In this document: in pieces, positions 1 through 64,000 of the stretch
How positions within the stretch are numbered: the stretch's first letter is position 1
Layout of the letters: each line of letters opens with the position of its first letter
Source: Planctomycetota bacterium
Lineage (GTDB): Bacteria > Planctomycetota > Planctomycetia > Planctomycetales > Planctomycetaceae
DNA length: 64,000 nucleotides
Direction of reading: 5' to 3'
Assembly: GCA_022600195.1 (NCBI GenBank)
Contig: JAHZKX010000026.1
Location: forward strand, 1 to 64,000
The notes under the pieces: generated by a model
What the model saw: only the letters and a program-made list of their open reading frames with translations
Database searches by the model: none
What the model was told of the DNA's origin: nothing
Made by a program: the position numbers and the translations under genes

Positions 1-1143
1 ATCTTTTGTGGAAATGGCGTCGAATTTATGATCGTGGCAGCGGGCACAGGAAACTGTCATACCCAGAAATGATTTGGTCATGACATCAATGGCGTTATCA
101 AAGCGGTCTGTTTCATCCTTACGGATATCCACGGGGGAATGCACCCATTCACTCATATACCAGAAGGCCGTCGCCAAAATGGATTCATTGAACTGTTTTT
201 GGGGATGAAGTCGAGGCTGTTTAAGTAAGTCACCTGCGATATGCTCTGTGACGAACTGGTCGTAAGGAAGATCGGCGTTTAAGGCACGGATGACATAGTC
301 TCGATACTGGTAGGCATTCGGTGCATCATTATCAAATTCATGTCCACGTGATTCTGCATAGCGCATCAAATCGAGCCAGTGGCGTGCCCAGCGTTCGCCA
401 AATTGAGGAGAGGCCAGAAGTTGATCGACGACTATCTCAGTGGCGTTTGCAGCATGATCATTTAAGTAAGAGTGGATTTGCTCTGGGGAGGGGGGAATGC
501 CAACTAAGTCAAAATAAAGACGTCGAATGATGGTGTTTTTGTCAGCACGACTGGCGGGTTGCAGTTTTTTTTCTTCCAGTTTTGCAAGAATGAACGAATC
601 CACGGGATGCGCAGACCAGTTTTGATTTTTGAGAGCAGGGGGAGTCACATGTTTTAGTGGTTGCCAGACCCAATGATCGTGCCTGCGTTTTTTTAGATCG
701 AAGGTTTCGGCGTCTTTTGCCTCTGTGGGCGGTTTTTCGTCAGGCCAGGGTAGTCCCATTTCTACCCAGCGTACGAACAGATCGATTTGTTCTTTTTTCA
801 AGCGAGTATCAGGTGGCATCTCAAGCGATTCATATCGCACGGCTTCGAGTAGCAGACTTTCCGCTGGTTTTTTAAGGTCCGCTGCGGGGCCGGTATCTCC
901 CCCCTTCAGAAGCAAAGCGCGCGAGTCCATTCTCAATCCGCCTTCTAAGCGTTTGGACTGACCGCTATGGCATTGATAACAATGCTCGGCGAGTAGGGGA
1001 CGAATCGATTTTTCAAAGAACTCTAACTGTTGTGAAGAAAATCGTGGGGTGGAATCTGTTTTTGATTCTTCAGCAGAATACAGAAAGCTGAGACATCCAG
1101 TAATCAGCAGTAAAACAGAAATATTACAAAGAAGTTGCTTCAT
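1..1143 (-). CDS. PSD1-type cytochrome c / DUF1549-DUF1553 protein, C-terminus outside window
   Basis: The reverse strand is open from an ATG at 1143 to the window edge, giving 381 codons without a stop. The N-terminus has a hydrophobic stretch ending in ITGC (Cys17), which fits a lipobox, although cleavage after YSA is also possible. A first heme motif, CYQCH, lies at residues 55-59 inside a planctomycete cytochrome C domain (GGLRMDSR, EMPPD). The DUF1549-like region follows (WxWQPL, FDLVGIPPSPEQ, RWARHWLDLMRYAES), and a second motif, CARCHDHKFD, starts at residue 366. The missing part would be the DUF1553 domain. Family members are exported, probably redox-active proteins that are very abundant in planctomycetes; their substrates are largely unknown. 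It lies downstream of a DUF1501 gene on the same strand, a pairing seen repeatedly in this phylum, so co-transcription is likely. Confidence 0.9.
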   Translation of the reverse strand, partial: MKQLLCNISVLLLITGCLSFLYSAEESKTDSTPRFSSQQLEFFEKSIRPLLAEHCYQCHSGQSKRLEGGLRMDSRALLLKGGDTGPAADLKKPAESLLLEAVRYESLEMPPDTRLKKEQIDLFVRWVEMGLPWPDEKPPTEAKDAETFDLKKRRHDHWVWQPLKHVTPPALKNQNWSAHPVDSFILAKLEEKKLQPASRADKNTIIRRLYFDLVGIPPSPEQIHSYLNDHAANATEIVVDQLLASPQFGERWARHWLDLMRYAESRGHEFDNDAPNAYQYRDYVIRALNADLPYDQFVTEHIAGDLLKQPRLHPQKQFNESILATAFWYMSEWVHSPVDIRKDETDRFDNAIDVMTKSFLGMTVSCARCHDHKFDAISTKD

Positions 1144-1341
1144 GCTCAGTATTTTCTTTTACAGAGTTCGAGTCGTGATACAGCGGTGTATCGTTCTGAG
1201 AGCGCATCATCCAGAAGCGCATTTTCAAAATGGTGGGAACAATCACAAAGAGATTGCCGTTAACTATTTTAACGCGTTCGGTTGAAGCGATTCAAGTTTT
1301 AATGGGCAAAGCGAGAAAAAGAGCCAAATCAATCACGGGGA

Positions 1342-2706
1342 TTAGATGAGCTCGGGCAGCGGTCTGGCGTGATCTTCGACCAGATATTGAGGTCGTCCGC
1401 TGAAATCTTCAATGGTGGTCTGCTCTGTTTCGATACCCATATTATGATACAGGGTCGAGAAGAGTTCCGGGAATGTCACGGGACGATCGACGGCTTCGCC
1501 TCCAAGTCGGTCTGTTGCGCCGATGACCTGTCCTGTTTTCATGCCCCCACCGAACAAAATGGCAGAGTTGACTCGTGGCCAGTGATCTCGTCCCACCTGT
1601 GCACTGATTTTGGGAGTGCGTCCAAATTCTCCCCAGATGGCAACTGTACAATCCTGATCGAGACCGCGCTGATGCAGATCTTCCAGTAGAGCACTCACAC
1701 ATTGATCAAAGATAGGAAAGTCTTCTGCCTCGCGTTTAAAAATGGTGTTGTACTTTCCGCCATGCCAGTCCCATTTACTGTAATTCAATGTGACGACGCG
1801 TGCGCCGGCTTCGATCAATCTTCTTGCGACAAGCATGCTTTGTGGTACGCGAGGGGCGCCGTTACTGTCAATAAACTTAGTTGGGTCACCCGTACCATAG
1901 CGTTTGACCGTTTCCGGATCCTCTTTGGAAAGGTCCAGTGCTTCCGCCAGTTTTGAAGATGTGAGAACGCCCATTGCCTGTTCGTTGAATGTGTCCAGGC
2001 CCGTCATCATACCCGAGGCATCTGATTCGCGTTTGAAGTTATCGATACTCTGCAGCAGTTTTTTTCGATCTGAAAGTCGTTCAAGCGAGATACCATTGAG
2101 CACCATGTCGTGCCGCGTTGGTCCCATTGGGCGAAAAGGAGACTGCGAGAGACCAAGAAAGCCCGGCCCCGGTTCGTTATAAGGACCATGAGTGCATGGA
2201 TAGCAGAGGCTGATGAACGGAGGCGCGGATTCCACATAGGAGCCCTGAATTTTTGAGACCGTCGAACCGAATTGTGGCCAGCCACCCTGCGGCTTTGGTT
2301 TGCGAGGATTATGGCCGTTAAAACATTGAATGGCATCATGACCGCTTTGCGAGCCCACGATGGAACGTACGAGAACCATTTTATCCATGAGCTGCGCCAT
2401 GCGCGGGAAGGCTTCACAGATTTCAATACCGGGCACGTTGGTAGAGATCGGACGCCAGGGCCCTGCAATTTCTTTGGGTGCCTCTGGTTTGAGATCAATC
2501 ATATCCTGATGCGGTGGCCCACCCACCAGATAAATCATGATCACTGATTTCTGACGCTTTTTGTTCCCTGGTTTTGAATCCGCCTGCAAGATGCGGGGCA
2601 GCGTCAGTCCCGAGAGGCCCAGACTACCAATCTGAAGGAAATTCCGTCGTGACACTCCATCGCAAAACGAGGAGGGCGTATTCCCTTTTCCAAACAGTGT
2701 CAGCAT
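1342..2706 (-). CDS. DUF1501 family Tat-exported protein
   Basis: A 454-residue protein with a twin-arginine signal (SRRNFLQIG, about residues 19-27) followed by a short hydrophobic segment ending near LQAD. The body has the DUF1501 hallmarks: MIYLVGGPPHQDMIDLKP near residue 60, GHDAIQCFNGHNP near 125, LGLSQSPF, and a C-terminal segment IWGEFGRTPKI with GRDHWP. DUF1501 belongs to the alkaline phosphatase/sulfatase-like fold group, but no reaction is established. In planctomycetes it is usually encoded beside DUF1549/DUF1553 cytochromes, as here, where the partner lies 198 bases downstream. The pair may act together in the periplasm; this is inferred from gene context. Length is normal for the family. 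Confidence 0.92.
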   Translation of the reverse strand: MLTLFGKGNTPSSFCDGVSRRNFLQIGSLGLSGLTLPRILQADSKPGNKKRQKSVIMIYLVGGPPHQDMIDLKPEAPKEIAGPWRPISTNVPGIEICEAFPRMAQLMDKMVLVRSIVGSQSGHDAIQCFNGHNPRKPKPQGGWPQFGSTVSKIQGSYVESAPPFISLCYPCTHGPYNEPGPGFLGLSQSPFRPMGPTRHDMVLNGISLERLSDRKKLLQSIDNFKRESDASGMMTGLDTFNEQAMGVLTSSKLAEALDLSKEDPETVKRYGTGDPTKFIDSNGAPRVPQSMLVARRLIEAGARVVTLNYSKWDWHGGKYNTIFKREAEDFPIFDQCVSALLEDLHQRGLDQDCTVAIWGEFGRTPKISAQVGRDHWPRVNSAILFGGGMKTGQVIGATDRLGGEAVDRPVTFPELFSTLYHNMGIETEQTTIEDFSGRPQYLVEDHARPLPELI

Positions 2707-2891
2707 ATTGTGCTCTCTCCTGCTGTAGTCCGAAACTTATTGACGCTTGGATTGTATCAAATACTATTTATGCGTTCCAGAGGGGCTTGTGAAGAATTCG
2801 TGATTCTTCCGTTTCCAGGCTGAACTCAGATTGATCCAAGAGTCTTCAGGCCCCCTTAGAATCAGGTATATTAGCAGGAATAACGTGATGG

Positions 2892-3671
2892 TTACGTGGG
2901 GTTCGATTTCGCCCGTTCACGTAATTCTGGCAGGACTGCACGAACTCCATTCGCTCCGATACTAACAATGGAGCCGATATTAACGAATCGATACCCATCA
3001 TCAATCGCCTGTCGACAGCGGTCCAGATCTCCAAATGTAATGCCCGCGGGTTTATTGGCGGTGGCCACACGTTTGGGGAAATCGGCCAATAGTTTGACAA
3101 CTTCTGGATGTTGTATTTGTCCAATGACGCCTAGAGAAGCCGAAAGGTCCATTGGCCCGGCAAAGAGGACATCAATGCCATCAACGGCAGCAATTTCCTC
3201 GATATTTTCGATGCCTTCCGGCGATTCGATTTGCGCAATAATTGCTGTTTCCTCATTTGCATGAGGGAGATAATCATCAAAGGAAAAGTCCATGAACATC
3301 GTCCAGTCGGGCGAGACACCTCTGGTTCCTTCGGGAGGATACTTGGCATATTGTACGGCGAGTTTTGCTTCTTCTGCATTATTGATCTGGGGAACCATGA
3401 TGGTGTTGGCTCCGATATCTAATGCTTTTTTGAAGAAAATCGGGTCGAGACCAGGAACACGAATCATGGGCATGCAGTTTTTTCGGCGGGCGATCTCGGG
3501 GATATGTTTGACTTCATTGACCCCGTAAGGACGATGTTCCAGATCGATCCACAAAAAATCGATTCCTGTATCCACCGAGAGTTTTGCAATAATTTCTGAG
3601 GCATCAGGCATGGCAAGGCCCAAAGCCACTTCTCCCTGAGCAAGCAGTGTTTTGATTTTATTTACGAACAT
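2892..3671 (-). CDS. HpcH/HpaI aldolase/citrate lyase family protein
   Basis: About 259 residues starting at ATG 3671 (MFVNKIKT). The frame stays open to 3821, but that extension would run through the terminator of the neighbouring gene, and the shorter form matches the usual 250-270 residues. The fold is a TIM barrel of class II pyruvate aldolases. Visible motifs are WIDLEHRPYG, MIRVPGLDP, GANTIMVPQI, the metal-ligand region AQIESPEGIENI, and GPMDLSASLG with Asp. Relatives cleave 4-hydroxy-2-oxo-heptanedioate or 2-keto-3-deoxy sugar acids to pyruvate plus an aldehyde; the substrate here cannot be read from the sequence. No pathway partner is adjacent. Cytoplasmic. Confidence 0.9.
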   Translation of the reverse strand: MFVNKIKTLLAQGEVALGLAMPDASEIIAKLSVDTGIDFLWIDLEHRPYGVNEVKHIPEIARRKNCMPMIRVPGLDPIFFKKALDIGANTIMVPQINNAEEAKLAVQYAKYPPEGTRGVSPDWTMFMDFSFDDYLPHANEETAIIAQIESPEGIENIEEIAAVDGIDVLFAGPMDLSASLGVIGQIQHPEVVKLLADFPKRVATANKPAGITFGDLDRCRQAIDDGYRFVNIGSIVSIGANGVRAVLPELRERAKSNPT

Positions 3672-3750
3672 GTCAGGGTCCAGCAATAAATGTGTATGGT
3701 TTTTGGGATGGAATTTCAGACAAAAAGAGCAAGACTTATGATAGGCTGAT

Positions 3751-3786
3751 AAAAACAAACGGCATACCCTGAGAGAGTATGCCGTT
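3751..3786 (-). terminator. Intrinsic terminator of the 3828-4787 gene
   Basis: A perfect 10-bp inverted repeat (arms 3758-3767 and 3777-3786, nine-base loop) is followed on the minus strand by TTTGTTTTT. It lies 42 bases past the stop of the upstream secreted-protein gene and before the aldolase start. It therefore separates the two transcription units and argues against the longer aldolase start. Confidence 0.85.
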
Positions 3787-3827
3787 GAGGATTTCTGATT
3801 ATTATCAGGATTCAGTAGCACGTCGGA

Positions 3828-4787
3828 CTATTGACTGATGTAGTAGATCGCCGGGTCATCAATGATCCATTCGGTTGACCATGTTCTGCCATCGTCCTGA
3901 TTACAGACATTGAAGAACGCGGTATGGAAGGATTGAATCCGAGTTCCATAAGGAGCATGGGAAGCAAATCGGTCTGCGTGGGTCAAAGGATCAACGCCCG
4001 GGCTGGCATAGTAGTGAGTACGACCGTCGGGAGTAAACGACATACCCAGTGTCCACCACCCAGTCTGCTTGATTTCGGGGCCGATAAAATCCTGTCCGGT
4101 ACTGTCAGCCCGTACGACAAACATAGCGGAATCTTCACTGTTGGGAGAATCTGTTTTGCTGTTGAACTGAATGAACATTCCCAGGTAGATGGTTTCAATT
4201 CTGGTGGTCGGGCCGCGAGAAAAGAATCTTCTGCGTGAAGGTTTTTTCGATTTCATTGGCGCTTTCACAGCAGCACGAAAGCCAAAGGAAGTTCCTGTTT
4301 TGTCTTCCCATTCTTCAAAAGGGGGAATGTAGACGCGTGTAACGACGCTGGGAGAATAAGCTACTGAGATCATTGAGCCCTGCATAATCAGGTCGTCCTG
4401 ATTGGTTCCTCGGCTGCCTTGTCCTGGAACTCCCGTATGCAGTGATTTCATCATCAAAGCACCTTTACTGCCAGGAAGTCCTCCTGCAGGTGTTGGCACC
4501 CGCTGGATCATATCGGGTTGCCCTCGCTTGGCACTTTCGGTCCAGATGTTATTAGTAGATTGTCCCAAAGGATAACGGGTCTGTTTATCAACATTGGTAC
4601 TGCTTTTGGGAAGATTCGTAATAAATTCCCAGCTCTCATCTTCAAAATCATCCCACGCACCTTCAACACGCGTTCCTGTGCCTGGGAGAACCTGTGCACT
4701 TAAATCGGCACCTGCCATCAGAAATGAAGTACCCGCTAAAAAAGCCATAAAATGTCTGGAGAAAAAATGATTCCATTTGAGAAGCAT
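3828..4787 (-). CDS. Secreted hypothetical protein
   Basis: About 319 residues from ATG 4787, preceded by GGGAACAGAAAACC; a longer frame reaches 4856 but lacks a convincing start. The N-terminus is a Sec signal (FMAFLAGTSFLMAGADLSAQ) with likely cleavage after LSA. The mature part begins with a region rich in Asp, Glu and Trp (GAWDDFEDESWEF) and has a basic linker (KSKKPSRRRFFSRG) near the middle. Beta-strand-like segments follow (IETIYLGMFIQFNS, GWWTLGMSFTPDGRTHYYAS), ending in EWIIDDPAIYYISQ. The pattern recalls a concanavalin-like jelly-roll in which a signal domain is measured against a sample, but I recognise no named family. It is transcribed alone and ends at a strong terminator. Function unknown. 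Confidence 0.75.
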   Translation of the reverse strand: MLLKWNHFFSRHFMAFLAGTSFLMAGADLSAQVLPGTGTRVEGAWDDFEDESWEFITNLPKSSTNVDKQTRYPLGQSTNNIWTESAKRGQPDMIQRVPTPAGGLPGSKGALMMKSLHTGVPGQGSRGTNQDDLIMQGSMISVAYSPSVVTRVYIPPFEEWEDKTGTSFGFRAAVKAPMKSKKPSRRRFFSRGPTTRIETIYLGMFIQFNSKTDSPNSEDSAMFVVRADSTGQDFIGPEIKQTGWWTLGMSFTPDGRTHYYASPGVDPLTHADRFASHAPYGTRIQSFHTAFFNVCNQDDGRTWSTEWIIDDPAIYYISQ

Positions 4788-5316
4788 GGTTTTCTGTTCC
4801 CGGCAATAATGATGAAAGAAGAGAGAAATTTGGTATTCTGGCGATTGGGGTATCACTCACAGTGGAGAATTGAACAGACCCGTCCCTGCTGTGTGCAATG
4901 ATTCCGCAATTGTCGTATTACTGGAATTATCGGATAGATCGGCAGGAATGGTTCAAATTATCTTGATGGGTTTGATTTAATGTAAGCTCTTAACAGGTCG
5001 GTGTTTTCTGTCCCGATTTACCTCTAAAAGTAAAAAGGGCGGCTCCGAATATTGGTCTTGGAAAGCATACATTCGCTGTATCTTTTGTATTTTGACTGTT
5101 CCGTATAGATTCCGGCTTTCCTTGTTGAATTCGTTGTGCAGAATTGGATTTCGAAAATAGACTCGCTAAGATAGCGGCTTGCTTTTCAACCTGAAGAGTT
5201 TCTTTCAGAGTTGTTTCATTAAAAACGTGTTAAATTCAATCGCAAATCCATTCATGAGAGGCCTTGGCGCGAGCCTCCGATGATCTTTTCGATTACATCA
5301 AGATTTCGAGAACGTA
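4788..5316. other. 529-bp intergenic region between divergent genes
   Basis: AT-rich sequence separating the minus-strand secreted-protein gene from guaA. It must hold both promoters. I see no tRNA cloverleaf, no long hairpin and no open frame with family features. The guaA start is preceded only by a weak GAG-containing ribosome binding site. No purine-riboswitch-like three-way junction could be recognised by eye. Confidence 0.5.
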
Positions 5317-6915
5317 ATGACAGATCCCCATCTCTCTGAGCAGGATGCTCTTTCTCAGAGTTTATTGAATACCCAGCAGGAAGAACTTATTCTGGTCCTG
5401 GATTTCGGGTCTCAAACATCGCAACTGATTACGAGACGTGTCCGAGAGCAGAATGTTTTCAGTCAACTGGCGCGGCCCACTTTGACGGCAGAACGAATCA
5501 AGGAACTCAATCCGAAAGGGATTATTCTTTCTGGTGGTCCTGCGAGTGTCTATGGTAAAGATTCGCCTCAGCCTGATCCGGAAATTTTTAACCTGGGGAT
5601 TCCGATCCTGGGAATCTGTTACGGAATGGGACTGGTTTGTGCTTCGCAGGGCTGCGATGTGACAGGGGGTGAATCACGGGAATTTGGTAGAACTCCCTGT
5701 ACCGTGAGTGATCATTCCAGTCTGTTCTCGGGAGTTCCCACGAATTTGATTGCCTGGATGAGTCATGGCGATCAGGTCGAAAATCTGAGCGAACACTTTA
5801 CCTCTCTGGCATCCACCGAAACCTGTCAGTTTGCTGCTGTCAAACATCATACGAAGCCTCTGTTTGGTCTTCAGTTCCATCCGGAAGTCACGCATACCGA
5901 ATTTGGTGGTATGTTGCTGTCCAATTTTGTGCATATGGTCTGTGGATGTGAGGGAACCTGGAAAATCTCGAATTTGATTGAGCAGGAAGTAGCATCAATC
6001 CGAGAACGTGTTGGTGATAAGCAAGTGATTTGTGGGTTATCGGGGGGAGTCGATTCTTCCGTGGTCGCCGCCTTGCTCTATCAGGCCATCGGTTCACAGC
6101 TGTCATGCATTTTTGTTGACAATGGTTTGCTGAGAAAAGGGGAAGCGGATGAAGTTTCCTGTCGGTTCGGCGAACACTTTAAAACGGATCTGCATGTTGT
6201 GAATGCGCGTCAGCTGTTTTTATCAGAGCTGAAGGGGGTCACAGATCCGCAGAAAAAGCGGAAAATTATTGGCCGTCTGTTTATTGAAGTGTTTCAGAAA
6301 GAGGCCGAGTCGATTGAGAATGCGAAATTTCTCGCACAGGGAACTCTGTACCCTGATGTGATTGAATCGGGAGCCAATCCCGACGGTCCGGCTGCGACCA
6401 TCAAGTCGCACCACAATGTGGGAGGCCTGCCCGAAAAACTGGGCTTTGAACTGATTGAACCTCTCCGTGAACTGTTTAAAGATGAAGTACGTGAAATGGG
6501 TCATGAATTAGGCCTGCCTGACGAATTGATTTATCGGCATCCTTTTCCCGGGCCGGGTCTTGCCGTTCGTTGTCTGGGCGAAGTGACTGAAGAGCGTCTG
6601 GATGTGCTTCGAGAAGCAGATCTGATTGTGATTGAAGAATTACATAAGGCAAATCTGTATCGAAAAACGAATCAGGCTTTTGCGGTTCTGCTTCCGATTC
6701 AATCGGTGGGAGTGATGGGCGATGGTCGAACTTATGAAGATGTGGCAGCGATTCGTGCTGTCGAAACAGACGATTTTATGACCGCCAACTGGTCGCCTTT
6801 GCCCCACGAAGTTCTCGAACGTATGTCGACCCGGATTACGAACAATGTCAGGGGCATCAATCGCGTGGTCTATGATATCAGCTCGAAACCGCCCAGTACC
6901 ATTGAATGGGAATAA
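5317..6915 (+). CDS. guaA: GMP synthase (glutamine-hydrolysing)
   Basis: This 532-residue cytoplasmic enzyme converts XMP, ATP and glutamine to GMP in the last step of guanine nucleotide synthesis. Domain order is class I glutamine amidotransferase (about residues 24-220), ATP pyrophosphatase (about 225-405) and the GMP synthase C-terminal dimerisation domain. The amidotransferase nucleophile Cys101 lies in GICYGMG, and the His188/Glu190 pair lies in FHPEV. The pyrophosphatase P-loop is SGGVDSS at 242-248. [12 protein letters not shown] and the C-terminal STIEWE are the expected signatures. It is slightly longer than usual at the N-terminus, where about 20 polar residues precede the domain. 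Transcribed alone, with an inverted repeat just after the stop. Confidence 0.98.
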
Positions 6916-6929
6916 GTTCCCTTCCAGAC

Positions 6930-6962
6930 CGTTTTTCTCCCAAGAAGTGGAAGAGAAAAACG
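6930..6962 (+). terminator. Possible guaA terminator hairpin
   Basis: A perfect 10-bp inverted repeat (6930-6939 and 6953-6962, 13-base loop) starts 15 bases after the guaA stop. The left arm is T-rich, but no T-run follows on the plus strand, so it may be a weak terminator or an RNA-stabilising hairpin. Confidence 0.45.
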
Positions 6963-7213
6963 TAGTCAGCAGTAGTAGAAATAATACGCTTCTGGTTTTA
7001 GAGAGAACTGGGCTTGATTTTCGAAGTGATCCGGCTATGTTAGATTGTATTCGTTAAGATTCTTTACAATTTAAAGTTCCACAGAAGTCAGAACGATGCA
7101 AAATTGCATATATCCTGATGTGTCATTGTGATTTTGCAGACTTCGTGTGTTTCTTCCCACCTTTGTATTCCACACACATTGATTGCATTTCTTGATTGAG
7201 AAAGTCGAAGAAC

Positions 7214-10200
7214 ATGATTTCGGTTTCGAAAAGAAAAGTTATTTGCCTGGCGGCGATTTGTTTATCTGTCCTGATATTGGCAGGTGGTAGTTATTTTTCT
7301 TCAGCCACAGCTCAAAAACCTCTGGCTGACGAGGGCGACTTGTCAAAGCGGTTGAAACGAGTTCCCGCGACACCTCCCGAGGACTCATTAAAGGGATTTC
7401 GATTAGAGCATGGTTTTGGATTGGAACTGGTGGCAGCTGAGCCGACTGTGATGGATCCTGTTGACGCCTGTTTCGATGAAAACGGGCAAATGTATGTTGC
7501 TGAAATGCGAGGTTATCCTTATCTCCCGGAACAGCGTCCGGATTATATTCCTGGTCCCGTTCGAAAGAATGCCGGTGTGATTCGCTTATTGCAGGATACC
7601 AACGGTGATGGGAGCATGGATCAAAGTTTTGTCTTTGCAGACACGATTACCTGGCCGACTTCGGTTTGTTGTTATGATGGCGGGGTCTATGTGATTGCAC
7701 CTCCGAATATTTATTATTTCAAAGATACCGACGGCGATCACAAGGCTGATATTCGTGAGACAGTTTTTACCGGACTTCCCACAAAGAATGTGCAAGGCCT
7801 GGCTAATAACTTGAAATGGAGTCTGGATAACCATATCTATTTCGCAGGCGGGACGAATGGCGGTTCCATTTTAAAAGATGGAAAAGTAGTCATTCCTTCA
7901 GGACGCCGAGATTTGAAGTTGAATCCGAAGACAAGAGAGCTGGAAGCGATTTCCGGAGGCTCTCAGTTTGGACATTCGATGGATGATTGGGGAAATCGCT
8001 TTGTTTGTAGCAACAGTAACCATATTCAGCATGTTGTGTATCCGAGCCGCTATATCAAGCGAAATGCTTATCTGGCTGTACCGGGTGTGTTAAGGACAGC
8101 TGCACGCAGAGGAGCCGCTGCTCCTGTATTCAGACGTAGTCCGCCAGAACCCTATCGAGTGATCAGGACTGCACGACGCGTCGCAGACCCTGCTTTCCGC
8201 AAGCGGCTTTCACCCACAGAACAGGTGGCAACGGGTTTCTTTACCTCCGCGACAGGGGTGACCATTTATCGTGGCGGTGCTTATCCCCTTGAGTTTCAGG
8301 GTAATGCCATTATCGGCGATGTAGGCGGTAATTTGATTCATCGGAAAACGATGGAACAAAAGGGAGCCACCCACGTTGCCACGCGCGCAGATGAGAATAC
8401 GGAGTTCATCACTTCCAAGGATAACTGGTTTCGTCCCGTCAATTTTGTCAATGCACCCGATGGCACGCTCTGGGTTTTAGATATGTATCGTGAAACGATC
8501 GAACACCCTTTTTCGATTCCCGAAGATATCAAACGTCATCTCGATCTGGAAAGTGGTTATGATCGGGGACGCATTTATCGTCTGGTTCACCCGCAAGGGA
8601 CTAAGTTCAAAGTATTGAAATTAGGAAAAATGCCCATTGATCGACTGGTTTTGCAGTTGGAATCTCCTAATAGCTGGAATCGGGAAACCGCCCAGCGTTT
8701 GATTTGGGAACGACAGGACAAGTCGGCTATGGAGCCTCTTGTCAACCTGTTACAAACTTCAAAACAACCACTGGGGCGCCTGCATGCATTATGGGCGTTG
8801 GATGGATTGAATGCGTTAAATGCGGAACTGTTATTGAAGGCATTAAAAGATCGTGAACCTGGAGTCAGAGAGCATGCGATTCGTCTTTCTGAAAAATACT
8901 CACAGAAGAATCCCGAGTTGTCTCAGGCCGTGCTGAAACTGACGGCAGACCCGGATTATCGTGTTCAACTGCAGTTAGCCTTTTCACTGGGTGAGTTTGA
9001 AAAGGATGCGGCAATTGCAGGTTTGACAAAACTAGTGGATTCCAGGAATTTTGACCGGGATCTGCAGGTGGCTGTCTTGACTTCTTCCGCAGATATCGCG
9101 GGACCACTGGCTGTGAATTTTCTTCGGGAATCGAAGGGAAAACTTTCCGGAAGCAAGCGTAGTCTGGTGATTGAATTATTACGAATTGCGGGCGCGAAAA
9201 AGGACACGAACGATTCCATCGCCGTTCTGGGTTATGTTTCCGATGATTCGATTTCTCTGGTGCAGAAACAGTTGGTGCTCGGTGCATTGGGCGAAGGCCT
9301 GGGGCGTCGAGGAGCTTCACTGGGCACTTTGCTCAATGACAGCAAGCTTGATTCCAAAATGAAACAACGTTTTGATAAAACCATTGCCGATGCAGTTCAA
9401 ATCGTTGAGGATGAAGACAAGTCTCTTGCTGAGCGAGTTGCCGCCATACGCTTATTGGGCTTTATGGATTATGGTGTTGCCGGTGATGTACTGGCGGAAG
9501 TATTAAACCCGCGTTCTGCACCTGAAATTCAATTGGCGGCTGTCGAGGCTTTGTCACGCATGGGTCACAAAGATGTGAGTTCCGCCCTGTTGACCAACTG
9601 GTCAGGATTCAGTCCGGCTGTTCGAACCGATGTGATCGATGCCCTGCTGGGATCATCGGGGCGTATTGACAGTTTGTTGAATGCTATAAAGCAGAAGAAA
9701 GTCAAACTCAATGAGATCGCGCGTGACAAAAAAGACTTGTTGACGAATCACCCGAATCATGCGATCCGTAAACGTGCACGCAAAGTATTGGGGAATGAAG
9801 TCAATAAAGACCGAGCTAAAATTGTGCTGGCTTATCAGGCGTCTCTGGAATTGAAGGGGGAGATTGAGCGGGGCAAAAAAATCTATATGAAGAATTGCTC
9901 TGGTTGTCATAAAATTGGTAACCAGGGACATAATGTAGGTCCTGATCTGGCGACAACCAAGAATAAATCTAACAGTGATTTATTGATAGCGATTCTGGAT
10001 CCCAGTCGTGAGGCACAGGCCAATTACAACACTTATACGGTGGTCACTGATCAAGGTAAGCTATTTACCGGTATTATTGCTGCTGAAACGGCGACGAGTT
10101 ACACGATTCGCAGAGCAGAAGGAAAGCAGGATGTCATACTGCGAAATAATATAGATACGCTGCTCTCCAATGGTGTCTCATTGATGCCGAATGGCCTGGA

Positions 10201-10276
10201 AAAAGAGGTAAATCCACAACAGATGGCCGACTTACTGGCATTTATCAAAACGCTGGAAGCGCCACCGAAAAAGTAA
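7214..10276 (+). CDS. PVC-type heme-binding protein with beta-propeller, HEAT repeats and cytochrome c domain
   Basis: About 1020 residues from ATG 7214, chosen over TTG 7196 because GAGAAAG lies at a suitable distance upstream. A signal peptide ([19 protein letters not shown]) leads to the planctomycete membrane-bound dehydrogenase-like propeller, about residues 50-420, with [27 protein letters not shown] and two EF-hand-like Asp loops ([18 protein letters not shown]). A long HEAT-like helical region follows (about 460-850). The C-terminal cytochrome domain has CSGCH at 895-899 and GPDLATT, then [12 protein letters not shown] and the [24 protein letters not shown] ending typical of this family. 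Such proteins are thought to be periplasmic sugar or alcohol oxidoreductases, without proven substrates. Monocistronic by position. Confidence 0.93.
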
Positions 10277-10295
10277 TCGTTTCAGTGACGACAAT

Positions 10296-10334
10296 AAAAA
10301 AACAGCCCTGCCAAAATCATCTGGCAGGGCTGTT
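10296..10334 (-). terminator. Shared terminator between convergent genes
   Basis: A perfect 13-bp inverted repeat (10301-10313 and 10322-10334, eight-base loop) lies between the convergent cytochrome and outer-membrane genes. On the minus strand it is followed by a run of T, making a good intrinsic terminator for the 10361-11575 gene. On the plus strand the T-run is short, so termination there would be weaker. Confidence 0.85.
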
Positions 10335-10360
10335 TGATATACGTGTTGTGCAGGGGAGGT

Positions 10361-11575
10361 TTACCAGTCCATCCCGATCGAAATGGAACCACCGAGTAGA
10401 CTGAGGTCTCCCGATTCACTGGCAGCCGAGCCAGCACCATTCCACCACATTCCGTCCCAGGCCGCACGGACCCAGACCAGAGCACCGGTTTGCAACACAA
10501 AATCTGCTTGTGCACCAATTTGAACTTCAGCGATACTTAATGATTTTTTGCTATCTGTTTGTGCGATGGCTACAGTCGGTCCTGGAGTTCTGTCTTCTGC
10601 CGAGTATTTAGAATTTCCCCAGAGGGCGGAATACTTGATACTGGAAATCAACGAAACACTGGAAGTTCCTTTGGAGCGTCGATCAAATATTCCCAGAGGG
10701 CGTCGTGCTTCAGCAAAAACAACCAAGCCATCTCCGTCGAAACGGTGTCCGACATCTGATGAGACGGGAGCACCACTGGCAGTTCCCTCGGCACGGTATG
10801 ACTGGCTCACAGAAGCATGGCGGTAACCACCACCAAATGTTGTCTGCCAGCGTTCAAAATTCAATTCCTGACTCAAGTCAAGATCGATAGTATAGAGCTT
10901 CATATTACTGGAAACACTCATGTAGTCTCCTGCCGCCCCACCAGCAGATATTCCTCCGGTGGCTGTTTTGGTGGGCAGAGCATTAAAGAAGATGAAGTTG
11001 TTCGGGGCAACAGCACTGTTTCCCGAGTTATCTTCAAATTGGAACCAGCGAACTTGTGCACTGAGTCCTTCGTTATCAATGACACCCAGATTGATACGGG
11101 GTGCACTCTGGTAATTGTACGGGAAGTCATTGGATGTTGTGACTGTTGCCATTCCCGATTGGTCTTCTGTGAAAAACGCGGTGTCAGTATCGAAACCGGG
11201 TTTGAGGAAAACTGCTGCTGCCCCAGCGACGATTCCCAGACGTTCGTATACAGTATCATCCAGGTAAGGATCTTCGATCCAGTCTCCCTGTGTGTATTCT
11301 TCTACAGGCCCATAATACTCTCCCTGCGCGAAATTTTCGGGCATGGCAATCGGAGAAACGTCAGAAGTGCGCGGAGAAGCGGGCGCGAATGAGACGGCAT
11401 CAATTGCTGGTTCATACTCTGAAGGCTCATAGACTTCAGAAACATTTGAAATTCTGAAGACACCTTCAGATTCATTTGATGGTTTGATCGGAAAATCAGA
11501 TTGAGAATAAAGTGGCTGTATCGAAATGCAGCAGATTCCCGTGATTATCAAGCCAACGAATCCGTTCGTTCTCAT
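10361..11575 (-). CDS. Putative outer-membrane beta-barrel protein
   Basis: A 404-residue exported protein. The signal peptide covers about residues 1-24 (FVGLIITGICCISIQPLYSQ). A proline- and acid-rich N-terminal region (to about 105) is followed by alternating amphipathic strands with many aromatic residues (APRINLGVI, LSAQVRWFQF, WQTTFGGGYRHASV, LVVFAEARRPLGIF). The protein ends in an aromatic residue (SISIGMDW), as many outer-membrane barrels do. The arrangement resembles the Legionella major-outer-membrane-protein-like and BBP7-like barrels found in planctomycetes, but I cannot assign it to one of them. It probably acts as a porin or surface protein. Confidence 0.8.
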   Translation of the reverse strand: MRTNGFVGLIITGICCISIQPLYSQSDFPIKPSNESEGVFRISNVSEVYEPSEYEPAIDAVSFAPASPRTSDVSPIAMPENFAQGEYYGPVEEYTQGDWIEDPYLDDTVYERLGIVAGAAAVFLKPGFDTDTAFFTEDQSGMATVTTSNDFPYNYQSAPRINLGVIDNEGLSAQVRWFQFEDNSGNSAVAPNNFIFFNALPTKTATGGISAGGAAGDYMSVSSNMKLYTIDLDLSQELNFERWQTTFGGGYRHASVSQSYRAEGTASGAPVSSDVGHRFDGDGLVVFAEARRPLGIFDRRSKGTSSVSLISSIKYSALWGNSKYSAEDRTPGPTVAIAQTDSKKSLSIAEVQIGAQADFVLQTGALVWVRAAWDGMWWNGAGSAASESGDLSLLGGSISIGMDW

Positions 11576-12417
11576 AGCTTAATCTCTCCATTTCAGCTCA
11601 AACAAAATCGGTTGGGACTCAGATGACTGAAAGATGCTAATTAAAAACTAACCGCTCCGACAAAACACACTTTGTGATTCCAGAGTATATATTTGTTCGT
11701 AAGTACAGCAGTAGGGTCGGGCTATGTGGATAACCCACTGTCATAATTGATCGGCTCGTTATTGCCCAGAAGACCATTAAAAACGTCACATCTTGAAAAA
11801 ACAGTCCGATTTTTCGGCCAGAATGATTCAGGTGTATAGATGTTGTTCTGGTGAATCTGATCGCAGTCCAGCCGGCTATTTGGAAACATATTTCTTTAAA
11901 TCATAGCTATTAAGAGAGTTGTGGATTTAGAAAAAAAATAAAAATGCTGGTGCCAGGAAATGATTCATCGTTAGTTTTACTGTTGTCATGCGTCTGTATC
12001 ATGAGATTTTCAAATGATAACAAAGGGTGGAGAGAACAGATCCGAGATTTATTTTTATCAACTTGTTTATTTCTTATGTAGATTTTGTGTTGCTTGCATG
12101 ACTGTTACAAATGGAATGGGGCAGTTATATTTTACCTATTTTACGCAAATTTCTTTGACATCGGTTCAGACTAGTTTTTAGCATCAAAGACTGGGTTTCT
12201 GTCTTTATGCAGAAATCAACTAAAGCAATTGAGTGTTCGAACGTTCTGTTTGCAGGGCGGTCTTGTTTTAGAGCTCATTGAATTGAATCAGAGATTGACA
12301 ACTAACAACAAAACATATTGGTATTTTGGATTACTTAAATAATGGAAGTGTGATGTGAAAACTCACTTCATTTATAGTAAAATGCCATAGCAATTTAGAG
12401 TTTATGGGAGACAGCAG
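11576..12417. other. 842-bp AT-rich intergenic region upstream of the giant gene
   Basis: The longest non-coding stretch in the window, between divergent genes. It is AT-rich, with no tRNA, no family-like open frame and no long inverted repeat. Close to the giant gene are a TTGACA at 12295-12300, a small inverted repeat (GAAGTG at 12345-12350, CACTTC at 12364-12369) and a TATAGT at 12373-12378. GGGAGA just before ATG 12418 is a good ribosome binding site. The size suggests regulatory input or a long leader RNA; none can be proved by eye. Confidence 0.5.
12295..12323 (+). promoter_or_regulatory. Weak sigma70-like promoter candidate of the giant gene
   Basis: A perfect TTGACA lies at 12295-12300, but the hexamers 15-18 bases downstream match TATAAT poorly (TATTGG, TTGGTA). 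A transcript from here would have a leader of roughly 90 bases before ATG 12418. Offered only as a candidate. Confidence 0.25.
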
Positions 12418-15400
12418 ATGTTACTGACATCTTGGGTCGAGTCGATGCGAGTTGCTTTCGAAAAAAGCCGTAAGGCTACATTGAATCCTCGTCGCCGACT
12501 ACAGCTTAGAAGTATGCCTTCTTCAGCACGTCAGAAAATCCAACGCAGAGTTGCTATAGAGCAATTGGAAGATCGAACTCTTCTGACCTCTCTGATTATC
12601 AATCAGCTGACTCCCGGGCTGGGAGTGACGCTTGATAACTCTGTATTGGACCCGGATGCTGATGGTGTCTCAAATTTTGACTCGATCATTTTTGAAGATC
12701 TGACCATTAACGCGACATCCGGCCCTGCGGTCTCGATAGATCTTGACAATTTAACATTTACAGAACCATTCGACATTCTGTTTGATAACGTGTCTATTTC
12801 TTCGACCAGCGGAATTGGCGTTGATATCGAACTTTCGAATTTATTAGTCGATACGATTGCTGTTGACAGTTCGACGATTTCGGGAAGCGTGGGAAATGCC
12901 TTTAATGTAGATTTGACCAATGTAATTTTCAATGAGTTTAATATCGTCGATTCTACTTTGACGGGCCAGACAGGCGCCGGCACGACTGTGGCGTTGAATG
13001 CTTCTACGATAGAAGAGACTTCTATCAGGCGTTCGACGATTGATGGGATTGCCTTTGATGTCACGAATGGGTCCGTTTTACGTCACACAACAATGACCGA
13101 TAACAGCATTTCCGGAGCAACCGGAAATGATGGTGTCAGTCTGAATCTGGTTGATTCCATCGCTGAAGAATTTCGGCTGACGAATAACAACGCCATTCAG
13201 GGAGTTTCTATCAATGTTGATGACACTGTCGATGGCGGTGCTGCTTTATTGACGGAATTGTTCATTCACAGCAATAGCATTACCGGCAATACAGAAGGTG
13301 CCGGTGTTAGTCTGACATTGAATAATGTAGACCAGTTTGTTTCGATTACAGATAACTCAATTACTGACAATAGCAGTCATGGAGTGGTCTTTGATCATAC
13401 CGATGGCGACTTGAGCGGCGATATTTCTGGAAACGTGATTGCAAACAATGTTGGCCACGGAATCTTCTTTTCTCCGACGACCACCAATCCCGTTCCAACC
13501 GGAGATGGTGCACCTGGTGTACCTGCCTTTGTGGGGGTGCCTGGCCCGACTGACAAAATTGACTTTTCCGGGGTACGGAATGAAGTTCAACTGATAACAT
13601 TCGCCGGTATTCCCACTGGGGGAACTTATACCATTTCCTATACCGGAGGAGATGGGGTTACTGAAACGACAGCTGGGATTCTGGCGACGTCAACCGCGTC
13701 CCAAGTCAAAGCTGCGATGGTTGCTGCCTTCAGCGAAATTGGAGTCGGCGATATCCTGGTAAATGGAAACTTCCAGGACGGATACGAAGTGGAATTTATC
13801 AATGCCGTCGGTGGAAGGAATATAAATCCACTGACAATCGATCCTGCGGGTTTCAATAGTTCACCGGCTACAGTGACCGTCACGCAGACTACAGCCGGGA
13901 ATGTCAATGAAATTCAGCATTTTGAAGTATCGACTGTCCCCACATTCGGATTTTTTCAGCTGAGCTTTTTAGGCGAAACGAGAACCTTGGCGTTTGGTAA
14001 TGCTGATCCTTCCGATCCATTGGCGGTTGCTGCGATTGCGACTGCCTTGAACGATATGGCGGTCACTGCGAATCCTAATTTCTCAGGAAATCCGATTGTC
14101 GTAACGAGTACTGGAACTGGATTTGACATTGAATTCACAGGTACGATGGAAAAACGCGATGTACCACCGATTACGGTCGATGCCTCAGGGTTGCGGTTGT
14201 TTGTGGATGTTGTGGTTGGCCCTGTACAAGTTAATCCAAACAAGCCTTCTCCTCAGACGATTACGTTTGTGAGCATTGATGAATTTGGTGTCCCGTCGAT
14301 AGAGACACCGACCGGCGGTGTATTCCGACTTACGTTTCAGGGAGAGACCACAGGCGATATCGCCATTGACGCTGACCCGGCAGTGACTGCCGCCAACATT
14401 GAAGCGGCATTAGAGGCACTTCCCTCTGCGACAACAAAAACAGGTATTGAAGGTGACTTTTTCGTCACCGGTGATTTTGCAACCGGATTTGTTATTGAGT
14501 TCAATGAGATTCAACATTTGTCGATGATCGGTTCTAATGATCCGACCTTTGGTACCTTTGATATCACTTTTCTTGGACAGACAGCGCAATTTCCGTTTTC
14601 CGTTGCCATTCCCAGCAATTTCAATGCAACAGTGCTTGAAAACGCATTAAATAATATTGCCAATGGCCAGGGTTTTGCTGGTTCACCTGTGAATGTCGTC
14701 CCGGCTGGAAACGGTTATGACATCATTTTTCTGGATTCTGGGACACTGTCCAATGTTGATATTCCTCAGATTACCAGCGATGCCTCACAAATGCAGTTCA
14801 ATATAGTCATCGCAAACTCAGTTCAGGGTAATGGCACAACAGACGAAGTACAAACGTTGGATTTCTTTAATTCCCAGGGGGGATTCCCGTTTACCTTCGC
14901 CGCCAATAACATCGATATTACCAATCCACCTGTCGGTGCTGCATTTACGATCACATTTGCAGGCGAAACGACGCAGGGAATTGTGATCGCTGCGACTCCT
15001 GCAGGTACAGCTGCCAACATTGATGCAGCTCTGGAAGCATTGATTTTTGCGACAGGCCCGGATGACTTTGCCGTTACAGGCGATTTTGTGAACGGTTTTG
15101 TAATCACGTTCCAGGGCGACCTGGGTATGGCAAATATGCCCTTGATGTTTGCAAATGTCTTTCCGCTCGATGTCATTCCTGGAACTCTGGTGGGTAATTT
15201 CGATATCTCGATCGTTGTACCAATTGTCGGCACTACATTCTCCGCTGATCCTTTGGACCCATTCGCTCTGACTCCTTCTGTCGACATTGTTGCAACAACT
15301 ACGACTCAGGGGATTGAGCTGAATGAACAGCAAACGATCTCGATCCCAAATGTTCCCGGTGGTGGAACCTATGATCTGGATTTCCCCCTGAGTACAAATG

Positions 15401-18400
15401 GTCCCGTGACACTTGCCTTTGATGCGACGGCGGCTGATGTACAGGCTGCATTAGAAAGCCTGGATTCAATTGGTGTGGGTAATGTACTGGTTACCGGCTC
15501 TGTGTTTACCGGTGGTTTTGTTGTTGAGTTTATTGGCACTTTCCGGGCAGAGTCTCCCAACGCGGAAATCATTATCGATGATACGGGAATTCTGATTGTT
15601 GTACCCACGGTCACGACGATTGCGGAAGGCACGACGCTGAATGAAGTTCAGGAAATATTTGTCGATGGAACTCCAACTGCTGGTGATTTCACCTTGAGCT
15701 TTGATGGTGCGACAACGGGGCCGATTGCCTTTGACGCGGATGCTGCTGCGATTATCGCCGCACTTGATCTCTTACCGACAATTAGTGCAGCTGATGTGAT
15801 GGTGCGTGGCACAGCATTGACCGGATTTGAAATTGAATATGTTGGAAATCTGGCGACCATTAACACACCGCAGATCAGCGTTGATGATACCAATTTAACC
15901 GGCGCCACATTGACAGTGAAAACGACATCCGTAGGCGGTTACTTGAGAGGGATTCGTGGTAACTCAATCACCGGAAACACTGGTGCGGGTGTGGAAATAG
16001 ATCTGGACATGTTTACTTCCTTCTTCGCAGACATCTCTGGAAACACAATCAGTTCGAATGAAACAGTCGGTGTGAAATTAACAGCCGCCGATGCTACTAT
16101 TCTGCATAGCATTGATTTCAGCCTGTCAGTCGATGGGAATACCATGAGTGACAACCGCGGTGCAGGTGTCGTGGTCAGTATTCAAGATACTGCAACCGGT
16201 GATCTCAGCCTCACTAACAATACAATTACCGAGTCCCGCAATGACAATGATACTTCCACTCCTTTTGCCGGGGCTGCCATCTATGTGGATTTGTTAGGTA
16301 CGGATGTCAGTTTTGAAGCACTTAGTCAACTGCGTGACCTGACAATTGATGGTAACTACCTTGGAATCGATGCTGCCAACACCGGCGGCCTGGGGAATGC
16401 TCAAAATGGTATCACAATCCATATTGAAGAATCGACGATTATTGATCGAACTCAAATCTCCAATAATGTGATTTCGAATAACATCGGTGGTGGTATCTTC
16501 TTCCACCGTGAAGATGATGCCCGCGTAGGTCGGGCCATTGTTGATCCCATTGTTGGTGAAGAACGTGCCGTGTTGATTCACAACAATACGATTACAGGAA
16601 ACGTTGAAGGTATCTCTGTTCTGGCACAAAATGGTTCTCTGACGACCACTGATTTCGAAATCAAAGACAATGTGATCTCTAGTAACGTGCGTGATGGTGT
16701 GAGTCTCCATGCTGAAGCAGATGCCACCATCTTTGCTGATATTATCAATAATGTGATCACATTTAACGCACAAAATGGTATTGAATTAACCACACGGACC
16801 ACAAGTTACTTTGGAACTGACCGTCGTGATATTGCGGGTACCTGGATTCAAAATGAAATCAGTAATAACACACGTCATGGAATTCGGATTTCCGGACGAA
16901 TCGGAAACCGCGTGGATCTGGCGCCTCACTATTTATTCATTGGATTGGATGGGGTTGATCCCATTACCGGTGAAGATCGGGGGAACCTGATTGAGAGCAA
17001 TGGTCGTGATGGAATTCAAATTGCCGCTCATCAGGATCGTATAAATGGAAATGTCAAAATTGCCAATAACTCGATTCTCTCCAATGCCACAGGTGGTCTG
17101 GAAATTTTAGGGGAAGGGCTAAGTTCCTCGATCGATGAAAACCTGATCGCCTTTAATACGGGCAAAGGGATTGATATCAATTCTAATAGCTTTAGTTCCG
17201 GCGGTCAGACAGTATTTATGCGGAACAATGTCATTACCGAAAATACGGGCGATGGTGTGGAAATACTGGCTGCAAATAGTATTTCCCACTCTGAAGATGG
17301 GTTTACACAAACGCTAACCCTGTTTTCTTCGGGAAAGACAAGTGTCACTGCCATCGGCAACTTTATCGACAACAATGGTGGTCGTGGTGTCGACCTTCAG
17401 ACCGAAGAACGGGCCAATTCTGATTTCATCTTTGGTGATGGTACAGAAACGGGTGCGAACCGCATCGTATCGAATGCCCTTGAAGGATTTTATGTCGTTA
17501 CAACGGCTTCCCGTGGTCAGGATCAGGATGCAAACAGCACGGCAGCCCTGGATGTCACAGGAGATCCGTTCTTCTCGGACGCTGATATGGTCTTACAGGT
17601 GGCTACCAACTACATCCAGGATAACGGTGTGAACAGTGGTTTTTCAACCACTGGTATGGTCATGCGGATTGGTACTTCAGACTCCGCTCGGAACTTTACG
17701 GACCAGACTCCAGGGAATGCCGGTAGTGTGGGTGATGAAGGTAGCGGTGATGCCGCCAATGGTCGATCCAATGTCTCGATCACAAATAATGAATTTGAAG
17801 GTAACTTTGGTGAAGATGTTTATTTTGAATCCTTCACCTCTACCGTGGACCCACCAACGACTCAGGATAATTGGGATAGCGCAGCAAACCCACCTTTCCG
17901 AGTACTTAGTTCCTACCATCGTGATCCATTAGCCAAATTGAATCTGGTATTTCAAGGGAATACTGGTAACGGTTTGGATGTGGTCAATTCGGGAGCGTTC
18001 TATAACAATGCAGAAATCGAATTTAAGTCGCGCGTTCGAAATGGTACTCCAGCTCCAAATCCGGATGGTCCCTTTTCGAGTGCAACGCGTCGACGTAACG
18101 CGCAACGTGTTGCCTCACGAACTAACTTAGCACCGTCCAGTGCACCCAATCCTGCACCCACTGCAGTGGGTACTGTGGCAAATGCATTCCTCTCCGCTCC
18201 CGGCGGACCCATTCAGATTACGACGACAAACCCGCATGGTTTGTTTACATTTGATACTGTTGAGATCACTGGTGTGTTATCAGACGAACTTTCTGGTGGA
18301 TTCGGCTTCAGTGATTACAACCCTGCGAATGGCGTGTTCGTAATCGATGTGATTGACGCAAATAACTTTACTTTAAGGAGTACCGAAGGTGCCGATCTGG

Positions 18401-21400
18401 GTAATGTTATCCAGAACAGAGGAACCTGGTCTAATAATAATAATGGTGCATTCCTGTATGACGGAATGGGTGTCAGTACATTCCGTATTGCACAAGGCTT
18501 TGATGGAGTGGGTAATGGTTTTCAGTCCGGTGATTCATTCTTAAGCTCTGCATTTCTTGGTAGCTCATTCGGAGAGCTCAATTTTGAGTGGGATATCTGG
18601 ACTCCCGACGCTGATACATTCCTGGTTCCAACGGTTCAAACTTTTTTGACAGCAGATATTTCTGTGGCCGTTCCTGATCCGACAACCGGAGCCATTGATC
18701 CACTGATTATCTCCTTTACGGAAGATGTGGTCGGCGTTGATATCAGTGATTTTGTGTTGTTGCGGGATAATGTCGTTGTTGATCTGGTGGCTGAAGGGGC
18801 GATACTGACGCAACTCACATCACGCACGTTTGAATTGGATTTAACTTCGGTGACAGGCATCGAAGCAGAATATGATCTACGTCTGGTGACAGACGGTTCG
18901 ATCTCTGATGCAAAATACATTAACCCATTCGCACCCCTGGGTAGCGCTGCTCCCGTCAACTTCCTGTCCTTCGGCGATGTGGAGCGGTTCACCGTTGATA
19001 CGACAATTCCTGTCGCGGATATTGTAGATGTAAGTCCCGATCCGCGTAGTGATGCTGCCGGTGAAGTGGTTGTGAATTTCAGTGAAGATGTGATCGGCGT
19101 TGATCTGAGTGATTTTACCATCACATTCGATGGCGGTCTTCCAGTTAGTCTGGATTCCACACCCGCTACTTTGACTCAAGTGACCGGTAGCCAGTTTGTA
19201 CTCGACTTGAGTAAGGTTTCCGGTTTGTCTGGCGATTATGTTTTGACGCTTAACGCTGGGGGATCTTCGATTACCGACCTGGCTGGAAATGCTCTGGCAG
19301 CAAATGCCACTGATATGTGGAGCAATGATACACTGGCTCCGATTGCACAATTTGTGAATGTGGTAGACCCCGTTGCTTCAGGTACTGATCCATTCTTCTT
19401 TGTGGAGTTGAATTTTTCTGAAAATGTGACGGGTCTTGCACTCTCTGATTTCACATTGGATGATGGTCAAGGAAATGTTGTCAATCTTGCCACAACGAGT
19501 GCGACAATCAACACGATTACTCCTGCCAATTATGAAATTGTGTTAGGAACTCTGGCAGACGTGAATGGGATCTATACGCTGACTTATCATTCCGAAGCAT
19601 CTGCAGTACAGGACGCCTCCGGAAACGAAGTTTCAGGTTCGACTTCTGAGTCCTGGCAAAAAGGTCTCGAAGTGATCGCGCCAACGGCAGGGATTCAGGA
19701 CATCACACCGGACCCCCGTCCTTCCGGATCTGTTGTAGGCGTCGTGACGATTAATTTCTCTGAAGATGTCACTGGCGTTGCTCTCTCTGATCTTGAGTTG
19801 CTTTTTGACGATGGTAGTGGTCCGATCAGTATTGGTTTAGGAGCCTTAACTCTTACGACCGTGAATGCATCTACGTATCAGATCAATTTGAGCACAGTGA
19901 CAGCCCTTGATGGTGATTATACATTCAACTTGCTGACGACGGGATCGATTGCGGATCTTGAAGGAAATTTATTTACGACCGGCGCCTCTGACAGTTGGCG
20001 TACGGGTGGTACGGGTCCGGTAGCGACGATTGAAGATCTGCCCGATGTTCTGGTCACGAATGCCGGCGTTGTCACTGTGACTTTCGACCAGGCTGTGACC
20101 GGCGTTGATATCACTGATTTCCAACTGACACTCAATGGTCAGGATGTTTCACTTGCGGGTCTGAGCGTGACGCCCATCAGTGGAACTCAGTATTCCATCG
20201 ATTTGAGCAGCGTTACCTCTGTGTATGGCAATTATGCATTGACTCTGGTTGCTGCCGGTTCCAATATTCGCAACATCTCCAGTGATCCTGTATTAACAGA
20301 TGCCACTGAAACCTGGGTGGCAAGTTCGAACATCAATTTAAATCTTACCGTTCCCGTCTTAGCTGATGGAATTGATTCGGTTTCCGGCGATGGAGTCATC
20401 GGTGATGGATCGGCGGGAACTCAGACGTTGCGTGCTGCCATTCAGGAAGCAAACGCTCTGGCTGGTTCAAATAGCATTGATCTCGCCGCTGGTACTTATG
20501 TACTGAGCATTGGTGGAATCGATGAAGATCTATCCGGAACGGGTGACTTGGACATTCGCGATAATCTGACGATTCGCGGTCAAGGTGTTGGCGTTACGAT
20601 CATTGATGGTGGTGCCCTGGATCGTATTTTCCAGGTCTTTGCCGGAATTACATTGAATCTGGAAAATCTGACGATTACCAATGGAGCCTTAACGGGTAGT
20701 TCCGATGGAGCTGGTATTCGAAACAGTGGTACGACGACTTTAACCAATGTGGAAGTGACTGGAAACGTTGCCGCGGACAGTGCTGGTGGTCTGAATAATA
20801 CAGGTCTGATGATTCTTGTCGACAGTACTGTTTCAGGAAACAGTGCTGGCGGAAGTGGTGGTGGTATCCGTAATACGGGAACTCTCGAAGTCACTCGAAG
20901 TACCATCAGTGGCAACAGCACCGCACGCGATGGTGGTGCCATCTTCAATGCCGGTGCCGGGAATGTGACGTTATCCAATTCTACGTTCTCAGGTAACCAT
21001 TCAGATCGCAGTGGTGGTGCGATTCGAAACACGTCTACGCTGACTGCTACGAACAACACATTTACGCTCAATGATGCAGGGACAAACGGGGGGGCCATTT
21101 CCAATACCGGAACTTCTACTTTGCAGAATAACCTGGTACTTGCAAACACTGCTGCAACCAATGGTGAACTAAACGGAGATTTTATCAGTCTGGGAGGCAA
21201 CCTGACTGGGTTGCTTGGTTCTGCGACCGGAATTGGTGCTTTAGATATTGTTAATGTGGTAGATCCGACACCGGTTCTTGATTTAACATTAGCAGACAAC
21301 GGCGGCCCAACGCTTACACATGCACTACTCCTGGGAAGTATCGCCATTGATGCAGGTGCAAGTATTGGTGTGGACGAATTTGAACAACGGGGAAGCGCAC

Positions 21401-24400
21401 GAATTTTGGGAAGCAGTGTCGATGTTGGAGCTGTCGAATTTGGTGCGATCTTTGTAAACAGTTTACTGGATACAGTCGATGTGACTCCTGGAGATGGAAT
21501 CGCAGCCGATGCGGATGGAAATATCACCTTGCGAGCTGCCATTATGGAAGCCAACGCATTATTTGGTGATTCTGTCATCATACTCGGACCAGGAATGTAT
21601 GATTTGACAATCTTGAATCAGATTGACTCTGATCTGGATGATGCATCGACGGGCGATTTAGATATAACAGATTTCACGGGTAGTTTAACAATAACAGGTG
21701 CGGGTAACGGTCAAACCATTATTAACGCATCTGCACTGGATGACCGTGTGTTTGATGTGCTTGTTGGTATTGATTTGACTCTGGAAGGAGTAACCATCAC
21801 CGGTGGTCATGCGGTTGATGGAAGCGGTGGTGGTATCCGTAATCTAGGAACACTATCTCTGTTGAATACGGTTGTAGATGCGAATACTGCTGACATAAAT
21901 GGTGGTGGAATTCTCAATGGTCAGCTTGATCAACAGGGAACATTAAATCTGTTGAATAGTACAGTTTCCAATAACAGTGCTGTTGACGGTGGCGGTATTT
22001 TCAATAATGACCAGTCAACGGTGACTCTGGTCGATTCTGGTGTCACTGGAAATACTGCCTCCAGTGATGGTGGTGGTATCTTCAATGAACTTGAGGCCAC
22101 AATTGATCTGACACGCAGTTCAATTTCAGGTAACACAGCCACGTTGGATGGTGGTGGTATCTACAATAATGATCTGGCCAGCCTCACGATTAACGACAGT
22201 AAAGTGAACAGCAATACGGCGGATCAGGGAGCAGGTATCTTCAACGAAGAAGCCGCTGCTCTGACAATCAACCGAACAACCGTGTCAGGAAACAACGCGT
22301 TACTGCACGGTGGTGGTATTTACAATGATGAAGGCGTGGTTTTACTCAGCGATGTTTCCATCTTAACTAACATGGCAGCCAGCGATGGTGGTGGTCTTTA
22401 CAATGCTTCCGCTGGTGATGTAACGATTAACAACAGTTTCTTCGATGATAACTCTGCAGACCGGGATGGTGGAGCCATCGCGAACTTTGGAGTTAGTCTG
22501 TCTTTGACCGGGACGATCATCAGAGACAGTGAAGCATTGAGGAATGGTGGTGGTTTATTCAATGATCAGGAAGAAGGGGCCGTGAATCTGACTTCTACTT
22601 TGCTGATCAACAATGAAGCCGTTGCCGGTGGTGGTATTTATAATCAGGAACTGGGAACGATCAACCTCGATCTTTCTGCCGTGACTGCTAACATTGCCAG
22701 CACAAATGGTGGTGGTATTTATAATAAGGATGATGCCACACTCAATCTGCTAAGAAGCACCGTGGATGGTAATGTTTCGGCGAATGATGGAGCTGGTATC
22801 TTTAACGAGCACAACGCTCAATTGAACGTCGTCAACAGTACTGTTTCGAATAATATTGCCGCTCATTTTGGGGGTGGTATCTATAACAACTCAATCGCTC
22901 TGGCAAATGTTGAGAACGCGACCGTCTCAGGCAACGATGCTGCAGAAGGTGGTGGGATTTATAATGATGAAGAAGGAAGCATGGAAATTACCAATGCGAC
23001 CATCTTCGATAATTCCGCAACGACCGGTGGTGGAGTCCTGAATGCCGTCGATGGTTATGTGAGTGTTGCGAACTCAATCATCGCTGGCAATGACAGTGTT
23101 TCTCCTGGTCCCGATGTCACAGGGGATTTTGATTCTCGTGGAAATAACCTGATTGGTGTTGGTGGAGTTTCTACTGGTTTCACCGATGGTGTCGACGGAG
23201 ATTTAGTGGGATCATTCGGGGCGCCAATTAGTCCTGGTCTGGGAGCATTACAAGACAATGGTGGATCCACCTTTACTCATGAGTTGCTAGGCGGAAGTCT
23301 GGCACGTGATGCAGGTAACAATTTCTATGCTCCCACAGATGACCAGCGTGGTTTTGCCCGTTTATTCGATGGCGATGGAAACGGTTCATTGATTGTTGAT
23401 ATCGGAGCATTTGAATCTGGATATATTGTGACCAGCTTTGGTGATTCTGTTGATGCTGCTCCCGGAGATGGTGTGAGTGTTGATGAAAACGGCCAAAGCA
23501 CATTGCGTGCAGCCGTCATGGAAGCCAATGCTCGTGCAGGAGCCGATACGATTCTGTTGGGCACAGGAGTTTACACTCTCTCCCTGTTTGGCCAGTATGA
23601 AAACAACTCCTTGCTGGGTGACCTGGACATTACAGACGATTTAACCATTATCGGTGCGGGTTCAGGCCGAACCTTTATTGACGCCGACTTCCTGGACCGT
23701 ATCTTCCATATCTTCACAAATATTAATGTTTCCATTCGCGGCGTGACGCTTGTGAATGGAAGTGTTACACGTGTGGAAGACGGTGGTGCGATTCTGAACT
23801 TTGGTAACCTGACATTGGAAGATGTGACAATTGAGAACAGTCTCGCCAACCGTGGTGGTGCTCTGTTCAACAATGGGACCGTCAACATGACGGACAGCTT
23901 CTTCCATAGCAATACTGCAATTGCTGAAGGGGGAGCCATCTTCAATAACGATTCTGGTACGATCACCATCGATATGAGTACCATTTCCGGCAACGATGCT
24001 GAAAATGGTGGTGGTATCTTCAACTCCACAGGGGGAACTCTGGGAGTCAACGACACGACAATCGACGGCAATACTGCAACGGTTGCCGGTGGTGGTGTGT
24101 TCATTTCAAATGAAGTGGCTGTGGGGAATGGTGAAGGTGGTAGCGGCGGGGCTGTGCCTGCGGCCACAAGTGCGGTTGTGTTAGCAGAAACGTTTGAATT
24201 ACACACTAGTCCTAAATACGATTACGCAGCAGCTGGCATCTTGAGTGAAGCTCCTCCATTTCCAGTCAGCGATACGTTCAACCTGAGTTCGCTGCCCGGG
24301 GCTAACTTCACGATTTATCTCGATTTCAATGGGCACACGACAACTGGCACACAGTGGAACACCTTTTTCAATCAGAATACGATTGTTACCCCTGCTTATG

Positions 24401-27400
24401 ATACTGATGGCGACGTCGGGACATTCAGCATGGACGAAATCGAAGATATACAACGAGCCTGGCTACGTGTTGCTGAGGACTTTGCTCCGTTTAATATCAA
24501 TGTTACAACCGTGGAGCCACCAGTCAGCGATCTGATCAGGAGCGGTGACTCAGATACGCGCTGGGGTGTGCGTGTCGTCAGTGGTGTGGACACCTTTGAT
24601 CTCACTGGTACCGGGGGCCTTGCATTCCTGACATCGTTCAACGACAGCACCGACACACCAGCCTTCGTATTTAACGCAGGTCTGATTGGTGTTGCCGAGA
24701 CGATCAGCCACGAAGTGGGACACACACTGGGATTAAACCATGATGGTACGTCAGCTTTGGAATATTACCGGGGTCATGGAAGCGGTGCAACGGCCTGGGC
24801 TGCGATCATGGGGGCTGGTTTTTTACAGGAAGGTCTGGTCCAGTGGAGTAGTGGTGAATACACCGACGCCAGCAACGGCGAAGACGATCTGAGTATCATC
24901 ACAAGCCAGAACGGATTTAGTTATCGCGCCGATGATCACGGGAACGCTATTGGCTTTGCGTCAAGTATCACCGGTGGCACGGCTTCCGGAATCGTCGAGC
25001 GAAACTCAGATGTGGACTTTTTCCAGATCACAACCACTGGTGGCGATGTCAGCATCGATCCATTCTTCGAGAGTCCCAACCTCGACATTCTTGCCGTGTT
25101 GTACGATTCCAGCGGCACTCAGATTCAAACGAGCAATCCACTTGGCGCTCTCAATGCGTCATTCACCGGACTGGCAGCTGGTACCTACTTCGTGTCCATC
25201 GAAGGGACAGGTGAAGGAGACGTTTTGGGAACGGGTTACTCAGATTACGCGAGTTTGGGGCAGTATACAATTACGTTTAATGCCGAGCCTCCTATGGTGG
25301 AGGTCGGTGACGTGTTGTTTTCCAACAGTACTATTTCGAATAACTTCGCCGGTACCCGTGGCGGTGGATTATTGAATGAAGACACCATCGATATTTCCAA
25401 TGTGACCTTCTCAGGAAACGAAGCTGGCAAAGAAGGTGGTGCGATTCATAACACGGGCGTACTGACAATCAATAATACGACTATTTATGACAATCTGACT
25501 GAAGGTTCAGGCGGTGGAATTTATTCGGTATCTGGTTCAGCCAGTGTGACTGCCAAGAACACCATCATTGCCGGCAATCATGCTTTGGTGAGCGGTTATG
25601 ATCTGGAAGGTGTGTTTACTTCAGCAGGCAATAACCTGATCGGAACACCCGATACAGCAACCGGCTTTATTGACGGATTCCAAAATGATATTGTCGGGTC
25701 CAATGCACAACGCATAGACCCCGTCTTAAGTGTGCTTCAAGACAATGGTGGCGCGACCTTCACTCACGCAATCCTTGCGGGAAGTCTGGCGATTGATGCT
25801 GGCGACAATACAGATGGTGTTGTGATTGACCAACGTGGGGCAATCAGGCCGACCGATACCACGAGTGATATTGGTGCTTACGAAATTGTGACTCCCACAA
25901 TCAGTATTTCCGATATCAGTCAGGTAGAGACTAATTCTGGAACGACAATGTTTGAGATTTTAGTTTCACTCTCGAACGTTAATGTTGATGAAGTGACAGT
26001 TGACTATGAAACTTCAAATGGAACTGCTGTCGCTGGTATTGACTATGAATTTACAACAGGCACTGTGACCTTCTCGCCTGGTGAAACCACCCAGACGATT
26101 GAAGTGATCGTCAATGGAGACATGGATGTTGAAGATCATGAAACATTCTTTGTGAATCTGTTCAATGCCGTTGGGGCCATGATTGGCGACGATCAATCAC
26201 AGGGAACCATTCTGAACGATGAAGCGGATATTTCGATCAGCGATGTAGTCGCTCTGGAAGGTCCCATAGGTACCACAACGAATTTCAACTTTGTTGTCAC
26301 TCTGGCAACTGCTGTTGCAGATGTTGTGACAGTCGATGTTCAGACAATGGATGGCTCTGCCTTGCTGGCTGATTTTGATTATGTTGATCTGCCATTGCAG
26401 ACAATTACGTTTAACCCAGGTGAAACCAGTAAGATTGTGACCGTTGTGGTGAACGGTGATTCCAATATCGAAAGTGATGAGACATTCACAGTCCAACTGT
26501 CGAATCAAAGTGCAAATGCAACCATCTCCGATCCTACTGGAACAGGTACGATTGATAATGACGACTTTGCGTTACTTTCGATCAGCGATGTGACCTTGAC
26601 GGAAGACTTTGGTGGGGCCACGACCAGCTTCACATTTACCGTCTCGTTGTCTCAGGCAGCTGGTGCACCTGTCACTGTGAATGCATCGACGATTGATGGT
26701 ACAGCAACTTCAGCGTCCGGTGATTATGTCGCATTTATGGATGTACCTATCAACTTCACGGCGGTCGAAACAGAGCAGACGATCACGGTGACCGTCAATT
26801 CAGATGCGTTTCCAAATGAAGGGAATGAAACCTTCTTCGTAGAACTTGATCCTTTGAGTGCAATGAATGCAAATGTTGCTGACGGCTTAGGAGTTGGAAC
26901 CATAGTCGAAAATGGAATTGTCGTCACCACGTTTGATGATATTGTCGATTCCGGTGATGGTTTGCTTTCACTGCGTGAAGCTATTACGGAAGCCAATGTA
27001 ACTCCCGGAACAGATAACATCATTCTACAGCCTGGCATTTATAATATGGGTATTGCCGGTGTTGGTGAGAATGGGAATGCTACCGGCGACTTTGATATTC
27101 TTGATGATATCAATATCTTTGGTCAGGGTTCCAATTCCACAATTATCGATGCACATGGGATCGATCGTATTTTCCACACAGGTGCTGGTGTGGCACTGAA
27201 CCTGTCTAATATGGAGCTGAGAAACGGTGATGCCGATGATGGTGGTGCCTTGTTTACTCAGGGACCGACGGTTCTGAATCAGTTAATCTTCCGCGATAAC
27301 AATGCCGACTTCCTGGGTGGTGCGATTGTCAGTGCCACCGATATTGATATTACTGATGCTCAGTTCCTGAATAACCATGCCGGTTTCCAGGGGGGAGCCC

Positions 27401-29898
27401 TGTATCAATTCCAGGATACGGCAACGATTTCTCGTTCCATATTTAGTGATAATACCTCAGATGCACGTGCTGGAGCGGTTTATGTTGCCTCTGCTGCGAC
27501 TTTTGATGTTTCACAGTCGTTGTTCAACAATAATGATTCAGGAAGCCGTGGCGGTGCGATTTACAACGAAGGTATCACCTTCTCTACCAATACGACATTC
27601 TCCGCAAACCATTCCGGATCCCGCGGTGGCGGAATCTTCAATGATGGCGTGCTGAGTGTTTTGAATAACACGCTGACCCTGAACACGGCAGATCAATCAG
27701 GCGGGGGGATTGCCAACGATTCTACCGTGAATCCAGGTGCAGTGGCGACTCTGGACAATACCATCGTCGCTGGAAACAGTGGTGCCTTGGGGAATGATGA
27801 TCTGGATGGAGCCTACACTACGAGCTTTAATAACCTGATTGGAAATGTCGATACAGCAACCGGTTTGACAGATGGAGTTGATGGAAACATTGTTGGCTCT
27901 CTGATCTCTCCCGTTGATCCTAATCTGGGAATTCTGCTCGATAATGGTGGTCCAACCCGAACTCATACCCTGTTATTTGGCAGTCTGGCGATTGATGCCG
28001 GACGTAACGCTTCAACACCACCGACTGATCAACGTGGGTTACTAAGACCCGTTGATGGAAATATGGATACAGTCGCTATCGTTGATATCGGAGCCGTTGA
28101 GTTACAGTCTCCACCACCGCCACCATTATTTGGAACACAAGGTGATGCCTCAGATGCGGAAGAGCAAACAAACATCCAGATTTCTGTGGTTAAAGACCGA
28201 ACAGTTGTTTCGAGCGATGGGCACACATTTGCGTTACCAGCCGATGCAGACTGGCTTCACGAATGGGATTCATTCTGGGTTGAAGTCTGGGTTGATACAG
28301 CCAGTGGATTTGGTGTTTCCGATGTCTTAACTGATATCGCGTATAACACAGCCTACTTCAGTGCAACCTCTGTTGAATTTGGTTCAAACTTCTCGTTCAA
28401 CAGAACGGTCGTTATTGATGATGAAGCAGGTGTTGTGCGAAATCTGGGTGGTAGCACGATTCAATCGAATGTGGGTGGAACGGGACATGCCTTGTTAGCC
28501 CGCATCAAATTTGAATCGCTGGCAGGAGATCAGGTAGAAGTAGATCCATCCGATTTGACATTAGATCCACTTGAGCTTGGTCTGGAAGTACTGAATACAA
28601 AAGTTGATATTGCTGGCGTGGGTGAAGTCATTGCGAATGTGGGAGCGTTACCTCAAACCGAGCTCTATCCCGTGATCTACGATATCAACGATGATGATGC
28701 TATCAATTTCCGTGATCTGATGATTTTCGCATCGGTTTACAGTCAAGAAGTTTATAATTCATCTTCACAGTTTGTCGCAGCGATGGACTTTAACAAGAGT
28801 GGTCGCGTCGACTTTAGAGACCTGACTCAGCTTGCTGCGAACTATGGTAAACGCAAGAGCGGAAATACTGCAATCAATTACCCGACCACCTTCGGTCAGA
28901 AATGGATTGGAACTTCGCTGGAAGTGGCCAGTGGTGATGATAGTATCGGACAGGTGATTGAAGCGGCCGTTGATACCTGGGAAACGGCACTGAACCTGGA
29001 AGAGCCTCTGGAAGTAGAAGTGATTGTGCGTGATTTTGGTACGGCTCAACTCGGGTCCGGTCAGACTACGGAATACAGTGTTGATGGAATTCCCGTTGCT
29101 GGTCGCGTTGTCTTAGACGATGATGCCAACGGTTTAGGATGGCACGTCGATGTGGCAGATCTTCCTGCGGGAACTGGTTATGACCTGTATACAGTTCTGT
29201 TACACGAAATCGGGCACGTACTCGGGTTCACCCGTTATTACTCCGGCTTTAATAACCTCGTTGAAGCAGATGGTAATGGTGACCTGACATTTGTTGGATC
29301 AGACTTTACGGTCGACCTGGATGCAGCCGGTTATCACGTCGATGATCCAGATCATGTCGATGATCTGATGAGTGAGACGCTTGATCCTGGCGTTCGTAAA
29401 AACCTATCCGCCCTGAGTGTTCAAATGTTGCTGGAGTCTTACGAGAATGTGGGAGCAAGTGGTGGCGGTGGAAGCAGCAGTCCGCTATTTGGAACCAATT
29501 CAGTATCTGCTGAAAATAATGTGGAACCAGTGTTGGTCAAAAGCACTGAAGCAGCGAAAGTCTTTGTTGATCAGTCAACGGTTGGTTTTGTTGCTCCAGC
29601 TGCCATCAAGAATACTGAAGAAGATAGTTCACTGGATCAACTTCGAGAGGTGGGTACCTTCGATGCGATTCAACCAAGTTTTGTTGATCAAGGGACTCCA
29701 TTCGAACGTTCTGAAGTGGATGAATCGATCTTCGAAGACCTGTATTCAACGGAATTTGAAAATAGCCTGACAGGATCTGATATAGATGATCGGGAGTTGG
29801 TGTTTGCCCATTCGGAAGATGAACAGGCTGACGATTTTAGTGAGAACCTGGAATCGATGGATGAAGCCTTCAGTAACTGGGAAGGTCCCCTGTTGTAG
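12418..29898 (+). CDS. Giant multidomain surface protein (LEPR-XLL-type, beta-helix, Ig-like, Calx-beta, protease, dockerin)
   Basis: 5826 residues, start supported by GGGAGA upstream. A basic N-terminus leads to IEQLEDRTLL, an LEPR-XLL-type planctomycete export motif. Approximate domain order: beta-helix (60-385); seven repeats of about 110 residues (388-1173); beta-helix (1175-2000); five SwmB/Ig-like repeats (2078-2640, consensus FSEDVxGVDLSDF); three CSLREAI-type beta-helix modules starting near 2640, 3014 and 3669 (TLRAAIMEANA, then GGGIYN coils); a metzincin-like protease set in the third (3955-4168, HEVGHTLGLNHD, His4098/His4102/His4108); a PPC-like domain (4180-4290); beta-helix return; three Calx-beta domains (4493-4836); a fourth CSLREAI module; a cohesin-like domain (about 5252-5415); a dockerin (5422-5480); a second HExxH segment at 5596-5600; and an acidic tail. 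Probably a cell-surface adhesin or matrix protein with proteolytic potential. Confidence 0.95.
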   Translation: MLLTSWVESMRVAFEKSRKATLNPRRRLQLRSMPSSARQKIQRRVAIEQLEDRTLLTSLIINQLTPGLGVTLDNSVLDPDADGVSNFDSIIFEDLTINATSGPAVSIDLDNLTFTEPFDILFDNVSISSTSGIGVDIELSNLLVDTIAVDSSTISGSVGNAFNVDLTNVIFNEFNIVDSTLTGQTGAGTTVALNASTIEETSIRRSTIDGIAFDVTNGSVLRHTTMTDNSISGATGNDGVSLNLVDSIAEEFRLTNNNAIQGVSINVDDTVDGGAALLTELFIHSNSITGNTEGAGVSLTLNNVDQFVSITDNSITDNSSHGVVFDHTDGDLSGDISGNVIANNVGHGIFFSPTTTNPVPTGDGAPGVPAFVGVPGPTDKIDFSGVRNEVQLITFAGIPTGGTYTISYTGGDGVTETTAGILATSTASQVKAAMVAAFSEIGVGDILVNGNFQDGYEVEFINAVGGRNINPLTIDPAGFNSSPATVTVTQTTAGNVNEIQHFEVSTVPTFGFFQLSFLGETRTLAFGNADPSDPLAVAAIATALNDMAVTANPNFSGNPIVVTSTGTGFDIEFTGTMEKRDVPPITVDASGLRLFVDVVVGPVQVNPNKPSPQTITFVSIDEFGVPSIETPTGGVFRLTFQGETTGDIAIDADPAVTAANIEAALEALPSATTKTGIEGDFFVTGDFATGFVIEFNEIQHLSMIGSNDPTFGTFDITFLGQTAQFPFSVAIPSNFNATVLENALNNIANGQGFAGSPVNVVPAGNGYDIIFLDSGTLSNVDIPQITSDASQMQFNIVIANSVQGNGTTDEVQTLDFFNSQGGFPFTFAANNIDITNPPVGAAFTITFAGETTQGIVIAATPAGTAANIDAALEALIFATGPDDFAVTGDFVNGFVITFQGDLGMANMPLMFANVFPLDVIPGTLVGNFDISIVVPIVGTTFSADPLDPFALTPSVDIVATTTTQGIELNEQQTISIPNVPGGGTYDLDFPLSTNGPVTLAFDATAADVQAALESLDSIGVGNVLVTGSVFTGGFVVEFIGTFRAESPNAEIIIDDTGILIVVPTVTTIAEGTTLNEVQEIFVDGTPTAGDFTLSFDGATTGPIAFDADAAAIIAALDLLPTISAADVMVRGTALTGFEIEYVGNLATINTPQISVDDTNLTGATLTVKTTSVGGYLRGIRGNSITGNTGAGVEIDLDMFTSFFADISGNTISSNETVGVKLTAADATILHSIDFSLSVDGNTMSDNRGAGVVVSIQDTATGDLSLTNNTITESRNDNDTSTPFAGAAIYVDLLGTDVSFEALSQLRDLTIDGNYLGIDAANTGGLGNAQNGITIHIEESTIIDRTQISNNVISNNIGGGIFFHREDDARVGRAIVDPIVGEERAVLIHNNTITGNVEGISVLAQNGSLTTTDFEIKDNVISSNVRDGVSLHAEADATIFADIINNVITFNAQNGIELTTRTTSYFGTDRRDIAGTWIQNEISNNTRHGIRISGRIGNRVDLAPHYLFIGLDGVDPITGEDRGNLIESNGRDGIQIAAHQDRINGNVKIANNSILSNATGGLEILGEGLSSSIDENLIAFNTGKGIDINSNSFSSGGQTVFMRNNVITENTGDGVEILAANSISHSEDGFTQTLTLFSSGKTSVTAIGNFIDNNGGRGVDLQTEERANSDFIFGDGTETGANRIVSNALEGFYVVTTASRGQDQDANSTAALDVTGDPFFSDADMVLQVATNYIQDNGVNSGFSTTGMVMRIGTSDSARNFTDQTPGNAGSVGDEGSGDAANGRSNVSITNNEFEGNFGEDVYFESFTSTVDPPTTQDNWDSAANPPFRVLSSYHRDPLAKLNLVFQGNTGNGLDVVNSGAFYNNAEIEFKSRVRNGTPAPNPDGPFSSATRRRNAQRVASRTNLAPSSAPNPAPTAVGTVANAFLSAPGGPIQITTTNPHGLFTFDTVEITGVLSDELSGGFGFSDYNPANGVFVIDVIDANNFTLRSTEGADLGNVIQNRGTWSNNNNGAFLYDGMGVSTFRIAQGFDGVGNGFQSGDSFLSSAFLGSSFGELNFEWDIWTPDADTFLVPTVQTFLTADISVAVPDPTTGAIDPLIISFTEDVVGVDISDFVLLRDNVVVDLVAEGAILTQLTSRTFELDLTSVTGIEAEYDLRLVTDGSISDAKYINPFAPLGSAAPVNFLSFGDVERFTVDTTIPVADIVDVSPDPRSDAAGEVVVNFSEDVIGVDLSDFTITFDGGLPVSLDSTPATLTQVTGSQFVLDLSKVSGLSGDYVLTLNAGGSSITDLAGNALAANATDMWSNDTLAPIAQFVNVVDPVASGTDPFFFVELNFSENVTGLALSDFTLDDGQGNVVNLATTSATINTITPANYEIVLGTLADVNGIYTLTYHSEASAVQDASGNEVSGSTSESWQKGLEVIAPTAGIQDITPDPRPSGSVVGVVTINFSEDVTGVALSDLELLFDDGSGPISIGLGALTLTTVNASTYQINLSTVTALDGDYTFNLLTTGSIADLEGNLFTTGASDSWRTGGTGPVATIEDLPDVLVTNAGVVTVTFDQAVTGVDITDFQLTLNGQDVSLAGLSVTPISGTQYSIDLSSVTSVYGNYALTLVAAGSNIRNISSDPVLTDATETWVASSNINLNLTVPVLADGIDSVSGDGVIGDGSAGTQTLRAAIQEANALAGSNSIDLAAGTYVLSIGGIDEDLSGTGDLDIRDNLTIRGQGVGVTIIDGGALDRIFQVFAGITLNLENLTITNGALTGSSDGAGIRNSGTTTLTNVEVTGNVAADSAGGLNNTGLMILVDSTVSGNSAGGSGGGIRNTGTLEVTRSTISGNSTARDGGAIFNAGAGNVTLSNSTFSGNHSDRSGGAIRNTSTLTATNNTFTLNDAGTNGGAISNTGTSTLQNNLVLANTAATNGELNGDFISLGGNLTGLLGSATGIGALDIVNVVDPTPVLDLTLADNGGPTLTHALLLGSIAIDAGASIGVDEFEQRGSARILGSSVDVGAVEFGAIFVNSLLDTVDVTPGDGIAADADGNITLRAAIMEANALFGDSVIILGPGMYDLTILNQIDSDLDDASTGDLDITDFTGSLTITGAGNGQTIINASALDDRVFDVLVGIDLTLEGVTITGGHAVDGSGGGIRNLGTLSLLNTVVDANTADINGGGILNGQLDQQGTLNLLNSTVSNNSAVDGGGIFNNDQSTVTLVDSGVTGNTASSDGGGIFNELEATIDLTRSSISGNTATLDGGGIYNNDLASLTINDSKVNSNTADQGAGIFNEEAAALTINRTTVSGNNALLHGGGIYNDEGVVLLSDVSILTNMAASDGGGLYNASAGDVTINNSFFDDNSADRDGGAIANFGVSLSLTGTIIRDSEALRNGGGLFNDQEEGAVNLTSTLLINNEAVAGGGIYNQELGTINLDLSAVTANIASTNGGGIYNKDDATLNLLRSTVDGNVSANDGAGIFNEHNAQLNVVNSTVSNNIAAHFGGGIYNNSIALANVENATVSGNDAAEGGGIYNDEEGSMEITNATIFDNSATTGGGVLNAVDGYVSVANSIIAGNDSVSPGPDVTGDFDSRGNNLIGVGGVSTGFTDGVDGDLVGSFGAPISPGLGALQDNGGSTFTHELLGGSLARDAGNNFYAPTDDQRGFARLFDGDGNGSLIVDIGAFESGYIVTSFGDSVDAAPGDGVSVDENGQSTLRAAVMEANARAGADTILLGTGVYTLSLFGQYENNSLLGDLDITDDLTIIGAGSGRTFIDADFLDRIFHIFTNINVSIRGVTLVNGSVTRVEDGGAILNFGNLTLEDVTIENSLANRGGALFNNGTVNMTDSFFHSNTAIAEGGAIFNNDSGTITIDMSTISGNDAENGGGIFNSTGGTLGVNDTTIDGNTATVAGGGVFISNEVAVGNGEGGSGGAVPAATSAVVLAETFELHTSPKYDYAAAGILSEAPPFPVSDTFNLSSLPGANFTIYLDFNGHTTTGTQWNTFFNQNTIVTPAYDTDGDVGTFSMDEIEDIQRAWLRVAEDFAPFNINVTTVEPPVSDLIRSGDSDTRWGVRVVSGVDTFDLTGTGGLAFLTSFNDSTDTPAFVFNAGLIGVAETISHEVGHTLGLNHDGTSALEYYRGHGSGATAWAAIMGAGFLQEGLVQWSSGEYTDASNGEDDLSIITSQNGFSYRADDHGNAIGFASSITGGTASGIVERNSDVDFFQITTTGGDVSIDPFFESPNLDILAVLYDSSGTQIQTSNPLGALNASFTGLAAGTYFVSIEGTGEGDVLGTGYSDYASLGQYTITFNAEPPMVEVGDVLFSNSTISNNFAGTRGGGLLNEDTIDISNVTFSGNEAGKEGGAIHNTGVLTINNTTIYDNLTEGSGGGIYSVSGSASVTAKNTIIAGNHALVSGYDLEGVFTSAGNNLIGTPDTATGFIDGFQNDIVGSNAQRIDPVLSVLQDNGGATFTHAILAGSLAIDAGDNTDGVVIDQRGAIRPTDTTSDIGAYEIVTPTISISDISQVETNSGTTMFEILVSLSNVNVDEVTVDYETSNGTAVAGIDYEFTTGTVTFSPGETTQTIEVIVNGDMDVEDHETFFVNLFNAVGAMIGDDQSQGTILNDEADISISDVVALEGPIGTTTNFNFVVTLATAVADVVTVDVQTMDGSALLADFDYVDLPLQTITFNPGETSKIVTVVVNGDSNIESDETFTVQLSNQSANATISDPTGTGTIDNDDFALLSISDVTLTEDFGGATTSFTFTVSLSQAAGAPVTVNASTIDGTATSASGDYVAFMDVPINFTAVETEQTITVTVNSDAFPNEGNETFFVELDPLSAMNANVADGLGVGTIVENGIVVTTFDDIVDSGDGLLSLREAITEANVTPGTDNIILQPGIYNMGIAGVGENGNATGDFDILDDINIFGQGSNSTIIDAHGIDRIFHTGAGVALNLSNMELRNGDADDGGALFTQGPTVLNQLIFRDNNADFLGGAIVSATDIDITDAQFLNNHAGFQGGALYQFQDTATISRSIFSDNTSDARAGAVYVASAATFDVSQSLFNNNDSGSRGGAIYNEGITFSTNTTFSANHSGSRGGGIFNDGVLSVLNNTLTLNTADQSGGGIANDSTVNPGAVATLDNTIVAGNSGALGNDDLDGAYTTSFNNLIGNVDTATGLTDGVDGNIVGSLISPVDPNLGILLDNGGPTRTHTLLFGSLAIDAGRNASTPPTDQRGLLRPVDGNMDTVAIVDIGAVELQSPPPPPLFGTQGDASDAEEQTNIQISVVKDRTVVSSDGHTFALPADADWLHEWDSFWVEVWVDTASGFGVSDVLTDIAYNTAYFSATSVEFGSNFSFNRTVVIDDEAGVVRNLGGSTIQSNVGGTGHALLARIKFESLAGDQVEVDPSDLTLDPLELGLEVLNTKVDIAGVGEVIANVGALPQTELYPVIYDINDDDAINFRDLMIFASVYSQEVYNSSSQFVAAMDFNKSGRVDFRDLTQLAANYGKRKSGNTAINYPTTFGQKWIGTSLEVASGDDSIGQVIEAAVDTWETALNLEEPLEVEVIVRDFGTAQLGSGQTTEYSVDGIPVAGRVVLDDDANGLGWHVDVADLPAGTGYDLYTVLLHEIGHVLGFTRYYSGFNNLVEADGNGDLTFVGSDFTVDLDAAGYHVDDPDHVDDLMSETLDPGVRKNLSALSVQMLLESYENVGASGGGGSSSPLFGTNSVSAENNVEPVLVKSTEAAKVFVDQSTVGFVAPAAIKNTEEDSSLDQLREVGTFDAIQPSFVDQGTPFERSEVDESIFEDLYSTEFENSLTGSDIDDRELVFAHSEDEQADDFSENLESMDEAFSNWEGPLL
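13579..15935 (+). repeat. Seven tandem ~110-residue repeats in the giant protein
   Basis: Repeats begin near 13579, 13900, 14250, 14500, 14840, 15300 and 15630. Each follows the scheme (N)EVQ, then GGTFxLxFxGETT, then IAxDAxAAxIxAALExL, then VTGxxxxGFxVEF, then PxIxxDxSxL. The copies are well diverged, so the array is old. This looks like a small beta-rich domain strung as a spacer between two beta-helices. Confidence 0.8.
24280..25290 (+). other. Metzincin-like protease plus PPC-like domain inside the giant gene
   Basis: The segment encodes TIYLDFNGHTTTG, a helical stretch (EIEDIQRAWLRVAEDFAPF), HEVGHTLGLNHD and a Met-turn-like AAIMGAG. Next come VQWSSGEYTDASNGEDDLSII and a beta domain with ERNSDVDFFQITTTGGDVSI and LAAGTYFVSIEG, typical of PPC domains. 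Three His ligands and the catalytic Glu4099 are intact. The beta-helix repeats on either side continue the same module, so the cassette appears inserted into it. Confidence 0.75.
28681..28860 (+). other. Dockerin type I domain within the giant gene
   Basis: Two EF-hand-like loops, DINDDDAINFRD (from residue 5422) and DFNKSGRVDFRD, have Asp/Asn at positions 1, 3 and 12. Each is followed by a short helix (LMIFASVY, LTQLAANYG), the standard dockerin layout. It directly follows a cohesin-like segment in the same chain. Confidence 0.75.
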
Positions 29899-29963
29899 GA
29901 GTTTTTGTTCACAGTCCGGTAAACTATTTTCCGGTCAATCGTTTAAATCTGAAAATAATATGA

Positions 29964-30000
29964 CCCTCTGCAAATGTAGTCGTTTGCAGAGGGCTTTTTA
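29964..30000 (+). terminator. Intrinsic terminator of the giant gene
   Basis: A perfect 11-bp inverted repeat (29964-29974 and 29983-29993, eight-base loop) is followed by CTTTTTA, 66 bases past the stop codon. Confidence 0.85.
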
Positions 30001-30148
30001 TTGGTGAATTGAAAAACACCATTGCTCTTTTAGCGAGAGCCGTTTCATCCACAGTTCAGAGAGTGTAAAATAGACACGAGATCGCCTTTGCAGTCTATTT
30101 ACTGTGGTGGAGCGATGAATCAATTGACGACAACCGGGAGTGTGTATT

Positions 30149-30934
30149 TTGGATCGAGATCAGTTTTTTTTCAGGCAGTCTCTGCTAGGGTTTTGTTTTG
30201 TGATTTATCTGGCAGGCTCGGTTCAGGCTGCAGAATGGGGCACACTGACCGGGCAGTTTCTTTATACAGGCAAGGTATCAGCTCCCCCAAAACTTGAGAT
30301 CAGCCGCGACCAGGAAATTTGTGGCAAGTTCAGTGATCAGGTGGTCGACCAGTCATTGGTCATTGGAAAAAATGGTGGTGTCAAGAATATCTTTTTCTAT
30401 CTGCGCGAATCAAAATTGGATGAGTCCCAGATCCACTCCCGTTATCAGGGGTTGTCTCCTTCGGTCAAAATACAAAACAAAGGCTGTATCTTCCAACCAC
30501 ATGTTTCAGGGCTCTGGGTCAAAAAGCAACAACTGCTAACAGTGAATGAGGATCTTTGTGCACATGGTTTTCAAGTGAAGGCTTATCGGAATCCCAGTCT
30601 CAATCAGTTATTGCCGCCCGGCGAATCATTATCACATCGTTTTGAATTTGGTGAGAAACTCCCTATGCGCATGAGTTGTAGCATTCATCCCTGGCAGGAG
30701 GGTTGGCTGATCGCACTGAATCATCCTTACTTTTCTACGACAGATGATTCTGGCGCCTTTTCGATTAAGAACTTACCTGTAGGGGAATGGGAGTTTCAGG
30801 TCTGGCATGAAAAGGCTCATTATTTGATTGCCAGGCCGGAGTGGACACGCGGGAGGGTCAAGCTCAAGATTGCTCCAGGTAAGAATGATCTGGGTATAAT
30901 CAAGTTGACTCCCTCTCTGTTTGCAGGTAAATAA
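30149..30934 (+). CDS. Exported cupredoxin-like / carboxypeptidase-regulatory-like protein
   Basis: About 261 residues. I prefer TTG 30149, because GGGAG (30135-30139) is well spaced for it and abuts the alternative GTG 30140. A signal peptide (LLGFCFVIYLAGSVQA) precedes mature AEWGTLTGQF. The protein resembles the methylamine-utilisation/plastocyanin-like proteins of planctomycetes: a beta region with GGVKNIFFYL, a candidate ligand His in LCAHGFQVKA, then MSCSIHPWQEGW, where Cys and His would bind copper. A small carnitine-binding-like beta domain follows (TTDDSGAFSIKNLPVGEWEFQVWHE). Relatives commonly have Met after HPW; here it is Gln, so copper binding is uncertain. The next gene starts 11 bases downstream, so the two are probably one operon. 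Confidence 0.75.
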   Translation: MDRDQFFFRQSLLGFCFVIYLAGSVQAAEWGTLTGQFLYTGKVSAPPKLEISRDQEICGKFSDQVVDQSLVIGKNGGVKNIFFYLRESKLDESQIHSRYQGLSPSVKIQNKGCIFQPHVSGLWVKKQQLLTVNEDLCAHGFQVKAYRNPSLNQLLPPGESLSHRFEFGEKLPMRMSCSIHPWQEGWLIALNHPYFSTTDDSGAFSIKNLPVGEWEFQVWHEKAHYLIARPEWTRGRVKLKIAPGKNDLGIIKLTPSLFAGK

Positions 30935-30945
30935 ACGAACCGATC

Positions 30946-31695
30946 ATGCGACTATTAAGTTACAATATTCACAAAGGGATAGGTGGACGAGACCGACGTT
31001 ATCGGTTGGAACGCATCATCAGTGTGATCGAGTCCGAAAATCCGGATATCGTCTGTCTGCATGAAGTTGATCGGAACGTCAAACGTTCCCGATTTAATAA
31101 TCAGCCTCGAATCCTGGCTGACTATTTCAATATGCAGGAATCTCTATTTCAACTGAATGTGAAGTTGAAGACCGGCGGCTATGGAAATCTGATCCTTTCA
31201 CGTTGGCCATTTCTAACTCAGCATCAAATTTCACTGACGAATAAATGGCGCAAATCACGTGGAGCGCAGCTCGTAGTGATTGATTCTCCCGAAGGTGCCT
31301 TTCAATTAGTCAATTTCCACCTGGGGCTTGCCGAGAAAGAAAGACATTGGCAAATTGATCACTTGCTGACGCATCGCTTGTTTGAAGAAGGCAATGGCTA
31401 TCCTTCATTGATTGTTGGCGATACAAATGACTGGCGAAATACATTGGCAAAAGGAACGTTTTCTCAGCATCAATTTGAGGAAGTGACCCACCCACCTTCG
31501 AAGTTTCGTTCGTTTCCGGCCTATTTACCTGTCGGCACTTTGGATAAAGCCTTCATTCGGGGAGAGATTGGTGTGAAAAACGCGAGACTGTCTCGATCAA
31601 AACTTTCGAGGGAAGCCTCAGACCATTTACCTCTGGTGATCGACTTTCATTTAAACGAGCATGCAGAGCTTTTCAAAAAAAAAGCAGGGCATTAA
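30946..31695 (+). CDS. Endonuclease/exonuclease/phosphatase family protein
   Basis: A 249-residue metal-dependent phosphoesterase fold. Conserved elements in order: SYNIHKG (Asn7), HEVDR (Glu40), a YGNLILSRWP strand, NFHLGL, VGDTNDW (Asp and Asn) and a C-terminal SDHLPLVIDF catalytic His. This set defines the DNase I-like EEP superfamily, which cleaves phosphodiester or phosphate-ester bonds in nucleic acids, lipids or small molecules. No signal peptide is visible. It sits 11 bases after the copper-protein-like gene and is likely co-transcribed with it, although the functional link is unclear. The stop codon lies inside a terminator hairpin. Confidence 0.9.
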   Translation: MRLLSYNIHKGIGGRDRRYRLERIISVIESENPDIVCLHEVDRNVKRSRFNNQPRILADYFNMQESLFQLNVKLKTGGYGNLILSRWPFLTQHQISLTNKWRKSRGAQLVVIDSPEGAFQLVNFHLGLAEKERHWQIDHLLTHRLFEEGNGYPSLIVGDTNDWRNTLAKGTFSQHQFEEVTHPPSKFRSFPAYLPVGTLDKAFIRGEIGVKNARLSRSKLSREASDHLPLVIDFHLNEHAELFKKKAGH

Positions 31696-31708
31696 ATTAT
31701 GCCCTGCT
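31674..31708 (-). terminator. Terminator shared by convergent genes
   Basis: A perfect 10-bp inverted repeat (31683-31692 and 31699-31708, six-base loop) is followed on the minus strand by a run of T. It is a strong terminator for the 31764-32147 gene. The plus-strand gene ends inside it (TAA at 31693-31695) and lacks its own T-run. Confidence 0.8.
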
Positions 31709-31763
31709 GATCTCTATTGGATTGATGACTTCATCGCTCACTTAAAAAGTGTAGAAGCCTCAA

Positions 31764-32147
31764 CTATTTTTTACCTTTTCCTGGTGGTATTGTATCTTCT
31801 TTGATCAAATCACCAAAAGTTTTTCCTTCTACAGAGCTAGGCATTTTTTCAGCAGCTTTCAATGCTTTAATAATGATCTCTTTGTCAGTCTGCTTGCGTT
31901 TTCCCAAACCTTTACCGACAGCTTGTGCGTAGGCATTTTTTTCTTTTTTGTTTTTTCCAGGATGGCATACACCACATTTTTTGGAAACCATCATCTTGGA
32001 GTCCGGGTAAGTTTCTGCCCAGATCTTTTTAAAGTTTGGTCGTGCTTCCGCATTGTTTGACGCACAGATCATAGAAAAACCTGCCACTGCCAAACCAAGA
32101 AGTAAAGCCATTTTAAAGTTCATAGTTTTCCGCATAAGATTCCTCAT
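31764..32147 (-). CDS. Small secreted mono-heme c-type protein
   Basis: 127 residues, or 123 if the second ATG with GAGGAA upstream is used. A signal peptide (MALLLGLAVAGFSMICASNNAEA) precedes a lysine-rich basic protein with one heme-attachment motif, CGVCH, near residue 58. No obvious distal Met ligand can be assigned with certainty. Short, basic, single-CxxCH proteins are common in planctomycetes and are likely periplasmic electron carriers, but the partner is unknown. Its own transcription unit, closed by a good terminator. Confidence 0.85.
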   Translation of the reverse strand: MRNLMRKTMNFKMALLLGLAVAGFSMICASNNAEARPNFKKIWAETYPDSKMMVSKKCGVCHPGKNKKEKNAYAQAVGKGLGKRKQTDKEIIIKALKAAEKMPSSVEGKTFGDLIKEDTIPPGKGKK

Positions 32148-32723
32148 CTTCTTCCAAAAAGTTAGTGACGTTTAATCTTCCCTGACTCAGATATGAGTCA
32201 ACCTGAAGTTTCAGGAAGAGGTTGCCCCGGATAAAAAGTTTTCAATGTGAGAAGGAATAAATCCTTGCCCATTCTGTCTGGATAGCTACATTAGAATTAT
32301 CAGTTTCCAAGCTGTCAACGCATTCGAGCAGCTCGAATGAAGATTGACAAATTAGAAAACTCATCGCAACAGTGGATCTCTCGAAACGTGTGAGATAATA
32401 AACGAAGTTACGAATTTCGTTGCAGGCAGATCCAGTAGTTTGATGATTAATTCGTTTGTAAGTTGTTTTGGGTGTTGATCTTAGTGGAATAGTTGGTAGG
32501 ATGGCTTGAACGTATTTTTGCCAGTGTGTGTAATTCTTCCGCAGATCAATACGCTATTATAATCTTGAGTGTTGGGTGTTTTAAAGATTTATTTCAGAAT
32601 AATTCTACAATAAATTGACCCTGTTTGGAACTGATCAGAGAGCCAAACGACAAAATCCCTAGATTCCATCAGGCTGATGATCCCCGATTAAAAAGGGTCG
32701 CGTTTTAACCAGAGGAGTAAACT
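32148..32723. other. 576-bp intergenic region between divergent genes
   Basis: Lies between the mono-heme gene and the sulfatase gene. It contains a perfect palindrome at 32321-32339 and AT-rich stretches. No tRNA or open frame with family features was seen. The sulfatase ribosome binding site AGAGGAG is at its right edge. Confidence 0.5.
32321..32339. promoter_or_regulatory. 19-bp perfect palindrome, operator candidate
   Basis: Two 9-base arms (CATTCGAGC and its complement) are separated by a single A. It sits about 175 bases from the mono-heme gene start and about 385 bases from the sulfatase start. The symmetry fits binding of a dimeric regulator better than an RNA hairpin, because the loop would be too short and no T-run follows. 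Function is inferred only. Confidence 0.4.
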
Positions 32724-34049
32724 GTGAGTGCTTTCGGAAAATTAGCAACGCTGTTGATCATGATCATCGGGTTAGTGAATTCACTGACAGTTGCGCGAGC
32801 GGCTACTAAAGCCGATCACCCGAATATTGTCATGATTATTTCAGATGATCAGGCATGGAATGATTATCATTTTATGGGTCATGACGTCATTCAGACTCCA
32901 CAATTAGATAAATTGGCGGCAGAAAGTGCCGTTTTTAAAAGAGGCTATGTTCCGACCAGTTTGTGTCGTCCCAGTTTAATGACCCTGGCCACGGGCTTAT
33001 ATCCTTACCAGAATAAAATTACTGGAAACGATCCTCCCGAAGGAATGGATCGCCGGAAATTATTGAAGCATGTCCAGAGTGTGGATTGCTTGCCGAGGAT
33101 GCTGGGAAAGTTGGGTTACAAGAGCTTTCAGTCTGGAAAATGGTGGGAAGGCAGTCCGAAACTGGCGGGCTTTACCTCAGCGATGACTCATGGTGATCCC
33201 AAGCGTGGTGGGAGGCATGGCGATCTGGGTTTGAAAATCGGTCGCGAAGGTATGGCGCCCCTGTTTCAATTTCTGGATGATTGCGGGCAGGATCCGTTTT
33301 TTGTCTGGTATGCTCCCTTCTTACCTCATACTCCACATAACCCTCCCAAACGCTTGTTAGACAAATATCGCAGTGCCGAGATACCGATTGAATTGTCCTA
33401 TTATTATGCGATGTGTGAATGGTTTGATGAGACCTGCGGACAATTGTTGGGTTACCTGGATGAAAAAAAACTCTCTGAGAACACGATCGTGGTTTATGTA
33501 ACCGATAATGGATGGATTCAATTTGTTCCCGAGTCGGAAGTAGCACGAAAAAAAGCAAAACGTCGGTTTCGCTATGCTCCAAAATCAAAGCGAAGCCCAT
33601 ATGACGGGGGAATTCGAACGCCTATTATGTTTCGCTGGCCAGGGAAGATCAAACCAGCTGAATATGATACATTGGTGAGCAGCATTGATATCGTGCCGAC
33701 ACTGTTAAAGGCAGTCGGTTTGAAACCAACCAAAGCCATGCAGGGAATTGATCTGCTTCAGGTAATGGAAGCGGGTGGAAAGACAAATCGGCGGGCAATT
33801 TTTGGTGACATTTATGAGCATGATATGGTGGATATCGATGACCCGGCGTCCAGCCTGAAATACCGCTGGTGCATTGAAGGCGACTGGAAGTTGATTGTTC
33901 CCAGTTCCCGACTCAGCAATGAGAAAGCGGAACTCTATAATCTTGCTCAAGATCCGTTTGAGAAAAAGAACAGGATTGCTGATTTTCCTGATAAGTCTGA
34001 TCAGTTATTGAAACTGACGGATGCATGGTGGGACGGTGCTTCAAAATAA
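32724..34049 (+). CDS. Sulfatase family protein with atypical active-site signature
   Basis: 441 residues, GTG start with AGAGGAG at ideal spacing. A signal peptide ends near VARA. Alkaline-phosphatase-superfamily features: NIVMIISDDQAW (metal-binding Asp pair), SLCRPSLMTLATG at the formylglycine site, PFFVWYAPFLPHTPH, VYVTDNGW (metal-binding Asp-Asn) and GGIRTPIMFRWPG. Cys81 is in the position converted to formylglycine in type I sulfatases, but position 85, Arg in the CxPxR consensus, is Leu. Planctomycete sulfatases act on sulfated algal polysaccharides or similar esters. Whether this one is matured and active is uncertain. No carbohydrate enzymes are adjacent. Exported. Confidence 0.92.
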   Translation: MSAFGKLATLLIMIIGLVNSLTVARAATKADHPNIVMIISDDQAWNDYHFMGHDVIQTPQLDKLAAESAVFKRGYVPTSLCRPSLMTLATGLYPYQNKITGNDPPEGMDRRKLLKHVQSVDCLPRMLGKLGYKSFQSGKWWEGSPKLAGFTSAMTHGDPKRGGRHGDLGLKIGREGMAPLFQFLDDCGQDPFFVWYAPFLPHTPHNPPKRLLDKYRSAEIPIELSYYYAMCEWFDETCGQLLGYLDEKKLSENTIVVYVTDNGWIQFVPESEVARKKAKRRFRYAPKSKRSPYDGGIRTPIMFRWPGKIKPAEYDTLVSSIDIVPTLLKAVGLKPTKAMQGIDLLQVMEAGGKTNRRAIFGDIYEHDMVDIDDPASSLKYRWCIEGDWKLIVPSSRLSNEKAELYNLAQDPFEKKNRIADFPDKSDQLLKLTDAWWDGASK

Positions 34050-34072
34050 GTTGATTCTTTGAGCAACAACTT

Positions 34073-34110
34073 CAAGAGCAGGTCCGGAATTCCAGACCTG
34101 CTCTTGTCGT
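34073..34110 (+). terminator. Terminator after the sulfatase gene
   Basis: A perfect 12-bp inverted repeat (34073-34084 and 34095-34106, ten-base loop) is followed by TCGTTTA. It lies between the convergent sulfatase and small His-rich gene and may serve both, although neither T-run is strong. Confidence 0.65.
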
Positions 34111-34144
34111 TTATAGTCTCTCTCAAAGAACAGGCACCTGAATT

Positions 34145-34468
34145 TTAATGGCGGTGACCGCGGTTACGATGCCAATGTCCTGTCTGGTGAAAATCGTAGT
34201 GTCCCGGTTGATAGTGGAAATGATTTCCGTGTCGATAGAATTGGCCGGGATGGTAATCGTAATGACTGGTGTCATGCCAGTATGCGTGACGTCTGCCATG
34301 GTAGTATGGCGTACGGTTATAGCTCCGGGTACCGTAGTATCCCCCACCATATCCACCGTATCCCGTTCCGAGTTGTACATGAAACCTGACGCCCGCTTCC
34401 GCTGTGGACGTATTTCCGACAAATGCCAAGCCTGCCAACGCGACGCAAACGATTAATAATTTTTTCAT
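34145..34468 (-). CDS. Small secreted His/Tyr/Gly-rich protein
   Basis: 107 residues with AAGGAA eight bases before the ATG. A clean signal peptide is cleaved after AEA. The mature peptide of about 80 residues starts with a short strand (VRFHVQLG), then a Gly-Tyr tract, then a region with about twenty His in patterns such as HYDYHPGQFY, HFHYQPGHYDFH and HWHRNRGHRH. There is no cysteine. Similar peptides occur widely in planctomycetes without known function; the composition suggests metal binding or a structural envelope role. Expressed alone. Confidence 0.75.
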   Translation of the reverse strand: MKKLLIVCVALAGLAFVGNTSTAEAGVRFHVQLGTGYGGYGGGYYGTRSYNRTPYYHGRRHAYWHDTSHYDYHPGQFYRHGNHFHYQPGHYDFHQTGHWHRNRGHRH

Positions 34469-34665
34469 CGTTCTGTTCCTTAAAAGAGATTTTCAAATTG
34501 TCTTAATTTTCGACCGCTTCTAAACGTTGATAAAAAGCATCAATTGTGCCAATTGGACAGAGTGTGTCGTAAGTTTATTCATAGTTAATATTTATGGGTT
34601 ATTGCGAATATGAGGATTCACGAAAAAATGAGATCAAACTGATAATGGTGTCGTCAAAACGAGTA

Positions 34666-34704
34666 TAAAAACAGGTCCTGGATCGGCAGAAACCTGCAGG
34701 GACC
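34666..34704 (-). terminator. Putative glnE terminator
   Basis: Arms GGTCCTG (34674-34680) and CAGGGACC (34697-34704) pair with a one-base bulge. On the minus strand they are followed by TGTTTTTAT, about 50 bases beyond the glnE stop codon. Confidence 0.6.
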
Positions 34705-34750
34705 GTTTTTCTTGAGAATGGAAAGTTGATTCCAGGAGCTGCTTTAGGGA

Positions 34751-37700
34751 TTAGCCATTCGTGCGGATTGTCAGTGCTTTGATGGGATCTAATAAGCGGC
34801 TGAAGTCGCGGACCCGTTCCATTGTGGATGAGATTTCTTCCTGGAGTTTTTCGGTATGGGAGCCATATCCCAGTCTACGTGCCAGGAATTCGAACTCTTC
34901 CAGGTCCTGTGGGGGGACGGTGAGGTCTTTCGCATTTCCTCTGACCATGCGTAGTGCATCAATGAGTCTGCGGAGGAAAATGTAAGCGTTCTGTAAATTC
35001 TGGAAATCGTCAGGGCTGATCAGACCCAATTCCCTTAAGGCGTGAATCCCTTCCAGTGTATTGGTGGTTCTCAACATGGGATTTCGGTGCCCGTAAGTGA
35101 TTTGCAGACCCTGAATGAGATATTCACAATCGACGAGTCCACCATCACCGAGCTTGGCATTGATGGTTCCACCTTTTACCAGTTGCTGAATTTGTTTTTC
35201 TCGCATGGCCAACATGGCAGCCACATCAAAAGGTTTTCCTTTATAAATGATATCATCACGCATTCTGACAATCGTGTTTCCAAAATTTTCATCTGCCGCG
35301 ATGGGGCGGAGCTTAACCAAAGCCTGCCGTTCATAAGGCCAGGCGGCCCCGTCGTGAGAAAAGTAATTCTGAAATGCTTCAGCGGAGACTGCCAGACTTC
35401 CCGCTTGTCCATAGGGACGGAGCCTCAGATCGATTTGAAAGATGCCCTCGCTTCTGGCCTTGATGAGTTTGGTGAATTTTTCGACCAGTTTCAAGTAATA
35501 TTCATTATTGGTAATGATTTCCGGCCCCGTTGTCTGTCCGGATCCTTCATAGATAAACATCAGTTCGATATCAGATGCAAAGCCGAGTTCGCGACCTCCG
35601 CATTTCCCCAATGCACAAATCGATAATTGACAGGGCTCCCCAGATTCTAACTGGGGAAGACCATAACGTTCCTGCAATGGTTTGTTGCAGATCTCGTAAG
35701 CGCCTTCTACAACGACCTCTGCCACATCTGACAATTCTTCGGAGAACTGTCCAAACTCGGAAATGTGACCTAAGATATGCCTCATATCTTTGCGTAGCAT
35801 CGCGCGGTCTTTGAAGGCGTTCAGTTTTTCCTGTAATTCTTCGCGGGTAGTCGCTTGCGCGAGTTCACTGGAAAGCTCGGCATTCAGATCATCAATCGAG
35901 ATGCGATTCGTCAGTTCTTCTACATTTGCGACGACAGGAAACAGATTGGAGTGTTGCAATCGCAAAAAGTCTTCCCAAAGAAAATCACTCACGCCCAGGA
36001 GTCTGGCTAACGCGCTGAGTACACTGGTGCGTTCGAGTGACGAAATTTCTTCGACCCAGTTTGGTTGTTTGAATAGCTGTTCCAGAAATTCACGAAAATG
36101 TAATAATGCCGATTCCGGATTTGGTGAGCGCGGCAGTAGGTGCGTGAAATGTTTGATCAAAACGACGGCAGCTCTCAGTCCCTGCTGTTGTTCTTCCGAG
36201 CTGATTTTTTCCCCTTTATCATCAGTGACGTAAAGCACATCTCTGACCTTCGCTGCTTCGGAATCAATGACCATTCTGGCAATATCAATGCCACTGAGGG
36301 CAAGTGCGTTGGTCAGTTCGTAAAGGAAACCAATCGTATCCTCCGATTCGATTCGCAAAATGGTATGCCTGCCGCTTGTGTCGTTATCCAGTTCGATCTC
36401 GACGGGATACAAAACCTGACTGGCCTGAGACAGATCTCGCATGGCTCTGGCCACGCGTTTTGCCAATTCCCCGACTGCTTCCTGGTTTTTTCCGGATCCT
36501 ACTTTATTGAGCAGGTCTGTCAGGTCATTTTTATAATCGATCCAGACCGCGGGTTGCACATTTTTCTCTGGTGAATTGACATCAAGTACGATCACAAATT
36601 TGCGTGAACTTTTCGAATGGTCTCTCGATTTAGATGATCGACTTTTTGTCGAGGATGCCGGTTTGACATTCTGATTGGTAAACAGGTGCCCTTTCTGAAT
36701 GTCAAATCCATAAACGAATAAGAGTCCACAGATTAAAGAGAGGTCTCCCATTTGATCAATGCCAACCATGGTGAGTCGGATCTGATGATCAGGAATGTTT
36801 TCAGTTTCCAGTTCGACAATATTCGAATCTGCCAGTTTTCTAGACATCTGGATGTGTTTTTCGATTTCTTTTTCGCTAAACACTTTGGAGTAAGAAGCAG
36901 ACATCATGCCGATGAGATTGCTATCCTGTTCAGAATCAGCTGTATCAAGTTCTGAATTCTTTTCGAGCGATGCATGGATATATTTTTTAAAAATGCCTCT
37001 CACGGCTTTGCGGTGTTGTTCATAAAATTGAACCAGTTGTTTCCCATCGCGAAAATCAAGTCGACGCGCCAGGTATGCCAACTCCCGTTCGTCAGTGGGC
37101 ATATTGTGTTCCTGGTTGTAGTGCATTAATTGGAGTGCGTGTTCAATTTTTCGAAAAAATACATATCCACTGGTGAGATGCTGATACTCATCTGGCTGAA
37201 GTAACCCTTGATCGACGAGTCTCACAAGTCCATCAAGGGTATTGATGCTGCGAACGGAAGAATACATTGCACCGTTTGCCATTTGCAGATACTGCGTGGT
37301 AAATTCGACATCCCGAATGGAGCCTTTTCCCGATTTGACTTCTCCCCAGTCTTTGCCTTTCTTTTTGAGTGTGGTTTCGATGCGTTGTTTCATGTCAAGG
37401 ACATTCAATCTTACATCTTCCGCATCACAACTGAAAATCTGTGGTTCAATCCTTCGAAAAAACTCGGAGCCCAGTTTTTGATTTCCGGCAATGATCCGTG
37501 CTTTCAGCATCGCCTGCTTTTCCCAAAGTCGTCCATGTTTTGCAAAATAATCAACATAGGCGTCAACGGTTGTGACCAGTGCCCCCGAGCGGCCCCAGGG
37601 GCGCAGCCGCATATCAACACGATACAGAAAACCTTCCGACGTGGATTCCATCAACGATTTGATAAGACGCTGTCCCAATTGCCAGTATTGTGTCGAATTT

Positions 37701-38452
37701 TTTCCTGCAATAAAAACAAGGTCGATATCAGAGCTGTAATTGAGTTCTTCTCCGCCCAGTTTTCCAAAGGCGAGTACCGCGAAATCATCAACGGGCAATT
37801 CCAGCTCTTCCGAAAGGATGGTCAGGCAGGATTGAACGAGACCATCCGCCAGGAGAGAGAGTTGCACGGTAATATTTTTCAGGTCCATTAATCCGAAGGT
37901 ATCACAGGCGCCAATGCGCAAGAGTTCCCAGCGCTGGAAACGTCGTAAGATGTCGAATTTTTCTGCCGTCGTTGTCGATTCCAAACGCGTGCCCGCCATG
38001 GCCTCTGAATAAAACTGTTGTTGGCTTTTAAATTCCGCAATGCGGTTGTAGCGTGTGAGTCTTTCCAGATAGTCCGGATTTTTTAACAGGATTTCTGTTA
38101 AAAACTGACTTCCGACAAAGAGCTTCACAAGAATCTCAACCGCCCGCGGATTTTGTGTGAGGAAATTCAACATAAGTTCGGGTTTTGAGACGCTATTGAT
38201 AAAACGCTCAAAATTGATCAAAGATCCATCGGGAGTGGCTGCGTCGGTCAGTGTCTGTAGAAGCGTGGGCAGGATGAGAGTCAATTCTTCACGAATGCGG
38301 GTCGTTGTACACATCTCGCGTAAGCGGATCAGTGCCCGTTCCTGATCTGTAAAGCCGATTCCCGAAAGGATGAGTTGAAGGTCTTCATCAGTAGCGGGAA
38401 CACTTTGGTCCAGCAGCTTTGGTGCACACTCGAAATTGACGGGGTTGTTCAT
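34751..38452 (-). CDS. glnE: Bifunctional glutamine synthetase adenylyltransferase/deadenylase with inserted ACT-like domains
   Basis: About 1233 residues from ATG 38452. The frame stays open to TTG 38608, adding a Cys-rich 52-residue extension without a clear ribosome binding site. GlnE attaches and removes AMP on glutamine synthetase in response to nitrogen status. Both nucleotidyltransferase halves are present: LAFGKLGGEELNYSSDIDLVF in the N-terminal (deadenylylating) half and CALGKCGGRELGFASDIELMF in the C-terminal half, each followed by a helical GlnE domain. Typical GlnE has about 950 residues. The excess is a central insertion with two ACT-like segments (about residues 555-590 and 695-750, for example DTIGFLYELTNALALSGIDIARMVI) joined by a Ser/Lys-rich linker. 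These resemble the C-terminal ACT pair of GlnD, so direct glutamine sensing is plausible. Confidence 0.93.
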   Translation of the reverse strand: MNNPVNFECAPKLLDQSVPATDEDLQLILSGIGFTDQERALIRLREMCTTTRIREELTLILPTLLQTLTDAATPDGSLINFERFINSVSKPELMLNFLTQNPRAVEILVKLFVGSQFLTEILLKNPDYLERLTRYNRIAEFKSQQQFYSEAMAGTRLESTTTAEKFDILRRFQRWELLRIGACDTFGLMDLKNITVQLSLLADGLVQSCLTILSEELELPVDDFAVLAFGKLGGEELNYSSDIDLVFIAGKNSTQYWQLGQRLIKSLMESTSEGFLYRVDMRLRPWGRSGALVTTVDAYVDYFAKHGRLWEKQAMLKARIIAGNQKLGSEFFRRIEPQIFSCDAEDVRLNVLDMKQRIETTLKKKGKDWGEVKSGKGSIRDVEFTTQYLQMANGAMYSSVRSINTLDGLVRLVDQGLLQPDEYQHLTSGYVFFRKIEHALQLMHYNQEHNMPTDERELAYLARRLDFRDGKQLVQFYEQHRKAVRGIFKKYIHASLEKNSELDTADSEQDSNLIGMMSASYSKVFSEKEIEKHIQMSRKLADSNIVELETENIPDHQIRLTMVGIDQMGDLSLICGLLFVYGFDIQKGHLFTNQNVKPASSTKSRSSKSRDHSKSSRKFVIVLDVNSPEKNVQPAVWIDYKNDLTDLLNKVGSGKNQEAVGELAKRVARAMRDLSQASQVLYPVEIELDNDTSGRHTILRIESEDTIGFLYELTNALALSGIDIARMVIDSEAAKVRDVLYVTDDKGEKISSEEQQQGLRAAVVLIKHFTHLLPRSPNPESALLHFREFLEQLFKQPNWVEEISSLERTSVLSALARLLGVSDFLWEDFLRLQHSNLFPVVANVEELTNRISIDDLNAELSSELAQATTREELQEKLNAFKDRAMLRKDMRHILGHISEFGQFSEELSDVAEVVVEGAYEICNKPLQERYGLPQLESGEPCQLSICALGKCGGRELGFASDIELMFIYEGSGQTTGPEIITNNEYYLKLVEKFTKLIKARSEGIFQIDLRLRPYGQAGSLAVSAEAFQNYFSHDGAAWPYERQALVKLRPIAADENFGNTIVRMRDDIIYKGKPFDVAAMLAMREKQIQQLVKGGTINAKLGDGGLVDCEYLIQGLQITYGHRNPMLRTTNTLEGIHALRELGLISPDDFQNLQNAYIFLRRLIDALRMVRGNAKDLTVPPQDLEEFEFLARRLGYGSHTEKLQEEISSTMERVRDFSRLLDPIKALTIRTNG

Positions 38453-38826
38453 AAGATTTGCAGAACCTGCCTGTGTTGAACCCTGTTGTAACAGACATCC
38501 ATTTTTACAGGGCTGACAAATTGAGAGAGCATTCAGAACGTTTGACTCTTGAGACGGTCCCTGTTTCAGGGAACACATCTCACAAAAGTGTAGCGAGAAA
38601 TGCTTCAATATTACAGGGTGAGATCAAGTTAAAAAACGTGACGATTCTCTTGAATTCAATATCTGTCCAATGTCTCAGTCTTTTTTGTTATATTCACATT
38701 GGCGAAATATTCAAGGCTTGTGAAATTGGTTGATTATTTCAGTGCACTGTTCTACCCTAGAATGAAAGAAAAGAAGCGGTAATCTCCGCAGTTCACGGTT
38801 TTTACTTTAACAGAGAAACCAGATTC
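38453..38826. other. Intergenic region between glnE and a divergent gene
   Basis: 374 bases if glnE starts at 38452. The first 156 bases can be read as an in-frame glnE extension with two CxxC-like pairs (CEMC, CQPC) from a TTG codon; whether that is translated is open. The remainder is AT-rich and must hold both promoters. No RNA gene or strong hairpin was seen. Confidence 0.45.
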
Positions 38827-40095
38827 ATGAATCAAAATCAAACCACGCGTCGTGAATTTTTAACTCAATTAACATATGGACTCAGCGCGGCTTCTATTGC
38901 CGACCTATGCTTTGCGGAAGGTTCCAAATTCCCTCCCACGCGAGTCATCACGAAAGGGCCGCGGCATCATTGGTTTGGATACTATGATAAATTGCAGTTT
39001 GATCCCACGAGTCGTTATGTGTTAGGAATGGAAGTTGCCTTTGAGCATCGCTCTCCGAAGGCGGATGATGTGATCAAGGTGGGTATGGTTGATCTAGCAG
39101 ACAATGATCGCTGGATCGAACTGGGAGAATCCTCTGCCTGGTGTTGGCAGCAGGGTTGTATGCTGCAATGGCTCCCGGGATCTGATTCCCAGGTGATTTG
39201 GAATGATCGGGAAGATGGTCAGTTTGTGAGTCGGATTCTGGATGTCAAAACGGGAGAGGGCCGTACGATTCCCTCACCCGTTTATTCAGTGAGTCCGGAT
39301 GGCAAGACTGCGGTGACTGCCGATTTTCGGCGGATTCAAGATGTGCGTCCCGGATATGGCTATCCTGGTTTTCCAGATCCGCATTCTAAAGAGCTGGCTC
39401 CGAAAGATTCGGGGATTTTCCGCGTCGATCTCGAAACGGGAAAATCGACGATGATTCTTTCATTGGACAAAATTTCCAGGACGGGCACGATTCCCAATCA
39501 GCAAAAAGGGATCAAGCATTACTTTAATCATTTGCTCTTCAGCCCGGATGGCTCTCGCTTTATTACACTGCATCGTTGGCAATATCCGAACGGAAAACGC
39601 CTGTCACGCATGGTGACCGCGAATCCTGACGGGAGTGACGTACGTGTGGTTGTGGATAACGGATTTGTCTCGCATTTTATCTGGCGAGATCCATCGCATA
39701 TTCTGACCCAGTCAAAAGCGACAGCCGACAGTCGTGCCTGGGGAGATTTTCTGGTGAAAGATGAATCGCAGTCTCAGCTGGAAGAAGTCGGAAAAGGGGT
39801 TCTCGATGGTGGTGGGCATTTGAGCTATCTGCCCGGCAATGAGTGGATTTTGAACGACACGTACCCGAAAGGGAAGGAGCGTATTCAGACGCCTCACTTA
39901 TATCATATTCAATCTGGACGACGGATTGATCTGGGCCACTTTCATCTACCTAAGATTTACACGGGTGAATGGCGGGTGGATACGCATCCCCGGTTCAGTC
40001 CTGATTCACGCACTGTGTGCATTGACTGTCCCACAAAAAATGCAGGCCGACAATTACATCTGATTGATATTTCCAAAATCGTGGGTGTGTCCTGA
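38827..40095 (+). CDS. Tat-exported TolB/WD40-like beta-propeller protein
   Basis: 422 residues. The N-terminus carries a twin-arginine signal (TRREFLTQL, residues 7-15) and a weak hydrophobic stretch. The mature part has repeated propeller blades ending in Asp-rich turns: FDPTSRYVLGMEV, SQVIWNDREDGQFVSRILDVKTGE, YSVSPDGKTAVTADF, LFSPDGSRFITLHR and PRFSPDSRTVCIDCP. The FSPDGSRF-type motif is characteristic of TolB-like and oligogalacturonate-lyase-like propellers. No catalytic residues could be assigned. It is transcribed alone and converges on the MJ0042 gene with only 30 bases between the stops. Probable role: periplasmic binding protein or polysaccharide-active enzyme. Confidence 0.8.
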   Translation: MNQNQTTRREFLTQLTYGLSAASIADLCFAEGSKFPPTRVITKGPRHHWFGYYDKLQFDPTSRYVLGMEVAFEHRSPKADDVIKVGMVDLADNDRWIELGESSAWCWQQGCMLQWLPGSDSQVIWNDREDGQFVSRILDVKTGEGRTIPSPVYSVSPDGKTAVTADFRRIQDVRPGYGYPGFPDPHSKELAPKDSGIFRVDLETGKSTMILSLDKISRTGTIPNQQKGIKHYFNHLLFSPDGSRFITLHRWQYPNGKRLSRMVTANPDGSDVRVVVDNGFVSHFIWRDPSHILTQSKATADSRAWGDFLVKDESQSQLEEVGKGVLDGGGHLSYLPGNEWILNDTYPKGKERIQTPHLYHIQSGRRIDLGHFHLPKIYTGEWRVDTHPRFSPDSRTVCIDCPTKNAGRQLHLIDISKIVGVS

Positions 40096-40125
40096 CTGGT
40101 GGAGAAGATACCAATACGGGATTGA

Positions 40126-42936
40126 TCAGGTGCCTGTTTTCGCTTCTTCTTTTTCCGGTTCGGTTTTAGTTTCAGGAACCGACTCCTGAGTGATATTCAG
40201 TTGATAAAACTTATTGCGGGTTAAAGCACGGTTCAGTGCGGACTGATCAACGGGGCTGCGGTTGATAAACGAGATTTCTTTGGCATCAGGGTTAATCTGA
40301 ATCGATTTCTGGTCGACCCAGACAAAACCCTTTAAACTTCGTATTGCCGCCTCCTTCGCTTTTTTGCCACCATAGACGCCATAGCGAATGATATATTTCT
40401 GTTTTGTGGTACTTGCTGGGTTGGTTGTTGTGCCGGCGTTGGCGGGATTCGTAGAGCCGTTCATAGCCAGATCGGCTGGGGTGAGGTTGATCTTTTCAGG
40501 TGTCACAATGATTCCTGCTTTAAAGAATGCGCTGATTGCAGGGCTTTCGAATTGACGTTTATTTTCTAAACCATTCAGTTTGATATAAATCCACTTGGCG
40601 TCAAAATTAATGATGAGGGAGTCGGGAACATAGCGGTTGATTTGCCTGAGGTTTGCTTCGGCAATTTTCGGTGTAGTATTTTTATTGAACCTGACTCGAT
40701 TCAATTGCCTGATTCGGAAAGTGAGAAAATTAGAATCCATGATCCGCGAGTTGGTATTGGTACTGACCACTTCAATCGTTGGTGCTTCGTCAGACAGAGT
40801 CATTGATTTGGCAAAAAAGTGATTTGCAAATTTCTGGGGCAAACCTTCGGGGAGTGATCCCACAAATTCAAAACTGAAAGTCATCTTCGCCACGTCAAGC
40901 TGGTCGGCCCCTTTTGCATATCCGGGTACGATATCCTGGAGGCCAAGTCGCGCTTTTTCGACTAATGATTTTATCCAGAACTCGTCATTACCTTTAATCG
41001 CATTTGTATAAAAATCATCAAAGCCTTTTACTTTGAAAGTCGCTTTTTTTCTGGTGATGTCAATGGAGTCATTTGGAGTTTGAGGGGATGTTTTACTTGT
41101 TTTTTTTGTATCAGCTCCAGAGACTGCTGCCATTTGAGGGGCAGGTTGTGAAGAGTTCGGTTTTGTAACTTGTTTTTTGAGCCATTCAATTCCCTTAGGA
41201 AGCCCTTCATCAATCATGGTCTGATAGTGGTCGCTTCCATTTCCTGCCACGAATTCTACGTCAGTACCTTGTGCCGTCAACTGAGATGCAAATTGATAGG
41301 AGTTTTGAAACGAAGTGACCTGATCTCCACGCGAGTGGAATAAAAACACAGGGCATTTCAAATCTTTGATATGTGTCTGCGGTGAACTGAGTCTGAGAAA
41401 GTCTTCTATATCCGGTATCAATGGTTTTATTTGGGGTAAGAAATCTGCCATCGATTTCTTGAGGTCGACCGAAGGTGCATAAGCGAGGCAACCTTTAATT
41501 TGTGGATAATGTTCGGCGAAGAGCAGGGAGAGTGTACCTGCAGAGCTATGTCCGGCGATAAAGACGTTATTCTTATCAATCCCCGGAATGATGGCTTGTG
41601 TTTCCAGAAAAGCATGGACGCAGTTTACGAGTCCGGCTTTACTTTTTTTGAAGTCTTTATGAGCCATTTTGACTTCCTGGTTGGAAGCTTGTTCTCGCCC
41701 CAAAAGAGGCCCATCGAGTGAAAAAGTGATGACAGCGAAGCCCGCTTTCACATAGGGTTCATGCTCGGGGTTTGGACTTAAATCGTAAGAGTCTATTTCC
41801 ATGCCTGTCAACAAATTCGAACCGGCGGGTGGTACGAGAATACAGGGGACTGGGGAAGCCGGGTCAATATCTGGTGGTAGATAAACCCGAAATTTCATTT
41901 TCGCACCGGCTGGTGCATCCCCATCAAATGATCTTGAATTGGACACTTCAAACACTTTTCCGATGGATTTTGTGCTTTGCTTTTGATAAACATTCAATCC
42001 TTCGACCCCTTCAGTAGGCCAGGCCATTAACATTGGCTTGGTCCGGGAGAGATCGAATTTTGCGAGCTGCGTTAACTTGCTTTCTGTATTTTGAGCAGAT
42101 TTCTGAGGCGGAAAATTCGACTGTGTTCGGCTCGGTGTGCGAGATTGAGGATTGCTGTTGAAACGATTGGCTATCCTGTTGTTCTCGGAGGTTGAGTTTG
42201 TGTTTCGGTTGTCGTCAGGAGCCGTATTGGTTGGAAGTGGCGTGTGTGCAAAATTGCGATTTCTGCCTGGGAATATATTACTCACGGAACCATAAAAAAG
42301 AAGAAAAGAAAACACCATCAGGGATACGCCCGTCACAAAAGTAGCCACTGAATGCTTCGTTTGGTCAAATCGCGAGATTCCAAAATAGAGATTGTAAAAA
42401 GGGATTACCAGGCAGAGCGCCAGTTCCCCACCACTTTCCTTAGCTGCTTCAATTAGTAACCCGATGCCACCAGCAAACAGACATCCAATTCCCAGGAGAA
42501 AAGACAGGAAAAAAGCCAACATTAAAAAGCGGCTTTGCATAAAAAAAAGAATTAAATTCAGGAGGATTAAAAAAACGGAAGTACCTGTGATGAACGGTGA
42601 GAAACCATAATCTTTGAGAGAAAAGCTGGATTTGGCTCTCTTTTTTTTCGGTGGTGATGTTTTCTTTTTGCTTGCCTTTGGTTTGGCAGAGGGGCCACCA
42701 CTCAGATTGGCATCCCAGTCAGCGAATTCATCTTCGAGGGGGTCTGCATAAGAATCTGAATCATCATCTAAGAACTCTAATTCCGGTTTGATTTGCTGTT
42801 TTTTTTTCTTTGGCTTCGGGATGACAAATGGCTCGTCACACTTGGGGCATTTCACTTTTTTTCCAAAAGCAGCCGCGTTTTTGATTTTAAAGGAAGCGGT
42901 ACAGTTTGGGCATGTAATAGAGTGTGTGTTAGCCAT
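40126..42936 (-). CDS. MJ0042 zinc-ribbon, membrane and alpha/beta-hydrolase fusion protein
   Basis: About 936 residues from ATG 42936 (a GTG at 42951 is possible). Order: an MJ0042-type zinc ribbon (ITCPNCTASFKI with VKCPKCDEPFVI, residues 8-40); a Lys-rich linker with an acidic patch; three or four transmembrane helices (about 105-220); an Asn/Ser-rich linker; an alpha/beta hydrolase (about 330-600) with nucleophile motif GHSSAG, an acid in SRGDQVTS and a His in GSDHYQT; and a C-terminal part of about 300 residues with two basic alpha/beta segments, the last (KYIIRYGVYGGKKAKEAAIRSL) like heavy-metal-associated or secretin-like small domains. The hydrolase triad looks intact; substrate unknown. 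The ribbon faces the cytosol and the hydrolase is probably on the other side of the membrane or tethered to it. Confidence 0.85.
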   Translation of the reverse strand: MANTHSITCPNCTASFKIKNAAAFGKKVKCPKCDEPFVIPKPKKKKQQIKPELEFLDDDSDSYADPLEDEFADWDANLSGGPSAKPKASKKKTSPPKKKRAKSSFSLKDYGFSPFITGTSVFLILLNLILFFMQSRFLMLAFFLSFLLGIGCLFAGGIGLLIEAAKESGGELALCLVIPFYNLYFGISRFDQTKHSVATFVTGVSLMVFSFLLFYGSVSNIFPGRNRNFAHTPLPTNTAPDDNRNTNSTSENNRIANRFNSNPQSRTPSRTQSNFPPQKSAQNTESKLTQLAKFDLSRTKPMLMAWPTEGVEGLNVYQKQSTKSIGKVFEVSNSRSFDGDAPAGAKMKFRVYLPPDIDPASPVPCILVPPAGSNLLTGMEIDSYDLSPNPEHEPYVKAGFAVITFSLDGPLLGREQASNQEVKMAHKDFKKSKAGLVNCVHAFLETQAIIPGIDKNNVFIAGHSSAGTLSLLFAEHYPQIKGCLAYAPSVDLKKSMADFLPQIKPLIPDIEDFLRLSSPQTHIKDLKCPVFLFHSRGDQVTSFQNSYQFASQLTAQGTDVEFVAGNGSDHYQTMIDEGLPKGIEWLKKQVTKPNSSQPAPQMAAVSGADTKKTSKTSPQTPNDSIDITRKKATFKVKGFDDFYTNAIKGNDEFWIKSLVEKARLGLQDIVPGYAKGADQLDVAKMTFSFEFVGSLPEGLPQKFANHFFAKSMTLSDEAPTIEVVSTNTNSRIMDSNFLTFRIRQLNRVRFNKNTTPKIAEANLRQINRYVPDSLIINFDAKWIYIKLNGLENKRQFESPAISAFFKAGIIVTPEKINLTPADLAMNGSTNPANAGTTTNPASTTKQKYIIRYGVYGGKKAKEAAIRSLKGFVWVDQKSIQINPDAKEISFINRSPVDQSALNRALTRNKFYQLNITQESVPETKTEPEKEEAKTGT

Positions 42937-43085
42937 AGAAATGCTTTTCACTATTGCAGTCGATCAGACAAGAAAATGAGCTGAGATGCTCATAACATTT
43001 GTACCTGATTTTACTGTGTGAACGTGCATGTTGCAAGTAGTGGTTTTATTCAATATCTCAGATTGAAAACGAATGGGATGTCCGT

Positions 43086-43577
43086 TTATTTTTCAGGCTG
43101 GGGGGACCTGTGAGAGATAATTTTTCTGAGCTCTCGCACTTCCATTTTCAGTTGATGAACCTCACTTTTTAAATGATGCAACAACTCATGAGTTTCTTGT
43201 TGAGGTGTGTGTTCATGGTGCCTTGTTTTGCTGATATGATCGCGGAGTTTTGTTTCCCGATTTTCTGCTTCGCGATGAATCTGATGCGCGAGGTCGTGTG
43301 CGCCGGCCGCTTCCAAATGTTTCGCCGCCATATGTAAATTTTCGATTTGATGTTTGTGCAGTTCAATTTGCTCTACCTGCTCCCGTTCGGGATGCTGCCT
43401 GCGTGCCTTGTCTGCCTCTTGCTCCATAAATCTTTTGATGGCAACCGAAAGTGATTCTTCTCTTTCTGCCCTTGGTGATTGGGCTTTCGCCTGGGATGCC
43501 GGTGAGATGAAAAAATTCATTTTCAAAAAACAGGCGACAAATAAGACAGCGAGTGTTGTGATGAGTGTTTTTTTCAT
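43086..43577 (-). CDS. Secreted coiled-coil, His-rich protein
   Basis: About 163 residues from ATG 43577; a longer frame to 43691 has no hydrophobic start and is less likely. A signal peptide (MKKTLITTLAVLFVACFL) precedes a highly charged helix-forming protein. A heptad-like Glu/Arg/Lys/His pattern runs through nearly the whole mature part (EQEADKARRQHPEREQVEQIEL, split over residues about 55-80), ending in a leucine-heptad segment (LLHHLKSEVHQLKMEVREL). No cysteines and no enzyme motif. Likely an oligomeric periplasmic or envelope protein. It lies downstream of the ABC exporter on the same strand, 165 bases apart, so a shared transcript is possible but unproved. Confidence 0.7.
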   Translation of the reverse strand: MKKTLITTLAVLFVACFLKMNFFISPASQAKAQSPRAEREESLSVAIKRFMEQEADKARRQHPEREQVEQIELHKHQIENLHMAAKHLEAAGAHDLAHQIHREAENRETKLRDHISKTRHHEHTPQQETHELLHHLKSEVHQLKMEVRELRKIISHRSPQPEK

Positions 43578-43742
43578 GTCTTCAAGATCTTTCTTTTGAA
43601 GAATATGTATTGGTCTATGAGCCGGTTCTATTCGGGTCAGGGGGCCCATGACCGAACGCAATTTGCAGTTCGAGAATTGGTTTTTTTTCAAAATTATTTT
43701 GAATCGTAGATCTAATCAGGGTGATGACTTCGTGTGATCTCT

Positions 43743-45854
43743 TTATGCAGAACGTTGACGCACCTGGGCACTGAGCAGATTCTGGTAGCGAGGACAGGTG
43801 TTGATCAAAGTACTGTGTGGTCCGGTTGCGACCACTTTCCCAGAGTCCATGACCACGATTCGCGTTGCAAATTCGAGCAGGCTTTGTCCGATGGAGTGTG
43901 TAATGATAAACACGGTTCGCCCGGGTGCAAATTCTTTTAAAGCTTTGTGAATCAGAATTTCACTCTGTGAGTCAATAGCTGATGTTGCTTCATCCAGAAT
44001 CAGGATTTCAGGATCTCGCAAAATGGCTCGAGCCAGAGCAATGCGTTGCCTCTGCCCGCCCGATAACTCTTGTCCTTTTTCTCCGACGTTATAGAGCAAT
44101 CCATCGGGTATTTGCTCGGCGAATTGTGAGACGTGTGCTTTTTTAGCAACAGCTTCAATTTCAGCACGACTGGCTGAAGGGCGACCGTAGCGAATATTTT
44201 CCAGGATCGTATCGTCAAATAACATCGTTTCCTGTGAGACGACGCCAATATGATTTCGGAGATCCTTCAGGCGATAATCTCGGATATCGTTTTCGTTAAT
44301 TAAAACGCTGCCTTTATCGGGGTCATAGAATCGGGGCAGCAGATTGACTAACGTTGATTTGCCGGAGCCATTTTCACCTACCACAATAACGACTTCGCCA
44401 GCAGCGACTTCCAGATTCACACTATCGAGAATCGGATCATTATTTCGTGTGGAATCTTTTCGTAGTGAATACGTAAAGTCGATATTTTTGAACTGTACCG
44501 ATTCCAGGTTTTGTGGGAATGGTTGAGGTTCCTCAGATTCTTTCACCAGTGATTCGCGGTCGATAATCGAAAAGATCCGTTCTGCAGCGGCTGCCGTCCG
44601 TTTGAGTTTTGAGTAGACGGAAGACATTTTTCGAGCAGGGTCAGTGATACCGGCCAGTAACGCATACATCACACCCAGTGTGGCTACATCCATGGGAGCC
44701 GATGCCAGTTGAATGCCCCAGATTTCTGTTTTTCCCCTCAACACCAGATAGGCACCCGGAATTAAGGCAATAAATATGGCCATCATTCCCAGCATTTCCG
44801 TCGTGGGGCTCGTTAAGGAATCAATGCGGACAATGCTCATGGCTTTTTTGAAAAACTCTTTATTTTCATGATGGAAGCGATTGCGATGTTTGCGTGCCCC
44901 ATTAAATGCGATGATGACTTTGGAACTGTCAAAGGATTCTTCGAGAGTTTTATAGATCCGCGACATGCTTTCCATCATTTTCTGGCTGGCATGTTTGAGC
45001 ATTTTTCCGATTTTATAAAACACAATCGCAATCAACGGTGCAAAGATGAACGAAAGGAGTGTCAGTCGCCAATTAATCATAAAGGCGAAAATGATACAGG
45101 CCAGTGCTTTGAGAGGTTCACGAATGATTTTCCCCCCCATTAAAGTTAAGCCTTGAGAGAGCTGCTGCATGTCAAATGTAAAACGCGACATCAGCTCTGC
45201 TGTACCCTGGTCGGTAATACTCTGGTAATCCAGATCAAGAACTTTCCGAAAGCATTCTTTTCGGATGGCCATGGTAGCCAGTTCGACAACGCCCCCTACG
45301 ATCACATCCTGAGTAAAGATGCAGAGCCCTTTGATCAATGTGGCGAATAATAAAATTCCCAAAATGAGGGCGAAGGTATCAAAATGGTCATTGGGGACCC
45401 AGGGAAGAATTGTGGATTGAACCCACTTTAATGCAAAGAGCTCTCGTGAAGCATTGCTGATTTTTTTCTGTTGACGCGAGTGCTCGCTCAAAAGGTTCAC
45501 AGGTGCTTCTGCCAGATCAGTATGAATGGTCTCGAGAGGCAGGGGTTTGAATTCTTGCTGGTCTATATTTTGTGAATGAATTTGAATGGATATTTTTTTC
45601 AGGGCTTCCTGTTTTTCCTGAATGATTTCTTCATTCTTATTGATCTCGTTCTGCACATACTCATTCAGACTTTCCCCCTGTAGCAACACTTTTATTACGG
45701 GAAAGGCGACCGAAAGATTTGCACCCCACAACAGGGCGACCAGAATGGCAAAAAAGAAGGAAACAATGAGTCGCTTGCGGTATGGCCAGACATAGTGCAG
45801 GATTCTCGCGAAGCTGTTCACGTCATTTGCGCTGTTTTTTGAATTGAGCCGCAT
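43743..45854 (-). CDS. MsbA-like ABC exporter (fused membrane and ATPase domains)
   Basis: 703 residues. The N-terminal ABC exporter type-1 membrane domain has about six helices, with the first (LIVSFFFAILVALLWGA) and second separated by an unusually long hydrophilic, helix-rich stretch (about residues 60-155, KNEEIIQEKQEALKKI). The nucleotide-binding domain begins near 445. Walker A is GENGSGKST (about 490-498), the Q-loop VVSQETMLF, the signature LSGGQRQ (about 598), Walker B ILILDEATSA (about 618) and the H-loop His in ITHS. Homodimeric half-transporters of this type flip lipids, lipid A precursors or drugs. The substrate cannot be told here. The neighbouring gene, on the opposite strand, is a MATE exporter. 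Confidence 0.95.
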   Translation of the reverse strand: MRLNSKNSANDVNSFARILHYVWPYRKRLIVSFFFAILVALLWGANLSVAFPVIKVLLQGESLNEYVQNEINKNEEIIQEKQEALKKISIQIHSQNIDQQEFKPLPLETIHTDLAEAPVNLLSEHSRQQKKISNASRELFALKWVQSTILPWVPNDHFDTFALILGILLFATLIKGLCIFTQDVIVGGVVELATMAIRKECFRKVLDLDYQSITDQGTAELMSRFTFDMQQLSQGLTLMGGKIIREPLKALACIIFAFMINWRLTLLSFIFAPLIAIVFYKIGKMLKHASQKMMESMSRIYKTLEESFDSSKVIIAFNGARKHRNRFHHENKEFFKKAMSIVRIDSLTSPTTEMLGMMAIFIALIPGAYLVLRGKTEIWGIQLASAPMDVATLGVMYALLAGITDPARKMSSVYSKLKRTAAAAERIFSIIDRESLVKESEEPQPFPQNLESVQFKNIDFTYSLRKDSTRNNDPILDSVNLEVAAGEVVIVVGENGSGKSTLVNLLPRFYDPDKGSVLINENDIRDYRLKDLRNHIGVVSQETMLFDDTILENIRYGRPSASRAEIEAVAKKAHVSQFAEQIPDGLLYNVGEKGQELSGGQRQRIALARAILRDPEILILDEATSAIDSQSEILIHKALKEFAPGRTVFIITHSIGQSLLEFATRIVVMDSGKVVATGPHSTLINTCPRYQNLLSAQVRQRSA

Positions 45855-46212
45855 AGGTTAAGTATCGCCTGGTGAATGGTTTCTGATCTTGATTCGATCA
45901 CTGAATCCGTTTGCTCTCTCATTGATGTGAATAAAGCACAGTGATGGAAAACGCGAATTAAACTAGGAATCGGAATTCAGGTCCAGATGAGATTTTAATT
46001 GATGGGATTGGTGAACTTAGTGTCAGGTACCAAGAGAGAAGCATTGTGCCCCGCTTTTAGAATTGCGAACATATTGTTCATGTTATGTGTCGTCAGAGGG
46101 GCAATTTCCGGGTTTTTTGATATGCTGCCCTCTGGATTGAGTCGTTTCTGTCTCTCCACACTCAAATCCAGTCGATTCGAGTTCTTTTTTCTCTTGATTG
46201 GATCCGTTCAAG
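45855..46212. other. Intergenic region between two divergent exporters
   Basis: 358 bases between the ABC and MATE genes, AT-rich near the ABC start. The MATE frame is open to a TTG at 46198, but the ATG at 46213 gives the normal N-terminus. No hairpins with T-runs and no RNA gene were seen. Both promoters must lie here. Confidence 0.45.
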
Positions 46213-47667
46213 ATGGGAGCTTCTTCCCACAAATCACAACCATTAGAAGTCGAACCAGGTAGCTTGCGCGAACTGGCGAATATAGCTGTGCCATTGGTTT
46301 TGAGCTGTGGATCACTCTCGGTGATGCATGTGGTGGACCGGATTTTTCTGACATGGTGGTCCACAGATGCTGTCGCTGCTTCATTGCCTGCCGGCATGAT
46401 CCAGTGGGCGGCCATGTCGATTGCCATGGGAAACGCGACTTATGTGAATACTTTTATTGCACAGTACGAGGGCGCCGGTCAGAAGCAGCGTGTATCGGAA
46501 TCGTTTTGGCAGGGTATTTATCTGGCGTTGATCTGGGGGGGAATCCTGTTAATCGGTATTCCACTTGCTCCTCAAATCTTCTACTGGATTGGTCACGTTC
46601 CCGAGGTGCAATCATTGGAGGTTGATTACTTTTCGATCGTCTGTCTGGGCACGGGGCCCGCTTTGCTCTCCACCGTTCTTTCCTGTTTTTACACAGGGCG
46701 TAGCAAGACGATGGTCGTGATGTGGGTGAATCTCTCTGCAGTCGTTCTGAATATTGTTCTGGATTACTGCTTGATCTTTGGTGCCGGCCCATTTCCTGCG
46801 ATGGGAATTAAAGGGGCTGCCATTGCGACCGTTACGGCAAACGTGTCAACGATGGTCTTTTTTATATTGATCATGTATTTGAAGCATGAAGCACGGGAAT
46901 ATGGATTGTTCAATCACTATCGCTGGAATCGTGAGCTCTTCATGCGATTGCTGCGTTATGGATTTCCAAACGGGATGCTGTATTTTGTGGACATCATCGG
47001 GTTTACGATATTTGTTGTTCTAGTGGGACGCATCGGAAAGGTCGAGCTGGCAGCCACAACGATTGCCTTCAATTTGAACTCTCTGGCATTTATTCCGATG
47101 ATGGGGGTCGGGACTGCGGTGATGACGTTGGTGGGCACCAGAGTCGGTGAAAGCAAACCTCAATTGGCTGTGACCACGACCTGGAAAGCATTTGCTGTTT
47201 CCGCGACATATATGTTGCTGTTTGCCGCCGTTTATGTTGGGTTTCCAGAACTGCTCTTGAGTCCTTACGAACCGGAAGTGATTACGGCGGATTTTCTGGA
47301 GGTCAAAGAGACGGTCATTGTGCTATTGCGTTTTGCCGCATTATTTGCATTTTTCGATGCGGCGGCTGTCGTTTTTAGTTCCGCCATTCGTGGAGCCGGG
47401 GATACTCGATTCTGCATGATTTATACATTGATTTCGGGCTGGGCTATTATGGTCATTCCTACCATTCTGATCTGGATGTATGCCGATGCGAGCGTGAAAT
47501 TGTTTGGCAGTTGGATTGCCTGTACTTCCTTCATCGCGGCATTGGGAATCGGATATTTAATTCGGTTTCAGCTGGGACACTGGAAGAAAATGCGCGTGAT
47601 CGAAGATCACTTTTTGAAACCGGTCGTCGAAGATGAAGAGCAGCCGTTCGAGGAAGTCGTAAAATGA
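46213..47667 (+). CDS. MATE family efflux transporter
   Basis: About 484 residues from ATG 46213. Twelve hydrophobic segments are spread in two homologous halves, as in MATE exporters: LANIAVPLVLSCGSLSVMHVVDRIFLTWW starts the first half and LLRYGFPNGMLYFVDIIGFTIFVVLVGRIG the second, with MGVGTAVMTLVGTRVGE in between. These transporters use sodium or proton gradients to expel cationic drugs or metabolites across the inner membrane. The C-terminus is acidic and cytoplasmic (VEDEEQPFEEVVK). It ends 34 bases before the convergent lipoate ligase gene, with no clear terminator. Confidence 0.93.
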   Translation: MGASSHKSQPLEVEPGSLRELANIAVPLVLSCGSLSVMHVVDRIFLTWWSTDAVAASLPAGMIQWAAMSIAMGNATYVNTFIAQYEGAGQKQRVSESFWQGIYLALIWGGILLIGIPLAPQIFYWIGHVPEVQSLEVDYFSIVCLGTGPALLSTVLSCFYTGRSKTMVVMWVNLSAVVLNIVLDYCLIFGAGPFPAMGIKGAAIATVTANVSTMVFFILIMYLKHEAREYGLFNHYRWNRELFMRLLRYGFPNGMLYFVDIIGFTIFVVLVGRIGKVELAATTIAFNLNSLAFIPMMGVGTAVMTLVGTRVGESKPQLAVTTTWKAFAVSATYMLLFAAVYVGFPELLLSPYEPEVITADFLEVKETVIVLLRFAALFAFFDAAAVVFSSAIRGAGDTRFCMIYTLISGWAIMVIPTILIWMYADASVKLFGSWIACTSFIAALGIGYLIRFQLGHWKKMRVIEDHFLKPVVEDEEQPFEEVVK

Positions 47668-47701
47668 TCACGTCATTTTGTGAATGGCCACATCAATCTC
47701 T

Positions 47702-48439
47702 TTAGCGGCGGAGATTCCACTTCTCCGTCGCATATTTTTCTGTGACCAGTTGTCTGACGCGTTCTCCAGGCAGAACGGGCTCTGCCTGATCTGCATTCCA
47801 GGTTTCGATGAAGGCCTGATTGAGTTCCTTCTGGCTGAGGGGATAGTTAGTGACGAAGTCGAGATGGTCGCGTTGAGATCGATATTCGGGTTCCCGTTCC
47901 GGGCTGGTTAAATAGCGGGGAATTCGGTCGAGGTCAAAATCGTACAGGATGGTTCCATGATGCAGGAGCGTGGTTGTCAACCAGCGCTGTGAATTGCCAG
48001 AAAACTTTTGTCCCTGGACTGTTAAGTCGCTGATTCCCTGGAGTTCCACATCCAAGTCAGGGCGGCGGGCGTTAAAGTGATCGCGTATGCGATGTAAAAT
48101 ATCCTGTGTCGTGGCTTCAATTCCGGCCAGATGTTGTTTGTCTGTGATTCGCAAAAACAGGGAGTAGATAAAACAACCCGGACCCAACAAAACGGTACCG
48201 CCGCCTGTACAGCGTCTGAAAATGGGAACGTGATCCTGTTGACAGGCGGTCTGATTGACATTGGCGGCGACTTGATTTGAGCTGCCTAGAACAACCGCAT
48301 ATTGATCGACTTCCCAGATCCGCAGGCAGCCTGCGGAATCCTGTTCATTGATTTGATAGAGCAGAGCTTCATCGAGCGCCAGGTTTTCTTCCGGCGTAGG
48401 CAAAATGGAATTCGAAAATTGGCAGTGGTGATGAAGCAT
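47702..48439 (-). CDS. lplA: Lipoate--protein ligase / octanoyltransferase family protein
   Basis: About 245 residues from ATG 48439, which sits one base after the lpdA stop (TGA-A-ATG) and fits translational coupling; a longer frame to 48472 would overlap lpdA by 32 bases. The BPL/LplA fold shows ENLALDEALL, the RRCTGGGTVLL loop that binds the acyl-adenylate, KFSGNSQR with the catalytic Lys, and LLHHGTILYDFDL. The enzyme attaches lipoic or octanoic acid to lysines of dehydrogenase E2 subunits and the glycine cleavage H protein. Its place directly after sucB and lpdA suggests that it modifies Lys43 of the E2 two genes upstream. Ligase and octanoyl transferase subtypes cannot be separated from motifs alone. 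Confidence 0.88.
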   Translation of the reverse strand: MLHHHCQFSNSILPTPEENLALDEALLYQINEQDSAGCLRIWEVDQYAVVLGSSNQVAANVNQTACQQDHVPIFRRCTGGGTVLLGPGCFIYSLFLRITDKQHLAGIEATTQDILHRIRDHFNARRPDLDVELQGISDLTVQGQKFSGNSQRWLTTTLLHHGTILYDFDLDRIPRYLTSPEREPEYRSQRDHLDFVTNYPLSQKELNQAFIETWNADQAEPVLPGERVRQLVTEKYATEKWNLRR

Positions 48440-48440
48440 T

Positions 48441-49823
48441 TCAGAAATTAAGTGCGCGTCGATCAACGGCAAGTGCCGCTTCTTTGACCGCTTCCGCTAG
48501 TGTAGGATGCGCATGGCAGCAACGGGCAATGTCTTCGCTGCTGGCTCCAAATTCCATTGCGACGGCACACTCTGCGATTAAATCTCCCGCGCGGGGGCCT
48601 ATGATGTGCACCCCTAAAACGCGATCCGTCTTTTTGTCGGCCAGCATTTTGACGCGTCCCTCAGTTTGACCCATGGCACGTGCACGACCATTGGCCAGGA
48701 AGGGGAATGAGCCTTTTCGGTATTCAATCCCCTCTTCTTTGAGTTGTTCTTCAGTTCTTCCGACCGCGGCAATTTCCGGATTGGTATACGCCACGCTGGG
48801 AATGGTATCGTAATTGACGTGGCCGTATCCGGTTACCAGACGTTCTGCAAAGGCAACTCCTTCTTCCTCTGCTTTGTGGGCCAGCATGGCGCCGCCAATC
48901 ACATCTCCAATTGCGTAGATGCCTTTGACGGTTGTTTCATAGTGGGCATTTACTGGAATGAACCCGCGCTGATCTACAACAATTCCCACGTCGTCGAGGC
49001 CGAGCTGATCGGTATTCGGGCGTCTGCCGACCGCCATCAGCACTCGATCGCAGCGAATGGGTTTGCCGTCCGCGATTTCTACATCACAGGTTTTGCGGTT
49101 CGTTTTGACGCCCGTTACCCGGCAGCCTAATTGAAATTCGAGTCCCTGTTTTTCGAAGATTTTTTTTGCTTCGTTGGCGATTTCGGTGTCGGTGGTGGGC
49201 AAAATCCGATCCAGGTATTCCAGAATGGTGACTTTGGCCCCGAGACGGTTCCAGACGGCGCCTAATTCCAGGCCAATCACTCCGCCACCGATGACCACCA
49301 GATGTTTGGGGACCTGTTCGTATTTCAAAGCCTCGGTGCTGGAGCCCACTTTATCGCCATCTAATTCGATACCCGGTAAAGTGGATGGCTGGCTACCGGT
49401 AGCGATCAGAATGTGTTTTGCTTCCAGTTCTGTTGTTTCTTTCCCGTCGTCAACTTTGACTTTACCGGGTGCGGTAATTGTGGCATGGCCTGAGTAGCGT
49501 GTGATTTTATTTTTCTTGAACAGGGAGTCGATGCCGCCCCCCATGGTTTTAACGGTTCTGTCTTTCTGACTGAGCATTTTCGCAAGGTCCAGCGATAAAG
49601 CGCCGACGTTAATGCCCCTGTCTTTGAAGCTGTGTTCTGCTTCTTTATAGAGTTCGCTGGATTCGAGGAGCGCTTTGCTGGGGATGCAGCCGACTCGCAG
49701 GCAGGTACCGCCCAGCATGCGTTCTTTTTCGATACAGGCCACATTCAAACCGAGTTGAGCAGCACGAATGGCGGCAATATAACCACCGGGCCCCGCACCG
49801 ATAATAACCAGATCGTGGTTCAT
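48441..49823 (-). CDS. lpdA: Dihydrolipoyl dehydrogenase (E3)
   Basis: This 460-residue flavoenzyme reoxidises the dihydrolipoyl group of 2-oxoacid dehydrogenase complexes with NAD. The FAD-binding GAGPGG is at residues 9-14, the redox disulfide GGTCLRVGCIPSK has Cys41 and Cys46, the NAD-binding glycine motif is VVIGGGVIGLELG, the second FAD motif is IYAIGDVIGG, and the C-terminal base pair is in HAHPTLAEAVKEA. Length and all active-site residues are standard. It lies between sucB (62 bases upstream) and lplA, which it directly precedes, so the three form one operon. Confidence 0.97.
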   Translation of the reverse strand: MNHDLVIIGAGPGGYIAAIRAAQLGLNVACIEKERMLGGTCLRVGCIPSKALLESSELYKEAEHSFKDRGINVGALSLDLAKMLSQKDRTVKTMGGGIDSLFKKNKITRYSGHATITAPGKVKVDDGKETTELEAKHILIATGSQPSTLPGIELDGDKVGSSTEALKYEQVPKHLVVIGGGVIGLELGAVWNRLGAKVTILEYLDRILPTTDTEIANEAKKIFEKQGLEFQLGCRVTGVKTNRKTCDVEIADGKPIRCDRVLMAVGRRPNTDQLGLDDVGIVVDQRGFIPVNAHYETTVKGIYAIGDVIGGAMLAHKAEEEGVAFAERLVTGYGHVNYDTIPSVAYTNPEIAAVGRTEEQLKEEGIEYRKGSFPFLANGRARAMGQTEGRVKMLADKKTDRVLGVHIIGPRAGDLIAECAVAMEFGASSEDIARCCHAHPTLAEAVKEAALAVDRRALNF

Positions 49824-49885
49824 GTTCTCTTATTTCCTGAAGTGTCAGGAATCCTTTCCGAATCTCAATAATGCGAGTTTGATTC

Positions 49886-51082
49886 TCAGACTTCCATCAA
49901 CATGCGTGAAGGTTCTTCGAGGACCTCTTTGACTCGTTTGAGGAAGACGACCGCTTCTCTTCCATCCACAACACGATGATCGTAGGTCAGTGCAAGATAC
50001 ATCATCGGTCGAATGACCACCTGACCGTTGATGGCGACCGGGCGTTCCTGAATGCCATGCATTCCCAGCACGCCGCTCTGTGGTGGATTGACGATGGGGG
50101 TCGAAAGCAGTGAGCCATAGACGCCACCATTGGTGATGGTGAATGTCCCCCCCTGGAGTTCGTCAAGGCTGATTTTATTGACTCTGGCGCGTTGGCCAAA
50201 GTCGTTGATCATGAGTTCAATTTCGGCAAAGCTGAGCCGCTCTGCATTTCGCAGAATCGGAACAACGAGCCCTTTTCCGCCGCCGACCGCAATTCCGATA
50301 TCGTAGTAATTGCGGAACACAAGATCGGTGCCCCGAATTTCGGCATTGATTTGTGGATAGAGATTCAATCCATCCACGACAGCTTTGATGAAGAAGGACA
50401 TGAAGCCAAGTTTGACATCATATTTTTTCAGGAACAGATCTTTATACTGTTTTCTTAAATCCATGACGGCCGACATATCGACTTCATTGAATGTCGTTAA
50501 CAGGGCTGCATTCGACTGCGCTTCCACAAGTCGTTCCGCAATTTTTTTACGGATGGGGCTCATGGGAACGAATTCTTCCTCGCGGAAGGCGCCGTTATCT
50601 GACGGGAGGGAGGACTGGTAGTTAAGTGCATCCTCTTTGAGAATACGACCTCCTGGCCCAGAGCCTTTCACATCAGCGGGGCTGAGGCCCTTTTCCGCCA
50701 GCACTCTGGCTGCAGCCGGCATGACGCGTTCCCCAGAACCGGCAGAGGCTTCATTTCCTGCGGAAGCAGCCGGAGCAGCGGAAGCAGAATCTGATTTCGC
50801 CGGACTTTTTGCGGGGGTCGGATCTTCAGTACCCGCTGGCCTCTCGGCTTCTTCGAGATAGCCGATGACTTCACCGACGGCTGCCGTCTCTCCTGGTTTC
50901 TTCAGGATTTCGATAATAATCCCATCGAGGGGCGCTGGTACGTCGAAGGTGGCTTTGTCGGTTTCGAGCTCAACGATTTCACTATCTTGAGCGACCCATT
51001 TTCCTTCTTCAGCGTGCCATGCTCCGATTTGGACTTCGGAAATGGATTCGCCCACAGAGGGGACTTTGATTTCAATAGACAT
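49886..51082 (-). CDS. sucB: Dihydrolipoyllysine-residue succinyltransferase, E2 of 2-oxoglutarate dehydrogenase
   Basis: 398 residues from ATG 51082 ([13 protein letters not shown]), the canonical start; the frame extends to 51166 without conserved sequence. The N-terminal lipoyl domain has the modified Lys43 in ETDKA. An Ala/Pro-rich linker (about 80-115) leads to the E3-binding domain ([32 protein letters not shown], split about 117-150). The catalytic acyltransferase domain ends with [14 protein letters not shown], including the active His and Asp. [16 protein letters not shown] and the [20 protein letters not shown] region favour the succinyl over the acetyl type. The core assembles into a 24-mer in this family. 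It heads the sucB-lpdA-lplA operon. No E1 gene (sucA) lies nearby. Confidence 0.95.
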
Positions 51083-51289
51083 CGGGCACAAATCTCCCAC
51101 CGAGTCATAGGAAAAACGTATGATTTCAGACTGTAACAGGCTGTTTTTATATTTCGCGAGCAGCAAATGGGATTATGACTTCTAGGCAAACCCAGCACAA
51201 TTCCCGCGTGTAGGGAAGATGATAAACAGAATAAATATTTTGATAATGAAGCGTGTCACAGCCACATCGTAGCTGATCCGGGTCTTCCC

Positions 51290-51338
51290 AAAGAAAAACG
51301 CTGGTCTATATATCGGCTTTTCAGCCAGACCAGCGTTT
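51290..51338 (-). terminator. Terminator of the SMP-30 gene
   Basis: A perfect 12-bp inverted repeat (51296-51307 and 51327-51338, 19-base loop) is followed by TTCTTTGG-like sequence on the minus strand, with T residues continuing from the arm. It lies 66 bases past the stop at 51404 and separates that gene from sucB. Confidence 0.8.
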
Positions 51339-51403
51339 AGATAATTCTGATTCAGGTATTATCGAAACAGACGTAACAAGTCGTCTCAATACGATTCCCG
51401 AAA

Positions 51404-52348
51404 TCAGGATGACTTACCGGGAAATCGATGTCCTTTCGCTTTGGTATCGATGCGGTAAAGCGATTTGCGTGCGGTAATGAACAGGCTCGCGTTATCTTTG
51501 CCGCCGAATGTTACATTGGCGGGTTTTTCAGGAACTGAGATGATCCCCAGGAGTTTCCCCTCTGGTGAGTAAACCTGGAGGCCTAATCCGGTTGTAATAT
51601 AGAGGTTTCCCTTGGTATCTACTGTCAGTCCGTCCCCGCCTCTGCCGGGCTCTTTGTAGCCTTCTGCCTGTTTGAGAGTGCAAAATACGCGTCCTTTTCC
51701 AATTTTTCCAGGCGAAGTCACCGGATAGGCCCACATTTCTTTTTGCATACTGGGAATGACATAGAGTGTTTTTTCATCAGGAGAGAGAATGACGCCATTG
51801 GGGGCTTTCAGATCGTCGGCGAGGCGTGTGACTTTTCCGTCAGCAGATCGATAGTAAACGGCGACGACTTTTTGTGGCAGTGGCTCGGGTGACCGGAAAT
51901 GGGGGTCTGTAAAATAAATGCCGCCTGAACGATCAATGACCAGATCGTTCGGGGCATTATAGCGTTTTCCCTGGTATTCCGAGGTCAGCGGTGTGACTTT
52001 TTTGTTTTTCAGATTGATGCTTACGAGTCGTCCATCCATTTCACAGGCGAGCAGGCCGTTCTCACCATCCAGCATCAAACCGTTGCAATGGTTTGAGGGT
52101 TCCAGGAAAACAGAGAGTTTTCCTTTCGAGTTGACCTTATAAATTTTATTGTCAGGGATGTCGGTGAAATAGAGGTTTCCCTTGAGGTCGAAGGCGGGAC
52201 CTTCGGTGAATTTAAAATCGGTAAACAGTTTGACCGGTTTGCCGACTGGGCCGATACCGGGAATGTCGGTTTTTGTTTCAGCTTGAGTCGTGGCAGACAT
52301 GAACAGGAGAATGACAGAAGTGGCAGTCCAGTTCCGAATATTTCGCAT
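51404..52348 (-). CDS. SMP-30/gluconolactonase family exported protein
   Basis: 314 residues with AGGAG well placed before the ATG. The signal peptide ends near TTQA. The six-bladed propeller of the SMP-30/LRE family is recognisable by FTEGPAFDLKGNLYFTDI (metal-binding Glu), SNHCNGLMLD, YNAPNDLVIDRSGGIYFTDP (Asn and Asp ligands), LKAPNGVILSPDEKTLYV and GDGLTVDTKGNLYITTG. Members hydrolyse lactones such as gluconolactone, using one divalent metal in the central channel. The metal ligands appear present. A periplasmic location agrees with the signal. It stands alone between a terminator and the divergent M20 peptidase gene. Confidence 0.93.
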   Translation of the reverse strand: MRNIRNWTATSVILLFMSATTQAETKTDIPGIGPVGKPVKLFTDFKFTEGPAFDLKGNLYFTDIPDNKIYKVNSKGKLSVFLEPSNHCNGLMLDGENGLLACEMDGRLVSINLKNKKVTPLTSEYQGKRYNAPNDLVIDRSGGIYFTDPHFRSPEPLPQKVVAVYYRSADGKVTRLADDLKAPNGVILSPDEKTLYVIPSMQKEMWAYPVTSPGKIGKGRVFCTLKQAEGYKEPGRGGDGLTVDTKGNLYITTGLGLQVYSPEGKLLGIISVPEKPANVTFGGKDNASLFITARKSLYRIDTKAKGHRFPGKSS

Positions 52349-52563
52349 GAGAGGCTCCTTGGAGAATGAGGCCAGCTTTCAAAGGGGATAGTAATTATCC
52401 TCTATTAGAGTCATTTCGACGGATAAAATTCAACCTTCTGAAGAATCGGAATGCCGTATCAGTAGAAATCAGGCTTCGCATGAGGGACACTTGCTAAGTA
52501 AATTGATCTGTGCCTATATCGTGTAAAAGTAAAAAACGAGCTTGATTTGAGGGTTAACTGTCC

Positions 52564-53745
52564 ATGGATGCCGTTCGGCTGCTAAAACAACTGATTTCCA
52601 TTCCCAGCGTGAATCCCATGGGTCGCGCTGTTACCGGTGATATCTATTTCGAGGGAAAACTGACTCAGTTTTTGTGTGACTATTTTGCCGAGCTGGGAGT
52701 CGAATACGAGTCGATCGAAGTGGTACCCGGCCGCAATAATGTGATCGCCCGCACTAAACTGAAGCCTGGTGTGCCGACGATTTTGATGGACGTGCATCAG
52801 GATACGGTTCCCGCTGACGGGATGACTGTTCCGGCGTTCGAAGGCACAGAAAAAGACGGAAAGATTTACGGTCGTGGTGCCTGTGATGTCAAAGGGGGCA
52901 TGGCTTCGATGCTGATGGCGTTTACGCGGTTGGTCCAAGACAACCCGCCTGATGCCGCCAATGTGATTCTTTCCTGTACCTGCGATGAAGAAGCCACTGT
53001 GCAGGGGATCGAGCATCTTGTCCGCTTGTGGGAAGAACCCTCTGGGCTGAGCAAGATTCTGACAGAACGCCCCGATCTGGGTCTGGTCGCCGAACCGACA
53101 ATGCTGGATATCGTGGTGGCGCATCGAGGCGCGACACGCTGGAAGATTAAAACTACAGGGAAAGCCTGCCACAGCTCTCAGCCGAAAGATGGGATCAATG
53201 CCATTTATCGGATGGCGGATGTTCTGCGGGCACTTCAGGCGTATGCTTATGAGTTGACACAAATGGACGCGCATCCGCTATGCGGCCCTCCTACGCTGAG
53301 TGTGGGAGTGATTGAAGGGGGCGAAAGCGTCAACGTTGTGCCTGACTTCTGTACGATTGAAATTGATCGACGTGTGATTCCGGGCGAGGATGGAATCGAA
53401 GTCATGAATCAGGTCGAGGAATATCTGAAACTAAATCTTCCGTTCGACTTCGAAATGCTGCCTCCCTGGATTACGGGTGTTTCACTCTCCGATCATAATA
53501 ACGGCGAATGGAGCGACCGTCTGTTGACAGTCATTGATTCAATCGAGAGCGGTCATGAAAAAGTAGGTGTCCCCTATGGTACGCATGCAGCGCGAGTGAA
53601 TCAGGGAGGGGTGCCAGCGATGGTGTTCGGTCCCGGTTCCATCGCACAGGCACATACGGTTGATGAATGGGTGGAGATCGATCAGTTGTTGAAAGCTGAA
53701 GAAGTCTATTATCAATTCTGTGCCAACGCCGGACGGGTTGAATAG
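52564..53745 (+). CDS. M20 family metallopeptidase (ArgE/DapE type)
   Basis: 393 residues. Zinc-site motifs are complete: DVHQDTVPADGM (His78, Asp80), GRGACDVKGG (bridging Asp108), CDEEATVQG (catalytic Glu142 and ligand Glu143), AEPT near 177-180 and a C-terminal His in AQAHTVDEW. The dimerisation domain starts near AHRGATRWKI. The family includes acetylornithine deacetylase, succinyl-diaminopimelate desuccinylase and carboxypeptidase-like enzymes; the SIPSVNPMGR start and overall pattern suit the ArgE/DapE branch, but no biosynthetic neighbours decide the substrate. No signal peptide, so cytoplasmic. An inverted repeat lies about 118 bases after the stop. Confidence 0.9.
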   Translation: MDAVRLLKQLISIPSVNPMGRAVTGDIYFEGKLTQFLCDYFAELGVEYESIEVVPGRNNVIARTKLKPGVPTILMDVHQDTVPADGMTVPAFEGTEKDGKIYGRGACDVKGGMASMLMAFTRLVQDNPPDAANVILSCTCDEEATVQGIEHLVRLWEEPSGLSKILTERPDLGLVAEPTMLDIVVAHRGATRWKIKTTGKACHSSQPKDGINAIYRMADVLRALQAYAYELTQMDAHPLCGPPTLSVGVIEGGESVNVVPDFCTIEIDRRVIPGEDGIEVMNQVEEYLKLNLPFDFEMLPPWITGVSLSDHNNGEWSDRLLTVIDSIESGHEKVGVPYGTHAARVNQGGVPAMVFGPGSIAQAHTVDEWVEIDQLLKAEEVYYQFCANAGRVE

Positions 53746-53862
53746 CCATCGATGGCAAGCGGATGTGCACCCTACGTATTCCTGCTCGGTGCGCTTAGCC
53801 CAAAATGAACTCGGATTTTCTCATTTTCGTGGGTGGTCGTGAAGTGTGGATGGATATCCCGC

Positions 53863-53887
53863 CCACTGTCGGGCCAGCCGACAGTGG
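53863..53887. repeat. Strong hairpin downstream of the M20 gene
   Basis: A perfect 10-bp inverted repeat (53863-53872 and 53878-53887) has a five-base loop. No T-run follows on either strand, so it is more like a REP-type extragenic palindrome or RNA-protecting hairpin than a classic terminator. Confidence 0.6.
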
Positions 53888-53963
53888 CACCCGTTGCTAA
53901 CAGGGTAGCAGGAATTTGCTGTGGTTTTCTGCTTTCTCCATTTGGGAATCTCGAAAATTCTTC

Positions 53964-53993
53964 TTGACAAACTATGCATAGTCTGGCTATATA
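53964..53993 (+). promoter_or_regulatory. Sigma70-type promoter with internal palindromes upstream of padR
   Basis: TTGACA (53964-53969) is followed at 18 bases by TATATA (53988-53993). Between the hexamers lies a perfect 12-base palindrome, ACTATGCATAGT (53971-53982), and the -10 is itself part of the palindrome CTATATATAG (53987-53996). PadR regulators commonly bind such AT-rich dyads over their own promoter, so autorepression is likely. This is among the best promoter matches I saw in the window. Confidence 0.7.
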
Positions 53994-54032
53994 TAGTATA
54001 TGTAGTCAATCTATGTATTGGAGTGAAAAGAA

Positions 54033-54365
54033 ATGAATCCTCAACTATTTGCCGGCACGTTGGAAATGCTCATTCTGGAACTGGTTTCCGAAGGACCTTC
54101 TTACGGCTACGAAATTACGCAGCAGGTAACCAACCGCTCTTCGAATGAATTCGAGTTGAAAGAAGGTAGTCTTTATCCGGCGTTGCATAAGCTGCAACGT
54201 AAAAAACTGTTGAAATCATTCTGGCGTGAAGTGGATGGACGGCGGCGTAAGTATTACGAGCTGACGATTCAGGGTCAGAAAGCTCTTAACGAAAAACGTG
54301 AAGAATGGAAGCAATTTTCCTCTGCCATTGACCGTATTTTAGGGGCACAAAGTGGTTTGGCCTGA
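54033..54365 (+). CDS. PadR family transcriptional regulator
   Basis: 110 residues with TTGGAGTGAAAAGAA upstream of the ATG. The winged helix-turn-helix is typical: MLILELVSEGPSYGYEI (helices 1-2), LKEGSLYPALHKLQRKKLL (recognition helix and wing start) and RRRKYYELTIQGQKAL (wing). A short C-terminal helix supports dimerisation, placing it in the small PadR-s2 class. It probably represses its own promoter, which carries palindromes between -35 and -10. The next gene overlaps by 14 bases and has a HAAS-like N-terminus, the standard partner of small PadR regulators, so the pair is translationally coupled. Confidence 0.93.
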   Translation: MNPQLFAGTLEMLILELVSEGPSYGYEITQQVTNRSSNEFELKEGSLYPALHKLQRKKLLKSFWREVDGRRRKYYELTIQGQKALNEKREEWKQFSSAIDRILGAQSGLA

Positions 54366-56007
54366 AGTCAGTATCGAAGATTTTCCTCCGGAGCGCGACG
54401 ATGAACCATCGTCGTTGCGGGAGGATATACTCGATGAATTGACGGATCATTTTGTGTGTGCTTTGAATCGAGAACTGTTAAAAAATCCGGATGAGCAGAC
54501 TGCAAAACAACGTGTGATCAATCAATTTGGTGACCCTGTCAAGATCGCCCGCCAACTCTGGCTGGATGCGATGAAGGAGAGAATGATGTCTCAACGAATT
54601 ATGACCGGTATTTCCGCGGTGATGGCTGTTTGCAGTATTGCTGTCGTGGGTATTGCCTGGATGCTGATGAGAGAGAGTCAGGGCGTCAATCAGAAAATGC
54701 TGGCACAACTGGCGGTGATTGCCGACCGTCCACAAGCCGAGTCAACTGTGGTAAAAAGCCTGCAGCGCACCAATGAAGCGATTGTACGCGAATTAAAGAT
54801 CCTGGCGGAATCGCAACGACCATCAATGGAAATGGGGTTTTCGGAAATGGGAGCGATGGGATCGAGCGGTGGTGAAATGATGGCAGGTGGATTCGGAATG
54901 GATGCAAAATCTGCTGAACCGTCTAATATCAACCAGCAAATTCTCAAACAGTTAGAACAATTAAATCTAAAAACGAGTCAGCAGGATGGCTCCACTTCTG
55001 AAGCGATGAACCTGATTTCATTTCAACTGGTTCAGGATAACAAAGACAAGAAACCAGCTGTTGGATTTACCGGTAGGTTGACCAAAGTAGGCACAGACGC
55101 CTTTTCATTGAATGCAACAAGCGATGAGAAGGGAGCACTCGAATTTGGAAAACTTCCCTGGGGTAACTATGATTTGTCATTGAAGTCTCCCTGGGGTGAA
55201 ATCTGTCATATTTCAAGGTTTGCAGTGATTCCGGGTCGGAATTATAGTCAGACAATTATTTGTCCTGCTGCCGCTCCGGAAGAGGTTCCCGTGCAGTTTC
55301 AAGTCGACTGGTCGGAGAAACAAAAATCGGATGACCTGTTATTAATATGTGACTTTCGTAAATTGCTTCAGGCAGGGGGAGGCGTCACCACTTATGAATT
55401 CAGTAGCTCCCGTAATGCCGGTAGTTTTTACTGGTTCAAGGACCAGAATCAGCCACGCGAACAAAGAGGCGTTTATATTATCAGCGGTAATCATCAAGTG
55501 ACTCCCTGTCCATTGGACGCAGAGGGGAATTTTATCGACGTCGACTACGAAACTTTAAAAGAGAAACCGTCGATCAAAATGTTCGAAGGGGACTTCTATC
55601 AACTGCCTGTGATATACCTGATTACTAAGCAGGATTTGAAAAAACTTTCGCAGTTGAATTCTCTCAAGGAATTTGAAGTGAACGACAAAGACCGAGCCAT
55701 GATTTACACTTACCGTACCGATCAGTACGGCGGAAGGGATTTGAGTTTCGTGGGTGGCTTGGGTAAAAATAATCCTGCAACTATTCCCTGCACCAGGCTT
55801 CTTGTGCCTTTCAAAAAGAAGGATGCCCCCTCTGATTCTGCCAATATTTATGATGTGATTTCACGCCATAAATATATCGACGGCACTCAGTTACCAGAAC
55901 TGCTGAAATATACGGCTTTAAAAGAACAGCCCAATGTCTGGAAAATCAAAATACCAGAACTGGCAAAAAAAGATATTCCTGAAAGTGTTGGCACTGGTAT
56001 CTTTTAA
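54352..56007 (+). CDS. HAAS-domain membrane protein, partner of PadR
   Basis: 551 residues, GTG start overlapping padR by 14 bases. Residues 1-75 resemble a HAAS/DUF1700-type helical domain (LREDILDELTDHFVCALNREL, split; RVINQFGDPVKIARQLW). One transmembrane helix follows (about 84-105), then a Met/Gly-rich low-complexity stretch and a coiled-coil-like segment. A beta-rich C-terminal domain (about 215-320) has AVGFTGRLTKVGTDAF and FGKLPWGNYDLSLKSPWGE, like a carboxypeptidase-regulatory fold, and the remainder is unassigned. The C-terminus ends ELAKKDIPESVGTGIF. It probably senses an envelope signal and affects PadR through its cytoplasmic domain; this rests on how PadR-HAAS pairs are organised. 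A partial copy follows at 56240. Confidence 0.78.
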   Translation: MVWPEVSIEDFPPERDDEPSSLREDILDELTDHFVCALNRELLKNPDEQTAKQRVINQFGDPVKIARQLWLDAMKERMMSQRIMTGISAVMAVCSIAVVGIAWMLMRESQGVNQKMLAQLAVIADRPQAESTVVKSLQRTNEAIVRELKILAESQRPSMEMGFSEMGAMGSSGGEMMAGGFGMDAKSAEPSNINQQILKQLEQLNLKTSQQDGSTSEAMNLISFQLVQDNKDKKPAVGFTGRLTKVGTDAFSLNATSDEKGALEFGKLPWGNYDLSLKSPWGEICHISRFAVIPGRNYSQTIICPAAAPEEVPVQFQVDWSEKQKSDDLLLICDFRKLLQAGGGVTTYEFSSSRNAGSFYWFKDQNQPREQRGVYIISGNHQVTPCPLDAEGNFIDVDYETLKEKPSIKMFEGDFYQLPVIYLITKQDLKKLSQLNSLKEFEVNDKDRAMIYTYRTDQYGGRDLSFVGGLGKNNPATIPCTRLLVPFKKKDAPSDSANIYDVISRHKYIDGTQLPELLKYTALKEQPNVWKIKIPELAKKDIPESVGTGIF

Positions 56008-56069
56008 CGGGAAGCATTGGAGCGGGATCAGGTCAAGGTTTTTTCTAAGGGGAAATTAATTTCTCTTTC

Positions 56070-56116
56070 GGAATCCGGTTCATTGAGTAGTGTCCAGTAA
56101 CGGGGAAGAGTGTAGT
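56070..56116 (+). pseudogene. Copied 3'-end fragment of the neighbouring cytochrome gene
   Basis: These 47 bases match 57582-57627, the last codons of the five-heme gene, at all but a few positions and in the same orientation. The fragment is not attached to any open gene here. It marks the edge of the tandem duplication that produced the 56240-57436 gene. Confidence 0.75.
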
Positions 56117-56179
56117 TTTTTTCATTGGTCAATATTAATGTGTACAAAGTGACTTACCCTGATAGCATGGAATATATCA

Positions 56180-56239
56180 GATTGCGATCTTGTCAAAATC
56201 GTGGACTCACTCTGATTCGATGCAAAGCAGGAAGATGCG
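56180..56239 (+). pseudogene. Degraded HAAS remnant upstream of the paralogue
   Basis: In the frame of the 56240 gene, the upstream codons read DLVKIVDSL-stop-FDAKQEDA. This aligns without gaps to DPVKIARQLWLDAMKERM of the 54352 gene. The stop (TGA, 56213-56215) stands where the intact copy has TGG (54559-54561). Farther upstream the similarity fades. Confidence 0.75.
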
Positions 56240-57436
56240 ATGTCGAAAAAAATAATGACCGGTGCCTCTGTTGTGATGGCCGTTTGCGGTATTGCCATTG
56301 TTGGCCTTGGCTGGGAATTGGTGAAAGAGAATCGAGAGGTCAACCAGCAAATACTGAAAGAGTTGGATGAACTCAAACAGGGGCAGCAGAGTCAAGCTCT
56401 CTCTGCTTCTGAATCATTGAATCAAGTCGTGTTTCAGCTGGTTCAAAATGACAAAAATGGCAAACCGGCTGTTGGTTTTATTGGAAAACTGACAAAAGGT
56501 GGGAAACAATTAGAAACGTTTGCAGTCGAAGCTGTCAGTGATGAATCGGGAAAGCTTGATTTTGGAAAACTTCCCTGGGGGAAATATGATTTGGATTTGC
56601 TTGCTCCCTGGGGAGGCGGTTCACTTTTTCGCTGGTCGAGTGGGGAATTTTATCAGCAATCGGATCTGATGGTGTTACCCGGGCGAGGCTTTCCTTCCCC
56701 CACAATCGTTTGTCCGGCTGCGGCACCGGAAGAGGTTCCTGTGAAGTTTCAAGTGAGCTGGCCTGCGGGAATCAATTCAGACAATTATTATTTGTTATGT
56801 GACTTTCGAACTCGTAGTGGTGAAGGTGAAGTTCTGTTCGAAAGCACACGCGTGATTCAACAGGAGACCTGGCTTTATATACATGACAACGATATGAGTA
56901 TGAACCAAGGTGGTGTTTCTCTTGTCAATAATCAGAATCAGGTAAGTAATATTCCAAATTTATTTCTAGGTATGCTATTTGAAGGTATGAAGCCGGAGAA
57001 TCCTGCAAAAATGAAACCATCACTCAAAATGTTGGAGGGACATTATATATTACCTGCGATTTATCTGGTTCGAAAAGATCGTTTAAAATCAATTTCGAAA
57101 GACTTAGCGAATAATGTTTACAGTCAAGTATTAAATCATGAACGAGAAGAGTTAGTGTTTTTTCATGCTCTTCCCAAATTACGATCTTTGAGTGATGATT
57201 TTAAGAAAGATAGAACGACCACGTTCCTGTTTCCTTATCATAAGAATGCTTTTATCGCTGATGGTCCTCTGGATTCAAAATCACCGCCCAAGATTGCGAG
57301 TGGGATTGAATTGCCGGAAATGTTGGAATTTAATGCCTATACGCATCAAGACAATGTCTGGAAAATTAAACTTCCGGAGCTAGAACGTCTCATTATTCCT
57401 GAAGAAATTGAAGGGACGGGCACAGGTTTGTTTTAA
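56240..57436 (+). CDS. Truncated paralogue of the HAAS-linked membrane protein
   Basis: 398 residues, clearly homologous to residues about 78-551 of the previous gene: MSKKIMTGASVVMAVCGIAIVGLGW matches MSQRIMTGISAVMAVCSIAVVGIAW, and FGKLPWGKYDLDLLAPWG, CPAAAPEEVPVKFQV, PSLKMLEGHYILPAIYL and the ending EGTGTGLF have direct counterparts. It keeps the transmembrane helix (about residues 7-25) and the beta-rich domain but has lost the HAAS domain. GGAAGATGCG before the ATG may act as a ribosome binding site. Its reading frame is intact despite divergence, which suggests selection on the outer part of the protein. No own promoter is obvious; read-through from the padR promoter is possible. Confidence 0.8.
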   Translation: MSKKIMTGASVVMAVCGIAIVGLGWELVKENREVNQQILKELDELKQGQQSQALSASESLNQVVFQLVQNDKNGKPAVGFIGKLTKGGKQLETFAVEAVSDESGKLDFGKLPWGKYDLDLLAPWGGGSLFRWSSGEFYQQSDLMVLPGRGFPSPTIVCPAAAPEEVPVKFQVSWPAGINSDNYYLLCDFRTRSGEGEVLFESTRVIQQETWLYIHDNDMSMNQGGVSLVNNQNQVSNIPNLFLGMLFEGMKPENPAKMKPSLKMLEGHYILPAIYLVRKDRLKSISKDLANNVYSQVLNHEREELVFFHALPKLRSLSDDFKKDRTTTFLFPYHKNAFIADGPLDSKSPPKIASGIELPEMLEFNAYTHQDNVWKIKLPELERLIIPEEIEGTGTGLF

Positions 57437-57511
57437 CGGGGAGTCTTGTCGCTAAGAAGAATTATTCGGTCCCACCCAATGTGAAATATCAAATCGAAGC
57501 CCTACAGGCGG

Positions 57512-57542
57512 GCGGACACATGGGTCCGCACCCTACTTTTTT
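57512..57542 (+). terminator. Possible terminator of the PadR operon
   Basis: A 6-bp inverted repeat, GCGGAC/GTCCGC (57512-57517 and 57524-57529), is followed seven bases later by TTTTTT. The hairpin is short. It sits between the convergent paralogue and five-heme gene and may be part of a dispersed repeat. Confidence 0.4.
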
Positions 57543-57571
57543 ATCTTCTGAATAGTGCGCCTGGACTGGAT

Positions 57572-60500
57572 CTAATTCTTAGGAATTCGGTTCATTGAGT
57601 AGTGTCCGGTCACGGGGAAGAGTGTGTTTCCCTGTTTGCCGATTTGTTGGCAGTTGACTTCGTAGACGAACTTTTCTTTGAGTTCGTTGACTTTGAGACG
57701 GACTGTTTTGTGGTCATCTGAAACAGAGACTCCTTCCACTTCGACTTTGTAACGGCCGCTGTCGGGGCTGGCGTAGCTGCCGCTCCAGACGCGGGTGTAG
57801 CCGGCGACGGTGTAGGCGTCTTTTTTAGCTGCCTTCTTCGCGTCGATGGCTTTGAAGAATTCGAGTTCGAAACCGTCGGGCGTGGCGCGGAGTTCTTTGA
57901 TGCCGTTGGGTAGTTTTCCGTTGGGTGTGAGTCTGGTGATGGAGCCGGTATTCTGACCGCCGAGCCAGCCACTGTCGTGGATGCTGCCGACGTAGATCTC
58001 GCCGCGTGGACTGATGGCGACAGACATGGGGCCGGTGAAGTTTTTCTCATCGGGGGGCACGTCGGCACGTGTGAAGTAATAGGTGGCGCCCTGGACGGAG
58101 TCGCCTACTTTTTGCGTGGTGAAGCGAATGAGCAGACGATGATTGTATTCGCAACCCAGACCCTGATCGAAGAGGCTGGCATATTGAAATTGTTTCGGGA
58201 TGCAGGTTAAGCCGTTCACGCTGCGCGTCCAGGGGTGGGGGACCTGAATGGCGGCTCTGGTCTCTTCCAGATTTTCTTTCGAACGTATATCGGATTGGCT
58301 GCGTACGCCGTAGGCTTTTCCAGGGATCAGGAAATTGATTTCGTTGAAGGTGTTCTGGACTCCCTGTTGATCGGAGACGAAGATTTCGTCCTTCGAGTTA
58401 ATGGCGAGTCCGATGGGATAGCGGAAAGCGTGTCCCAGTGGTGTGATGTCTCCGTTGTAGGATATCTTGAGAATCTTGCCTCGCCAGTGAATCTGATGAT
58501 CGGGGCGTTCCTTCTGTGCATAGTCGCTGCCTAAGCCGATATAGAGGTTTCCCTGACTGTCGCGGATGCAGCCTGTGGCCCAATCGTGATAGTTGTCGTT
58601 TAATCCCCAACCTGTTGCGATGACGGTGCGTCTGTCTGCTCGACCGTCGCCGTCGGTATCTGAAAGTCGTAAGACTTCCGGTTTATGTGAAACGATCAAA
58701 TCGCCACCATCGACGACGATGCCAAAGGGGGCAGAGAGACCTTCTTCGAACAGGGTCAGCTGGTCTTCGATTCCATCACCGTCTGTATCTCTGGCGAGAT
58801 AGACGTCTCCTTTGAGCGAAGTGAAAACGAGTGTGCCATCATCGCGCCAGGCGAATGCGGTGGGCATGATGGCACGGCTGAGTGGAAGTCGCACGCCATT
58901 AAATCCGGGGGCGCTGGTGACGGTTTCCACTTTTTCTTTTGGCTTGGGTTTGGATTTGATTTGCAGTGCGTCTGCTTTGAGATTGCAGAGATAATTCAGA
59001 GTGAGTGTGGCCTGTCCGGATGCATTACTGGTGGTCGTGTATTCGTGCGAATTGTTATCGCTGATGTGCATCCATTTGGCTTTTGGATTATTTGAATTCG
59101 TGATCTTTGGATCGCCGATACTTTGTGAATTTCTGACGCGCCCGACGTAGAGGTCGTACCCTTCAGGCAGATTGTCGGCTTTAATGTTTCGCTGCCAACC
59201 GGACTGCTTTGCCTGATCGGGAAGTGTTGCGAGGGTGTCAGTGATAGCGACTTTTGTGATTTTGTCATCGACCTTAAACGTGAGTTCATAGTTTAAGACG
59301 ATTTTATTTCCATGCGAGCTGTAATTGCGGAGTGTGCCCGATGTGCCATTTTGCTGATGCGGATAGACGACCTGCATCGGCTCCTTACCTGTTCTGGCCA
59401 ACACAAAGTCTTGACCTCGTTCATAGCCGGAAACAATGGGCGAGCCTGCCATGTCCCAATACCAGCTTTTGCCTTGTGTGCGCTGGCGTGCCAGATCTCC
59501 CAGTGTCCATTGCACGAGTGAGAAGTGATCCAGATCGAAAAGCAGGTTGTGTCCGTTATCAAAGCCGACTGCAAAAGCACGTGCCACGTATCCGCCGCCG
59601 GTTTCTTTGGGATTGGTGAAGACATCGCGTACGATGCGCGCGGGTTCCCCGGCTGCGACGGTCAGGAACTGTTCCACGGATGAGGGATTGGTGGGAACTT
59701 TGAATTGCGGATCGTTCAGACCCATCCAGATGGCGTCCAGCTGTCGATTGATGTCGCCGTCTAATACTTTGGGAACACTTTTCTTCAACGCGGGCATTTC
59801 CATGCCGGGCACGATACGCAGCGGGTTATGCACCCAGCGGAGGAAATATTCCTTCCGCATGCGTTTTCCCAGCATCAGCAGGTCTGACCCGCGCGTGCCG
59901 AGCGCGACGTTGCGTGGTACATATTCACCCAGCACGTGACAGGAAATACAACTGAAACCTTTGGAGCCGGTAATGGTTTGGCCGGCAATGAGGAGTTGCG
60001 CTTTATTTTGATCGGAGGAATCGATCATGAAGTCGGGTTGGCGCGGCCCCTCATCGGGGACGTAGTCGTGTGCGACTAAATAATCGAGCAATGCTTGTTT
60101 GTCTGCTTTGGAGTGCTGGAAGCGAGGCATTCGTACGCTGAGCCAGGGCATGCGAATTGTTTTTTGTTCGCCGCTGACTGCTTCGGCAAGTGCCTCGAGT
60201 TTCAGTTTGTCTCCGACAGCGGTGAGAGCAGGGGGAATCATTGCCTGGCTTTGCCCGGCGAGTGCAGGATCGAATTTGGCCATTTCGCCGGCAATGGGTG
60301 TGATGCCCGGATGTTTGTCCCGTTCATGACAGTAAATGCAGTTCCGCTGTTCCAGCACATAACGACCACGGTCGAATTTACTTTCCGGAGCGAATTTTCC
60401 GAAACTGGATTTGAGATAGGCTTTGACGGCTGCGCGATCGATTGAGCGATACGCGGGGCGTCCTTTTTTCCGATCTGGTTTTTCCGCCAGGCAGGAGCTG

Positions 60501-61813
60501 TCCCAGTTTTGAATTGTTTTCGATAGATCGACGATTTTCTGTGTTGGTTTGTCGATGCCCGGAATTGTGTGACAGGCGGCACAGCGCGCCTGGGTGATCA
60601 GTTTTTTGCCGTCCGCAATCAGGTTTTTCTTAGATGATGGTTTTTTACCGGTGGGGATGTTTGCCTGTTTGAGTTCAGAAAGGGCGTAGGCCAATTGCCG
60701 ACGTTCACCTGTACTGAGTTTGATGACCGGCATACGATGATCCTTGTTTAATTTCTGAGGATCAGAGAGCCAGTTATAGAGCCAGGCTGCATTGCGTTTA
60801 TCGCCTATGCTGCTGAGGTCGCCTCCGCTGAAGGGTTGCTGGTTGCCTTTGCCTTGAATCGTATGGCAGGCCAGGCAGCCGACCGAACGCATCAGGATTT
60901 CGCCTTGCCTTTGTTCTTCATCGCGGGTTGGCTTTTTTTTGGTTTTTTTATCTTTTTTAGGAGCGGGGATTTTTTTCAGCGATGCGGTTTTCGAATTGGC
61001 AAACAGATACGCGGCAACGGCTGTCGCTTCCCGTTCATCAAATCCGAAGAAGGGCATTTTGGCATGGGCGGCGATGGAATCATCGTTTTGAATTTTCCGG
61101 GTCAGCCATTGGGGGTTCAGACCGGTTTTGAGATATGTGAGGTCAGGAGCAGCAGGACTGGTCAACTGGTTCTCTCTCTGATGACATCGATTGCAGCGAT
61201 GGGCGTCAAAGTGAGTTCGGCCACGGGAAATCTGTGCGACGTCGGGAGATCCCTCCTCGCGATACAGGAGACTCGCGGGAACGGGTTCCAGTCCAAACAG
61301 GTTCGAAGACCAGAATAACTGTACGCGGGCTTGCGGCGATATTTTTTTGTAGGAGACTTGCAGCTCGAATTCCCCAAAGTTCTGGTCGTACTTTTTGCCC
61401 ACGACCCAGCCGGGCGTGTCGCGTTTCCCTTCGAGCACGGTTTTGCCATCGATGACGACCTTGATCTCTCCTTCGAGATACGCAGAGATCTGGTATTTAC
61501 CTGGTTGTTTCACCAGAATCAGGCTGGTCCACTCAGCTGAAAAATTCTTGGCTGCATCGTTCTTGGCTGTGAATTGGGGAAGCGGCTGACTGGCGCCCCA
61601 GTTAAAGGCGATATCCGGATCAATGCGTTGAATGCGTTTTTCACCGGACTGATACGTGGCCAGCAGTCCCGGCGGGTAATCGTCTTCTTCCGGATCAATT
61701 TCCTCTGCAGCCAGATTTCTCCCGGCCATCATGAGTGTGAGAAATACGACAATGAAACCAGTCAGGTGTAAACAAACTCTGAACCGGAGTGCTTGTATTC
61801 GAGGGCAGATCAT
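57572..61813 (-). CDS. Five-heme PVC-type protein with PA14-like and beta-propeller domains
   Basis: 1413 residues. Signal peptide (FIVVFLTLMMAGRNLAAEE). A PA14-like domain (about 45-190: FSAEWTSLILVKQPGKYQISAYLEGEIKVVIDG, split) is followed by five heme motifs: CNRCH (about 207), CLACH (about 313), CAACH (about 414), CIYCH (about 494) and CISCH (about 624), each in a cytochrome c-like segment. A beta-rich region (about 690-1000) leads to a propeller of the membrane-bound dehydrogenase type (about 1010-1330: FAWRDDGTLVFTSLKGDVYLARDTDGDGIED, split; LSDTDGDGRADRRT; DSQGNLYIGLGSDYAQ). The ending is TGHYSMNRIPKN. Probably a periplasmic oxidoreductase passing electrons along its own hemes; substrate unknown. 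The 3' end has a copied fragment at 56070-56116. Confidence 0.92.
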   Translation of the reverse strand: MICPRIQALRFRVCLHLTGFIVVFLTLMMAGRNLAAEEIDPEEDDYPPGLLATYQSGEKRIQRIDPDIAFNWGASQPLPQFTAKNDAAKNFSAEWTSLILVKQPGKYQISAYLEGEIKVVIDGKTVLEGKRDTPGWVVGKKYDQNFGEFELQVSYKKISPQARVQLFWSSNLFGLEPVPASLLYREEGSPDVAQISRGRTHFDAHRCNRCHQRENQLTSPAAPDLTYLKTGLNPQWLTRKIQNDDSIAAHAKMPFFGFDEREATAVAAYLFANSKTASLKKIPAPKKDKKTKKKPTRDEEQRQGEILMRSVGCLACHTIQGKGNQQPFSGGDLSSIGDKRNAAWLYNWLSDPQKLNKDHRMPVIKLSTGERRQLAYALSELKQANIPTGKKPSSKKNLIADGKKLITQARCAACHTIPGIDKPTQKIVDLSKTIQNWDSSCLAEKPDRKKGRPAYRSIDRAAVKAYLKSSFGKFAPESKFDRGRYVLEQRNCIYCHERDKHPGITPIAGEMAKFDPALAGQSQAMIPPALTAVGDKLKLEALAEAVSGEQKTIRMPWLSVRMPRFQHSKADKQALLDYLVAHDYVPDEGPRQPDFMIDSSDQNKAQLLIAGQTITGSKGFSCISCHVLGEYVPRNVALGTRGSDLLMLGKRMRKEYFLRWVHNPLRIVPGMEMPALKKSVPKVLDGDINRQLDAIWMGLNDPQFKVPTNPSSVEQFLTVAAGEPARIVRDVFTNPKETGGGYVARAFAVGFDNGHNLLFDLDHFSLVQWTLGDLARQRTQGKSWYWDMAGSPIVSGYERGQDFVLARTGKEPMQVVYPHQQNGTSGTLRNYSSHGNKIVLNYELTFKVDDKITKVAITDTLATLPDQAKQSGWQRNIKADNLPEGYDLYVGRVRNSQSIGDPKITNSNNPKAKWMHISDNNSHEYTTTSNASGQATLTLNYLCNLKADALQIKSKPKPKEKVETVTSAPGFNGVRLPLSRAIMPTAFAWRDDGTLVFTSLKGDVYLARDTDGDGIEDQLTLFEEGLSAPFGIVVDGGDLIVSHKPEVLRLSDTDGDGRADRRTVIATGWGLNDNYHDWATGCIRDSQGNLYIGLGSDYAQKERPDHQIHWRGKILKISYNGDITPLGHAFRYPIGLAINSKDEIFVSDQQGVQNTFNEINFLIPGKAYGVRSQSDIRSKENLEETRAAIQVPHPWTRSVNGLTCIPKQFQYASLFDQGLGCEYNHRLLIRFTTQKVGDSVQGATYYFTRADVPPDEKNFTGPMSVAISPRGEIYVGSIHDSGWLGGQNTGSITRLTPNGKLPNGIKELRATPDGFELEFFKAIDAKKAAKKDAYTVAGYTRVWSGSYASPDSGRYKVEVEGVSVSDDHKTVRLKVNELKEKFVYEVNCQQIGKQGNTLFPVTGHYSMNRIPKN

Positions 61814-61913
61814 GATGTAGGGAGACTTTAGTGCTGGGAACGTACCTGGTTAACAAACCTCATTAAATCGATTGGGCGATTTATCCCGACCGGGATCGAC
61901 AATCAGCCATTCG

Positions 61914-62510
61914 TTATTGTTCGAATGGCTTTTCCTCTTTGGCATTGGCTCCAAAAGAAGCGCGGAATTCGTCTGCTGCTGCTGAGACAGTTTTTGTGGG
62001 ACCGGTCAGCTTGAGGAAGTAATAGGCTTTGCCTTCGACTGCGAGAATCACGCCTAACATCCGAGAATCAGGGACAGCTTTTGTTTTTCTGAGGAAGGGA
62101 GGTCCGATCGATTTGTTATAGGTGCCACTCAGGTCGGCGAAGACATATTTTCCCAATTTGGATTCGCCTTGTGTGACTTTCACTTTCCGATCTTTGCCGG
62201 CAGCAAACTGACCCACCCAGCGTGAGATATTAGCAGCCATTCCGCCACCGGTTCCGCCGAACGACGAGATGACAAGTTCGGCTGGTTCTTTATCTCCTTT
62301 GACCGCTGGAATTTCAAATTGTGCGAGTCGAAGACTGTTTGACGGGGGAGCACTTTTCCAGTTCGCGGGAACTTTGAGTGTGATGTCTTTGATTTTGACT
62401 TCATTCGTTTTCGTGGACTCATCTGCCGCCTGGACTGTGCAGGCATAAATGGCCAGTGAAAGACCCAGAACGGAATACAATACTCTTCGGAACGTGTTGG
62501 GTGAGATCAT
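61914..62510 (-). CDS. Secreted hypothetical protein
   Basis: About 198 residues from ATG 62510, chosen because GAGGA lies six bases upstream; the longer frame to 62585 adds a non-hydrophobic leader. A signal peptide ends near TVQA. The mature protein begins IKDITLKVPANWKSAPPSNSLRLAQFEIP and continues with ISSFGGTGGGMAANISRWVGQF, VTQGESKLGKYVFADLSGTYNKS and AYYFLKLTGPTKTVSAAADEFRASF. This pattern, a PsbP-like or DUF1795-like fold with conserved Trp and FxAxFxG-type end, recurs in secreted planctomycete proteins. No catalytic residues are evident. It starts 101 bases upstream of the five-heme gene in the same direction, so the stop at 61914 is followed by a possible shared operon. Confidence 0.78.
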   Translation of the reverse strand: MISPNTFRRVLYSVLGLSLAIYACTVQAADESTKTNEVKIKDITLKVPANWKSAPPSNSLRLAQFEIPAVKGDKEPAELVISSFGGTGGGMAANISRWVGQFAAGKDRKVKVTQGESKLGKYVFADLSGTYNKSIGPPFLRKTKAVPDSRMLGVILAVEGKAYYFLKLTGPTKTVSAAADEFRASFGANAKEEKPFEQ

Positions 62511-62705
62511 AAATATCCTCAGCTTGAAATAAGGTGTGCGCATAAAACTGTGTGTAATTGTCCCGCATTCAGCGTGGATTTTCAACTCGTTGATTCAAGA
62601 AATAGCTTTTCGCCTGAAATTTTGAAAAAGTAACAGAAGTTCTGCTTAGATGTTGCGAAAAATCAACATTCAGGACGGGGATTGACGCGGCATTCGAATG
62701 TGTAT

Positions 62706-64000
62706 TCAGTTAGCGGAGACACAACGATCTTTAGCCCAGTTTCGCAATTCGGTGATGCGTTCTTTCATTAAAACAGCGAGAGGTTTTGTTTTCTGAATTT
62801 CGGAGGCAATGTGACGGTCTTCCAGTTCTGCATTTTCAGAAAACGCGGCGAAGAGACCGGACATGACTACCTGCTCCAGCTCGGAGCCCGTAAATTCCTT
62901 TGCGGTGGCAGCCAGGGAACGAATGTCAAACTGATCTGCGTCCCGGTTTCGTCGTTGGAGATGAATTTTGAGAATTTGTTCGCGGGCGATGGAGTCGGGC
63001 AGGTCTACAAAAAAGACTTCATCGAAGCGTCCTTTTCGCATGAGTTCCGGGGGTAGTGCGGAGATGTCATTTGCGGTGGCGATGATAAAGATTGGATGTC
63101 GATGATCCTGCATCCAGGCGAGCAGTGTTCCAAACATGCGCTTGGACAATCCGCCGTCGGCTGACGAGGAAGAAGCCGAGGCAAATGCTTTTTCAATTTC
63201 ATCGATCCATAAGATGACCGGTGCCATCGATTCTGCCTGTGAGAGTGCCTGTCGTAACTGACTTTCACTTTCACCAATAAATTTCTGCTAAAGCATGCCC
63301 GGGTCTAAGCGCAGCAAAGGCATATTCCAGTCGGAGGCGACCATTTTGGCACACAAGCTTTTTCCGGAGCCGGGCACGCCCAGCATGAGCACTCCCCTCG
63401 GCGGTTCCAGTCCATACTCTTGTGCTTTTCTGGAAAAGCCGCCACGGCGCAGTTTCAGCCAGTCTTTTAATTTCCCGAGTCCACCAACCTGATCCGGTTT
63501 GACGTCAACGCCGATGGATTCCAGGCAGCCTGTCGAACCGAGCAAGGTTCTTTTGGCTTCGATGATGTGTGGTAAATCTGTCACATTGAGATCATTGTCC
63601 TGAAGAATGGCCGAGCTGATAACGCGTTCGACTTCACTGCAACTGAGTCCGCGCATCGTGAGTACCAGTTGTTCCATTTCCCTTCGCGTGAGTTTGGTGG
63701 TAATTTCTTCATGGCTCTCCTGCCTGATTTTGATGAAGGTCTGTTTGATGACGGCAGATAATTCATCGGTGGTTGGCCAGCCCAGTTCATAACGAACAGT
63801 GAAACGTTTGATCTCGTCGGGCAGGGGAAAGGCATCGATCAGAATGAGCGTTGATTTTTTAGTTCGGCAGGTTTCCATGAGATCGCGCATCATGCGATTG
63901 ACGACGTTGTCCCGACAATAGGCGCCGAGATCCTTGAATACAAAAATATCTTCATCTGTATTTTGGTGTATGAAACTGAGCGACTGTTCCGGCTTCCCTC
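62706..64000 (-). pseudogene. ycf46-like AAA ATPase interrupted by an in-frame TAG, N-terminus outside window
   Basis: The reverse strand codes without frameshift from the window edge to the stop at 62706, except for one TAG at 63288-63290. Upstream half: DEDIFVFKDLGAYC, TLILIDAFPLPDEIKRF and the ATP-binding Walker A GVPGSGKS, ending LRLDPGML. Downstream half resumes directly with QKFIGESESQLRQAL, Walker B ILWIDEIEKAF, sensor IIATANDISALPPELMRKGRFDE and an AAA lid. Relatives usually have an aromatic residue where the TAG stands, so TAC or TAT to TAG is the simplest explanation. Ycf46-type ATPases are FtsH-like AAA proteins without protease, of poorly known role. The product could be dead, made as two parts, or rescued by read-through; a sequencing error is also possible. 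Confidence 0.85.

Follow-up and report, generated by a model that had tools for sequence, protein, structure and literature searches.

The glnE-ACT gene and its two catalytic halves

The window, the 64,000-nucleotide stretch of planctomycete DNA analysed here, carries on its minus strand an open reading frame (34751..38452; ATG at 38452, stop at 34751-34753) encoding a protein of 1233 residues. This protein passes the GlnE equivalog model PRK11072 of NCBIfam (516.7 bits against a cut-off of 487), and a Pfam search places in it two PF03710 and two GlnD_UR_UTase stretches. Judged from its sequence, the product is a GlnE that retains both nucleotidyltransferase halves and holds between them a GlnD-like block of linker, ACT1 and ACT2, an architecture that we call GlnE-ACT. 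It exceeds E. coli GlnE (946 aa) by 287 residues. The first-pass annotation had assigned an excess of about 280 residues to a single central block; the total stands, but only ~202 of these residues lie in that block (285 aa against 83 aa), while the N half accounts for ~57 and the C half for 29. The net insert is ~200 aa. In alignment, the block measures 260-320 aa in 22 full-length relatives, and the insert is absent, as the annotation's reading entailed for standard enzymes, from all 16 aligned unfused planctomycete GlnEs and from E. coli GlnE, in which the halves are only 77-83 aa apart.

The N-terminal half (residues 1-497; 36962..38452, minus strand) contains a PF03710 match at residues 107-331, a GlnD_UR_UTase match at 354-490 and the catalytic motif SDID (residues 241-244; 37721-37732, minus strand). 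It is of the AR (deadenylylating) type, scoring 320 bits against an HMM of unfused N halves and 263 against one of C halves. The R-like region and C-terminal half (residues 776-1233; 34754..36127, minus strand) carry the second PF03710 match and the active-site motif SDIE (Asp961 and Glu963; 35564-35575, minus strand), so that catalytic motifs are present in both halves; by its place and by the tree of halves, this part is probably of the AT (adenylylating) type. In that tree, where the E. coli C half is unplaced, the fused C halves group with unfused planctomycete C halves (support 89/88), and the stem leading to the fused ones measures 1.03 changes per column. HMM scores separate the types less clearly here, at 276 bits (AT) against 257 (AR) for the window protein, and two of three Chloroflexota C halves score higher with the AR-type model. 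Swapped halves were considered because the N half drew matches to the AR and the AT structure of E. coli alike and the best NCBIfam stretch was odd. The clear AR-type HMM result rejects a swap for the N half; the tree also disfavours one for the C half, where the HMM scores are ambiguous.

The protein thus resembles E. coli GlnE (PDB 1v4a, 3k7d) in its two homologous halves, their catalytic motifs and the R-like helical region before the C half. It differs in that a GlnD-type linker and ACT pair replace the short linker, and in its C-half motif, which reads SD[IV]E in 70/70 fused proteins: Asp-x-Glu, as opposed to the Asp-x-Asp of standard GlnE. Asp-x-Glu fits the general nucleotidyltransferase pattern.

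The GlnD-like linker and ACT pair

A pair of GlnD-like ACT domains between the halves, the central proposal of the first-pass annotation, was borne out by a profile match, by alignment with GlnD and by the predicted fold. Residues 505-762 match positions 615-844 of the GlnD model TIGR01693 (50.4 bits, E 1.9e-13 in a whole-genome profile search). The protein's total against this model is 83.2 bits, far below the full-length cut-off of 519.4, and its two matches (model positions 32-265 and 615-844) skip the HD, or uridylyl-removing, part; no HD family is found among its Pfam matches up to E 10. In alignment the block is collinear with the GlnD C-terminus. The linker (residues 505-555; 36788..36940, minus strand), where the TIGR01693 match enters at model position 615 and a GlnD counterpart aligns, is followed by ACT1 (residues ~556-653; 36494..36787, minus strand), delimited by the AF2 model and by alignment with GlnD ACT1, and then by ACT2 (residues ~685-775; 36128..36400, minus strand). 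The matches to PF24931 (ACT-like; residues 686-761, 29.3 bits, above the cut-off of 27) and PF01842 (ACT; 19.4 bits, below the cut-off of 27) both fall on ACT2 and none on ACT1. The block therefore shares with GlnD, the PII uridylyltransferase/uridylyl-removing enzyme, the same order of C-terminal elements, but it sits inside a GlnE lacking any HD match, in a genome that encodes a separate full GlnD.

Modelling of the central region, a check that the annotation had named, supports a tandem ACT fold: ACT1 has the order beta-alpha-beta-beta-alpha in the AF2 model, and this core occurs as a pair in the predicted fold. The last helix of ACT2 (753-775 in both models) continues into the KHFTHLLP block (36131-36154); domain placement in the full-protein model is uncertain (pTM 0.54). 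Among the structural neighbours of the pair are entries that contain bound Ile, Arg or Ser. The arginine sensors CASTOR1 and CASTOR2, and threonine deaminase in its regulatory domain, likewise bind an amino acid with two paired ACT-like domains; their partners are different, and the likeness is structural, with no sequence kinship shown.

Several positions of the block are strongly conserved. In the linker, H533 is found in 70/70 aligned fused proteins and Y521 and F525 in 68/70, while D566 and G569 of ACT1 are each found in 69/70. The seed patterns of the genome scan were L[IT]KHFTHL and [ED]D[TS][IL]GFLYE, and the invariance of KHFTHL, D705 and G708-GFLYE among the 70 is therefore partly built in. 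In a set of 25 proteins not drawn by pattern, which overlaps the pattern-drawn set in some genomes, D566 and G569 are each retained in 21/25, and D705 and G708 of ACT2 in 25/25 and 22/25, respectively; KHFTHL varies among proteins not drawn by the seed patterns. At the position of the ACT2 loop glycine, G003 has Met, whereas the half enzymes (described below) of G057, G228 and G294 have Ala. Between strands 2 and 3 of ACT1 lies a variable loop of 12-48 aa, which in the window protein contains many Lys, Arg and Ser residues.

Derivation of the insert from the GlnD of the same genome was rejected. That GlnD matches only over ACT2 (BLASTP, 36% over 70 aa, E 7e-11), and its ACT1 lacks the Asp-x-x-Gly loop; the insert is, by contrast, 48% identical over 285 aa to the fused GlnE of a Chloroflexota.

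Spread of the fusion, and its company of GlnD, PII and glutamine synthetase

The GlnE-ACT architecture is conserved across two phyla. It occurs in 27/27 sampled genomes of the host family (Planctomycetaceae, Gimesia kin), 21 of which were aligned and the other six assigned by frame length together with spacing, or by a TIGR01693 match, and in many Chloroflexota, whose forms are the sister group of those of the Planctomycetaceae. Four genomes encode only ACT-ACT and the C-terminal half, with no N half. We found no earlier description of the fusion among the open-access papers that were searched.

In the window's genome, a single cluster contains a full-length GlnD, two PII genes that both carry the Tyr51 motif, and an open reading frame judged by eye to be AmtB-like. 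Full-length GlnD and PII are likewise found in 27/27 host-family genomes, the GlnD of G210 lying just under the model cut-off. The expectation that glnD would be absent where the insert is present consequently fails for this family and holds for the Chloroflexota with the fusion, where full GlnD is found in 0/33 genomes and a strong PII match in 5/33, with none strong in 28/33. Among planctomycetes, GlnD is kept in 29/31 genomes with an ACT-bearing GlnE and is missing from 26/57 with an unfused GlnE. In these counts PII had to match at E under 1e-10, and every long match was taken as a GlnD, including a fragment in G049. Alignment backs the 'no ACT' label in 16 of the 57; in the other 41 it rests on open-frame length, on the spacing of GlnE matches where listed and on no GlnD-ACT among the matches listed; G027 and G082, within the 57, have a single GlnE match each among the matches listed. 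For Planctomycetota, these counts reject the idea that the insert generally goes with loss of GlnD. Because unfused GlnE also occurs in genomes that lack GlnD, the absence of GlnD is not enough to call for a built-in sensor. G278, a planctomycete MAG that may be incomplete, combines the fusion with a lack of GlnD, and PII is represented there by nothing better than a weaker match (E 3.8e-10).

Among the 80 of 140 confirmed GlnE-ACT loci that were listed, a glutamine synthetase gene adjoins glnE-ACT in 27/54 Chloroflexota loci and in 0/23 Planctomycetota loci; one also lies near the half-enzyme gene of G057. These 80 loci include 29 neighbouring glutamine synthetase genes, and all 26 that were read encode the adenylylation tyrosine. 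The window's genome has no glutamine synthetase gene adjoining glnE; a glutamine synthetase with the tyrosine motif is present in it.

A candidate glutamine-gated switch

The GlnD-PII-GlnE cascade is a textbook example of a signal passed on by covalent modification. We consider it somewhat probable that GlnE-ACT is a bifunctional glutamine synthetase adenylyltransferase/adenylyl-remover gated by glutamine through a built-in GlnD sensor end. The sensor end (linker, ACT1, ACT2) would have been inserted directly before the R-like region and the adenylylating half; an amino acid, most likely glutamine, would bind between the two ACT domains, and the last helix of ACT2, on entering the R-like region, may carry this signal to the adenylylating half. 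When glutamine is high, the balance would then tip towards adenylylating type I glutamine synthetase at its conserved tyrosine, which inactivates that enzyme. Glutamine as ligand and controller is what we infer, and its direct control of GlnE-ACT is plausible. Since E. coli GlnE is already glutamine-responsive although it lacks ACT domains, such control would have a precedent; the novelty would lie in a GlnD-type sensor.

The chief alternative, though an unlikely one, is that the enzyme is directly gated by another small molecule, either a different amino acid or 2-oxoglutarate. ACT domains bind many amino acids, and the ligands of the structural neighbours point the same way, as do titles cited in PMC3480911, according to which Rhodospirillum rubrum (R. 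rubrum) GlnE and the transferase activity of its GlnD are unaffected by glutamine in vitro. Against this stand the kinship to GlnD, which a passage of PMC4285133 describes as glutamine-regulated, and the product of the presumed target enzyme, glutamine. Less probable still is a ligand-free docking or dimerisation module, for instance for PII, GlnD or glutamine synthetase: retention of PII and GlnD throughout the host family would allow docking beside PII, and the long, basic and serine-rich ACT1 loop and the replaced loop glycines would suit it, but most members keep the loop Asp and Gly, and most Chloroflexota with the fusion lack both PII and GlnD. That the C half has abandoned glutamine synthetase for another target is very improbable, since the invariant SD[IV]E, long stem branch, ambiguous C-half scores and planctomycete loci lacking adjacent glutamine synthetase are set against a motif compatible with nucleotidyl transfer, the Chloroflexota and G057 gene neighbourhoods and the retained tyrosine.

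Glutamine gating would take different forms in the two phyla. The annotation supposed that the fusion may bypass the PII relay, which does not suit the window's genome but is consistent with the Chloroflexota pattern. In Gimesia, the ACT pair would act as a second input beside the full PII-GlnD relay, since the AmtB-like gene, both PII genes and the full GlnD are all kept; in those Chloroflexota where GlnD, and mostly PII as well, is missing, the switch could have no other nitrogen sensor. Tentatively, and with slightly less than even confidence, we propose that Chloroflexota GlnE-ACT senses glutamine and controls the neighbouring glutamine synthetase, condensing the three-protein bicyclic cascade known from E. 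coli into one protein, that the ACT-ACT-AT half enzymes are one-way, metabolite-gated inactivators, and that Planctomycetaceae run the sister form beside a complete PII-GlnD cascade. If this is true, a relay can collapse into a single protein: a sensor module otherwise housed in the separate protein GlnD may let GlnE-ACT read the nitrogen state of the cell alone. GlnE-ACT lets one ask directly whether an ACT pair by itself gives a glutamine synthetase adenylyltransferase its nitrogen response, and the forms without an N half would reveal which half the sensor serves.

A GlnD-like ACT pair is also tied to glutamine synthetase in plants, where ACR11, whose two ACT domains are related to those of GlnD, is co-expressed with plastid GLN2 (PMC3173338). 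ACR11 stands alone, without catalytic domains, and a 2025 report (PMC12702975) describes similar glutamine synthetase activity in acr11 mutants and controls.

Architecture of the fused GlnE

The glnE-ACT gene of the window (34751-38452, minus strand) is an open reading frame of 1233 aa from ATG. Its product exceeds the cut-off of the NCBIfam GlnE equivalog model, and its Pfam matches include GlnE and GlnD_UR_UTase, each in two stretches. Residues 505-762, between the two halves, correspond to positions 615-844 of 850 in the GlnD model TIGR01693 (E 1.9e-13 in a whole-genome profile search), and in the alignment this match is collinear, running through the linker before ACT1, then ACT1, then ACT2. 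At the level of sequence the ACT2 assignment is plain, with PF24931 above its cut-off and 36% identity over 70 aa to ACT2 of the genome's own GlnD. ACT1, on which none of the Pfam matches falls, is weaker by sequence than ACT2, yet clear in the GlnD alignment and the predicted structure model. Profile match, alignment and model bear out the parts named in the first-pass annotation, a GlnE with a GlnD-like ACT pair between its halves. The insert is smaller than the ~280 residues proposed there: the central block, residues 491-775, is 285 aa long here and 260-320 aa in 24 aligned ACT-bearing relatives, against 77-83 aa in E. coli GlnE and 16 planctomycete GlnEs lacking the fusion, giving a net insert of ~200 aa that replaces a short linker. 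The final ACT2 helix (residues 753-775 in both structure models) continues into the beginning of the R-like region.

Nucleotidyltransferase motifs are kept in both halves. As described in PMC12409994, E. coli GlnE deadenylylates through its N half and adenylylates through its C half, and a regulatory domain separates the two. The N half of the window protein is of the deadenylylating type by HMM (320 vs 263 bits); scores for C halves lie close together, the deadenylylating type being ahead in two of three from Chloroflexota. In a tree of the halves, those C halves that come from fused proteins are united in a single clade (100/100), grouped with unfused planctomycete C halves (89/88); the tree leaves the C half of E. 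coli GlnE unplaced. By sequence, SD[IV]E in the C half is a mark of the fused group, occurring in 70/70 fused proteins and in 23/24 ACT-bearing relatives of the aligned set (G095 has SDLD); SDxD stands there in E. coli and in 16/16 planctomycete C halves from unfused GlnEs.

Distribution and descent

GlnE-ACT is a real, conserved domain architecture of two main phyla. GlnE is present in 88/244 sampled planctomycete genomes, and its long form in 27/27 from the window's own family (21 by alignment; six judged from a GlnD-ACT match, spacing or frame length). Beyond the family, alignment shows the ACT pair in a further four genomes, G003, G095, G057 and G228. A scan of named genomes confirmed 140 fusion loci, 80 of which form the basis of our locus counts: 54 from Chloroflexota, chiefly Anaerolineae, 23 from Planctomycetota (Gimesia, Planctomicrobium, Schlesneria and others), one from a Spirochaetales MAG and two without a phylum in the table. 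Among the loci listed, one from an uncultured Gimesia comes closest, with 95% identity across the query insert.

A quick tree of the catalytic halves alone (SH-aLRT, no bootstrap), with five unfused rows as the root, separates the 72 fused rows from these (100). A planctomycete group (31 rows, 94) is sister to a Chloroflexota group (39 rows, 84), within which the Spirochaetales row is nested; G003 and G095 fall outside both, on long branches that the program flags as unsure. No description of this architecture was found in the open-access literature searched. GlnE and the GlnD-type ACT pair are already known, and their combination is a new form of GlnE.

GlnD, PII and glutamine synthetase in the host genomes

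The first-pass annotation had suggested that the fusion bypasses the PII relay, and had asked whether glnD is absent where the insert is present. For the window's genome the bypass does not hold: another contig encodes a full GlnD, clustered with two PII genes and a frame that looks AmtB-like by eye, and each PII bears what we take to be the Tyr51 motif. Nor does the insert generally go with loss of glnD in Planctomycetota, where 29/31 sampled ACT-bearing genomes have full-length GlnD and PII. GlnD is also present in 5/5 further Planctomycetota reached through loci, a sixth (G278) being without it. Sampled planctomycetes whose GlnE has no ACT pair (16/57 so labelled by alignment, the other 41 by frame length, match spacing and no listed GlnD-ACT match) have GlnD in 31/57 and no full GlnD in 26/57; families f16, f17, f22, f33 and others include such GlnD-less genomes. 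For the whole planctomycete sample PII was scored at E under 1e-10 and GlnD by any long match, one of which (G049) is a fragment.

In Chloroflexota a bypass fits well. Among 33 fusion genomes reached through loci, including Brevefilum, presumably of this phylum, profile matching finds full GlnD in none (33/33 without; genome completeness not stated). PII matches are strong (E under 1e-20) in 5 and only weak (E 2e-6 to 1e-3) in 10, and in 18/33 of these genomes, again of unstated completeness, the profile search gives no PII match. The Spirochaetales MAG has both systems side by side: GlnD (381 bits, below cut-off), PII, glutamine synthetase (GS) and a Chloroflexota-type GlnE-ACT within ~12 kb of a single contig.

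Among the 80 loci listed, 29 have a GS gene, comprising 27/54 Chloroflexota, the Spirochaetales and the Brevefilum locus, and 0/23 Planctomycetota. The distance to glnE was measured in 28; 25 pairs are head to head, with a gap to the open frame of no more than 350 bp in 23 of the 25. DLY[DE]LP, which we take to resemble the E. coli adenylylation site, is present in 26/29 neighbouring GSs (two are unread, one unresolved). Furthermore, 14/15 Chloroflexota genomes searched have GS, in 9 of 14 on the GlnE contig a few kb away; the best matches carry the adenylylation motif in 14/14, and eight paralogues have Phe at the tyrosine site (four), Tyr in another context (two) or neither (two). In the window's genome two GSs carry the tyrosine motif, as DIYDL and DIYDM; it also encodes a third, GS-like protein and one of 779 aa, type III by length.

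Half enzymes and a possible mode of control

Four genomes, G057 and G228 (Planctomycetota) and G371 and G294 (from a phylum sample of 121 genomes), encode ACT-ACT and the C half only, with one PF03710 match per whole genome and full GlnD in none of the four. In that sample, drawn from the phylum of G247, GlnE is rare (5/121 genomes, one a weak match). In G057 a GS gene lies ~2.3 kb from the half enzyme. The C half of G371 clusters with G095 (100/96), apart from a clade (100/100) that unites those of G057, G228 and G294; more than one lineage has therefore probably lost the deadenylylating half or never acquired it.

On the mechanism we propose, the ACT pair would bind a ligand, presumably glutamine, and would gate the adenylylating half, with GS as the likely target. 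The half enzymes fit a sensor serving that half; a counterpoint is that the ACT2-loop Gly is Ala in G057, G228 and G294. Two reference titles in PMC3480911, stating that in R. rubrum neither the adenylyltransferase nor GlnD in its transferase activity is affected by glutamine in vitro, weigh against a simple reading of glutamine control.

The window genome's own GlnD (L048, 3857-6553) lacks in ACT1 the Asp-x-x-Gly loop present in ACT1 of the window GlnE; the two proteins may divide the task of sensing. By eye, the two PII proteins of GlnD-less G057 (L136, L155) are without the Tyr51 motif, and the G294 frame (L187, 1984-4629) has an extra C-terminal stretch like the R-like region before a GlnE half. 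Elsewhere in the window, a 5826-aa frame (12418-29898, plus strand; scanned in two pieces) has beta-helix, Calx-beta and Chlamydia-PMP-type repeats with reprolysin- and matrixin-like matches, and probably encodes a giant surface or secreted protein.
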